A stretch of 25,744 bases of DNA, taken from positions 1 to 25,744 of the IMG/VR virus record IMGVR_UViG_3300020428_000072; one strand, written 5' to 3'. This stretch comes from a virus. Below, piece after piece: positions 1 through 25,744 of this stretch. A program made the position numbers and the translations under genes. The number at the start of each line of letters is the position of its first letter. Within the stretch, counting starts at the first letter, position 1. The notes beneath the pieces were generated by a model. That model was not told the DNA's origin. It saw nothing but the letters and a program-made list of their open reading frames with translations, and did no database searches.

Positions 1-41
1 GCCACCCCTATAAACGTGGGAGTAGGCATAATAAAATTGGT

Positions 42-182
42 ATGTGGATTATGTGGATTTTCTATGTTATTGTAATAGTACAAGTATTGTATGCAATTAC
101 TATTATACCATTCTTCCCAATTACATTCCTAATGTTATCATTTGGATTGTATATATTATTCCAAGGATGGATAGCAAGATGA
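42..182 (+). CDS. Membrane microprotein, 46 aa
   Basis: The ATG at 42 opens a 46-codon frame whose TGA overlaps the ATG of the next gene (ATGA at 179-182). The product is almost wholly hydrophobic (Trp, Ile, Phe, Val and Leu, with a PFFP turn near residue 23). It therefore probably spans the membrane once, or twice as a short hairpin. A second in-frame ATG at 51 is possible. A longer GTG-started frame from 44 runs through the same DNA, but its first 45 residues are the out-of-frame shadow of this gene. Function unknown. Bases 1-41 hold no gene; they contain a weak CCAC/GTGG inverted repeat and a purine-rich stretch too far from the start to be a good ribosome site. Confidence 0.6.
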   Translation: MWIMWIFYVIVIVQVLYAITIIPFFPITFLMLSFGLYILFQGWIAR

Positions 183-409
183 CTAGTGAAAAAGAACTAA
201 GATCCATTTACAATTTTTACAAAGATTCTAAAATGGGTTTTGCAACCAGAGATGGTTATTATGCTGTCCCTCATGCTGGCAGTATGACTCAACTCATGAT
301 TGTACATGAGGGTGAGATGTTAAAAGTTTGCAGGAATGAACAGTCTGCTCGTAACTTTATAGCAAAGCATCGTAAACTACCTAAACAAGGAACTGTAATC
401 CTACCATGA
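179..409 (+). CDS. Hypothetical protein, 76 aa
   Basis: The start at 179 was chosen because the ATG sits in an ATGA overlap with the upstream microprotein stop. The upstream GTG extension would add a hydrophobic out-of-frame segment. The product has a helical N-terminus (MTSEKELRSIYNFYKDS), then an aromatic segment with GYYAVPHAG, and a basic helix (ARNFIAKHRK) near the C-terminus. No catalytic motif is visible and I do not recognise the family. The downstream gene again starts in an ATGA overlap, so the two are probably co-translated. Confidence 0.65.
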   Translation: MTSEKELRSIYNFYKDSKMGFATRDGYYAVPHAGSMTQLMIVHEGEMLKVCRNEQSARNFIAKHRKLPKQGTVILP

Positions 410-606
410 AAACCAAAACCAAGTTCATTTGTGTTACACCTCAAAGTGATTCTGCAAAGGATGTCTTTGTAAACCAAATGGATAAATTCCATTCATGTAG
501 AATAAAAGATGTTAGAGACGAACAGTATTATCTGGAGTCTCTCAATAGAGACTATTATTTTTGGGTAAATAAAAAAGGTGACACTAATTGGAGAGTAGAA
601 TCATGA
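406..606 (+). CDS. Hypothetical protein, 66 aa
   Basis: This small basic protein begins in the ATGA overlap at 406-409 and ends in another at 603-606. It looks beta-rich and aromatic in its second half (QYYLES, DYYFWVNKKGD, NWRVES). No known domain or membrane segment is visible. It belongs to the run of translationally coupled small genes at the left edge of the window. Function unknown. Confidence 0.65.
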   Translation: MKTKTKFICVTPQSDSAKDVFVNQMDKFHSCRIKDVRDEQYYLESLNRDYYFWVNKKGDTNWRVES

Positions 607-860
607 GCGAAGCAGAAGGAGTAATGAAGTTTGAGTCTCAAGTACCAAAGCATACTCTAGTCAACATTACTGTTGATAGAATGGGATTAATTGTTATGAT
701 AAGTGCTGCTCATAAGGCAATGCAACAAGTTGATGCTTTTAATCTTGGTGATGACCTAGATACTGATGTAACACCATTCCATGATATGAGAGATACTCTC
801 ATCCAACAGTATGAAGAAGTATTTAAAGATGAGGATTATAAGTCCCATCTTGATCTCTGA
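603..860 (+). CDS. Hypothetical protein, 85 aa
   Basis: The ATG at 603 overlaps the upstream stop as ATGA. An in-frame TTG at 588 gives a slightly longer frame and is less likely. The product is acidic. It has a hydrophobic beta segment (VNITVDRMGLIVMISAAHKA) followed by a charged C-terminal helix with many Asp and Glu. It directly precedes an oxygenase-like gene, whose ATG shares the final A of this TGA. No recognised motif; function unknown. Confidence 0.65.
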   Translation: MSEAEGVMKFESQVPKHTLVNITVDRMGLIVMISAAHKAMQQVDAFNLGDDLDTDVTPFHDMRDTLIQQYEEVFKDEDYKSHLDL

Positions 861-1345
861 TGCATATTGTACTAGAATGTGAGAGGGATATCACAGAATA
901 CTTTGAACAGTGGTTAAAGTATTTTATGGTACGTAGTGAGTTTTATCGAGATGAGACTTACAGTTCTCTATCAGAAGATTGCTTTGCTACTGTTAACATT
1001 CTAGGTGTTGTAAAAGATCCTGTGTTTGATGAATACATTGCGTATTTGAAGGACATAGTTGAGGCAGTAAGTTCTAAGAAAATGACTTATCATTACTTAC
1101 ATTTGGTAAGTTATGATGCTGGTGGGTATATGTCTCGCCATAGTCATGACCATAATGAGGACTTCTCATTTATTCTTTATCTCAATGATTGTAAGGATGG
1201 TGTAACTGTCTTACATTATGATGATATTGAAGAACATATACTACCAAAGAGGAATAAGATTCTGGTGTTTACTTCCGACACTGAGCACTCAGCAAAATTC
1301 TCTGATTCTAAAAAAATACTTGTCGGTGGACTAAAACTACAGTAA
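860..1345 (+). CDS. 2OG-Fe(II) oxygenase-like protein, 161 aa
   Basis: A probable Fe(II)/2-oxoglutarate dioxygenase of the compact phage type. A His/Asp cluster at residues 94-98 (RHSHDHNED) precedes a beta strand (FSFILYLND). The distal region has His143 (TEHSAK) and Lys152 within KKILVGGL, where the family normally has a 2OG-binding Arg or Lys. The order H-D/E...H...R/K fits a double-stranded beta-helix, but which residue is the HxD/E acid is unclear (D97 or E100). If active it would hydroxylate a protein or small molecule. The TGATG junction with the upstream gene implies coupling. It is the first of nine oxygenase-like genes here. Confidence 0.7.
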   Translation: MHIVLECERDITEYFEQWLKYFMVRSEFYRDETYSSLSEDCFATVNILGVVKDPVFDEYIAYLKDIVEAVSSKKMTYHYLHLVSYDAGGYMSRHSHDHNEDFSFILYLNDCKDGVTVLHYDDIEEHILPKRNKILVFTSDTEHSAKFSDSKKILVGGLKLQ

Positions 1346-1347
1346 CT

Positions 1348-1536
1348 ATGAAAGAAGAAACTGCTGCTGAGAAGTGGGATCGTGGAAAGACTTTAATGTT
1401 AGAGTCTTTATACAAACCAGATACTAAACTCAGAGGTTGTGCTCACAACCAAGGGTGTTATGATGAACTAATGAAAGTTCGTGATTTAGTAGTAGAATAT
1501 GTAAGGACTTTAGAAGATGTACAAAGCACTACCTGA
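1348..1536 (+). CDS. Hypothetical protein, 62 aa
   Basis: A small, largely helical protein rich in Glu and Lys, with one Cys pair spaced by six residues (GCAHNQGC). It starts two bases after the upstream stop and its 3' end overlaps the SET-domain gene by 20 bases. No family recognised. It may be an adaptor or simply one of the many small cyanophage accessory proteins. Confidence 0.6.
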   Translation: MKEETAAEKWDRGKTLMLESLYKPDTKLRGCAHNQGCYDELMKVRDLVVEYVRTLEDVQSTT

Positions 1537-1810
1537 TTGTTTACACGTTAAAGATAGTCCTATTGCAGGTCAAGGACTATTTGCTACACAGGATATACCA
1601 GATGATGTTTATCTTGGCATATCACATGTAGTGGTGGATGAAGAGATTATGAGAACTCCTTTAGGTGGGTTTGTAAATCATAGTGAAGATCCAAACTGTG
1701 TTAAAGTATTTGAAGAAGAGGAGTGGGGTAAGATATATCATATGAGAACCATTAAAGATATAAAGAAGGGTGATGAACTATTCCTGAAGTATACTTTTTA
1801 CAATGTCTAA
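1517..1810 (+). CDS. Minimal SET-domain protein, probable protein lysine methyltransferase
   Basis: A compact SET domain making up nearly the whole 97-residue protein. The SET order is present: an N-terminal GQGLFATQDI segment (residues 18-27, the G-x-G SAM-binding start), NHSEDPNC (54-61, the NHS-x-x-PNC core) and GDELFLKYT (85-93, matching the G-E-E-L-x-x-x-Y end with its catalytic Tyr). Known SET proteins transfer methyl groups from SAM to lysine; small viral versions exist. The zinc-binding pre- and post-SET regions are absent, so this is the bare domain. It overlaps its neighbours by 20 and 8 bases and sits just ahead of the oxygenase/radical SAM chain. The substrate could be a virion or host protein, which is inference. 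Confidence 0.82.
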   Translation: MYKALPDCLHVKDSPIAGQGLFATQDIPDDVYLGISHVVVDEEIMRTPLGGFVNHSEDPNCVKVFEEEEWGKIYHMRTIKDIKKGDELFLKYTFYNV

Positions 1811-1955
1811 AGCATCTCAATTTATACTTAATTTCCTTTTAAGTGAGGAGATTACTAGTAAACTTAGATCTAAAGCAGAGAGTGAAGGAATAGATATGCT
1901 AGATCTTAAGAGAACTAGGAAGAGTGTGATAAATTATTTGGAGGAGATGTCATGA
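1803..1955 (+). CDS. Hypothetical protein, 50 aa
   Basis: The ATG at 1803 overlaps the SET gene's stop, and the TGA at 1953-1955 overlaps the next ATG (ATGA). The product is a charged helical peptide (LLSEEITSKLRSKAESEGID, then LKRTRKSVINYLEEMS) with no membrane segment. The exact fit between two stop/start overlaps is the main evidence that it is a real gene. Function unknown. Confidence 0.65.
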   Translation: MSKASQFILNFLLSEEITSKLRSKAESEGIDMLDLKRTRKSVINYLEEMS

Positions 1956-2503
1956 TATATACTGATGATTACGATGGTCCTTATTTAAAGAAGTTTGCTA
2001 TACCATTCTATCATACTAAGATAGAGAATTGGGATATTAAAAGATTAAAGTTAGATGAGATATTTGATGCTCATAAGCATCATATGACTACAGATGGTGA
2101 TCAACTCACTGATTACGATACTAATAGACAATATCATTTTTTGCTTGAAGGAATTCTTATGGATGATCTCATAAGAGTTAAGAAGGTTTTTGGTATAGAG
2201 AAACAAATTAGGATAAACTCTGCATGGTTCCAGCAATATAATAGAGCACATTCTCATCACGTACATAATCATGGATTTGGTGGATTTAGTTCAGTATTAT
2301 ATCTTAGATTTGATCCAGCATATCATAGACCAACCACATTTGTTGCTCCTTTTTTAAATAACTTTGATGGTAATGTATTTGAGTATATACCACCAGAGGT
2401 TGAGGAAGGGGATCTAATAGTATTCCCAACATCTTTAGCACATTATGTACCAGTCAATACGTCTGATGTTGAGAGAAGAATACTATCAATGAATATGAAC
2501 TAA
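1952..2503 (+). CDS. 2OG-Fe(II) oxygenase family protein
   Basis: A 183-residue protein with the hallmarks of the phage 2OG-Fe(II) oxygenase family. Residues 105-107 are an H-x-H followed by GFGGFSSVLYL (compare H-x-H...SGVYYL in that family). A GDLIVFPTSLAHYV segment at 153-165 carries the distal His164, and an Arg pair at 175-176 lies in the strand that binds 2-oxoglutarate. It should couple 2OG decarboxylation to hydroxylation of an unknown target. It is joined by overlapping stop/start codons to the 50-aa gene upstream and to the first radical SAM gene downstream, so oxygenase and radical SAM enzyme are probably made together. Confidence 0.8.
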   Translation: MIYTDDYDGPYLKKFAIPFYHTKIENWDIKRLKLDEIFDAHKHHMTTDGDQLTDYDTNRQYHFLLEGILMDDLIRVKKVFGIEKQIRINSAWFQQYNRAHSHHVHNHGFGGFSSVLYLRFDPAYHRPTTFVAPFLNNFDGNVFEYIPPEVEEGDLIVFPTSLAHYVPVNTSDVERRILSMNMN

Positions 2504-3321
2504 TGATTAAAGTACCTCATGAGTTCCAGTTACATGTAACCCATTCTTGTAATTTAACTTGTGAGGGTTGCACACACTATATGAATCAGGGTCATAGTGG
2601 AAGTATAACACTAGAAGATGCTGATGAGTGGATGAGTAATTGGAATAGAAAAGTTGTACCTAAGAGATTTACTCTAATGGGTGGTGAACCTTCACTTCAT
2701 CCAAAGTTAGGGGATTTTGTGCTGCTTGCTAGAGAGAAGTTTAAACATTCAGATATTGAGATTGTTAGTAATGGATTCTTTTTACATAATCATCCAGATT
2801 TATGGAAGATATTAGTAGATACTGGAACAGTATTAGGTGTATCTGTTCATAGTCAAACTGATGATGTATATGTGGAGAAGTTTAAACCTGTATATAATTT
2901 AATGAAGGAGTGGATTAAGAAAGGTGCAAGGGTAGAATTAAGACCATCTATTGTTAACTGGCAGAGACAGTATAAAGGATATGGAGATAACATGGAACCA
3001 TATGAAGATGGTGATCCAGTATCTAGTTGGTCTAATTGTGTATCTAAGTTGTGTGTTCAATTATATCAAGGTAAACTATGGAAGTGTCCTGGTTTAGCAT
3101 ACCTACCTTTACAGGCAGAGAAGTATGATTTATCTGATAAGTGGGATCTATATTTAAAGTATAGACCACTGGATAAATATTCTACAAAAGCAGAGATTAA
3201 AAAGTTTTTTTATCGTAAGGCAGAGATATATTGTAGCATGTGTCCTGCTAAGGTAGAATCTTTTAAACCAGAAGATCCACTTCTACCTGTATCATATTGG
3301 AAAAGAAAATATGAAAATTGA
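2503..3321 (+). CDS. Radical SAM protein with C-terminal auxiliary-cluster cysteines (copy 1)
   Basis: The 272-residue protein has the radical SAM signature C-x3-C-x2-C at Cys16, Cys20 and Cys23 (CNLTCEGC). A GGEP motif at 60-63 contacts the SAM methionyl group. C-terminal cysteines (C179, C184, C195 in GKLWKCP, and C244/C247 in CSMCP) resemble a SPASM/Twitch-type auxiliary iron-sulfur cluster, as found in enzymes that modify peptides or carbohydrates. Reaction and substrate cannot be read. It is clearly paralogous to the protein at 5244-6071; C179, C195 and the CSMCP pair are conserved in both, while C184 is not. TAATG upstream and an 11-base overlap downstream put it inside a coupled operon with oxygenase-like genes. 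Confidence 0.88.
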   Translation: MIKVPHEFQLHVTHSCNLTCEGCTHYMNQGHSGSITLEDADEWMSNWNRKVVPKRFTLMGGEPSLHPKLGDFVLLAREKFKHSDIEIVSNGFFLHNHPDLWKILVDTGTVLGVSVHSQTDDVYVEKFKPVYNLMKEWIKKGARVELRPSIVNWQRQYKGYGDNMEPYEDGDPVSSWSNCVSKLCVQLYQGKLWKCPGLAYLPLQAEKYDLSDKWDLYLKYRPLDKYSTKAEIKKFFYRKAEIYCSMCPAKVESFKPEDPLLPVSYWKRKYEN

Positions 3322-3970
3322 TTGGCAACCACCAATACATGATGATCCTAGAATTGTAGAACATTTTGATTTTTGTGGTAATACGATTTATAGAGCATAT
3401 AATTTATTGAGTCCATATGTTAGGAATCAATTGGTAGAGGAGATTGAGGATGAATTGGAACAGCATGAGGATAAATGGGATAGGTGTACTGAAGTTACTA
3501 ATCACTTGGTTAATAGGAAGTTGTGGCATATGCAATCTTGGAGATTATTCTTCAAATTAATTAAAAAGCATCTGTATGATTATTCTAATCTAGTTGGTGA
3601 TGATAGTCTGAAGAAACTTCAAGTTGCTTCATGCTGGGCAAAAAGAATGAAGGGTGTAACTCAGAAATTATATGATAATCAACTATACATAAACTATGGT
3701 AACACACATAAGCATGAATATTTTAATCTTGGAATGATATATTATCTCAGGAATCCTTCTAGAATCTATGGTACACTTATAGAGAATGATAATAGGGAGA
3801 TAATTATTCCAGGTGATGAGAATTCATTGTTGATACATCATTCAGATATTAATCATCAACCAGTTAATCCAGAACCATTGGTTGCTGAGAACTATTATAG
3901 GTGTGTTCTAGTCATTGACTTTATTGATCCACTTAAGTTAGAATACTTCAAGAAAAGAAATGCCGAGTAG
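3311..3970 (+). CDS. 2OG-Fe(II) oxygenase-like protein, 219 aa
   Basis: The second half looks like a double-stranded beta-helix. H133-K-H135 is followed by EYFNLGMIYYLRNP, then IPGDENSLLIHHSDINHQPV with distal His182, and Arg197 in a final strand (YYRCVLVIDFI). This pattern resembles the family of the protein at 1952-2503 but is more diverged, so activity is less certain. The first 110 residues are charged and helical with no recognised motif. It overlaps the radical SAM gene by 11 bases and the next gene by 11 bases. Confidence 0.6.
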   Translation: MKIDWQPPIHDDPRIVEHFDFCGNTIYRAYNLLSPYVRNQLVEEIEDELEQHEDKWDRCTEVTNHLVNRKLWHMQSWRLFFKLIKKHLYDYSNLVGDDSLKKLQVASCWAKRMKGVTQKLYDNQLYINYGNTHKHEYFNLGMIYYLRNPSRIYGTLIENDNREIIIPGDENSLLIHHSDINHQPVNPEPLVAENYYRCVLVIDFIDPLKLEYFKKRNAE

Positions 3971-4199
3971 TTTTGAACGCATAATGCATATCACTGTCCT
4001 TAACAAGATTAAGGATAAAGATATATCCAGTTTATCTGGTGATGAACTTGACTGGTTAAAGAGTAGACCAGACATTATGAATGTTGTTACTGAAGCAGCA
4101 AAGTATAATAGACGAAGAGATGATTTCTATTATAATGATGTTATCTCTGGTACTATAGAAGAGATTTTAATTGATCTAGATTTACAATCAGATGTATAA
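3960..4199 (+). CDS. Hypothetical protein, 79 aa
   Basis: A small, mixed-charge, mainly helical protein wedged between two oxygenase-like genes with overlaps at both ends. It has no Cys and no membrane segment. Visible features are a Lys/Asp-rich N-terminal half, a basic patch (KYNRRRDDFYY) and an acidic C-terminus (EEILIDLDLQSDV). As the smallest protein inside the radical SAM cassette it is the obvious place to look for a substrate or carrier peptide, but nothing in its sequence shows a leader/core structure. Confidence 0.65.
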   Translation: MPSSFERIMHITVLNKIKDKDISSLSGDELDWLKSRPDIMNVVTEAAKYNRRRDDFYYNDVISGTIEEILIDLDLQSDV

Positions 4200-4740
4200 G
4201 AAATTAAACGAGGAATGGCAGATAAATCATCTTATCAAAAGTGGTAAGAAGATAGAGTATGGTATTGATACACCAATAGGATTTGCTGGAATTAGATATT
4301 CATATGTTCAGACAAAACAAGAGAATGAACTACTTCAAGTAATACCATCAAGGTATAGAGATAAGTGTACTCTATCATTAATGGAAGTTAATCATAAGAT
4401 ACCTGCACATACTGATAGTGGCATTGAAGCAATAATTAATTTTTATATTAGAACTGATAGGATGCGTACTCAGTTCTATCATCCAAGAGATGATGTTGAG
4501 ACTGTTCAAATTGCTAACCAAACTGATGGTGCAATATTCCATGATAAGTATCTTAAGAAGTCTAGTAGATTCATGGCACATCCAGGAGAGGCATATCTTT
4601 TGAATGTATCACATCCACATGCACTGATACCATCACAGAAAGGTCCAATAAAGAGAACAGCAATTTGTATGCAGTTACTTGATACAAGTTGGAGTGAAGC
4701 AATAGATATGTTAAAAGAGACGGGGTACATTGATGATTGA
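4192..4740 (+). CDS. 2OG-Fe(II) dioxygenase-like protein, 182 aa
   Basis: Residues 73-75 are H-T-D in a context typical of the iron site (KIPAHTDSG). His141/His143 (NVSHPHAL) and Arg155 (RTAICMQL) follow at the spacing expected for the distal His and the 2OG-binding Arg. The arrangement resembles aspartyl/asparaginyl-hydroxylase-like beta-helix proteins. The target is unknown. The first 60 residues have no recognised motif. The start at 4192 lies in an 8-base overlap with the upstream gene, and the stop overlaps the next ATG by 8 bases. Confidence 0.7.
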   Translation: MYKKLNEEWQINHLIKSGKKIEYGIDTPIGFAGIRYSYVQTKQENELLQVIPSRYRDKCTLSLMEVNHKIPAHTDSGIEAIINFYIRTDRMRTQFYHPRDDVETVQIANQTDGAIFHDKYLKKSSRFMAHPGEAYLLNVSHPHALIPSQKGPIKRTAICMQLLDTSWSEAIDMLKETGYIDD

Positions 4741-5251
4741 GATAATTGATGATTATCTAGCAGAACATGAGCATCGCCATATTCATGATTATTTTACAGG
4801 AGCAATGGATGATGGTACTCTTAACAATTCTTGTGCTTGGGTGTACATACCATTTACATCAACCGATTGGACTGCTAATGGTGAGAGGTTCCACTTCGCT
4901 CAAATAATATATGCACAACATCAAATAATTAGTTCTGCATTTAATCTAATGACTCCTATCATTAAACGTGAGAAGATGACTGCTATTGCTAGGATCAAAG
5001 CAAATTGTGTTATGAGAACTAGTGAGTTGGATGTTTATGATGATGAATTTCATACAGATTTTACAGGTACTTTAACTACAGGAATCTATTATATAAATTC
5101 AAATGATGGATATACATTATTTGAAGATGGTACTAAATGTGAGAGTAGAGCAAATAGATTTTGTAGATTCCCATGTGAGACAAGACATACAGCAACTACA
5201 TGTACTAATACAAATCGTAGGTTACTGATCAACTTTAATTACCATGCATGA
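4733..5251 (+). CDS. 2OG-Fe(II) oxygenase, 172 aa
   Basis: A well-formed 2OG oxygenase: H107-T-D109 (EFHTDF), a strand GIYYINSNDGYT, a loop FEDG, distal His152 (ETRHTATT) and Arg162/163 (NRRLLINFNYH). This H-x-D...H...R order with the YYINSNDG strand is characteristic of phage prolyl-hydroxylase-like proteins. The ATG at 4733 was preferred to an in-frame TTG at 4730 because it is the only ATG near the upstream stop. The gene ends in an 8-base overlap with the second radical SAM gene, repeating the oxygenase-then-radical-SAM order seen at 1952-3321. Confidence 0.82.
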   Translation: MIEIIDDYLAEHEHRHIHDYFTGAMDDGTLNNSCAWVYIPFTSTDWTANGERFHFAQIIYAQHQIISSAFNLMTPIIKREKMTAIARIKANCVMRTSELDVYDDEFHTDFTGTLTTGIYYINSNDGYTLFEDGTKCESRANRFCRFPCETRHTATTCTNTNRRLLINFNYHA

Positions 5252-6071
5252 CATTGAGCAGTTAGAGTTACACGTTACCCATGCATGTAATTTTACTTGT
5301 GAGGGATGTTCGCACTATTCTAATCATGGTCATTTTGGTAATATATCATTAGATGATATAGAGAATTGGTTGTATGCTTGGAGTGAGAGGATAAGACCAA
5401 AGACATTAACTATACTTGGTGGAGAACCAACATTAAATAAGGATTTGCCTGAGATTGTTTATATGGTTAGGGCAATATACCCTGATCCTTTTACTCATAT
5501 AGATGTTATATCCAATACAACTGGATTACATCTACATCCTACATTACCACAGATGCTTCTAGCAGCAGGTGCTACTCTAGCAGTATCAATCCATAGTAAA
5601 GAACATCCAAATTATATCAAGAAGTTTAAGAGTGGGTATCAACTTGCTAAACAATGGAAGAATGACCTTGGTGTGACTGTGGAGTTCTGGGATACTAATA
5701 AGGAATGGGTTAGACAATACAAAGGATTTGGTGATACAATGATGCCATTCGAGGATAATAATCCTAGGAAGAGTTGGGAGGTTTGTATCTCAAAGTATGC
5801 GATGCAGTTGCATGAGGGTAAACTATGGAAGTGTCCAGCATTGGCATATTTACCCATGCAAGCAAAGAAGTATAATCTATCAGAGAAGTGGGAACCATAC
5901 TTAAAGTATAAACCATTGGATGTGGATTGTACTGATGATGAACTGGAAGAGTTTTTAAATAGAGAGGATGAATCAACTTGTTCAATGTGTCCAATGAATC
6001 GTGATGTATATACCAAACCTGATCCAACATTACCTGTAAGTCATTATGAGAAACTATACGGAAGAGTATAA
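5244..6071 (+). CDS. Radical SAM protein with C-terminal auxiliary-cluster cysteines (copy 2)
   Basis: The 275-residue paralogue of the protein at 2503-3321; aligned by eye they share roughly half their residues. C15-x3-C19-x2-C22 (CNFTCEGC) binds the SAM cluster, and GGEP follows about 40 residues later. The C-terminal block repeats QYKGFGD, GKLWKCPALAYLP and CSMCP. Of copy 1's extra cysteines, the one before Q-L-x-x-G-K-L-W (C184) is Ala here, so the auxiliary cluster probably uses the conserved positions only. Reaction unknown; the architecture is that of peptide- or sugar-modifying radical SAM enzymes. Its 3' end overlaps the SGNH-like gene by 26 bases. Confidence 0.88.
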   Translation: MHDIEQLELHVTHACNFTCEGCSHYSNHGHFGNISLDDIENWLYAWSERIRPKTLTILGGEPTLNKDLPEIVYMVRAIYPDPFTHIDVISNTTGLHLHPTLPQMLLAAGATLAVSIHSKEHPNYIKKFKSGYQLAKQWKNDLGVTVEFWDTNKEWVRQYKGFGDTMMPFEDNNPRKSWEVCISKYAMQLHEGKLWKCPALAYLPMQAKKYNLSEKWEPYLKYKPLDVDCTDDELEEFLNREDESTCSMCPMNRDVYTKPDPTLPVSHYEKLYGRV

Positions 6072-6786
6072 TCTCTTTAAACTTAATCACCCATTTATAA
6101 ATCTCTTTAGTATCAGTAATAGACCTGAGACTAAAGACTGGTATGATCAGGATACTAAAGAACGTGCTAAGAAGAATTATACTCCTGAGTGGAAGTATGC
6201 TACCAAACGTGTAGAGTATCATGTTAATTCTGATGGTTATCGTACAAAGGAATGGTCTAAGATTCACTGGAAGAAATCTATAATTGTATTGGGATGCTCC
6301 TATGTGTATGGTGTTGGTGTTGCTGAAGATGAAACTATATCACATCAATTAGAGGATATAACAGGTCATCCTGTAATCAACATGGGTGTACCTGGATCTT
6401 CACCAACATTTACAATACATAATCTCTCATGTTTATTGTCACGATATAATCCCAAGGGTGTGGTGATTGGATGGCCTGGATCTGGTAGAGCACCATACTA
6501 TTCTGATGAGGTAATTCATTGTGGTAATTGGGCAAAGGATGTTGCAGGTATGGGATTAGCATGGAGATATAATAAGAGTCATGGTGAGATAACTTCTCAT
6601 CTGTGCAGACAGATTGCTCAACAGTTATGTCATGATACATCATATGCTGACTTCACTCTCTTTAGGGATAACCAGATAGGTGCAGAGTACATACCACAAG
6701 TGGATTATGGTAGAGATATGGCACATGCTGGGTGTGAGACTTATAACAACGTAGCAGAGTATGTTGCTGGACAATTGGTATTATGA
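6046..6786 (+). CDS. SGNH/GDSL-hydrolase-like protein, 246 aa
   Basis: The strand IIVLGCSYVYGVGV (nucleophile Ser85) matches SGNH block I. VINMGVPGSSP supplies the block II Gly, IGWPGSGR sits where block III is expected, and D224-M-A-H227 fits the catalytic Asp-x-x-His pair. A preceding NSDGYRTKEW segment also occurs in SGNH-like proteins. Such enzymes remove or transfer acyl groups on polysaccharides and lipids. Block III lacks an obvious Asn, so activity is not assured. It ends the radical SAM/oxygenase cassette, hinting at a glycan or acylated substrate, which is inference. No signal peptide is visible, so it should act in the cytoplasm or on virions. Confidence 0.7.
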   Translation: MRNYTEEYNLFKLNHPFINLFSISNRPETKDWYDQDTKERAKKNYTPEWKYATKRVEYHVNSDGYRTKEWSKIHWKKSIIVLGCSYVYGVGVAEDETISHQLEDITGHPVINMGVPGSSPTFTIHNLSCLLSRYNPKGVVIGWPGSGRAPYYSDEVIHCGNWAKDVAGMGLAWRYNKSHGEITSHLCRQIAQQLCHDTSYADFTLFRDNQIGAEYIPQVDYGRDMAHAGCETYNNVAEYVAGQLVL

Positions 6787-6792
6787 TATAAT
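6781..6792 (+). promoter_or_regulatory. Candidate extended -10 promoter TGATATAAT
   Basis: The 12-mer TTATGATATAAT straddles the stop codon of the SGNH-like gene and lies 22 bases before the next ATG. It contains an extended -10 (TG-n-TATAAT). The identical 12-mer occurs at 12233-12244 in another short intergenic gap. No convincing -35 box is visible. Confidence 0.4.
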
Positions 6793-6814
6793 CTTAGATA
6801 GTTAAGGATAGTTT

Positions 6815-6955
6815 ATGGGAACTAAACAGTTTAAGACCACCGATAATAAAGGACGAGAGTCCATTTGGGAGTGGGAAGAGACACCTGAGTTGATTAAAGC
6901 TCTTGAGGTTCTTCATAAAAACAGTGATTCAACATCTAAATCTAAAGATGGATAA
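6815..6955 (+). CDS. Hypothetical protein, 46 aa
   Basis: This reading frame fills an otherwise empty gap. The product is hydrophilic, with a WEWEETPELIKALEVL helix flanked by charged tails. Its TAA overlaps the next gene by 8 bases (ATG at 6948), and a candidate promoter lies just upstream. No family recognised. Confidence 0.6.
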   Translation: MGTKQFKTTDNKGRESIWEWEETPELIKALEVLHKNSDSTSKSKDG

Positions 6956-7160
6956 AGTACCTCTAAATATGGAAGAACTGACTGACGCTGCTGATCAGTT
7001 CTTCCCACACTTCGATTTTGTTATGACCAGATTACCAGAAGGAACATCTGTTAAGGATATTCTTCATGTAATGGATGTCGTTGCTGACATTGGTTATAGT
7101 AATCGTGATCGTAAGACTAAAATAGTAGGATTCGTTCACTGTGAAGATCCCGTGGAATAG
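6948..7160 (+). CDS. Hypothetical protein, 70 aa
   Basis: A longer TTG-started frame from 6903 is open, but the ATG at 6948 overlaps the upstream stop and gives a natural N-terminus (MDKVPLNMEELTDAADQFFP). The product is acidic and probably alpha-helical with a short beta end (KTKIVGFVHC). No known motif. The stop codon lies inside the first of two hairpins that precede talC. Confidence 0.65.
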   Translation: MDKVPLNMEELTDAADQFFPHFDFVMTRLPEGTSVKDILHVMDVVADIGYSNRDRKTKIVGFVHCEDPVE

Positions 7161-7196
7161 GTTTGACACCTATGATTTTTGGAAGGCAGTCTTCCA
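7157..7196 (+). promoter_or_regulatory. Two tandem 6-bp hairpins upstream of talC
   Basis: Hairpin 1 is ATAGGT (7157-7162) with ACCTAT (7168-7173) and loop TTGAC, followed by GATTTTT. Hairpin 2 is TGGAAG (7180-7185) with CTTCCA (7191-7196) and loop GCAGT. Both stems are perfect and both loops are five bases. They end 20 bases before the talC ATG. Hairpin 1 with its T run could be a weak intrinsic terminator; hairpin 2 could shape the talC leader or define an RNA end. Confidence 0.45.
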
Positions 7197-7216
7197 CAAC
7201 ATTACTAAAATTAAAA

Positions 7217-7879
7217 ATGAGATTCTTTTTAGACACCGCAAACATAGAAGAGATTGAGTCACGTTATGATACAGGACTTATTGATGGGGTAACAACAAAC
7301 CCTACCTTAATACTTAAATCAGGTCGTACTCAACAAGATGTAATCAAAGAGATTGCACAAAGATATCCTGCTATGGAGAGTATATCTGCTGAGGTAGTCG
7401 CTGAGACTGCTGATGAGATGATAGCACAAGCAGAGACTTACTACCCAATCTCACCTGCTGTTACTATTAAAGTTCCATGTACAGTTGAGGGACTTAAAGC
7501 ATGTAAGAGATTGAGTGATAATGGTATTCCAACCAATGTAACACTTGTATTCTCTGTTGCTCAAGCATGTTTAGCAATGAAGGCAGGTGCTACATACCTC
7601 TCACCATTTGTAGGTAGACTTAATGACAATAGTTTTAGTGGTGTTGAGTTAATCAAAGCAATCTGTGGTGTTCAGAAGGAACATAAGATGCCTACTAAAA
7701 TCTTAGCAGCATCTATTAGAGAAGCACATCAAGCATCACGTTGCTTGTTATATGGTGCTCAGGTATTAACACTACCACCAAAGACATTCGATAATATGTA
7801 CAAGAGTGTACTGACTAGAGAAGGTCTTGATCTATTCAATCGTGACTATGCGGAGGCAAGTTTAAATGCTGGAAATTAA
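7217..7879 (+). CDS. talC: Transaldolase (TalC/fructose-6-phosphate-aldolase-like)
   Basis: A 220-residue short transaldolase matching the usual size of the TalC/FSA group. It starts MRFFLDTANIEEI and has GVTTNPTL (24-31) for the phosphate-side loop. Schiff-base Lys85 lies in AVTIKVP, and GIPTNVTLVFS and GATYLSPFVGRLND follow. In cyanophages this enzyme is a well-known auxiliary metabolic gene that drives the host pentose phosphate pathway, supplying NADPH and ribose for phage DNA. An upstream TTG start at 7163 is rejected because it would translate the two hairpins and lacks the family N-terminus. The 3' end overlaps the next gene by 14 bases. Confidence 0.97.
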   Translation: MRFFLDTANIEEIESRYDTGLIDGVTTNPTLILKSGRTQQDVIKEIAQRYPAMESISAEVVAETADEMIAQAETYYPISPAVTIKVPCTVEGLKACKRLSDNGIPTNVTLVFSVAQACLAMKAGATYLSPFVGRLNDNSFSGVELIKAICGVQKEHKMPTKILAASIREAHQASRCLLYGAQVLTLPPKTFDNMYKSVLTREGLDLFNRDYAEASLNAGN

Positions 7880-8054
7880 TACTACCAAGAACAAAGAACT
7901 TGGTTTATGGGAGATAACTGCTACTCTTGATCTTCCACCTATAACTGTAACTAGGTTAAAGAAGGATAAGAATGACATTCAATATGAATTGCGTAATGCA
8001 TTTAGTGAAGTCATTCAAGAGATTGTAGAGAAGCATTGTGATGAGGAGATGTAA
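7866..8054 (+). CDS. Hypothetical protein, 62 aa
   Basis: A small protein with two predicted beta strands (GLWEITATLDLPPITVTRL) and then a long amphipathic helix (YELRNAFSEVIQEIVEKHC). It overlaps talC by 14 bases and the next gene by one (TAATG). No recognised family. Co-expression with talC is likely; a role in carbon metabolism is not implied by the sequence. Confidence 0.7.
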   Translation: MLEINTTKNKELGLWEITATLDLPPITVTRLKKDKNDIQYELRNAFSEVIQEIVEKHCDEEM

Positions 8055-8422
8055 TGGCAAAGATCTATGAGTCTCCTGATGGTGGCAAGACTGTCTACGT
8101 GAGGGATACTGATACTCCAGACAAAGAGAGGGAACTCTTATTTGATTATAAGTTGATGGATGCTGAATTACAAGCAAACTCACCTTATAATGATGGGTGG
8201 ACTCAAGAGATGTATCGTGAGTATGCATTAGAGCGTAGACAAGAATTGCAGATGCCTCAAGTTGAAGAGGAACTTTGGCCCGTGTGGATCAAGATGAATC
8301 TAACTGAGGAAGCAATGGAGAGATATGGTAGTTGGAAGGCAATGCAAGATGATGGTTGGGAATTGACTGAGGATGGGTTCTGGATAAATGACGGATCTAG
8401 AAAGGTGCTAAATAAAGAATAA
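8054..8422 (+). CDS. Hypothetical protein, 122 aa, Trp-rich
   Basis: A soluble acidic protein whose second half is rich in Trp (ELWPVWIKMN, YGSWKAM, DDGWELTEDGFW). The N-terminal part looks like a small beta hairpin (GKTVYVRDTD). No catalytic signature. It ends 17 bases before the first collar-like gene and just ahead of a late-promoter-like motif, so it probably closes the talC transcription unit. Confidence 0.7.
   Translation: MAKIYESPDGGKTVYVRDTDTPDKERELLFDYKLMDAELQANSPYNDGWTQEMYREYALERRQELQMPQVEEELWPVWIKMNLTEEAMERYGSWKAMQDDGWELTEDGFWINDGSRKVLNKE
8408..8414 (+). promoter_or_regulatory. T4-type late-promoter-like motif CTAAATA
   Basis: CTAAATA lies 25 bases before the ATG at 8440. The same heptamer precedes the starts at 9620 and 20858, each at one of the few non-overlapping gene junctions. 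It resembles the T4 late -10 element TATAAATA. Assignment is by similarity and recurrence. Confidence 0.45.
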
Positions 8423-8439
8423 AGGAATAACATTATACA

Positions 8440-9006
8440 ATGTCGGCAATTCTTACAGCGACGGGTGTCACCTTTGGTGATTCTACCTCGTTAAATTCTA
8501 AATACGCTGTGGTAGAGCAGGGTGCTGCTATGGTATTCTTCCAAGCAGCAGCTCCGACTGGATGGGTTAAAGAGAACGCACATAACGATAAAGCATTACG
8601 ACTTGTTAATGGTACTGGTGGTGGATTTGGTTTTGGTGGTACGTCGGGTGCAGGAGGGTTGACCTTCTCACAAGTATTCCCAAATGCTACATCTTCATTG
8701 GCAGTACCTTTTAGTGCGACTACAACTGTAACAGGTAATGTTGGTGGTACTACCCTAGCAATCTCTCAGATACCTGATCATACTCACAACTCACTCACTG
8801 GTGGTGCTGCTAGTGCTTCGGGTGGTGGTGCTAACTTCAGGGTTACGGGTAGTGCTCCTACTGGTAATGTTGTATCTCCTAGTGGACAGATAGGTCAACC
8901 ACATGATCACCCCTTCAGTGGACAAGCAACATTTACTGCTAATGGTGCAGGTCAGATTGATCTACGACTTCAGTATGTTGATGTACTAATATGCACATTT
9001 AGTTGA
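8440..9006 (+). CDS. Tail-collar/short-tail-fibre-like protein (copy 1), 188 aa
   Basis: The N-terminus ATGVTFGDSTSLNSKY is typical of cyanophage fibre proteins. It is followed by a collar-domain segment (AMVFFQAAAPTGWVKE then NDKALRLVNGTGGG). Gly/Ser/Thr-rich beta sequence carries H-x-H-type clusters (PDHTHN and PHDHPFSG), like the metal-binding histidines of T4 short tail fibre gp12. The C-terminus (LQYVDVLICTFS) matches the neighbouring paralogue. It is probably a virion surface protein involved in adsorption or baseplate decoration. It is much shorter than gp12, so it is more a knob module than a whole fibre. It is probably expressed late. Confidence 0.8.
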   Translation: MSAILTATGVTFGDSTSLNSKYAVVEQGAAMVFFQAAAPTGWVKENAHNDKALRLVNGTGGGFGFGGTSGAGGLTFSQVFPNATSSLAVPFSATTTVTGNVGGTTLAISQIPDHTHNSLTGGAASASGGGANFRVTGSAPTGNVVSPSGQIGQPHDHPFSGQATFTANGAGQIDLRLQYVDVLICTFS

Positions 9007-9007
9007 T

Positions 9008-9589
9008 ATGGCAAGATTAACTGCGAATGGGATACAATTTGATTTAGCAGATGCTAATAACTCCATTAATTCATATTATTGGATGTATCCTGCTGGTACG
9101 CAGAAATTGTTTTGGGAAGCATCTGCACCACCAGGATGGACTCAGATAACAGATGCGTCTGTTAATAATAAAGCACTTAGAGTAGTGACTGGAACTGGTG
9201 GTGGAGCAACCGCAGGTAGTTTTAATTTCACTACAGTCTTATCAACTACTGCTAACATAACAATTACAGTAAACAATACAGAGAATATTGTACCACCTCC
9301 AGGTATACCAAAGGTGGTTGGTGACCATACCTTAACAGTAGCAGAGTTACCAGAACACCAACATGTTCATACTTTGGGACCTACTGGAGGATCATCTGCT
9401 ACACCATTTAGTAATACTGGTGCTAGAGTTATTGATGGATCAACTAATACTAGTGGAGTATTAGAAGGAGCAGGTGGAGGTCCACATGATCATCCCTTTA
9501 GTGGTGATTGCACTATTCAAGGTACATATCAAGCATCTTCTAACTTGGCAGTTCAATACCTTGATGTTATAATGTGTAAACTGGATTAA
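9008..9589 (+). CDS. Tail-collar/short-tail-fibre-like protein (copy 2), 193 aa
   Basis: A paralogue of the preceding gene, starting two bases after its stop. Shared blocks are ANGIQFDLADA, KLFWEASAPPGWTQI, NNKALRVVTGTGGG, LPEHQHVHTLG, GPHDHPFSG and LAVQYLDVIMCKLD. The H-x-H-x-H cluster and the HDHP motif are candidate metal ligands, as in T4 gp12. The central Gly/Thr-rich part has diverged, as expected for receptor-facing fibre domains. The tandem arrangement suggests a duplicated decoration or fibre-tip protein, perhaps assembling together with copy 1. Confidence 0.8.
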   Translation: MARLTANGIQFDLADANNSINSYYWMYPAGTQKLFWEASAPPGWTQITDASVNNKALRVVTGTGGGATAGSFNFTTVLSTTANITITVNNTENIVPPPGIPKVVGDHTLTVAELPEHQHVHTLGPTGGSSATPFSNTGARVIDGSTNTSGVLEGAGGGPHDHPFSGDCTIQGTYQASSNLAVQYLDVIMCKLD

Positions 9590-9594
9590 TTTAT

Positions 9595-9601
9595 CTAAAT
9601 A
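9595..9601 (+). promoter_or_regulatory. T4-type late-promoter-like motif CTAAATA
   Basis: CTAAATA sits in the 30-base gap before the ATG at 9620, 18 bases upstream of it. It is one of three such motifs at gaps between non-overlapping genes in this window. Confidence 0.45.
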
Positions 9602-9619
9602 ACTTGACTTAGATTTAGT

Positions 9620-9979
9620 ATGGCAAAATTAGAACCAGAAGATTTTTGTCCATTGATACAAGATAAGTGTAAAAAACTTGGTTGTTCATGGTACACACAA
9701 ATTAGAGGTGCTAATCCACAAACAGGAGAAGCAGTTGATGAGTGGGGTTGTGCTGTTACATGGTTACCTATGTTATTAATAGAGAACTCTCAGCAATCTA
9801 GAGGTACTGGTGCTGCTGTTGAGTCATTTAGAAATGAGATGGTGAAGGCGAATGAAACTAACATTAATGTATTATCTGCTGCTGCACAGATGATGCAAGA
9901 AAGAAAGATCATCAATGCTACTGAGGTAGATACAAATGATGATAATGACCATACTCATAAACTTGGAGGATCACAATGA
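9620..9979 (+). CDS. Hypothetical cyanophage protein with four cysteines, 119 aa
   Basis: The N-terminal third carries Cys in FCPLIQDKCKKLGC and again in EWGCAV. This four-Cys pattern could bind a metal or cluster, or form disulfides. W-Y-T-Q-I-R-G and a polar helix (SAAAQMMQERK) follow, and the C-terminus is acidic and His-containing (DDNDHTHKLGG). I recall similar proteins next to fibre genes in cyanophages, without an assigned role. It has its own late-like promoter and overlaps the next gene as ATGA. Confidence 0.75.
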   Translation: MAKLEPEDFCPLIQDKCKKLGCSWYTQIRGANPQTGEAVDEWGCAVTWLPMLLIENSQQSRGTGAAVESFRNEMVKANETNINVLSAAAQMMQERKIINATEVDTNDDNDHTHKLGGSQ

Positions 9980-10872
9980 AACAATTTACATTAATTGAAC
10001 AGGATCGTTATATTAAAATTGATGGAACTGGTATATTCTTTACTCCAGAGGATTGGCCTTTTGTAGATATTGAGCATCTATGGGCAATACAATGGAAGGA
10101 TAATGGTACTGATGATGGTGAAGGATGGGTAGAGTATGATAGTGCTATACCAAATACTCCTATTGCATTAAAGGATATTGTGAAGTATGTTGATCATCAT
10201 AAATCAGAACTTAATAAGCAATTAGAAGCACAGAAGAGAAAAGAAGAAGAGGAGAAGAAGAAGTCTGTGTCATGGGAAGAAGCAATGGCAGAACTTGAAC
10301 TTCAGATGGATGGTATGCAGAAGAATCATGATGAATATGTTAAAGATATGAAGGATGATCATGATATGCAGTTGCAGAGGTTATACCAAACAACTGAAAT
10401 GCATGAGAAGGAACATCAACAACAGATGGAATTCTTGATGAAGGATCATGAATTACAAATAGAACGTATTCAAATACAAACAGCAGACGAACAGAGACAG
10501 ATCTTTGATAACCAAGATGTTGTTGAGGATGTGGCAAAGGGTAGTAAGGATATGTTTGAGAATGATGTAACACCAGATGTTACTCTATTTGATGGTGAGG
10601 TAGATGAATCTCTATTTGATGATGTTATAGATGATAAGTATTTTGAGAATGTGGTGGAGGTATCTCCTGATGAGGAATCAAAACCACTGAGTCCTAAAGA
10701 ACTCTTAACAAATGAATCTAGACCTGATACATTCTTTAAGAATTTTGATCTTAGCACACTTGAAGAGGAATTTGATTTGGATGTAATGTTTGATGATGAG
10801 AATAATGTTGAGAGTGAGATTGATGGTATTATCGCTGATGATGACAAAGCACAAGTAACAGACAACACATGA
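9976..10872 (+). CDS. Coiled-coil protein with acidic C-terminal half, 298 aa
   Basis: Three regions are visible. Residues 1-70 form a compact aromatic domain (FFTPEDWPFVDIEHLWAIQW). Residues 75-185 are a long charged heptad-like stretch (KEEEEKKK, then repeated Met/His/Gln/Glu segments) that should form a coiled coil. Residues 186-298 are strongly acidic with repeated short Asp/Phe patches (LFDGEVDESLFDDVIDD, FDLDVMFDDEN). The layout suggests a scaffold or linker protein rather than an enzyme. A good GGAGG ribosome site lies six bases upstream of the ATG. Its stop overlaps the next small gene. Confidence 0.75.
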   Translation: MKQFTLIEQDRYIKIDGTGIFFTPEDWPFVDIEHLWAIQWKDNGTDDGEGWVEYDSAIPNTPIALKDIVKYVDHHKSELNKQLEAQKRKEEEEKKKSVSWEEAMAELELQMDGMQKNHDEYVKDMKDDHDMQLQRLYQTTEMHEKEHQQQMEFLMKDHELQIERIQIQTADEQRQIFDNQDVVEDVAKGSKDMFENDVTPDVTLFDGEVDESLFDDVIDDKYFENVVEVSPDEESKPLSPKELLTNESRPDTFFKNFDLSTLEEEFDLDVMFDDENNVESEIDGIIADDDKAQVTDNT

Positions 10873-11042
10873 CCGACTACGAGATTAGAGAAGGTAAAGA
10901 CGATCCACAGAGGAAAGATTACAGAAAGACTGCTAAACGTATTATAAAAGTTGCAAAGAAACACCCAGAGTGGTATACTGATGAGGATGTTCAGTATGCT
11001 AAGCTAATTAGACGAGCAAACAAGAAGAAACAATCAAAATGA
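10869..11042 (+). CDS. Small basic hypothetical protein, 57 aa
   Basis: This frame starts inside the upstream stop (ATGA at 10869) and ends in another ATGA overlap at 11039-11042. The product is Lys/Arg-rich (RKTAKRIIKVAKKHPEWYT then KLIRRANKKKQSK) and helical, so nucleic-acid binding is conceivable. A helix like this after an acidic neighbour could also mean pairing between the two products, which is speculative. Confidence 0.7.
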   Translation: MTDYEIREGKDDPQRKDYRKTAKRIIKVAKKHPEWYTDEDVQYAKLIRRANKKKQSK

Positions 11043-11386
11043 CTGCTATTGGATTCGCCCTATTTGGACTTGCTTCATTCGCATTAGCGGGTGCAGCATT
11101 TGCTCTGATGTGGAAGAATCTATCAGACATTAACAAACCGATTAAGGTCTATGTAAATGATCAGGATATTAAAAAACCTAATCCTTTAGGTGATAATAAA
11201 CATCCTGAGATTGCAGAGATTGATGGTGATGATGAATTATTGGTTGTTAACTTCCCTAAACCAGAACGTGATCCACTTAATACATCATTGCAAGAACGAA
11301 TTCAAGAATTGAATGTTGATCCTTGGTTTGATGAAGAAGATGATGATGACGATGATGGTGATGTACCTGCCGTTGTGCGGAGATGA
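11039..11386 (+). CDS. Membrane-anchored acidic protein, 115 aa
   Basis: Residues 3-26 form one clear transmembrane or signal-anchor helix (IGFALFGLASFALAGAAFAL). A hydrophilic domain and a terminal run of Asp/Glu (FDEEDDDDDDGD) end in VVRR. Proteins with this layout occur in T4-like cyanophages near fibre genes, function unknown. ATGA overlaps at both ends put it in the operon with the basic 57-aa protein and the 60-aa beta protein. Confidence 0.75.
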   Translation: MTAIGFALFGLASFALAGAAFALMWKNLSDINKPIKVYVNDQDIKKPNPLGDNKHPEIAEIDGDDELLVVNFPKPERDPLNTSLQERIQELNVDPWFDEEDDDDDDGDVPAVVRR

Positions 11387-11565
11387 TTATGGAATCTTTT
11401 GTTATAGAATTAAAAGTAGGTGATAAGATTGACGTTGGTAAGTTTAGAAACGTTAGAACAGTTATCACTGATATAAGTTTGGATGATCATGGGCAACCAG
11501 TAGTTCATACGGATAAGGGTGAACGTAAAGCATTGGCGTTCAGACTTAGAAAGTTAGATGTATAG
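11383..11565 (+). CDS. Small beta-barrel-like hypothetical protein, 60 aa
   Basis: Alternating hydrophobic residues (VIELKVGDKIDVGKFRNVRT then VVHTDKGERKALAFRLRKL) suggest a small SH3/KOW-like barrel with basic faces. The ATG at 11383 overlaps the upstream stop; a second ATG at 11389 is possible. The stop overlaps the next oxygenase gene by 8 bases. Function unknown. Confidence 0.7.
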   Translation: MIMESFVIELKVGDKIDVGKFRNVRTVITDISLDDHGQPVVHTDKGERKALAFRLRKLDV

Positions 11566-12211
11566 TATACTCCAACCATTCGGTCCCATGATATATCATG
11601 GGCAATGCTCAGAAGAATTTTTAAAGTTCCTTAATGAATCATTAGATCCTACAAGGACAGAAGCAGAGAATATGTCACATGTTCTTGCAGGTAATATTAG
11701 TGAACAGTATAAATTGATTGGTACACCACAAACATTTGTGGATCATGTGTATCCACATGTTTTTGCATATGTCGCAGCATGTCATGAGAGACATAATGCA
11801 TCTGTTCTTGATCCTGCTGCTGGTGGATCTGGAGAAGTGGTACAGGAGATTCACTTTACTATGCCTGTAGCACCTTGGATTAATTATCAAAAGAAGTATG
11901 AGTTTAATCCATTGCATATGCATGGTGGTGAGTTGAGTGCTGTTGTAATGGTGGATATACCAAAAGAGATTGAGGAATTTTACTATGAGTCGCATGGCAC
12001 TACTAATATGCCAGCAGCAGGTCTATTAGAATTTGTTGATGGTAAGGGTGGATATATGTATTCTGGGTCACATAAGGTAGTACCTAAAACAGGTGACTTC
12101 TTTATCTTCCCTGCTGACTTAAAGCATGGAGTATATCCATTTAGTGTGGATGTAGAACGTATTAGTTTATCCTTTAATATTTCTGGTGTGGAAGTCAATC
12201 CTGATAAGTGA
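11558..12211 (+). CDS. 2OG-Fe(II) oxygenase family protein (tandem copy 1), 217 aa
   Basis: H120-M-H122 lies in PWINYQKKYEFNPLHMHGG and is followed by LSAVVMVDIP. The distal part has KTGDFFIFPADLKHGVYP with His190, and Arg201 is in the final strand (VERISLSFNI). This is the same family as the protein at 1952-2503 and is plainly paralogous to the next gene: both begin with PFG-x-MIYH and share LAGNI, PWINYQK and FPADLKH. Predicted to hydroxylate an unknown target in the infected cell. A beta-strand insertion (residues 143-172) distinguishes it from the shorter family members. Confidence 0.82.
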   Translation: MYSILQPFGPMIYHGQCSEEFLKFLNESLDPTRTEAENMSHVLAGNISEQYKLIGTPQTFVDHVYPHVFAYVAACHERHNASVLDPAAGGSGEVVQEIHFTMPVAPWINYQKKYEFNPLHMHGGELSAVVMVDIPKEIEEFYYESHGTTNMPAAGLLEFVDGKGGYMYSGSHKVVPKTGDFFIFPADLKHGVYPFSVDVERISLSFNISGVEVNPDK

Positions 12212-12232
12212 GGAAGTGCTAATAATATATCT

Positions 12233-12251
12233 TTATGATATAATATATAAT
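12233..12251 (+). promoter_or_regulatory. Candidate promoter with TGATATAAT and a second TATAAT
   Basis: The gap 12212-12272 contains TTATGATATAAT (extended -10, TATAAT at 12239-12244) and another TATAAT at 12246-12251, 21 to 28 bases before the ATG at 12273. The 12-mer is identical to that at 6781-6792. No clear -35 box. Confidence 0.4.
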
Positions 12252-12272
12252 ATACAAAAGTAGTAGGCATTT

Positions 12273-12944
12273 ATGCTCTGGTTTGATAAAGAACATTGCG
12301 TTGATAAATGCATATTGCATCCATTTGGGTCAATGATTTATCATACTCAAATACAATCTGAATTCTTAGGATTATTGCAGAATACAGCAAAGGAGTCTAA
12401 AGATAATGGAAAGGATAGAGGTAATACCCTTGCAGGTAACATAGCATCTCAACGACAGGCAGTGGTTGATGTAGAACAGTTTATGGATCTATTGTATCCT
12501 CATGTTTTGCATTATGCGAGAACATGTTATAATAGACTCGAAACTAATTTAACAGGTAAACCATCAAACCCAGTTCCTAACATCAAGTTGCATCTTGGTG
12601 ATGGTCCTTGGATCAACTATCAAAAACAGGGTGAGTTTAATCCTGTTCATGCACATGGAGGAATCCTTAGTGCTGTTGTTATGATAGATGTACCAGAGGT
12701 GATTGCTACAGAAGCAGATAACCTTGACTATCAAACTAATATGCCATGTCCAGGTCAACTAGAGTTCATTAATGGACCTACTGGTTGGTTAGAGACAGGA
12801 ACATTTAGAGTCGTTCCTAAGACAGGAGATATATATCTATTCCCTGCTGATCTTAAACATTGCGTGTATCCATTTACCAGTGATGTTGAACGAGTTACTA
12901 TGAGTTTTAATGTATTTGACATAGAGAAGGTCTATGATGAATGA
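12273..12944 (+). CDS. 2OG-Fe(II) oxygenase family protein (tandem copy 2), 223 aa
   Basis: A paralogue of the preceding gene with the same motif order: PWINYQKQGEFNPVHAHGG (H126-A-H128), LSAVVMIDVP, KTGDIYLFPADLKHCVYP (His196) and Arg207 in VERVTMSFNV. The N-terminus is about ten residues longer and has a different first segment (LWFDKEHCVDKC). Iron-site residues are intact, so both copies are probably active, perhaps on different positions or targets. It has its own candidate promoter and overlaps the bifunctional gene downstream by 11 bases. Confidence 0.82.
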   Translation: MLWFDKEHCVDKCILHPFGSMIYHTQIQSEFLGLLQNTAKESKDNGKDRGNTLAGNIASQRQAVVDVEQFMDLLYPHVLHYARTCYNRLETNLTGKPSNPVPNIKLHLGDGPWINYQKQGEFNPVHAHGGILSAVVMIDVPEVIATEADNLDYQTNMPCPGQLEFINGPTGWLETGTFRVVPKTGDIYLFPADLKHCVYPFTSDVERVTMSFNVFDIEKVYDE

Positions 12945-14127
12945 AAAATTAACAGAGAACAATTATCTTATTGTTCCTAACTTTATCTCTAATGAGAGAG
13001 CATCAGCATTATCAGAAGACTTTAATGAGTATGCTGTGACTCATGATATAAAGAATGATCCTCAAGTGGATAAGTGTCTTGGTAAGTATGATTATATCTC
13101 GTTTGTAGAGTTATTATGTGAGAAGAATGTGCAGGTATCTCAACTGGTTGGTGAGACTGTGCTACCAACATATACTTACGCAAGGATATATGAGAAGGGT
13201 GCAGTTCTAACTCCACATGTTGATAAGGAAGAGTGTGAGATATCAATAACAGTTAATCTTGAGTGTGATACACCTTGGTCAATATGGATACAGACACCTA
13301 AAGGTGAGAAGAGAGAGGTGAAGTTGAATCCTGGCGATGCTATGATATACTTTGGTATGACTGCACCGCATTGGAGAGATGCGTTTAAAGGTAATGCATG
13401 TACTCAAGTCTTTATGCACTATGTTAGAAGCAGAGGACAGTATGCCACATTTTATTTTAATAAGGATCGTAAGGTCATGACAGATAGTATGCGACCAGTA
13501 CATAAAGCACCACTATATGCTGAACCAGCAAATGTTATAATCTCAGAGGACTTTAATACACCAAAGAGTAAAAGTCTCGACGAGTATGTGAAGGTGTATG
13601 ATAATATATTATCTGATGAAGAGTGTGATAAGATATTAGCAGAGTATGGTGACTGTAGTGACTGGTATGATGCTATGGTTGGTAATGGTGATACTAAGAA
13701 TAATGTTAGGAACTGTGAGATAGTACACATATCAACAACTGATATAGTTAATAAGAATTTTGATAGAAGGAAGGAGATTGATAACATAGTTTTTAATAAA
13801 GCAGGAGTCGCAGCACAGAGATATATTGAAGAGTTCCCTATGTGTACTATTAGTACTGACAGTGGGTATGATCTCTTGAGATATAATCAAGGTGGATTCT
13901 ATACCATACACACAGATAATTATAGTAAGAGTCCAAGGACAGTCTCTATGTCATTGATGTTGAGTGATGATTATGAGGGTGGTGAGTTTGCATTTTTTGA
14001 GAGAGATATGATAATTAAACCTTCTAAAGGATCTGCTGTAGTCTTCCCTTCTAACTTTTTGTATCCACATGAGATCATGCCAATTCTCTCTGGAACTAGA
14101 TATAGTATCATAACTTGGTTCACATAA
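12934..14127 (+). CDS. Two-domain 2OG-Fe(II) oxygenase, 397 aa
   Basis: Two complete oxygenase modules lie in one chain. Domain 1 (about 1-170) has H95-V-D97, GDAMIYFGMTAPHW with His146, and a strand TQVFMHYV where the 2OG-binding basic residue is not obvious. Domain 2 (about 210-397) is a classic prolyl-4-hydroxylase-type fold. It has H326-T-D328 (YTIHTDNY), SLMLSDDYEGGEFAFF, KGSAVVFPSNFLYPHE with His379, and Arg389 in TRYSIITWF. The two halves are too different to be a recent internal duplication, so a fusion of two families is more likely. Start 12934 or 12937 (ATGATG). It overlaps the upstream oxygenase gene, making three oxygenase genes in a row. Confidence 0.85.
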   Translation: MMNEKLTENNYLIVPNFISNERASALSEDFNEYAVTHDIKNDPQVDKCLGKYDYISFVELLCEKNVQVSQLVGETVLPTYTYARIYEKGAVLTPHVDKEECEISITVNLECDTPWSIWIQTPKGEKREVKLNPGDAMIYFGMTAPHWRDAFKGNACTQVFMHYVRSRGQYATFYFNKDRKVMTDSMRPVHKAPLYAEPANVIISEDFNTPKSKSLDEYVKVYDNILSDEECDKILAEYGDCSDWYDAMVGNGDTKNNVRNCEIVHISTTDIVNKNFDRRKEIDNIVFNKAGVAAQRYIEEFPMCTISTDSGYDLLRYNQGGFYTIHTDNYSKSPRTVSMSLMLSDDYEGGEFAFFERDMIIKPSKGSAVVFPSNFLYPHEIMPILSGTRYSIITWFT

Positions 14128-14147
14128 TATAAAGCAATCGTTAAGAG

Positions 14148-14176
14148 TTGACGAATTTGTATATATACAGTACAAT
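14148..14176 (+). promoter_or_regulatory. Sigma70-type promoter TTGACG-17-TACAAT
   Basis: A -35 box TTGACG (14148-14153) and a -10 box TACAAT (14171-14176) are separated by exactly 17 bases, each one mismatch from consensus. The pair lies in the 78-base gap before the ATG at 14206. It would be read by the host RNA polymerase and probably drives the early small-gene block that follows. Confidence 0.75.
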
Positions 14177-14205
14177 ATGTCTTTAAACCAACATATTTGT
14201 ATCGT

Positions 14206-14439
14206 ATGGCACTTTCTGAACAGGTAACAGACTCTCTTGACGATGCTGAAGCGAGTCTTCGTAATGCTCTTGCCTTTGCTGCTCGTAATGAGCGACCAAT
14301 GATTTGTAGAGAGATAGCTAAGATGATCTCTCAGATTGAAACGATACAACATGCTGATGGTATACTTGACACATTAGAGGATCGTGAACACGGATCAAGT
14401 GGTTCATTCGGTTCTCACTTCAACCCAACCGACGACTAG
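14206..14439 (+). CDS. Conserved cyanophage hypothetical protein, 77 aa
   Basis: The ATG at 14206 is preferred over a TTG at 14197; the N-terminus MALSEQVTDSLDDAEASLRN matches what I recall of a small conserved T4-like cyanophage protein. It is helical throughout (LAFAARNERPMICREIAKMI) with a polar tail (HGSSGSFGSHFN). A strong host-type promoter lies directly upstream, so it is probably an early gene. Function not known. Confidence 0.75.
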   Translation: MALSEQVTDSLDDAEASLRNALAFAARNERPMICREIAKMISQIETIQHADGILDTLEDREHGSSGSFGSHFNPTDD

Positions 14440-14449
14440 GAGTAAACTA

Positions 14450-14665
14450 ATGATCCCATTAGACCAGACATACGAATCTTATCTTAAAGGAGATAAGAAG
14501 TTCCGCATTGACGGAATAGAAGAACGAGTAAGAGGATACGGATGGCACTGTGATGGTAATGAACTTAAAGGTCATTATGTTACCACAGATAATTACAAAC
14601 TCTTTTATGATATGCAAGGTGGATTTGTAAGGAAGGAAGAGATCAGTCACTTAGTAACTATATAA
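14450..14665 (+). CDS. Hypothetical protein, 71 aa
   Basis: The ATG at 14450 has an AGGAG ribosome site eight bases upstream. The longer GTG frame from 14384 runs through the preceding gene and is rejected. The product is beta-rich with many Gly and aromatic residues (GYGWHCDGNELKGHYVTTDN, YKLFYDMQGGFV). No catalytic motif; function unknown. Confidence 0.7.
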   Translation: MIPLDQTYESYLKGDKKFRIDGIEERVRGYGWHCDGNELKGHYVTTDNYKLFYDMQGGFVRKEEISHLVTI

Positions 14666-14685
14666 TATAGCATTTGGTAACGTGA

Positions 14686-15168
14686 ATGGACGATGATCTA
14701 CTTCGGTTGTATGAAGATGGGATTAAGACGTTAGGAAATATTAAAGAGGATTATGCTGCTCGGTTGGCGGCAAGGAAGTATCAACCAGAGGAGGTTCTAT
14801 TAAAGACAGGACTCCTCTGTATTAAATTAACAGAACAGTATTTTGGAGAGCAAAAGTATATTGCTGACAAAGAGGTTGATGAGAAGAAGAAGAAGTTTAA
14901 GAAGAGAGAGTTAGAGAACAACTATAACATAGGATCATTCATTATTGATGATAACAATAGGAAATATTATAGAGTCTTACAGTTGACTGATGATGAAGAT
15001 TGTAAGACTCATTGTTTTATTGGGATGAGTGATGGTGTGGTATATAAACCAAGATCACAGACAGCAGCAAATAGGAAGATAACATGGGATCTTAATCAGT
15101 GTTTGCGAACTGCTGATTGGAGAGGATTCTACCTCAATCCAGATCCAGAAGAGAATATGCCAATATAA
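14686..15168 (+). CDS. YKP-motif protein (copy 1), 160 aa
   Basis: An N-terminal helical half (about 1-80, ending in a Lys-rich stretch) joins a C-terminal beta domain containing KYYRVLQL, HCFIGMSDGVVYKPRSQTAA and ITWDLNQ, then ADWRGFYLN. This C-terminal domain is shared with the protein at 15242-15709 (GEVYKPASWRAPAKHVRYDL, AQWAGGYLY). The VYKP-S...A...I/R-x-DL pattern recurs in small marine-phage hypotheticals I have seen, with no assigned role. Basic residues in the shared loop would fit nucleic-acid binding, which is inference. Confidence 0.75.
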   Translation: MDDDLLRLYEDGIKTLGNIKEDYAARLAARKYQPEEVLLKTGLLCIKLTEQYFGEQKYIADKEVDEKKKKFKKRELENNYNIGSFIIDDNNRKYYRVLQLTDDEDCKTHCFIGMSDGVVYKPRSQTAANRKITWDLNQCLRTADWRGFYLNPDPEENMPI

Positions 15169-15209
15169 CAATCTGCACACTCTGTATGTACTAGGATTGT
15201 ATCTGCGTG

Positions 15210-15215
15210 TATAAT
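15210..15215 (+). promoter_or_regulatory. Candidate -10 box in GTGTATAATA
   Basis: TATAAT at 15210-15215 within GTGTATAATAAG sits in the 73-base gap before the ATG at 15242. The decamer GTGTATAATA recurs at 17323-17332 and 25562-25571, each time in a gap. The expected -35 position reads TGTACT, a poor match. Confidence 0.5.
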
Positions 15216-15241
15216 AAGAAGGTACTCAAGGGAATTACCTA

Positions 15242-15709
15242 ATGACTTTAACACCAGTTAAATTCGATTCTCCATCTTACGATAAGTACGAAGATGTGAA
15301 GAACAAAACTATTCAAGAGAGAGTTCTTGAGTGGACTCAGTTGCTATGTAAAGCACTTGAGGAAGACTACAGAACTTATACTATAAGATCTGCTCAACAG
15401 TTCCCCAGTGAGTATGGCAATGCTAGACTTGAGAGAATCAAGGAAGGCACTGAGAACTTAATGAAGTTCACCTATACTGTTGGTAAGAAGTATATCAAAA
15501 TCGTTCAAGAAGATTGGAACGATAGAGATAACTGTTACGAAGGTGGTGGTGTTCATGCATTTGTTGACAAGAATACTGGTGAAGTTTACAAACCAGCATC
15601 TTGGAGAGCACCTGCAAAGCATGTTAGATATGATTTACGCATCATTCAAGAGCGTGAAGCATGTTATAACAGAGCACAATGGGCAGGTGGTTACCTTTAC
15701 ATGAGATAG
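15242..15709 (+). CDS. YKP-motif protein (copy 2), 155 aa
   Basis: A helical N-terminus (ERVLEWTQLLCKALEEDYRT) is followed by a beta domain with KKYIKIVQEDW, GGGVHAFVDKNTGEVYKPAS, KHVRYDLRI and AQWAGGYLYMR. It is paralogous to the C-terminal domain of the protein at 14686-15168 and closely resembles a widespread small protein of marine phages of several families, function unassigned. A candidate promoter precedes it, suggesting separate or boosted expression. Confidence 0.8.
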   Translation: MTLTPVKFDSPSYDKYEDVKNKTIQERVLEWTQLLCKALEEDYRTYTIRSAQQFPSEYGNARLERIKEGTENLMKFTYTVGKKYIKIVQEDWNDRDNCYEGGGVHAFVDKNTGEVYKPASWRAPAKHVRYDLRIIQEREACYNRAQWAGGYLYMR

Positions 15710-15713
15710 AATT

Positions 15714-15803
15714 ATGCCTTTATTAATCATTTTAATCGGTTCAACATCAATTGGTGTTGCCCTCGCACTTTACATCCTTCGCAAATACGATCCTCATGCC
15801 TAA
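15714..15803 (+). CDS. Membrane microprotein, 29 aa
   Basis: This 29-codon frame fills the gap between two genes and overlaps the next start by 8 bases. The product is one hydrophobic helix (LLIILIGSTSIGVALALYIL) with a short basic and polar end (RKYDPHA). Its size is that of the one-helix subunits of thylakoid complexes, but I cannot match it to any of them. It could equally be a small inner-membrane protein. Confidence 0.6.
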   Translation: MPLLIILIGSTSIGVALALYILRKYDPHA

Positions 15804-16119
15804 GAAACTCTTCAAACCACAAACATTCAACTGTCCTCTCACTGAGGGTCAGATCAGTACTATTCTTTATGTCCTTGAAGGATACAGTCAAGGTAATGAT
15901 GATGAAGAACTTGTTCAAGAAATGGATGAGATCTTTGAAGTACTTGAGAATGTAGTACCTGCAAAGCACTATGACAATCCTGCTGATGAACCAGACTGGA
16001 CTAATAATCTTAGACCACCATTCACAACAGCAGAATACAATAAGATCAAAGAATCTGTTGAACTTGAGAATGTCACAGATGATTGGTATGATGAGGAGGG
16101 TAATCTTAAGCATGACTAA
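15796..16119 (+). CDS. Acidic hypothetical protein, 107 aa
   Basis: The ATG at 15796 overlaps the microprotein stop; the longer TTG frame from 15751 would lie inside that microprotein. The product starts with a basic segment (MPKKLFKPQTFNCPLTEGQ), continues as an acidic helical region (DDEELVQEMDEIFEVLEN) and ends acidic (DDWYDEEGNLKHD). No known motif; function unknown. Confidence 0.72.
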   Translation: MPKKLFKPQTFNCPLTEGQISTILYVLEGYSQGNDDEELVQEMDEIFEVLENVVPAKHYDNPADEPDWTNNLRPPFTTAEYNKIKESVELENVTDDWYDEEGNLKHD

Positions 16120-16279
16120 AGTCAATCGTTACACAAGAGCAGGACATGAGGGTAAGGAGATTACTTGCCCAAAATGCTCACAAAATGCTAAAGTATATCA
16201 CTTTAGTTGGTCTGCAATCACATGTTTACATTGCAGAGAATCAGTAAACAAAACAGATTGGGAGGTTTACAGAGTTTAA
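16112..16279 (+). CDS. Zinc-ribbon protein, 55 aa
   Basis: The ATG at 16112 gives MTKVNRYTRAGHEGKEITCP and overlaps the upstream stop by 8 bases; upstream sequence in this frame is a shadow of the previous gene. Two Cys pairs, CPKC and CLHC, 17 residues apart form a typical treble-clef or zinc-ribbon knuckle arrangement. Such mini-ribbons bind zinc and often mediate nucleic-acid or protein contacts. Three bases separate it from the next gene. Confidence 0.75.
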   Translation: MTKVNRYTRAGHEGKEITCPKCSQNAKVYHFSWSAITCLHCRESVNKTDWEVYRV

Positions 16280-16281
16280 TC

Positions 16282-16608
16282 ATGGCACAGTGGACAGCAA
16301 GATGTTATTTGGGAACTAAAGAAGGTTACCAGAATTTGACTGCTAATGCAGCAACAATTCAAGGTGCTAAAGACCAATTCGAGCGAGTCTACGGTTCCCA
16401 ACAAACCATTAACATTCGTCGTAGTGACGACAATTTTTATTCAGGAGGTAGTAGTATGGGTGCAATAGAAGGCATCAGTGCATTATTATTCTGGGTTGGT
16501 GCGTTTTTATTATTCATGTATTGGAAGTACATTGTTGGAATAGCATTGGTCTTCGGAATACTATGGTTAATCATGTGGTTTTTTGAACAAAAGGAGGTTA
16601 AAAAGTGA
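16282..16608 (+). CDS. Two-helix membrane protein, 108 aa
   Basis: The ATG at 16282 follows the upstream stop by two bases; the longer frame from 16207 is a shadow. Residues 1-62 form a soluble, polar domain (TIQGAKDQFERVYGSQQT). Two adjacent transmembrane helices follow (ISALLFWVGAFLLFMYW and YIVGIALVFGILWLIMWFF), with a short Lys-rich tail. The soluble part resembles a small cytoplasmic domain on a membrane hairpin. No enzymatic motif. Confidence 0.75.
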   Translation: MAQWTARCYLGTKEGYQNLTANAATIQGAKDQFERVYGSQQTINIRRSDDNFYSGGSSMGAIEGISALLFWVGAFLLFMYWKYIVGIALVFGILWLIMWFFEQKEVKK

Positions 16609-16733
16609 GCACACTACATCATGAAGAGATTCTCTTAAACCTATTTGATGAGGTAACAGAGGAGTTCCCATATTTGGATGAAGATGATAGAATAAACATT
16701 ACAAACCAAAGATTTGAGGAGTTGTGCCAATGA
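16605..16733 (+). CDS. Small acidic protein, 42 aa, GTG start
   Basis: A GTG at 16605 overlaps the upstream TGA (GTGA) and is preceded by a near-perfect AAGGAGG at 16591-16597, spaced seven bases. The product is acidic and helical (MSTLHHEEILLNLFDEVTEE, then FPYLDEDDR), of a kind I recall as recurring in T4-like cyanophages. Its TGA overlaps the next ATG. The start codon choice rests on the strong ribosome site and exact overlap. Confidence 0.72.
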   Translation: MSTLHHEEILLNLFDEVTEEFPYLDEDDRINITNQRFEELCQ

Positions 16734-16852
16734 GCAAAGACATGACTGCTAAGGAGAAGTTAATCTTCATTGTCTCATTCATATGGATGATGCACTGGGG
16801 TGTACGTGTTGCATTTGCATCTATCAGTACACTTGAGATGAGGTTCTTCTAA
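16730..16852 (+). CDS. Membrane microprotein, 40 aa
   Basis: It starts in the ATGA at 16730 and ends in TAATG shared with the metallopeptidase gene. A single hydrophobic helix (LIFIVSFIWMMHWGVRVAFA) spans residues 11-30, with a charged N-terminal end (MSKDMTAKEK). Function unknown; membrane topology suggests a cytoplasmic N-terminus. Confidence 0.65.
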   Translation: MSKDMTAKEKLIFIVSFIWMMHWGVRVAFASISTLEMRFF

Positions 16853-17319
16853 TGCTCCTTTACAGCACATCAGGTTATGGATACTCTAAACGTCTTTGTA
16901 CTGATATCCTTCAATGGTTTTGTGCTGAGTATATGCCAAGGCACAAGATAGAGATTGATGTTCATCATTGTGGATTGGTGTATGATGATTCTTTTGGATT
17001 CTGTGATGTTATAGATGGATTCAGAAGACCTAGAGAATTTAAGATCACCTTGCAAGCAAGGATGAATAATCATAACTACATTACAACAATGATGCATGAG
17101 TTGACTCATGTGCATCAATGGGTTAGTGGTAGTCTTACCAGTGTAGATCGTAAGATGAGATATAAAGGTGAGGTAATAAACAGAGATGATTATGAGAACC
17201 AACCACATGAGATAGATGCTAGGAAGCGTGAACTTGAATTATATTCACACTTCACAGGTAATCCCAAATATTACAGACACATTAAGAAGTGTCCCAATAT
17301 GGTAGTGCATGTCGGTTAG
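16852..17319 (+). CDS. HExxH zinc metallopeptidase-like protein, 155 aa
   Basis: H82-E83-L-T-H86 in TTMMHELTHVHQW is the zinc-binding helix. Glu120 in NQPHEIDARKRE fits the third ligand of gluzincin-type peptidases, about 34 residues after the second His. The N-terminal part is a small alpha/beta domain. There is no signal peptide or membrane helix, so it acts in the cytoplasm. Its size and context resemble SprT/M48-like minimal domains, though a specific family cannot be fixed. It could process a phage structural precursor or a host protein. It follows the 40-aa membrane protein with overlapping codons. Confidence 0.75.
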   Translation: MLLYSTSGYGYSKRLCTDILQWFCAEYMPRHKIEIDVHHCGLVYDDSFGFCDVIDGFRRPREFKITLQARMNNHNYITTMMHELTHVHQWVSGSLTSVDRKMRYKGEVINRDDYENQPHEIDARKRELELYSHFTGNPKYYRHIKKCPNMVVHVG

Positions 17320-17325
17320 TGTGTG

Positions 17326-17331
17326 TATAAT
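17326..17331 (+). promoter_or_regulatory. Candidate -10 box in GTGTATAATA
   Basis: TATAAT at 17326-17331 follows the metallopeptidase stop by six bases and lies 23 bases before the ATG at 17355. It shares GTGTATAATA with 15207-15216 and 25562-25571. The expected -35 position reads TAGTGC, a weak match. Confidence 0.55.
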
Positions 17332-17354
17332 AGGTATATACCAAAAGGATTCAC

Positions 17355-17465
17355 ATGAACGACGATCTCCTTCTCATCCAAGACCAAGAAGATGATCTTA
17401 ACGAGGATGTATTTGAATCATTCAACGAAGATCAACTTGATGACCACGACACCTTCTCCGCTTGA
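17355..17465 (+). CDS. Acidic microprotein, 36 aa, in its own transcription unit
   Basis: The product is extremely acidic (14 Asp/Glu; MNDDLLLIQDQEDDLNED and NEDQLDDHD) and lacks Lys and Arg, like nucleic-acid mimics or small polymerase-binding phage proteins. Codons are more C-rich (CTC, ATC, ACC, TTC) than in neighbours, a sign of high expression or separate origin. An AAAGGA site lies upstream. A promoter-like box precedes it and a strong terminator overlaps its last codons, so it is probably transcribed alone. Function unknown. Confidence 0.65.
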   Translation: MNDDLLLIQDQEDDLNEDVFESFNEDQLDDHDTFSA

Positions 17466-17480
17466 CGGAGAGGGTGTTTT
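17449..17480 (+). terminator. Rho-independent terminator overlapping a stop codon
   Basis: ACACC-T-TCTCCG (17449-17460) pairs with CGGAGA-G-GGTGT (17466-17477) as a 12-bp stem with one T-G wobble and loop CTTGA, followed by TTT and an A. The stop codon of the 36-aa gene (TGA 17463-17465) lies in the loop. Confidence 0.8.
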
Positions 17481-17490
17481 ACTTTAGAAT
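17462..17490 (+). promoter_or_regulatory. Sigma70-type promoter TTGACG-17-TAGAAT inside the terminator
   Basis: TTGACG (17462-17467) and TAGAAT (17485-17490) are 17 bases apart, one mismatch each from consensus. The -35 box is the same hexamer as at 14148 and lies in the loop and 3' stem of the terminator. It would drive the genes from 17511 on, including ho1. Confidence 0.65.
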
Positions 17491-17510
17491 ACACCTGTTC
17501 TTTTACTCCA

Positions 17511-17750
17511 ATGATGGACAAGTATCTTTACATCGTTGACTATTGGGTTCCATTCCCACAGTCAGAGTACGGTGGTGTAATTAATGTAGTTGCAAAAGAT
17601 GATCAAGAATGTTTTGATCTGTGTAGAGAGTTAAATGATGGTTATCAAGATGACCATGTAGGTCATATATTACCAAAGGTTAAAAATGCAGTACGTCTCA
17701 AAGTAGATGAGACAGAAGAGGTTGGTATCGTGTCATCATTCACGACATAG
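17511..17750 (+). CDS. Hypothetical protein, 79 aa
   Basis: A soluble protein with a beta/alpha layout: YLYIVDYWVPFPQSEYGG, then VINVVAKDDQECFDLCREL and an acidic end with VKNAVRLKVDETEEV. It resembles small phage proteins with a single alpha/beta sandwich; no family recognised. Starts at 17511 or 17514 (ATGATG). It has no clear ribosome site but follows the promoter at 17462-17490 by about 20 bases. Confidence 0.7.
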   Translation: MMDKYLYIVDYWVPFPQSEYGGVINVVAKDDQECFDLCRELNDGYQDDHVGHILPKVKNAVRLKVDETEEVGIVSSFTT

Positions 17751-17783
17751 ATACTATGATCAACAATATCTTTGGGGGATGGT

Positions 17784-17978
17784 ATGAAGAAGATTGACAT
17801 AGTACATGAGCAGTGTATAGAGAATGTGGAGCAACACTTCATGTCTTGTATAACTGTTGCAGTGTTAGAAGATCGTATTGATGATTCTACTGCAATTCAT
17901 GAAGAGTTTGTTGTTGATGGTGAAGATTCACCAGAGGATTGGTTATTCATTAATGACTTAACTCTTGAGGATCTATGA
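17784..17978 (+). CDS. Acidic hypothetical protein, 64 aa
   Basis: The ATG at 17784 (MKKIDIVHEQ) has a purine-rich GGGGGAUGG stretch upstream and is preferred over the TTG at 17772. The product is acidic and mixed alpha/beta (FMSCITVAVLEDRIDD, EEFVVDGEDSPEDWLFINDL). The stop overlaps the next gene as ATGA. Function unknown. Confidence 0.68.
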   Translation: MKKIDIVHEQCIENVEQHFMSCITVAVLEDRIDDSTAIHEEFVVDGEDSPEDWLFINDLTLEDL

Positions 17979-18277
17979 GTGAATCCTATGTACCTAAAGT
18001 CGATGACTATGTTATTTGGGAGAGACACGGACAGTTAGATGAGGGTTGGGTATATTTTGTCGGTGATCCACCAATTAAGAAGAGAGGATTCCCTACATGT
18101 CCCCAGTACATTACAATAGAGACTAATGTTAAACCTAAACCTGATTGTCAATATGCTAAAAATGACAATCATCGCATGATACATACATTACTATTATGCT
18201 ATCAACAAGACTGGAAGGATTTAAAATACGTTAAGACACGTATTAGACAAGACATACAATTAGAGTTAGATCTATGA
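17975..18277 (+). CDS. Conserved cyanophage hypothetical protein, 100 aa
   Basis: The N-terminal half looks like a small SH3-like barrel (YVPKVDDYVIWERHGQLDEG, WVYFVGDPP) with PTCPQYITIET strands. The C-terminal half is helical and basic (LCYQQDWKDLKYVKTRIRQD). I recall close relatives in T4-like cyanophages, unassigned. ATGA overlaps connect it upstream and to ho1 downstream. Confidence 0.75.
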   Translation: MSESYVPKVDDYVIWERHGQLDEGWVYFVGDPPIKKRGFPTCPQYITIETNVKPKPDCQYAKNDNHRMIHTLLLCYQQDWKDLKYVKTRIRQDIQLELDL

Positions 18278-18945
18278 CACTATCAAAAGAACTAAAGACA
18301 GGAACTAAGAAGTCACACTCCGCAGCAGAGAATACCAAATTTGTTGCATCATTCCTTAGAGGTGTACTTGATCCTGAAGAGTATCGTAAACTCATAGCAA
18401 ACTTCTACTTTGTTTATAGAGCAATGGAGGAGGAGATCAGCAAACATCATGATGATGTTGCGGTAGCAGTGATTGATGATCCTGTATTATACAGAACACA
18501 ATCACTTGAGAGAGATCTCAGGTATTATTATGGTCCAAATTGGAGAGCAATCATAACACCAACTGACGCATGTCAGCAGTATGTTAATCGAATACGTGAG
18601 GTGGATAAGATGTTGTTGATTGGTCATCATTATACCAGATACATTGGTGATCTATCAGGAGGACAAATACTCAAAGGTATAGCAGAGAAGGCATTAACAT
18701 TACCAGAAGGTGAAGGGTTACACTTCTATGATTTTGATAAGATAGAAGATGCTAAAGAGTATAAGAATGAGTATCGTGCATCATTAGATGCGTTAGAACT
18801 TGATCAATCACAGATAGATGCTATAATATCTGAAGCAAACTATGCGTTCAAACTTAATATGAATATGTTTGATGAGATTGAGGGCAGTGCTCGTAAATCT
18901 CTTTGGGTAATGTTCACTAAATGGATTGGAGGTATCTTTAAATGA
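18274..18945 (+). CDS. ho1: Heme oxygenase (biliverdin-producing)
   Basis: The 223-residue protein matches cyanobacterial/cyanophage HO1 in length and motifs. Proximal His15 lies in KKSHSAAEN, FYFVYRAMEEE is conserved, and the distal helix GDLSGGQILKG (125-135) has its flexible glycines. It opens heme to biliverdin IX-alpha with ferredoxin electrons, releasing iron and CO. In cyanophages ho1 supports synthesis of phycobilins and is a standard auxiliary gene; no pcyA or pebS is visible in this window. It overlaps both neighbours by four bases (ATGA), inside the unit driven from about 17490. Confidence 0.96.
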   Translation: MTLSKELKTGTKKSHSAAENTKFVASFLRGVLDPEEYRKLIANFYFVYRAMEEEISKHHDDVAVAVIDDPVLYRTQSLERDLRYYYGPNWRAIITPTDACQQYVNRIREVDKMLLIGHHYTRYIGDLSGGQILKGIAEKALTLPEGEGLHFYDFDKIEDAKEYKNEYRASLDALELDQSQIDAIISEANYAFKLNMNMFDEIEGSARKSLWVMFTKWIGGIFK

Positions 18946-19088
18946 ATGACTCTCAATACAAACACCTATGGGATCAGGTAGCAGATATGCTAACCAAACT
19001 AGGTAAAGAGGATGAGGTGGTTTATCGTGTTAAAGCAACACCTGAATCTGTTGACGCAAAATTATGTAAAATTGGAGAATTTAGATGA
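18942..19088 (+). CDS. Hypothetical protein, 48 aa
   Basis: This frame fits exactly between ho1 and the next gene with ATGA overlaps at both ends. The product has an N-terminal helix (YKHLWDQVADMLTKLGKEDE) and a short strand (VVYRVKATPES). It lies directly downstream of ho1. Nothing links it to bilin synthesis beyond position. Confidence 0.65.
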   Translation: MNDSQYKHLWDQVADMLTKLGKEDEVVYRVKATPESVDAKLCKIGEFR

Positions 19089-19288
19089 TTAATCTATTAG
19101 CAGCAGCATCGCTGGATTTGAATGAAGCATGGAACCTGTCATGGGGTGAAGGTATTCAATTCATTCTTGTTCTTGCATTTGTGTACTGGTTAAAAGTACA
19201 GATAGACACAAGAGCAGGACTTGGGAAGAAGAAGTCAAATCAACTTAAAAGAATTATAGTTGAAGCATTGAAGGAAGCAAACTCATGA
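19085..19288 (+). CDS. Single-pass membrane protein, 67 aa
   Basis: Residues 24-38 form a transmembrane helix (IQFILVLAFVYWLKVQ) followed by a basic cytoplasmic tail (GLGKKKSNQLKRIIVEALKE). An N-terminal small hydrophobic stretch precedes an acidic amphipathic segment. The tail could contact DNA or acidic lipid. ATGA overlaps on both sides. Confidence 0.7.
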   Translation: MINLLAAASLDLNEAWNLSWGEGIQFILVLAFVYWLKVQIDTRAGLGKKKSNQLKRIIVEALKEANS

Positions 19289-19698
19289 CTGATCCTAACG
19301 CTAAACCAAAGTATGCTATCTATGATGAAGCAGTTGGTGCATTGACATTCCTTGAAGCAAGTGGTGGTGTATCATTTAGTGGAAGACTAAAGAATAATAC
19401 TACTATTGATCTACCTGATGATTGGTTAGGTAACAAACCACCTGAAGCAGTGAGAACCATTGATCCTGCAACTATTAATGTACAGTTGACACCTATTGGA
19501 GTACACCAAGATCTATTTGTTAAGGCAGTAGAGTGGGGTAAGAAGATAGTTGTTCAGTCTGGTAGTGGTGGTGCAATTGATTGTTATTATACTGTGACTG
19601 CACAGTTAGCAGTAAATGCAGAACCAAAGCATGTCAGTCGTAAAGTAAAAGTAATGGAAGAAAATGGTAACGATTCCCATTGGGAAGAGGTTGCATGA
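19285..19698 (+). CDS. Stand-alone fibre-type structural module, 137 aa
   Basis: The sequence AIYDEAVGALTFLEASGGVS, then FSGRLKNNTTIDLPDDWL, INVQLTPIGVHQDLFV and VEWGKKIVVQSG, then IDCYYTVTAQ, closely resembles a module I recall at the C-terminal end of large tail-fibre and structural proteins of marine phages, probably as an intramolecular chaperone or fibre tip. Here it stands alone at 137 residues. It could be a detached fibre domain, a chaperone acting in trans, or a small virion protein. ATGA overlaps flank it. Confidence 0.7.
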   Translation: MTDPNAKPKYAIYDEAVGALTFLEASGGVSFSGRLKNNTTIDLPDDWLGNKPPEAVRTIDPATINVQLTPIGVHQDLFVKAVEWGKKIVVQSGSGGAIDCYYTVTAQLAVNAEPKHVSRKVKVMEENGNDSHWEEVA

Positions 19699-19967
19699 GT
19701 GATGAGTTCCATTTAGATATTGATAAAGCATTAGAAAATGCTAAAACAACTGACTTGAATGGATTTACTAAGGATGTAAAACCTGATGCATTAGAGACAG
19801 TTCGCAAGTCACTTCAGAATTGTGAGCAGTTATGTGGATTAGATAGGAAGACAGTAGCACTGTTATTACAGGGTGAGTTCAACCAGTATGAGACATTAAA
19901 TTCAGTCGGTAGATCATCTAAGAAGATTGTCATTGAGTATGATATTAAAGTAAAGGAGGATGAATGA
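19695..19967 (+). CDS. Hypothetical protein, 90 aa
   Basis: The ATG at 19695 overlaps the upstream stop as ATGA, so the TTG start at 19680 is rejected. The product is helical in the middle (LETVRKSLQNCEQLCGLDRK), continues GEFNQYETLNSVG and ends with a short strand (KKIVIEYDIKVKEDE). No recognised family. The stop overlaps the ATG of a membrane microprotein and is preceded by AAGGAGG. Confidence 0.7.
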   Translation: MSDEFHLDIDKALENAKTTDLNGFTKDVKPDALETVRKSLQNCEQLCGLDRKTVALLLQGEFNQYETLNSVGRSSKKIVIEYDIKVKEDE

Positions 19968-20041
19968 TGTGGTATGTAATAGGTTGGACAATAGTTACAA
20001 TGTGGTTACTATCTAAGTTTGGTGTCTTTAAAAAGAAATGA
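19964..20041 (+). CDS. Membrane microprotein, 25 aa
   Basis: A 25-codon frame with ATGA overlaps at both ends and an AAGGAGG ribosome site upstream. It is a single hydrophobic helix (MMWYVIGWTIVTMWLLSKFG) with a Lys-rich end (VFKKK). The strong ribosome site argues that it is translated. Start at 19964 or 19967. Confidence 0.62.
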   Translation: MMWYVIGWTIVTMWLLSKFGVFKKK

Positions 20042-20835
20042 ATAGTGGATTCTTAGATGTATTAAATCAAGAGCAGATTGATATTGTTTTAAAAGATATT
20101 GATGCTCTTAGTGATTGGTGGATATCAAGAGGTATCTACTCAACTGAGGGTGGATTCACTCCTAATCAAAGTAATCCTGTTGATTTTTATACTCTTGGTG
20201 CTGCAACATATATTGATGGTATAAGCAGCATAGAAGAATACTATCGTTATACTAAGGAACAGAATCCTATATTTGCACAGTATTTTGGTGGATTATATCG
20301 TGAGGTGATGGTTGCATTTGATAAGGTTCTTGGACGTTGTGCATTGTGGGATCATCTTGCATATCCAGGATTCCATGTGTTTAGTGCTAAACCTAATGAA
20401 CCACCAAAGATGGCAACCAAAATGTATATGGAGCAACCAAGTGCAACTATACATTTAGATCTACAACATGAGAAGCATGAGTTTTTATTTGATAATTCAT
20501 TTAAAGAGATAGATTATGAAAATGTGTTATCATTTACTCTACCATTATGTCTACCTATGAATGGTGGTGGTCTGAATACTTGGGAAGAGGAGTCAATGAA
20601 GCAGTATGAGATTGATAATGAATATACTAAGCACATGAAGGAATTGGATTATAGTCAATGGGGTGATTATGGTGAACCAACAGTAGTACCATATAAAGTA
20701 GGTCAGATGTTTTGGTTCACAGGTAAGTTAGTTCATCAAATTGCGCCAGGTTTTAACCTTGATTTTGATGATAAGAGAATTAGTTTGCAAGGTCATGGTG
20801 TGAAGTGTGATGACAATTGGATACTATACTTCTAA
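20038..20835 (+). CDS. 2OG-Fe(II) oxygenase-like protein, 265 aa
   Basis: A double-stranded-beta-helix candidate: H139-L-D141 (TIHLDLQHEKHEF), a hydrophobic strand FTLPLCLPMNGGG, KVGQMFWFTGKLVHQIAP with His233, and Arg247 in KRISLQGHG. The 130-residue N-terminal extension is unusual and aromatic (WWISRG, FYTLGAATYIDG). The spacing of HxD and distal His (about 92) is longer than in the other oxygenase-like proteins here because of an insertion. Probably catalytic, target unknown. It precedes two glycosyltransferase-like genes. Confidence 0.62.
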   Translation: MNSGFLDVLNQEQIDIVLKDIDALSDWWISRGIYSTEGGFTPNQSNPVDFYTLGAATYIDGISSIEEYYRYTKEQNPIFAQYFGGLYREVMVAFDKVLGRCALWDHLAYPGFHVFSAKPNEPPKMATKMYMEQPSATIHLDLQHEKHEFLFDNSFKEIDYENVLSFTLPLCLPMNGGGLNTWEEESMKQYEIDNEYTKHMKELDYSQWGDYGEPTVVPYKVGQMFWFTGKLVHQIAPGFNLDFDDKRISLQGHGVKCDDNWILYF

Positions 20836-20838
20836 ATA
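20832..20838 (+). promoter_or_regulatory. T4-type late-promoter-like motif CTAAATA
   Basis: CTAAATA overlaps the stop codon of the oxygenase-like gene and lies 19 bases before the ATG at 20858. Third occurrence of the heptamer at an intergenic gap; it suggests late expression of the glycosyltransferase block. Confidence 0.45.
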
Positions 20839-20857
20839 GTCAATAAAAGTATTAACA

Positions 20858-22195
20858 ATGGCACTGAGATTAAACGAGGAGCATCAATTTACTGGTAGTG
20901 GATTGGGATACCAAATGTCATCATATGCTTTGATGAGGTCATTATGTAACCGATCAGGGTTAAAGTATGCTGCTGGTAAGTTTGAGTTGCTTGCACTTAA
21001 GAATACTTTTGAGTCATTAGAGATTGATGAAGAAGCACATGATAAGATGGTAGCACCAGAGATATTAAGACAGGGTAGAAGGACATTTAGTGATGATACA
21101 CCAATAGATGAGGACATTGTAATAGAATTTTTGGATCAGGAACAGTTTGAGGATATAATACCAAGAGCGAAGGATGGTGGTATATTATTTGGGTATCCAA
21201 CACCAATTAATAGTATTGATACAACACAGATAACAGATATTAAAAAGCATTTTACATATAGAGGTGACATCCAAGACATATGTAAAGCATGGAAGCAAAA
21301 GATGTTTGGTGATACTCCTGTAATCTCTATGCATTTTAGGAGAGGTGACTTCACTGAGATCTCAAGTGGCATGTTCTTAATTGATGATGATTATTATATT
21401 GATGCACTTAAGCAAATGCCTGATGGTTTGCCAGTGCTAATCTTTACTAATGATAAGGATTATATCTTAAACAATCCTAAGTGGCAGAGTGATAGGTTCA
21501 CTTTGGTTACTGATCTAAGCAATGATAATAATATGATTGATTGTGAATGGATGCAGATGATTGATGAGATTATTGATGAGTCTGGTATGGGTAGATTCTA
21601 TTACAAGATGGCAATGATGTTAGCATCACAGAGAACTGGTGTACCTGTTCAACAAATTGCTAAGGAACTTGCACCAGCAGGTAAGAAGAAGATAAAGAAT
21701 AATTGGTATAATTATTCATTCGACCATTGTATGATGCATTTGTGTGATTATCATATAATGGCAAACAGCACCTATGGTCTATGGGGTGTTGAGATGTCAA
21801 ATAGTAAGAAGGTAGTGTATCCTAAGTATTGGATGCAAGAGGATATTCATGGTGATGAGAGTCTTGCTCAACGTATTAAAGACTTTAATGCTGACGAACC
21901 TGGTTCATTCTCAAATTGGGTCAACAAAGACTCACTTGCAGCAACAACAGAACAAACTATTGATTCAAAGATAGATGATGCTAGTGGTAAAAAGCAATGG
22001 ACACATACTTTAAAACCAGACATGAATGGTTTTGACCAGACTGCGACTATCGCTGGTCATTTTATAAATGATAAGTGGGTGGGATTAGATAATCCAGATC
22101 AACGTGCATTTACATTTGTCAAGATGCCTACAGTATCATCTGACGACTTTAATCCATTCATAGATAATAGTGTTCCATTACCACATGAAAAATGA
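20858..22195 (+). CDS. GT11-type fucosyltransferase-like glycosyltransferase with C-terminal extension, 445 aa
   Basis: The N-terminus GSGLGYQMSSYALMRSL corresponds to GGLGNQMFQYA of alpha-1,2-fucosyltransferases (GT11). H159-F-R161-R162-G-D164 is the nucleotide-sugar motif H-x-R-R-G-D. LCDYHIMANSTYGLWGVEMS matches the family's D-F-x-L-M...NSTFSWWGA end. The substrate is probably GDP-fucose or a similar GDP-sugar. Residues beyond about 360 are a polar extension (HTLKPDMNGFDQTATIAGHF) of a type not usual for GT11, maybe a binding or virion-anchoring domain. It may decorate fibres or modify the host surface. A late-like promoter precedes it. Confidence 0.85.
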   Translation: MALRLNEEHQFTGSGLGYQMSSYALMRSLCNRSGLKYAAGKFELLALKNTFESLEIDEEAHDKMVAPEILRQGRRTFSDDTPIDEDIVIEFLDQEQFEDIIPRAKDGGILFGYPTPINSIDTTQITDIKKHFTYRGDIQDICKAWKQKMFGDTPVISMHFRRGDFTEISSGMFLIDDDYYIDALKQMPDGLPVLIFTNDKDYILNNPKWQSDRFTLVTDLSNDNNMIDCEWMQMIDEIIDESGMGRFYYKMAMMLASQRTGVPVQQIAKELAPAGKKKIKNNWYNYSFDHCMMHLCDYHIMANSTYGLWGVEMSNSKKVVYPKYWMQEDIHGDESLAQRIKDFNADEPGSFSNWVNKDSLAATTEQTIDSKIDDASGKKQWTHTLKPDMNGFDQTATIAGHFINDKWVGLDNPDQRAFTFVKMPTVSSDDFNPFIDNSVPLPHEK

Positions 22196-22299
22196 TTGTG
22201 GTTAATTGGGAAAATATCAGACTATTTACTATAATAGTATTGGGTATAATCTGGTTTTATCTATTAAATACTGAATTGAGGAGTAATGACGATGACTGA
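22192..22299 (+). CDS. Membrane microprotein, 35 aa
   Basis: It starts in the ATGA overlapping the glycosyltransferase stop. One transmembrane helix (IRLFTIIVLGIIWFYLLN) has a short N-terminal polar end and a charged tail (TELRSNDDD). Overlaps the next gene by 8 bases. Function unknown. Confidence 0.62.
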   Translation: MIVVNWENIRLFTIIVLGIIWFYLLNTELRSNDDD

Positions 22300-22495
22300 A
22301 CGAGGAGAGCGATTAGTAAAGTCTTATCTAATTGCTATTACAGAATTAACAAAACAAACACGATTAAATAAAGCACAGATCGGTGCTAAAGCATTAGCAG
22401 GATTCTTAAAGGCATGTGTTGATGAGTGTGATAGTCTTACATACAAATCTACGCAGGAGTTATATAAAATAGCAGATGAGATAGAGAATGAGTAA
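22292..22495 (+). CDS. Conserved cyanophage-type hypothetical protein, 67 aa
   Basis: MTERGERLVKSYLIAITELT and KQTRLNKAQIGAKALAGFLK, then CVDECDSLTYKSTQEL, form a compact helical protein with basic and acidic faces, of a type I recall in marine phages. The ATG at 22292 has GAGGAG eight to nine bases upstream; an ATG at 22286 (two residues longer) is too close to it. The TAA overlaps the methyltransferase ATG by 8 bases. Confidence 0.72.
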   Translation: MTERGERLVKSYLIAITELTKQTRLNKAQIGAKALAGFLKACVDECDSLTYKSTQELYKIADEIENE

Positions 22496-23543
22496 GAATT
22501 CTAAAGCACATTATTCTACTGCGTTAAAAGAATTCCAAACACTTAAAGGTTCTCATAATTTAGAATATTATTATGATGGATTGGATGGTTTGATGGAGGA
22601 TCATGCACGTAATAGATTTTATGATGAGATTTTAAAAGATTGTAAAGGGAAGCGTTGTGTTGATGTTGGTGCTGGTAGTGGATTACTAGCATTTTTGGCA
22701 TTGAAGCATGGTGCTAAGGAAGTTATATGTTTTGAACAGAATACTGCATCTGCAAATCATATTGAGCAATGTAGGAAGAAGATGATGATAAGTGGTGATA
22801 GATTATCAGTAATAAATGATGAGTTTAGAATAAGTAGATGGAATAGAGGAGAGTATGATCTTGGTGATAATATTGATGTTCTATTCCATGAGATTATGGG
22901 TAGTTACATATGGAATGAATTGATGTTGAATACATTTGATGAGGAGATTAATCAAGAACACCCATGTTTTATTCTTCCTAGTCATTATCATTTAAAATTT
23001 AGTGTCGTTGCTCCTAACGTACAATTATATCGTCAACTAATTGATTATCAACATGATCTATGTAAAGATAAGGATTTAGTACAAGGAAAACCTGGCGATT
23101 ATAAGGAGTGGGAGTTTGAATTGGATACTGGTGTGGATATTGGTCAGGAGTTTATTGATTATTATAAGACGGTGAGACATAATCGTAGGTTTGAGATTTT
23201 ATCTCCATTTAAACTGAAGACTATTCCAAATTGTAAGTTGTTGGATACTCTTCATGCTAAGTCAAAGACTATTCATAGTAGTAGTGTTGATATAAATGAT
23301 CGGAGTTCCCTATTTAATATAACATTTGATCTACCTCAGATTAATAGTGGTTATTTAATAATGATACGACCATCATGTAGTGATCTAAGGAATAGTATTG
23401 TATTTGATTTTAAGGATAGTACATCATTTACTGGGTATGGTTCACCAATAGTTGTACCACCACCAAAAGAATATAATTTTAGGAGATTTACGTTCAGTCT
23501 GTTTAATAAAATAATGCAGATAGATGAGCATGGTATCTACTGA
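22488..23543 (+). CDS. Protein arginine methyltransferase (PRMT)-like methyltransferase, 351 aa
   Basis: Residues 27-48 (YYYDGLDGLMEDHARNRFYD) match the PRMT N-terminal YF-x-SY...HEEMLKD-x-xR segment. Motif I is VDVGAGSGLLAF (58-69), and FEQN (82-85) supplies the acidic ribose ligand. E135 and E144 (HEIMGSYIWNE) have exactly the nine-residue spacing of the PRMT double-E loop that holds the guanidinium. A C-terminal beta-rich half follows, though no THW loop is visible. Family members methylate arginine in proteins with SAM. In a phage next to glycosyltransferases it may target virion or host proteins. TAATG and TGATG overlaps tie it to both neighbours. Confidence 0.82.
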   Translation: MSKNSKAHYSTALKEFQTLKGSHNLEYYYDGLDGLMEDHARNRFYDEILKDCKGKRCVDVGAGSGLLAFLALKHGAKEVICFEQNTASANHIEQCRKKMMISGDRLSVINDEFRISRWNRGEYDLGDNIDVLFHEIMGSYIWNELMLNTFDEEINQEHPCFILPSHYHLKFSVVAPNVQLYRQLIDYQHDLCKDKDLVQGKPGDYKEWEFELDTGVDIGQEFIDYYKTVRHNRRFEILSPFKLKTIPNCKLLDTLHAKSKTIHSSSVDINDRSSLFNITFDLPQINSGYLIMIRPSCSDLRNSIVFDFKDSTSFTGYGSPIVVPPPKEYNFRRFTFSLFNKIMQIDEHGIY

Positions 23544-24544
23544 TGTATATAATGAGATGTGATAAGGTCTATTCGCATTATGAGGATAGTAGATCTTATA
23601 AACTGGATGGTTATGATCCATACCAATGTGATCCTGTTGACTGTGGGTTTGGGCAGAAGATATTATTTTGGAGACAAGCAGCATTGTTAAATCAGTTGAG
23701 TGGTCATAAGTTTACTATTCAATTTAAAGAATCAATATTCCCTGAACATATATTCTTTGACTTCCCATATACCTCATTTGTAAGTGATGATCTATATGAT
23801 CCTGATGTATTGGATACATTAGATTATGTTGGTGTAAAACGTCTTGTAAATGCATTTAAAAAGAGAAAATCACTAAAATTAGGTAAAAATAAGAATATAC
23901 TTATAAATTCATGGGTAATAGATCAACCAAGGGGAGTTAGAATAGGATTTTGGGGTCGATATGATGAACCTACATCTGCGATTAAACTAAGGTATCCAGA
24001 GTATGAGAATGTATTTAAAAAAGCATTTGGTAAGTTTTATACTATTCATTTAAGAAGAATGAATGGTATTTGGTTTGAGGATAGTGATTTAGATGGTATG
24101 CCAATATCATTACAATCCATGTTTAAAAGAGATAAGAGTGGTGGACATCCATTAGTTCAGAGTCCTTGGAAGTGGCACATTGGTAAAGAGATTACTCATA
24201 GTGATATATTCAGGTATATACCTGATAAGAACTATTTTAACATAATGGATGAGATTTTAAAGGATGATCCAGAAGCAAAATTTTATATCTGTAGTGATAT
24301 GCCATTAAAATACTATAGGTATTGGGCAAGGAAGTATCCTATCATTACTAGAGATCATATTCTTAATGATTATAAAAAAGCATTAGGTCTTAGGTATCAA
24401 AACTTAACAAAGTATCTCACAGAATTATCACTTGACTTCTTTGCAATGGCATATTCTAAAAGTATCATTGCACATAAAGGATCATCATTAAATATTGCTG
24501 CTTCACAATTCAGGGAAGCACCATTGATAAATGTGGAACACTGA
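23543..24544 (+). CDS. Fucosyltransferase-like glycosyltransferase, 333 aa
   Basis: The N-terminus has CGFGQKILFWRQAALLNQL, like the G-x-G-N-Q start of GT-B O-fucosyl/NodZ-type enzymes. FYTIHLRRMNG carries the H-x-R-R nucleotide-sugar Arg. AKFYICSDMPLKYYRYWAR and SLDFFAMAYSKSIIAHKGSS follow as the donor-side loops of GT23/GT65/GT68-like proteins. Assignment to one family is uncertain. The donor is probably a GDP-sugar. It overlaps the PRMT-like gene by one base, so the methyltransferase and sugar transferase should be made together. Confidence 0.72.
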   Translation: MYIMRCDKVYSHYEDSRSYKLDGYDPYQCDPVDCGFGQKILFWRQAALLNQLSGHKFTIQFKESIFPEHIFFDFPYTSFVSDDLYDPDVLDTLDYVGVKRLVNAFKKRKSLKLGKNKNILINSWVIDQPRGVRIGFWGRYDEPTSAIKLRYPEYENVFKKAFGKFYTIHLRRMNGIWFEDSDLDGMPISLQSMFKRDKSGGHPLVQSPWKWHIGKEITHSDIFRYIPDKNYFNIMDEILKDDPEAKFYICSDMPLKYYRYWARKYPIITRDHILNDYKKALGLRYQNLTKYLTELSLDFFAMAYSKSIIAHKGSSLNIAASQFREAPLINVEH

Positions 24545-24576
24545 TATATAATAAGATATCAAGTATGGTGAGGAAC

Positions 24577-25437
24577 ATGGACACAGAGGAATTAGTAGCA
24601 ATGTACGAAGACAACAGGAAGGGAAGATTAAACGAAGTAGTTCATGAATATTTGAATGATGCAAGTGTAACATCACAAATATTCCTTGAGGATTTGAAGG
24701 GAATTTTGGCAGGTCATGCTGCACATAAAGCAGAAGAGCACAGAAGAGCACAAGTAGCAGCAATCGCTAAATCTGAGGAAGCAGCAAGAGTTGCAGCAGA
24801 GTTAGCGGATAAGGTAGAAGAACAAAATGCTGCACAGTTTGATGCTGATCAAGCAGCACAGTCAATTCATTGGGTTGATGATAGTGTGGTTGCCTATGCA
24901 GGAACAGCATTTGATGCACCTGAGTATTATGCTACTGCTGATACTGGTACAGTGAATATTGATACAAGCATTTATCCACCCGATCATCCATATCATATTG
25001 ATACCACAGTTGGTGCAGGTTCAACCGCAGCATATCCAACTGCAACATATAATGTAGATACCACATTGTATGGTGATGTGAGTATTGCATCAAGTGAAGC
25101 AAATCCTTATGGATATTATGACCATGATCTTGGTGGAGCATTTTATGTTGATGGTCACAGTGATGTGCATCAAGTACCAGAAGAGGTTCAAACATATACT
25201 GCACCACCACAAACAGGAGTGATTGCAGGTTACGCATCAAGTGAAGCAAATCCTGATGGATATTATGGAACTGACCCAACAACATATCCAGTTGGTACAG
25301 CATCAAGTGAAGCAAATCCAACAGGATATTATGATGAACCAAATAATGTAGATCCTCAAACACCTGAGACTTATCCAGTTCCAGAACCAGATTTTGATCC
25401 ATTAGCAGTGCCATCTAAATTTGATGCTCATAACTGA
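24577..25437 (+). CDS. Repeat-containing low-complexity protein, 286 aa
   Basis: The N-terminal 90 residues are helical and Ala/Glu-rich (HAAHKAEEHRRAQVAAIAKS, EEAARVAAELADKVEEQN), a coiled-coil candidate. The rest is Tyr/Pro/Thr/Asp-rich and looks disordered, with three ASSEANP-x-GYY repeats plus TYP, DTT and PEP runs. It resembles a tail-fibre or surface linker rather than an enzyme. Start at 24577 (MDTEELVAMYEDN) has a GAGGA site but only three bases away; 24565 is an in-frame alternative. The TATAAT at 24547-24552 just after the previous stop is a possible promoter. Confidence 0.72.
   Translation: MDTEELVAMYEDNRKGRLNEVVHEYLNDASVTSQIFLEDLKGILAGHAAHKAEEHRRAQVAAIAKSEEAARVAAELADKVEEQNAAQFDADQAAQSIHWVDDSVVAYAGTAFDAPEYYATADTGTVNIDTSIYPPDHPYHIDTTVGAGSTAAYPTATYNVDTTLYGDVSIASSEANPYGYYDHDLGGAFYVDGHSDVHQVPEEVQTYTAPPQTGVIAGYASSEANPDGYYGTDPTTYPVGTASSEANPTGYYDEPNNVDPQTPETYPVPEPDFDPLAVPSKFDAHN
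25087..25332 (+). repeat. Three in-frame copies of an 11-residue repeat
   Basis: The 20-base core GCATCAAGTGAAGCAAATCC occurs identically at 25087, 25234 and 25300, each encoding ASSEANP followed by x-G-Y-Y. The DNA identity exceeds what protein conservation needs, so the copies are recent duplications or are kept alike by recombination. Confidence 0.85.
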
Positions 25438-25526
25438 TGAAGAAGATCATAGCATGGATTAAAGACCATTTACCAAAATGGTTAGATTTATCCCATGATA
25501 AACCTTGGGAACAACCAGATGAATAA
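25437..25526 (+). CDS. Hypothetical protein, 29 aa
   Basis: It starts in a TGATG junction with the previous stop and fills the gap up to the terminator. It is a short amphipathic, Trp-rich peptide (MKKIIAWIKDHLPKWLDLSH) with an acidic tail (DKPWEQPDE). A membrane-surface helix is possible. The terminator eight bases later makes it the last gene of its operon. Confidence 0.6.
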   Translation: MKKIIAWIKDHLPKWLDLSHDKPWEQPDE

Positions 25527-25533
25527 CCGTCAC

Positions 25534-25561
25534 AAACCACATGTAACAGTGTGGTTTTTTT
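25534..25561 (+). terminator. Rho-independent terminator
   Basis: AAACCACA (25534-25541) pairs perfectly with TGTGGTTT (25550-25557) around an eight-base loop, and the 3' side runs into seven consecutive Ts (25555-25561). It closes the long co-directional gene block that ends at 25526. Confidence 0.85.
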
Positions 25562-25564
25562 GTG

Positions 25565-25570
25565 TATAAT
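25565..25570 (+). promoter_or_regulatory. Candidate -10 box in GTGTATAATA after the terminator
   Basis: TATAAT at 25565-25570 in TGTGTATAATAGG follows directly on the terminator. It shares GTGTATAATA with 15207-15216 and 17323-17332. The position for a -35 box falls inside the terminator hairpin (TGTAAC) and matches poorly. It would start a transcript into the structured segment. Confidence 0.55.
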
Positions 25571-25571
25571 A

Positions 25572-25744
25572 GGTTCATCAACATAAGTGAGGTTCTTAAC
25601 TACTCCGACATTCCATTTTTGGTGAGAAGCGGAGACATGACGTTAAGGTAATTGACTTCCCCTCCAGTTGATGACCGCAGAGGTAACTGATGTGGTTCCT
25701 ATGCCCCGATTAAGTTTGGGGGTTCAGGTGTAAGCGATTCCCAT
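25572..25744 (+). ncRNA. Candidate structured non-coding RNA, cut by the window end
   Basis: No convincing reading frame is present. Four perfect helices nest in order: TCATCAAC/GTTGATGA (25575-25582 with 25667-25674, extended by GG/CC across a bulge), GAGG/CCTC (25589-25592 with 25661-25664), CTTAAC/GTTAAG (25595-25600 with 25642-25647) and CTCCG/CGGAG (25603-25607 with 25630-25634). A further CCCC/GGGG hairpin lies at 25704-25721. A terminator and promoter box sit just upstream. It could be a free RNA or the leader of a gene beyond the window. I cannot match it to a known RNA family. Confidence 0.55.

Follow-up and report, generated by a model that had tools for sequence, protein, structure and literature searches.

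A fibre-adjacent enzyme cassette of cyanophages and its possible role in sugar or glycan tailoring

Background

Iyer and colleagues described in the jumbo-cyanophage S-SSM6a a cluster of carbamoyltransferases, a halogenase and 2OGFe dioxygenases, for which either capsule decoration or the production of a secondary metabolite was proposed (Iyer et al. 2021, PMC7824862). Other close systems are known from antibiotic pathways, particularly BtrN of the butirosin pathway, which oxidises an aminocyclitol and whose auxiliary cluster is held by four cysteines (PMC9012708). Here we compare with these systems a cassette of an uncultured cyanophage (virus record IMGVR_UViG_3300020428_000072). We call the window the whole stretch of DNA that was analysed (25,744 nt), and all the features described below are on the + strand.

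Results

Layout of the cassette

The cassette occupies positions 860-6786 and consists of twelve overlapping ORFs. A previous sequence-only reading had given its coordinates and gene order correctly, but it counted eleven genes, since it overlooked a 50-aa ORF (s50, 1803..1955). The same reading described the genes as joined almost entirely by overlaps, and this holds for 10 of the 11 junctions, the remaining one being a 2-nt gap. Nevertheless, in the window as a whole 31 of the 49 forward-gene junctions overlap; therefore overlap is the background for this genome, and we dropped the overlapping stops and starts as a sign of a special operon. Regarding selection, each cassette gene had a dN/dS of around 0.05-0.4 against nearby relatives, which indicates purifying selection.

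Oxygenases

OXa, OXb and OXe, by family and conserved residues, and OXc, by its predicted fold, belong to the 2OG-Fe(II) oxygenase superfamily. OXa (860..1345, 161 aa) matched PF13640 with 27.4 bits against a cut-off of 27 and was present in the 22 distinct loci that we compared; its conserved residues are His94/96/98, His143 and Lys151. The match of OXb (1952..2503, 183 aa) was clearer (PF13759, 37.8 bits against 27; phrog_81, 3.5e-32), and the alignment showed His105-x-His107, His164 and Arg175 as conserved. OXe (173 aa, 4730..5251, starting at the TTG at 4730 or at the ATG at 4733) matched phrog_274 with 1.3e-35, whereas PF13640 was below the cut-off. We rejected the label of that PHROG, 'DNA endonuclease V', as the conserved residues in the alignment (His108-x-Asp110, His153, Arg164) are those of a 2OG oxygenase.

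OXc (3311..3970, 219 aa) matched no Pfam or PHROG family. Its AlphaFold model (pLDDT 84) matched 2OG-oxygenase folds in Foldseek, prolyl hydroxylases among them, and the candidate site would be formed by His133-x-His135, His182 and Arg197. This gene adjoins rSAM1 in most loci and is also found in unrelated phage contexts (L068-L075).

The sequence-only reading had proposed five oxygenase-like proteins and would have abandoned the shared pathway if they lacked iron sites. Four of them now have support (two from Pfam, one from PHROG and one from a predicted fold) and keep their His/Asp sites, so that for the most part this condition does not refute the idea. The fifth, OXd (4192..4740, 182 aa; 19 of 22 loci), is oxygenase-like by its HxD..H..R motif only: none of 16 members gave any family support, no structure matched, and His73-x-Asp75 is lost in some members of the alignment. 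When the profiles of OXc and OXd were compared to those of the other oxygenases, nothing was found.

Radical-SAM proteins

rSAM1 (2503..3321, 272 aa) and rSAM2 (5244..6071, 275 aa) are twitch-type radical-SAM enzymes. Their PF04055 scores of 47.8 and 46 bits, both above the cut-off of 29.5, bear out the radical-SAM assignment of the earlier reading. They share 47% identity in the alignment and form separate orthologous groups in the tree. The SAM-cluster cysteines of rSAM1 are Cys16/20/23 (CxxxCxxC) and those of the predicted auxiliary 4Fe-4S cluster, in the C-terminal twitch region, Cys179/195/244/247. All 47 aligned proteins keep these seven cysteines and no other cysteine is invariant; therefore a conserved cysteine that could donate hydrogen, as in epimerases, is lacking.

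By profile and by predicted model, both proteins best resemble dehydrogenases of the SpeY/BtrN type, whose substrates are sugar-like, and not peptide maturases. SpeY (7wzv, the name being that of the PDB title) was the top profile match, over the full length (6.8e-17), and the four auxiliary-cluster cysteines fell on SpeY cysteines. In the Foldseek search with the AlphaFold model of rSAM1 (pLDDT 93.7), the top four matches were SpeY chains (E 3.9e-12, TMq 0.66) and BtrN was at rank 10. The similarity to SpeY and BtrN, with 17-18% identity and a TM of 0.66 or less, suffices for the fold and the class but not for the substrate. By analogy, rSAM1 and rSAM2 would oxidise an alcohol of a sugar or of a cyclitol by two electrons.

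Two other candidates were rejected. The NCBIfam model of prokaryotic viperin topped the list for rSAM1, which might point to a viperin-like antiviral enzyme, but the match covered the core only, and the radical-SAM proteins scored 45.5 and 33.4 bits against a curated cut-off of 180. A RiPP pathway was rejected because all the RiPP maturase models scored far below their cut-offs, because CxxxCxxC begins at residue 16 and leaves no space for an N-terminal RRE, and because no precursor with a leader and a variable core was found among s62, s79 and s50, which are conserved throughout, although an unlinked precursor may exist.

SGNH, SET and small ORFs

The SGNH/GDSL-type protein (6046..6786, 246 aa) keeps the catalytic-type residues Ser85, N112 and Asp224-x-x-His227 in 27 of 27 members. 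Thus the Ser/Asp/His triad on which the earlier reading relied is invariant, whereas the family scores are weak, with the best at about 16 bits and none above its cut-off. The same reading took the minimal SET-domain protein (1517..1810, 97 aa) as a component of the cassette. Its fold assignment stands (PF00856, 46.5 bits against 22.4, for the C-terminal half of the profile only; phrog_28741, 5e-55). Nevertheless, the gene is found in only 7 of the 22 loci, and in P-SSM7 it is located elsewhere, after nrdB; therefore SET is a passenger and not a member of the core. The ORF s50 occurs in the identical set of 7 distinct loci. The small proteins s62 (1348..1536, 62 aa), conserved along its length with no RiPP-like core, and s79 (3960..4199, 79 aa), also aligned, occur in 19 and 20 of the 22 loci, respectively.

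Conservation of the locus

The sequence-only reading would have given up the shared pathway if the gene order were never conserved in related phages. We found this order kept in 22 distinct virus loci, in each case next to fibre-like genes, with strong gene-to-gene distance correlations among the cassette genes (0.50 for OXe), and the idea survived. OXa, rSAM2 and SGNH were each present in 22 of 22 loci in a fixed order, and the block occurs beside tail-fibre genes in many ocean and lake phages. At the locus SET, HNH and talC are variably present, and OXe is replaced or duplicated in some relatives. One locus (L102) is titled as a Rhodobacteraceae MAG; it carries the entire cassette and we read it as a mis-binned phage contig, not as bacterial. 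Neither OXc nor SGNH had a match among 50,697 phage records; the cassette thus seems to have escaped culture-based work.

The downstream border of the locus is TF1 (8440..9006). This small protein resembles a fibre tip, bears HTH and HxHP motifs and is 48% identical to the 'tail fiber protein' of S-SCSM1. It is followed in 20 of the 22 loci by a second fibre-tip-like protein, TF2 (9008..9589). In front of the fibre gene there is a CTAAATA (8408..8414), which we take to be the late-promoter motif of T4-like cyanophages; none was found before the cassette enzymes in the window.

Most relatives carry an O-carbamoyltransferase (PF02543+PF16861) between rSAM2 and SGNH, and the closest PDB entries to it include decarbamoylnovobiocin carbamoyltransferase, GdmN and TobZ. 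This gene is missing from the sub-clade of the window, which is why the earlier reading could not see it.

Genomic contexts of homologues

The relatives of the radical-SAM proteins in bacteria and in other phages are often found among glycosyltransferases. The 56 neighbours of the bacterial homologues gave 9 matches to GT2, 3 to GT25 and 3 to NodZ, besides sulfotransferases, DegT and a UDP-sugar dehydrogenase. There are also several homologues from rhizobia whose neighbours are not obviously glycan-related. The homologue of the phage S-SCSM2R has glycosyltransferases, a DegT and an amidinotransferase around it, and that of L068-L075 is paired with OXc beside GDP-fucose genes and a GT11. At the corresponding fibre locus of related viruses there are GT25-like genes, a DegT, an amidinotransferase and the carbamoyltransferase. 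The window has its own GT11-like glycosyltransferase (20858..22195; phrog_2644, 1.4e-28, with PF01531 below the cut-off), outside the conserved cassette.

Discussion

Proposed function and alternatives

We propose with moderate confidence, and hardly more, that T4-like cyanophages use this cassette beside their fibre genes to tailor a sugar or glycan at its hydroxyl groups. Our results show to which family and fold most of the enzymes belong, that the gene order is conserved, that the block lies on the side of the fibre genes and that the radical-SAM family is associated with glycosyltransferases; we infer the substrate, the order of the reactions and the destination of the product. The 2OG-Fe(II) oxygenases would hydroxylate or further oxidise the substrate. 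Then, in rSAM1 and rSAM2 alike, the cleavage of SAM would give a 5'-deoxyadenosyl radical and a hydrogen would be abstracted from a carbinol carbon, the second electron passing to the auxiliary 4Fe-4S cluster and the alcohol becoming a ketone, as in BtrN. In most relatives, though not in the sub-clade of the window, the O-carbamoyltransferase would cap a hydroxyl. The SGNH protein would remove or transfer an ester. The most likely place for the product would be a phage fibre or a surface glycan. The earlier reading had left the target among a virion protein, a small peptide and a surface glycan. Since the radical-SAM proteins are closest to SpeY/BtrN and their relatives lie among glycosyltransferases, the peptide option appears weak and the glycan option the strongest, and what the block decorates is probably a sugar or glycan, which may be one on the fibre itself. 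Several observations count against this. The cassette has no glycosyltransferase, that of the window being 14 kb downstream; a single operon holds both oxygenases that require oxygen and radical-SAM enzymes that are sensitive to it; the rhizobial homologues mentioned above and a sub-clade devoid of the carbamoyltransferase do not fit easily; and the fibre glycan in the cassette-bearing phages is itself a prediction.

The enzymes might instead modify the amino-acid side chains of the adjoining fibre proteins directly, by hydroxylation, alcohol oxidation and carbamoylation, with no glycan involved. The cassette does adjoin TF1 and TF2, the isolate S-SCSM1 has four 2OG oxygenases at the corresponding place, and the 2OG enzymes that OXc resembles include prolyl hydroxylases. 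We regard this as rather unlikely, as the radical-SAM proteins are far below all the peptide-maturase cut-offs and match sugar-type dehydrogenases, the closest carbamoyltransferases of solved structure have small-molecule substrates, and the cassette genes lack the late-promoter motif found before TF1. Were the product to leave the cell as a diffusible metabolite, for instance an antibiotic-like sugar released during infection, the kinship with SpeY, BtrN, TobZ and GdmN, all from antibiotic pathways, would be explained, and Iyer and colleagues listed this option for their carbamoyltransferase cluster (PMC7824862). But we saw in the cassette neither a scaffold-forming enzyme (cyclitol synthase, NRPS or PKS) nor an exporter, and a released metabolite gives no reason for the strict linkage to fibre genes, so we consider it unlikely.

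Joint function itself could be doubted if the locus were an insertion hotspot where metabolic genes accumulate without being related. S-SCSM1 alone carries 24 2OG oxygenases (PMC9602691), and the variable genes and the replaced and duplicated OXe would fit such a hotspot. However, three genes in a fixed order in every locus, an OXc that is also intact in L007, L009 and L010 (tblastn), the distance correlations and the separate orthologous groups of rSAM1 and rSAM2 make it quite improbable. Finally, 2OG oxygenases can act on bases. The carbamoyltransferase could act on hydroxymethylcytosine in the phage DNA, as the phage enzyme of MetaGPA does, which makes 5-carbamoyloxymethylcytosine and has PF02543+PF16861 as in the cassette relatives (PMC8670742). 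The difference is that the MetaGPA enzyme is partnered by a thymidylate-synthase-like dCMP hydroxymethylase (PF00303), whereas none was found in six virus records (80-247 kb, possibly incomplete) with the cassette or its radical-SAM relatives. As the partner gene was absent from the six records and that pathway has no role for a radical-SAM pair, DNA hypermodification was set aside as very improbable.

Returning to the tailoring of a sugar or glycan, a bolder form of it, which we offer as a speculation that is much more likely to be wrong than right, is that the receptor-binding fibres of uncultured cyanophages are coated with an antibiotic-like sugar. This sugar would be hydroxylated and O-carbamoylated, a pair of radical-SAM dehydrogenases of the SpeY/BtrN type would oxidise it, and sister lineages would have guanidinylated variants. 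If so, fibre chemistry as well as sequence would shape the interaction with the host. The fixed partnership of SpeY/BtrN-type enzymes, carbamoyltransferase and SGNH near fibres makes a testable prediction, namely an oxidised, carbamoylated sugar on the fibres or on host glycans; it would also be unusual in that a virus would use the sugar chemistry of antibiotics.

Comparison with known systems

The SpeY (spectinomycin) and BtrN (butirosin) dehydrogenases share with rSAM1 and rSAM2 the CxxxCxxC, the four-cysteine auxiliary cluster and the overall fold. Unlike them, the cassette proteins are found in phages, always with 2OG oxygenases, and usually as two paralogues per operon. S-SCSM1 (MK867354) has, at the matching genomic place, four 2OG oxygenases flanked by a helicase and a tail fibre, with a related fibre protein and one oxygenase related to OXb, but no radical-SAM, carbamoyltransferase or SGNH gene there. 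The glycan cluster of S-SCSM2R (PQ898602) has 2OG oxygenases and a radical-SAM homologue with 40% identity, which adjoins relatives of OXh and of the gene following TF2; nevertheless, this homologue is single, and glycosyltransferases, a DegT and an amidinotransferase replace the OX/rSAM/SGNH block.

The S-SSM6a cluster is likewise from a cyanophage and joins a carbamoyltransferase with several 2OG oxygenases. It differs in that the text of that paper has no radical-SAM enzyme, whereas in the cassette no halogenase was seen and the order is fixed beside TF1/TF2. The earlier statement that no function could be named for such an operon therefore overstated its novelty: clusters of carbamoyltransferases and oxygenases in cyanophages were already described in 2021 (PMC7824862), and the cassette is a variant of these.

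Organisation of the cassette

This stretch, at 25,744 bases a complete IMG/VR virus record, is cyanophage-like, encoding a transaldolase, a heme oxygenase and several 2OG oxygenases. The cassette (860-6786) comprises twelve ORFs on the + strand, in the order OXa, s62, SET, s50, OXb, rSAM1, OXc, s79, OXd, OXe, rSAM2, SGNH, where OX marks oxygenase or oxygenase-like genes, rSAM the two twitch-type radical-SAM genes, SGNH an SGNH/GDSL-type gene and s the small ORFs. The sequence-only reading had given this order correctly but was one gene short, leaving out the 50-aa ORF at 1803-1955. It had also described the genes as joined almost entirely by overlaps, and 10 junctions do overlap, with a 2-nt gap at one more. 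Overlaps are usual in this genome (31 of the 49 junctions between forward genes in the window) and therefore indicate a compact polycistron and not a special operon. Every cassette gene had a dN/dS of around 0.05-0.4 when close relatives were compared. The minimal SET protein (1517-1810) also occurs in Prochlorococcus phages P-SSM7 and P-RSM6 and in a Pelagibacter phage; in P-SSM7 (NC_015290, 164245-164544) it comes after nrdB.

Conservation in other viruses

Searching virus contigs with both radical-SAM proteins as bait gave 73 loci, 35 of them spanning the cassette and 22 distinct by shared 12-mers. In these 22, whose counts carry a bias from the use of rSAM as bait, OXa, rSAM2 and SGNH were always present (22/22), followed by OXc (20/22 by ORF calls, although L007, L009 and L010, which have no call, nonetheless have an intact copy), s79 (20/22), OXd and s62 (19/22 each), OXb and rSAM1 (17/22 each), OXe and a carbamoyltransferase (16/22 each), and SET and s50 (7/22 each). 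A second bait, the downstream fibre-tip-like protein TF1, partly removes this bias: 38 loci had a close TF1 preceded by 4 kb or more of sequence (a redundant set, many of them on the same contigs), and of these 37 had SGNH and 33 rSAM2; three of the exceptions were contigs starting inside the preceding gene.

For the cassette genes, TF1, the adjacent TF2 and one upstream gene, protein distances correlated with those of rSAM2 (r 0.50-0.91; 0 of 500 permutations as high), which is consistent with inheritance as one genome region and is not by itself proof of a joint pathway. In the tree, rSAM1 and rSAM2 fall into separate clades, both supported, which makes them old paralogues, probably non-redundant.

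Upstream, the locus of the relatives is bordered by a uvsW-like helicase; ahead of this come a restriction/methylase-like protein and a long fibre. In L020 (3729-6896) and L032 (2693-5841) a helicase and Eco57I-type methylase protein of ~1055 aa separates the long fibre from the uvsW-like helicase and may serve the phage as a restriction or modification enzyme. Locus L102 (3771-11145), titled Rhodobacteraceae bacterium NAT185 (a GTDB species genome), has OXa, SET, OXb, OXc, s79, OXd, OXe, rSAM and SGNH in the same order; it probably represents a phage contig that was mis-binned into a bacterial MAG.

Enzymes of the cassette

Seven cysteines are invariant among 47 diverse radical-SAM members: 16/20/23 are assigned to the SAM cluster and 179/195/244/247 to one auxiliary cluster. 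Radical-SAM epimerases use a cysteine as hydrogen donor; the 47 members have no eighth invariant cysteine and thus no conserved donor of this kind. In the profile search SpeY, the radical-SAM dehydrogenase of spectinomycin biosynthesis, was the top match over the full length (6.8e-17), its cysteines aligning with the auxiliary ones, and the top four fold matches of the rSAM model (pLDDT 93.7) were SpeY chains, with BtrN, from butirosin biosynthesis, at rank 10. BtrN carries out a two-electron oxidation of 2-deoxy-scyllo-inosamine and holds its auxiliary cluster on four cysteines, whereas MoaA uses three and performs no net oxidation (PMC9012708). The SpeY and BtrN matches, the four auxiliary cysteines and the lack of an extra one make a twitch dehydrogenase of an alcohol our best inference, a class that does not fix the substrate.

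OXa and OXb (both 2OG oxygenases), SET, rSAM1 and rSAM2 were above the Pfam cut-off, and OXe, also a 2OG oxygenase, has support from PHROGs. OXc had no match in the family search; its AlphaFold model (pLDDT 84) matches 2OG-oxygenase structures including FtmOx1, PHD2 and the uncharacterised 2rg4 and 3bvc. OXd is a putative oxygenase by motif. SGNH had no match in the curated family search, and its Ser/Asp/His triad is invariant in 27 members.

Most relatives have a gene of 471-480 aa between rSAM2 and SGNH, an O-carbamoyltransferase (PF02543, 133 bits; PF16861, 166 bits) whose nearest PDB entries are carbamoyltransferases including decarbamoylnovobiocin carbamoyltransferase, GdmN and TobZ. The window and its closest relatives lack it.

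Fibre locus and expression

TF1 (8440-9006) and TF2 (9008-9589) have HTH and HxHP motifs, like metal-binding phage-fibre tips. Downstream of the fibre genes (11558-14127) are three more 2OG oxygenases: a pair of PF13759 paralogues and OXh, a longer PF13640 protein that many relatives keep at the same place. Among more distant relatives, the same fibre locus holds four 2OG oxygenases in S-SCSM1 and L222-L226; in L215, L219-L221 and L227-L228 it has GT25-like genes, DegT, a 2OG oxygenase, an amidinotransferase and a carbamoyltransferase after OXh. Judging from these differing gene contents, the locus is a recurring site for tailoring genes, with at least three versions. The genes in L219 (11217-19003), L227 (12606-18232) and L003 (12134-18887), adjoining the fibre genes or OXh, are reminiscent of an aminoglycoside-building parts list: several GT25-like genes, a short DegT, a 2OG oxygenase and an inosamine-type amidinotransferase, with a carbamoyltransferase in L219 and L227.

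CTAAATA, a late-promoter motif in T4-like cyanophages, stands ahead of TF1 in 11 of 30 distinct cases and was absent ahead of the main cassette enzymes (rSAM1 0/34, rSAM2 0/41, SGNH 0/41, carbamoyltransferase 0/26). Transcription of the cassette seems to start further upstream, perhaps at an earlier time than that of the fibres.

Genomic company of the radical-SAM family

Bacterial homologues share ~45-55% identity with the member in L063, which has a glycosyltransferase-like neighbour recognised by eye, without a Pfam match. Their 56 neighbours are glycan-rich (GT2 9, GT25 3, NodZ 3, sulfotransferase 2, DegT 1, UDP-sugar dehydrogenase 1), and several rhizobial homologues have plain surroundings. 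In S-SCSM2R the radical-SAM gene lies amid glycosyltransferases, DegT and an amidinotransferase, and in L068-L075 it and OXc adjoin genes for GDP-mannose dehydratase, GDP-fucose synthase and GT11. A split carbamoyltransferase is present in L004. The virus island of L064 (5000-19400; also L066, L067 and L077) holds several radical-SAM genes, one B12-binding, together with 2OG oxygenases (TauD-like and others), UDP-sugar genes and an SGNH-like protein. The window itself encodes a glycosyltransferase by PHROG (20858-22195), a sugar-transferase-like protein, GT11/NodZ-like by eye only (23543-24544), and a 351-aa methyltransferase (22488-23543) with weak PRMT5 and Cons_hypoth95 similarity and no relative in the rSAM-anchored virus loci.

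Proposed pathway and known systems

From the families, folds, order and location of these genes, we infer a substrate, steps and a destination. The oxygenases would add hydroxyls to the substrate, rSAM1 and rSAM2 would use radical chemistry to oxidise alcohols, a hydroxyl would be capped by the carbamoyltransferase in viruses that have one, and SGNH would remove or transfer an ester. The pathway likely acts on a sugar or glycan, and its place of use is likely the fibre or a surface glycan. The oxygenases need oxygen, yet oxygen damages the radical-SAM clusters of the same cassette, which is puzzling.

Iyer and colleagues described a jumbo-cyanophage cluster in which carbamoyltransferases occur with 2OG dioxygenases and a halogenase, and which would decorate the capsule or make a secondary metabolite (PMC7824862); the term 'radical SAM' is absent from their text. 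Both that cluster and the cassette combine carbamoyltransferase (here in most relatives) with 2OG oxygenases, and the cassette also has radical-SAM enzymes. Against 50,697 phage records, tblastn gave only two distant matches for the radical-SAM protein and none for OXc or SGNH.

Follow-up and report, generated by a model that had tools for sequence, protein, structure and literature searches.

The gene described here, from a 25.7-kb virus record (the window, 25,744 nucleotides in full), very likely encodes a protein with the catalytic core of protein arginine methyltransferases (PRMTs), enzymes most familiar from animals and plants, as judged from sequence comparison, and it is reasonably probable that its product is a guanidino-N-methyltransferase acting on protein arginine. 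The window is probably part of a cyanophage genome, as it has genes for heme oxygenase and transaldolase and a short stretch matching Prochlorococcus phage P-SSM7. Its syntenic sister contig, L001, carries a PRMT-like gene 74% identical to that of the window. The limits of the open reading frame were checked against the window sequence and agree with those first given; all features discussed are listed in Table 1.

Catalytic core of the encoded protein

An earlier, sequence-only reading of this DNA had likened motif I, the ribose-binding glutamate and the E-x8-E loop of the protein to those of PRMTs, and all of these residues (D59-VGAGSG, E83 and E135/E144) are indeed present. The double-E loop is an exact E135-x8-E144 inside DVLFHEIMGSYIWNELML (D130-V-L-F-H-E135-I-M-G-S-Y-I-W-N-E144-L-M-L), where M137-G138 and M146-L147 show the MG/ML spacing of PRMTs. 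The N-terminal segment, which had been described as YF-x-SY...HEEML-like, agrees only in part with the PRMT pattern YFxxY...HEEMLxDxxR: D38-x2-R41 is kept, this position having D in 64 and R in 69 of 72 viral groups and being invariant in 15 bacterial PRMTs, but the YF and HEE parts are shortened or absent, since YYYDGLDGLMEDHAR is three residues shorter and without HEE.

Table 1. Features in and around the PRMT-like gene of the window.
Feature	Position	Strand	Remarks
GT11-like (fucosyltransferase-type) glycosyltransferase	20858..22195	+	PHROG 2644 1.4e-28; Pfam GT11 7.6e-4, below cut-off
Hydrophobic 35-aa ORF	22192..22299	+	4-nt overlap with end of GT11-like gene; mechanical ORF only
69-aa ORF	22286..22495	+	function unknown; end overlaps PRMT-like start by 8 nt
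PRMT-like methyltransferase ORF	22488..23543	+	351 aa; homology to PRMTs
D38-x2-R41, D-x2-R of N-terminal PRMT segment (MLxDxxR)	22599..22610	+	
SAM motif I, D59-V-G-A-G-S-G65	22662..22682	+	residues checked
E83, post-I ribose-binding acidic residue	22734..22736	+	E in 63, D in 9 of 72 viral groups
E135, double-E loop Glu 1	22890..22892	+	E in 67/72 viral groups
E144, double-E loop Glu 2	22917..22919	+	E in 45/72, D in 4/72 viral groups
F314-T315-G316, where sister phage proteins carry HWG	23427..23435	+	register uncertain by 1-2 residues
333-aa protein, no recognised family	23543..24544	+	start overlaps PRMT-like stop by one base (TGATG)

Four kinds of sequence search favour PRMTs and bear out the proposed PRMT catalytic core with an intact double-E loop. 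When the single window sequence was searched against PDB sequences with phmmer, CARM1 was found with E = 3e-8, followed by nearly only PRMTs, while a two-sequence profile (window and L001 sister) reached 5e-10 against the same database. A virus-only profile of 10 sequences matched PRMT7 (4e-19), PRMT8 (4e-16) and CARM1 (3e-15), and among the matches listed every PRMT outranked the first non-PRMT (2e-6). Profile-profile comparison with bacterial PRMTs gave a probability of 99.5% and E = 3e-23 over residues 28-192, and the PRMT homology of the window protein is confined to residues of about 28-190. A strict DNA pattern of the loop had one other match in 2.9 million viral contigs, namely the sister L001; in prokaryotes it matched 71 loci, of which 69 encode PRMT-like proteins of several phyla (L005-L075) and two are unrelated Laceyella ORFs. 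Since the phmmer list consists almost entirely of PRMTs and the strict-pattern matches are mostly PRMT-like, the loop of the window protein is more than a chance resemblance.

C-terminal half, THW loop and predicted structure

In the C-terminal half, the PRMT beta-barrel signal was within the shuffled background when scored with a profile built on that region of bacterial PRMTs, and Pfam gave no PRMT_C hit for the phage protein. The THW equivalent, for which a search had been suggested, is absent from the window protein, which has F314-T315-G316 in its place. An HW located 28-37 residues from the C-end is present in 12 of 19 sister groups of the viral clade (0.17 expected from shuffles), often set in L-D-x-G-H-W-G, and the window's subclade reads F-T/S/N-G where the sisters have HWG. 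We take the HW of the sister proteins to be the equivalent of the THW loop, and its presence there, together with the F-T/S/N-G of the window's subclade, points to a THW equivalent that probably once existed in the viral clade and was then lost in this subclade. A substrate-side groove unlike that of known PRMTs is suggested by the absence of HW and by the divergence of the C-terminal half. We do not claim full PRMT membership, because the THW loop was looked for and is absent, and the barrel gave no sequence signal above shuffles.

Structure prediction with AF2 and the two-sequence alignment gave a pLDDT of 32; once bacterial PRMTs were added to the alignment, the Rossmann half was predicted with confidence, and pLDDT was lower than 50 over most residues past 174. 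In a fold search of this model, as proposed in the earlier reading, all matches listed were PRMTs (Z about 15-16) and no small-molecule or RNA methyltransferase was closest, a result that is partly circular because the alignment included bacterial PRMTs.

Viral family and known PRMTs

A relaxed loop pattern yielded two distant viral relatives, L093 and L088; alignment of the first viral relatives led to ten loci and then to more than 100, and removal of near-copies left about 72 divergent groups of viral sequences from IMG/VR, of which a few are doubtful members. The second loop position is acidic in 49 of the 72 groups (the Glu/Asp split and the count for Glu 1 are given in Table 1), with Asp replacing Glu in L098b, L099, L100 and L101. 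A T4-type portal gene was found in three of six family carriers tested, so at least those three are tailed phages rather than viruses of eukaryotes. Searches of INPHARED and plasmids for relatives of the window protein gave no match or noise only; in INPHARED, the L093, L208 and L109 proteins had no match and the L088 protein had two weak, unannotated ones, while the PHROGs search returned weak general methyltransferase matches only. Nothing relevant on phage PRMTs was found in the open literature, and subscription papers may hold an earlier description. The family is a large and so far unnamed one, in uncultured, mostly aquatic phages. Several members occur as tandem PRMT-like gene pairs, i.e., in L098 (4956-5918 and 5932-6894, with E-x8-E in one copy and E-x8-D in the other), L127 and L242, and L093 also carries two copies in tandem.

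In a tree of the core, the window protein is in a virus-only clade (support 100/98) within a larger viral clade (98/96), outside the group formed by bacterial PRMTs and PRMT1/8/CARM1, although support is weak at the deep forks and PRMT7 could not be placed. The sister phage proteins (L102, L104, L115, L117, L133 and others) share with it the core, the double-E loop or a near variant, the length and the virus-only clade; unlike the window protein, they keep HWG near the C-end, and in several of them E-x-M-G is replaced by ETVN or ETVD. With eukaryotic PRMTs (CARM1/PRMT4, PRMT1 and PRMT7) the window protein has in common motif I, the post-I acid, D-x2-R, and E-x8-E with MG and ML, whereas it lacks THW and a recognisable PRMT_C, its N-terminal YFxxY...HEEML is reduced, and it is not nested with PRMT1/8/CARM1 in the core tree.

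Bacterial full-length PRMTs (Acidimicrobiales, Myxococcota, Halieaceae and cyanobacteria) share the core with the phage protein, and the loop of the Acidimicrobiales group, HEQMGDELFNENML, has H-E and N-E in common with the phage loop; identity, however, is only about 15-23%, and prokaryote genomes scanned directly with the alignment of window and sister proteins yielded no match. Unlike the phage protein, the bacterial ones match PRMT_C (9 of 9 strict-loop proteins scanned) and align with eukaryotic PRMTs over the full length (8e-88 for a profile of 38 strict-loop proteins). The statement that classical PRMTs are mainly eukaryotic does not hold, as canonical PRMTs with THW and PRMT_C occur in many bacterial genomes, and it is therefore no reason for surprise at a PRMT-like gene here.

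Gene neighbourhood, proposed function and alternatives

The PRMT-like gene had been placed between two fucosyltransferase-like genes and regarded as translationally coupled to one of them. This is correct for the upstream gene, which is GT11-like (PHROG 2644), but for the downstream gene, searches of Pfam, PHROGs, NCBIfam and PDB sequences gave no match, and a profile comparison did not link it to the upstream GT11-like gene; likewise, the TGATG overlap is real and conserved in L001, although the overlapped gene is not glycosyltransferase-like by any match. L001 also has the same kind of overlap at the start of the PRMT-like gene. Between the window and L001, identity is 74% for the PRMT-like gene and 72% for the downstream gene, against 90-94% for three nearby genes examined; dN/dS is well under 1 for both the PRMT-like and the downstream gene, which for the former means purifying selection.

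In a survey of neighbourhoods across the family, no partner gene recurred beside relatives and in the window. By eye, the neighbours are mostly phage replication and virion-type genes, and partner genes vary by phage. L100 (66-1244) and L101 (4105-5286) have a ketoacyl synthase (FabF-like) gene a short distance upstream of the PRMT-like gene, a class III aminotransferase and 2OG oxygenases adjoin it in L102, and in L104, a 349-kb phage contig, it stands between apparent large and small ribonucleotide reductase genes (3438-8625). The window also encodes the SET protein that had been counted as a second kind of protein methyltransferase, and its SET domain was confirmed (PF00856, 5e-12); it is a stand-alone protein of 97 aa (1517-1810) with NHSEDPNC and GDELFLKY motifs, belonging to PHROG 28741 of unknown function. 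Many 2OG-Fe(II) oxygenase-like genes (860-5251, 11558-14127 and 20038-20835) and two radical SAM genes (2503-3321 and 5244-6071) are also present, possibly a dense set of modification enzymes. Just downstream of the cassette is an ASSEANPxGYY-repeat protein (24565-25437; 8099-8842 in L001), whose units did not register as a tandem repeat in the DNA. No obvious RGG or RxR-rich substrate candidate was seen among the window ORFs.

If the enzyme works as PRMTs are known to, motif I and E83 would bind SAM, while E135 and E144 would bind and polarise a guanidinium group, one nitrogen of which would attack the methyl group; the acceptor would most likely be an arginine side chain of a phage or host protein. 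According to a review, Glu172 and Glu181 of the PRMT7 double-E loop serve as proton acceptors as well as stabilising the transition state, and the Glu181Asp/Gln329Ala variant has an altered product (PMC12471008). The natural Asp of the four viral proteins falls at the position of PRMT7 Glu181, i.e., the second Glu, and the window enzyme keeps both Glu.

The same guanidino chemistry could instead be directed at a small molecule, such as free arginine or another guanidine, feeding the nearby radical SAM, 2OG oxygenase and glycosyltransferase genes, in the manner of SznE, a PRMT-related enzyme of streptozotocin synthesis. The divergence of the substrate-side C-terminal half and the THW loop would agree with this, as would the biosynthetic neighbours elsewhere (ketoacyl synthase in L100 and L101, aminotransferase and 2OG oxygenases in L102), but there is no conserved pathway, the neighbours change from phage to phage and the L104 gene sits between apparent ribonucleotide reductase genes, so we consider it unlikely. 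Still less probable is a PRMT-derived enzyme that modifies a glycan or a sugar intermediate made with the neighbouring glycosyltransferase: the run of overlapping genes begins at the GT11-like gene, and a GT11-like homolog is located about 4.7 kb upstream of the PRMT-like gene in L101 too, yet no glycosyltransferase family recurs beside the relatives in the neighbourhood survey. To our knowledge, a double-E loop has no use on sugars.

The possibility that the protein is an RsmD/PrmA-type class I methyltransferase of rRNA or ribosomal protein, similar to PRMTs only through the Rossmann fold, was raised by PF03602 (Cons_hypoth95, RsmD), the sole Pfam model above cut-off for the window protein (1.5e-6, 28.4 bits vs. 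a cut-off of 24), and by NCBIfam TIGR00095 (5e-8 for the window protein and 2.7e-11 for L098). RsmD is the 16S rRNA m2G966 methyltransferase, and its SAM-binding half is common to the window protein. However, these matches span that half only, the NCBIfam scores (32.8 bits for the window and 44 bits) are far under the cut-off of 117.5, the virus-only profile favours PRMTs by more than 10 orders of magnitude, and HEIMG with the second Glu stands where RsmD has its catalytic N/D-P-P-F/Y motif. RsmD identity was rejected because this motif is absent and the relative score favours PRMTs, and we regard an enzyme of this type as very improbable.

Returning to the protein-arginine reading, we tentatively propose that arginine-methylation enzymes of their own may be encoded by uncultured phages, mostly aquatic and in part T4-type. 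These enzymes would form a deep family derived from PRMTs, in which the double-E loop shows natural Glu-to-Asp changes and THW has been lost; they would target virion or host proteins in the course of infection, and would have escaped notice because none of the members searched was clearly matched in INPHARED or PHROGs. If the enzyme does act on protein arginine, phages would possess their own means of methylating arginine, a modification that has received little attention in phage infection. Natural variants at the second Glu and at THW, which are positions bearing on product type in PRMTs, are also found in the family, and its deep viral branch bears on how PRMTs arose.

Follow-up and report, generated by a model that had tools for sequence, protein, structure and literature searches.

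Structured leaders in front of phage or bacterial genes include 5′ mRNA stabilisers and translation leaders such as the 5′ UTRs of T4 gene 32 and ompA. The put RNAs of HK022, which belong to an antitermination system, are structured RNAs near the start of a phage transcript and are mentioned here as an analogy only. The manA and wcaG RNAs (RF01745 and RF01761) are structured RNAs of marine metagenomes and T4-like cyanophages; they are presumed to be 5′ UTRs and were each described as a lone motif upstream of metabolic genes (PMC2864571). GOLLD and ROOL are large multi-domain phage RNAs, and covarying palindromic loops serve as evidence for the homo-oligomers of OLE and GOLLD (PMC12286853).

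The window analysed here, 25,744 bases long, covers an entire IMG/VR virus record, and the structured element at its 3′ side runs past the window end. The segment probably forms the 5′ portion of a structured, composite leader RNA from a T4-like member of the Kyanoviridae cyanophages, one that would act mostly in cis and with a generic effect. The RNA element is previously undescribed and lies outside every Rfam 15 family. At the Rfam 15 gathering thresholds, no family was found in the window or in homologous loci except for an ordinary tRNA in S-SSM4, and relaxed thresholds gave only sub-threshold chance matches and no riboswitch match. No prior description of the modules was found in the open literature searched, most cyanophage transcriptomes being subscription publications outside its reach. 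By position and host, manA and wcaG are the nearest known RNAs; by the oligomerisation signal, it is GOLLD and OLE; membership is not claimed. In contrast to the single motifs of manA and wcaG, the modules of this system are shuffled, nested and without an Rfam match. Likewise without a match to the families of GOLLD, ROOL and OLE, they are small recombined nested modules before start codons, although one of them, module D, shows the same kind of palindromic signal as OLE and GOLLD. Compared with the leaders of T4 gene 32 and ompA, the leader here consists of conserved, interchangeable and sequence-constrained modules.

The features of the segment are as follows:

25534..25561, + strand: intrinsic terminator belonging to the gene upstream, AAACCACA-TGTAACAG-TGTGGTTT and then a T run (stem 25534-25557, followed by T7)
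25565..25570, + strand: TATAAT −10-like box just 5′ of the structured RNA; box retained in L004, L005 and L059
25575-25674, + strand: module A, with the nested helices P1-P4
25575-25582 with 25667-25674, + strand: module A helix P1, 8 bp, TCATCAAC/GTTGATGA; in the minimum-energy fold and with family covariation; its 3′ end is the end of A
25589-25592 with 25661-25664, + strand: module A helix P2, 4 bp, GAGG/CCTC; in the minimum-energy fold and backed by own-versus-swapped pairing
25595-25600 with 25642-25647, + strand: module A helix P3, 6 bp, CTTAAC/GTTAAG; double compensatory changes in 5/6 pairs
25603-25607 with 25630-25634, + strand: module A helix P4, 5 bp, CTCCG/CGGAG; double compensatory changes in 5/5 pairs
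25610..25625, + strand: 16-nt variable insert of the A apical loop, with a weak CCA/TGG hairpin
25626..25641, + strand: conserved core of module A, GAAG-(P4 3′ strand CGGAG)-ACATGAC, nearly invariant outside P4
25648..25660, + strand: joining strand GTAATTGACTTCC from P3 to P2, with an invariant TAA
25679..25744, + strand: 5′ half of module B, cut by the window end (covariance model positions 1-66 of 124)
25692-25695, + strand: module B P2, GTGG
25698-25703, + strand: module B P3 5′ strand, CCTATG
25704-25707 with 25719-25722, + strand: module B hairpin, CCCC/GGGG
25725-25742, + strand: conserved CAGGTGTAAGCGATTCCC of module B
25742-25744, + strand: start of the P3 3′ strand of module B (CAT)

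The sequence-only reading of this segment had described four nested perfect stems of 8, 4, 6 and 5 bp followed by a further hairpin. All four are present as P1-P4 of module A, and the hairpin is the CCCC/GGGG helix of the second module, B. The nested element after a terminator is thus real, with the amendment that the segment holds one full module and half of the next, from a larger RNA that is modular and shuffled. The strong terminator and the TATAAT box placed immediately upstream are both there; a terminator scan found 1 against 0.3 expected in shuffles, and a promoter scan alone gave a count no higher than in shuffles. As had been stated, no reading frame occupies the segment, since no ORF of at least 40 aa crosses it on the + strand. 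ARAGORN found no tRNA or tmRNA, either in the window or among its homologous copies L004-L007. The minimum-energy fold includes all four A stems, both for the segment and for the 103-nt piece with module A. The assertion that such nesting is unlikely by chance failed on folding energy (z −0.05 for 173 nt, with 81/200 shuffles equally good, and z −1.46 for the 103 nt of module A, with 13/200 equally good) but stood on the covariation of A and B. Of the proposed dedicated small RNA or riboswitch-like leader, a structured RNA is strongly borne out by covariation, the lack of a frame, and the terminator and −10-like box upstream; a small RNA is conceivable, and the likeness to a riboswitch holds in position only.

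The covariation set of module A consists of 26 loop-spliced sequences. P3 and P4 are paired in 99.3% of cells, and 10/11 pairs feature double compensatory changes. The double-change cells number 48 against 12.2 in shuffles, a count reached by 0/500 shuffles, and sliding the partners by 1-3 columns lowers pairing to 26-44%. RNAalifold, run independently on the same alignment, recovers both helices. P3 occurs as CTTAAC/GTTAAG, CCTAAC/GTTAGG, TCAAAC/GTTTGA, TTCATC/GATGAA, TCTTTC/GAAAGA and others, and P4 as CTCTG/CAGAG, CTCCG/CGGAG, GTCTG/CAGAC, CCTTG/CAAGG and GTTTG/CAAAC, with the further 5′ strands GACTG and CTCTA in other A copies. P1 and P2 occur in many sequences, each matching only its own partner: their mean pairing is 6.80 and 6.48 bp, and the best of 200 between-sequence swaps reaches 6.27 and 5.36 bp. 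The three closest relatives of the window have the same P1 and P2 sequences as it does, so that support for these helices comes from the wider family and not from those neighbours. The unpaired nucleotides of A (CUA, GAC, GAAG and ACAUGAC) are almost invariant. The A core (CUUAGAAGCAG) resembles the GTPase-centre hairpin of 23S rRNA, a short match that may be due to chance.

Module B features the helices P1, P2 (GUGG/CCAC or ACGG/CCGU), P3, the CCCC hairpin and P5/P6. In the covariation set of 22 sequences, 97.9% of cells are paired and 14/29 pairs feature double changes, with 75 double-change cells against 23.6 in shuffles (0/500 reach this count); the slid controls collapse. The variants of P3 are CUACUG/CAGUAG, CCUAUG/CAUAGG, CCAUAG/CUAUGG and UCAUG/CAUGA, and the unpaired nucleotides CAGGUGUAAGCGAUUCCC, UAAAUUUGG and GGUGAAACC are almost invariant. 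Full-length B copies are present in L004, L005 and L006. As judged by the aligned sequences, A and B are conserved RNA folds kept by compensatory changes, and their near-invariant unpaired nucleotides point to specific tertiary folds or binding sites. In the homologues, a conserved protein frame was looked for and none was found, and changes in the stems are compensated rather than one-sided.

Covariance model R1 matches module A at 25583-25671 with 59.6 bits (E 2e-12), and R2 matches B at 25679-25744 with 59.7 bits (E 3e-16), the 3′ end being cut. Cyanophage homologues, suggested earlier as the target of such a search, exist: both models find modules in cyanophage records that are complete or long. 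Searching with a 23-base pattern of the segment retrieved two viral contigs, L004 and L005, which carry the whole stretch and its continuation. In a BLAST search against phages, the last 53 bases were found in unannotated spacers of P-SSM2 and P-SSM5. The patterns of modules A and B retrieved 67 and 45 contigs, respectively, and module D occurs at no fewer than 120 virome loci. Module A is also present in S-SSM4, S-SSM6b and P-SSM7, and the modules as a whole are found in Kyanoviridae cyanophages including P-SSM2, P-SSM5, P-SSM7 and S-SSM4, an assignment that covers isolates and single-virus records whose taxonomy was read. In the long records scanned, A, B and D usually have one strong copy each; a second match to A, weak at E 0.02, is present in P-SSM2 and also in P-SSM5, and several long records are without one or more modules. 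When 84,980 bacterial and archaeal genomes were scanned for an exact pattern, three matches turned up in unrelated taxa, which is the chance level for an 18-mer; a host origin of the module was rejected, this one scan having yielded no credible cellular copy.

At least ten module types recur, in varying order, before different genes. They are strung together and, in addition, inserted into one another's apical loops. Among 66 usable copies, the apical loop of A is minimal in 16, bears a short hairpin in 5 and harbours K in 18 (alone or with another module), B in 9, F in 8, N in 2 and otherwise M or unclassified inserts; module C is also seen there in other phages. B is nested inside A in L024, L031, L036 and L048, the B hairpin itself accepts inserts (L007, L096, L088 and L064), and the apical loop of C is occupied by K or F or is plain. 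Example arrays are A-B-G-D (L004), A[B]-F-D (L048), B-H-E-F (L042) and B-C[K]-J (L009). Upstream of PSSM2_070 in P-SSM2, near 55,810, lies an A copy with insert M, followed by F and D, and a B-C[K] array (56,698-56,902) lies upstream of PSSM2_071. In L043, L014 and L100, the 5′ and 3′ halves of A come from different types and pair incompletely, and the switch between types sits inside the nested module; these mosaic copies are consistent with recombination within the nested module or with assembly chimeras. Module J (L009, L014 and L044) and the array ends of L051 feature tRNA-like pieces with a T-arm (GTGGTTCAATTCCAC; GGATAGGTTCGATTCCTATC).

Module D is absent from the window and present in the close relative L004. 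In 103/105 contexts (L004-L206), it is followed by a varying six-base palindrome located 15-23 nt before the ATG, as in L006 3331-3390 (P-SSM2 56039-56098). Seven palindromes occur (GCTAGC, CACGTG, CTATAG, CCTAGG, CCATGG, GCATGC and TCTAGA), and the remaining two contexts carry an additional T at the centre. Palindromic six-mers have a background rate of 0.9% in these contigs, and in neighbouring frames 0-1 of about 105 are palindromic, except at offset +2 with 23. Partners of the palindrome in the same transcript are rarer than chance upstream (1 versus 14 expected), and downstream they number 2/94 versus 6.5 expected. The pseudoknot GGAUGU/ACAUCC of D is invariant across copies. Since such a six-base palindrome lacks both a loop and a nearby partner copy, two-molecule pairing is the simplest reading, and the pattern suggests a candidate RNA homodimer site at which transcripts would pair with one another.

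The arrays sit between genes. An ORF starts at most 130 nt downstream on the same strand at 46/68 A loci (other side 8) and at 80/99 D loci (other side 10); the bias is weak for B (21 versus 11 of 66 loci), partly because other modules follow B. The start codon lies mostly 50-80 nt past the core of the last module, with median distances from core to ATG (quartiles) of 76 nt (74-78) for A, 76 nt (75-77) for D and 56 nt (56-57) for C; where A or D is last, this leaves about 15-30 nt past the last helix. The genes behind the arrays are mostly small and fall into at least ten unrelated families, most without a known function, along with a UvsW-like helicase. A Shine-Dalgarno-like sequence precedes 6% of them versus 20% of other ORFs, a control that includes mispredicted ORFs. 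In the −40 to −1 spacers read between last module and start codon, a terminator-like T-run occurs only in L005 and L059. In L008 1273-1510 (S-SSM4), A precedes a very basic ORF of 41 aa (MRLKNHESPRKMGRNSRSK...) near a tRNA-Val gene.

TATAAT directly precedes P1 in the window, L004, L005 and L059, so that the outer stem would form the 5′ end of the RNA, with transcription starting just 5′ of module A at the −10 box. Clear promoters, with TATAAT or TATATAA upstream, are found in part of the arrays only; the automatic placement of P1 is noisy in a general survey of −10 boxes, and only the box of the window and the clear cases were used. A second class of arrays lies 20-30 nt after a stop codon without a recognisable promoter. 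In L012, L024, L046, L055 and others, a stretch like TAAAGTGTCCTTATAGTG takes the place of TATAAT 20-30 nt 5′ of A or B, and such a stretch before the second class is possibly another promoter or an operon linker.

The modules are exchangeable between genes, and the effect is therefore probably generic rather than a gene-specific control by metabolites. The array RNA would act in cis on the transcript it heads, and its probable generic effect is to shield the mRNA from the host RNases E/J and/or to let translation begin without a Shine-Dalgarno sequence. That RNase E and RNase J degrade RNA in the host, and that a cyanophage induces RNase E, is on record (PMC10989914). The conserved internal-loop and junction nucleotides would be the working parts that bind a protein or ligand, with the apical loops as sockets only. 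Where an array ends in D, two copies of its transcript may, in addition, pair with each other via the palindrome just 5′ of the start codon.

Counting against a cis-acting leader, the presence of about one strong copy per module in long records also fits a trans-acting RNA. In this main rival reading, modules processed from leaders or transcribed alone could form a toolkit with one function each (protein sponge, scaffold or host-factor inhibitor), and each would then be needed about once per genome, irrespective of its place. The occurrence of the same module upstream of unrelated genes and the tRNA-like ends of some arrays (L009 and L051) agree with this. Set against it are the constant spacing to the start codon and the strand bias of the ORFs, the absence of one or more modules from several long records, and homologous recombination, which could delete duplicated modules and so give single copies without a role in trans; we regard such a toolkit as unlikely. 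Tandem riboswitches, in which A, B and others would be aptamers for infection-responsive metabolites and control the gene behind, have a low probability. The free swapping of modules among unrelated genes speaks against them, as do the spacers read between last module and ATG, which carry no terminator or anti-terminator bar the T-run in L005 and L059, and the lack of an Rfam riboswitch match even at relaxed thresholds. The size, the junction-based conserved nucleotides and the 5′ position, as taken from the gene map, nevertheless resemble aptamers, and cyanophages have other leader motifs in manA and wcaG (PMC2864571).

Two further explanations dispense with a function of the RNA. The mosaics L043, L014 and L100 and the extensive shuffling would suit a mobile or recombinogenic element at the DNA level, whose conserved blocks provide homology for cassette exchange between phages and whose folds are incidental. 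This is very improbable: compensatory helix changes need selection on RNA pairing, and the mosaics may be assembly chimeras. As the sole explanation, it is contradicted by covariation, although recombination may still spread the modules. Chance folding of an AT-rich intergenic spacer would explain why the segment does not beat shuffles in folding energy, but it is refuted by the covariation of A and B, along with conservation across phage genera and the two covariance-model matches, and its probability is negligible.

Beyond the composite cis-acting leader as the preferred reading, a wider one is put forward tentatively, namely that about ten or more independently folding, pluggable and exchangeable modules, together with a self-complementary one, form a combinatorial RNA kit and thereby a modular type of post-transcriptional control that would be new (or an RNA-only assembly). 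If so, the self-complementary module would, in infected marine cyanobacteria, join like transcripts by pairing close to their start codon. As a natural case of mRNAs pairing through a palindrome, D is a strong candidate. The hosts, Prochlorococcus and Synechococcus, outnumber all other photosynthetic cells in the ocean, and the module set is met repeatedly in marine viromes. Evolution by hierarchical nesting of RNA domains is seen here, and the cultured phages P-SSM2, P-SSM5, P-SSM7 and S-SSM4 make the modules a defined, testable RNA system.

Several minor observations concern the surroundings of the element. Stop codons in these phages often directly precede a short motif, AACTGTCACA or AACTGGCACA, followed by terminators or spacers; in the window it reads TAACCGTCACA (25525-25536), and it is also found in L005 at about 820-830 (− strand) and at many other loci. 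The ORF just 5′ of the element contains near-identical in-frame repeats at 25085-25330 (ASSEANPYGYY, ASSEANPDGYY and ASSEANPTGYY). The window also encodes two typical cyanophage auxiliary genes, a transaldolase (7163-7879; PHROG 440) and a haem-oxygenase-like protein (18274-18945; phrog_17328, which has no listed function, the name being taken from the sequence).
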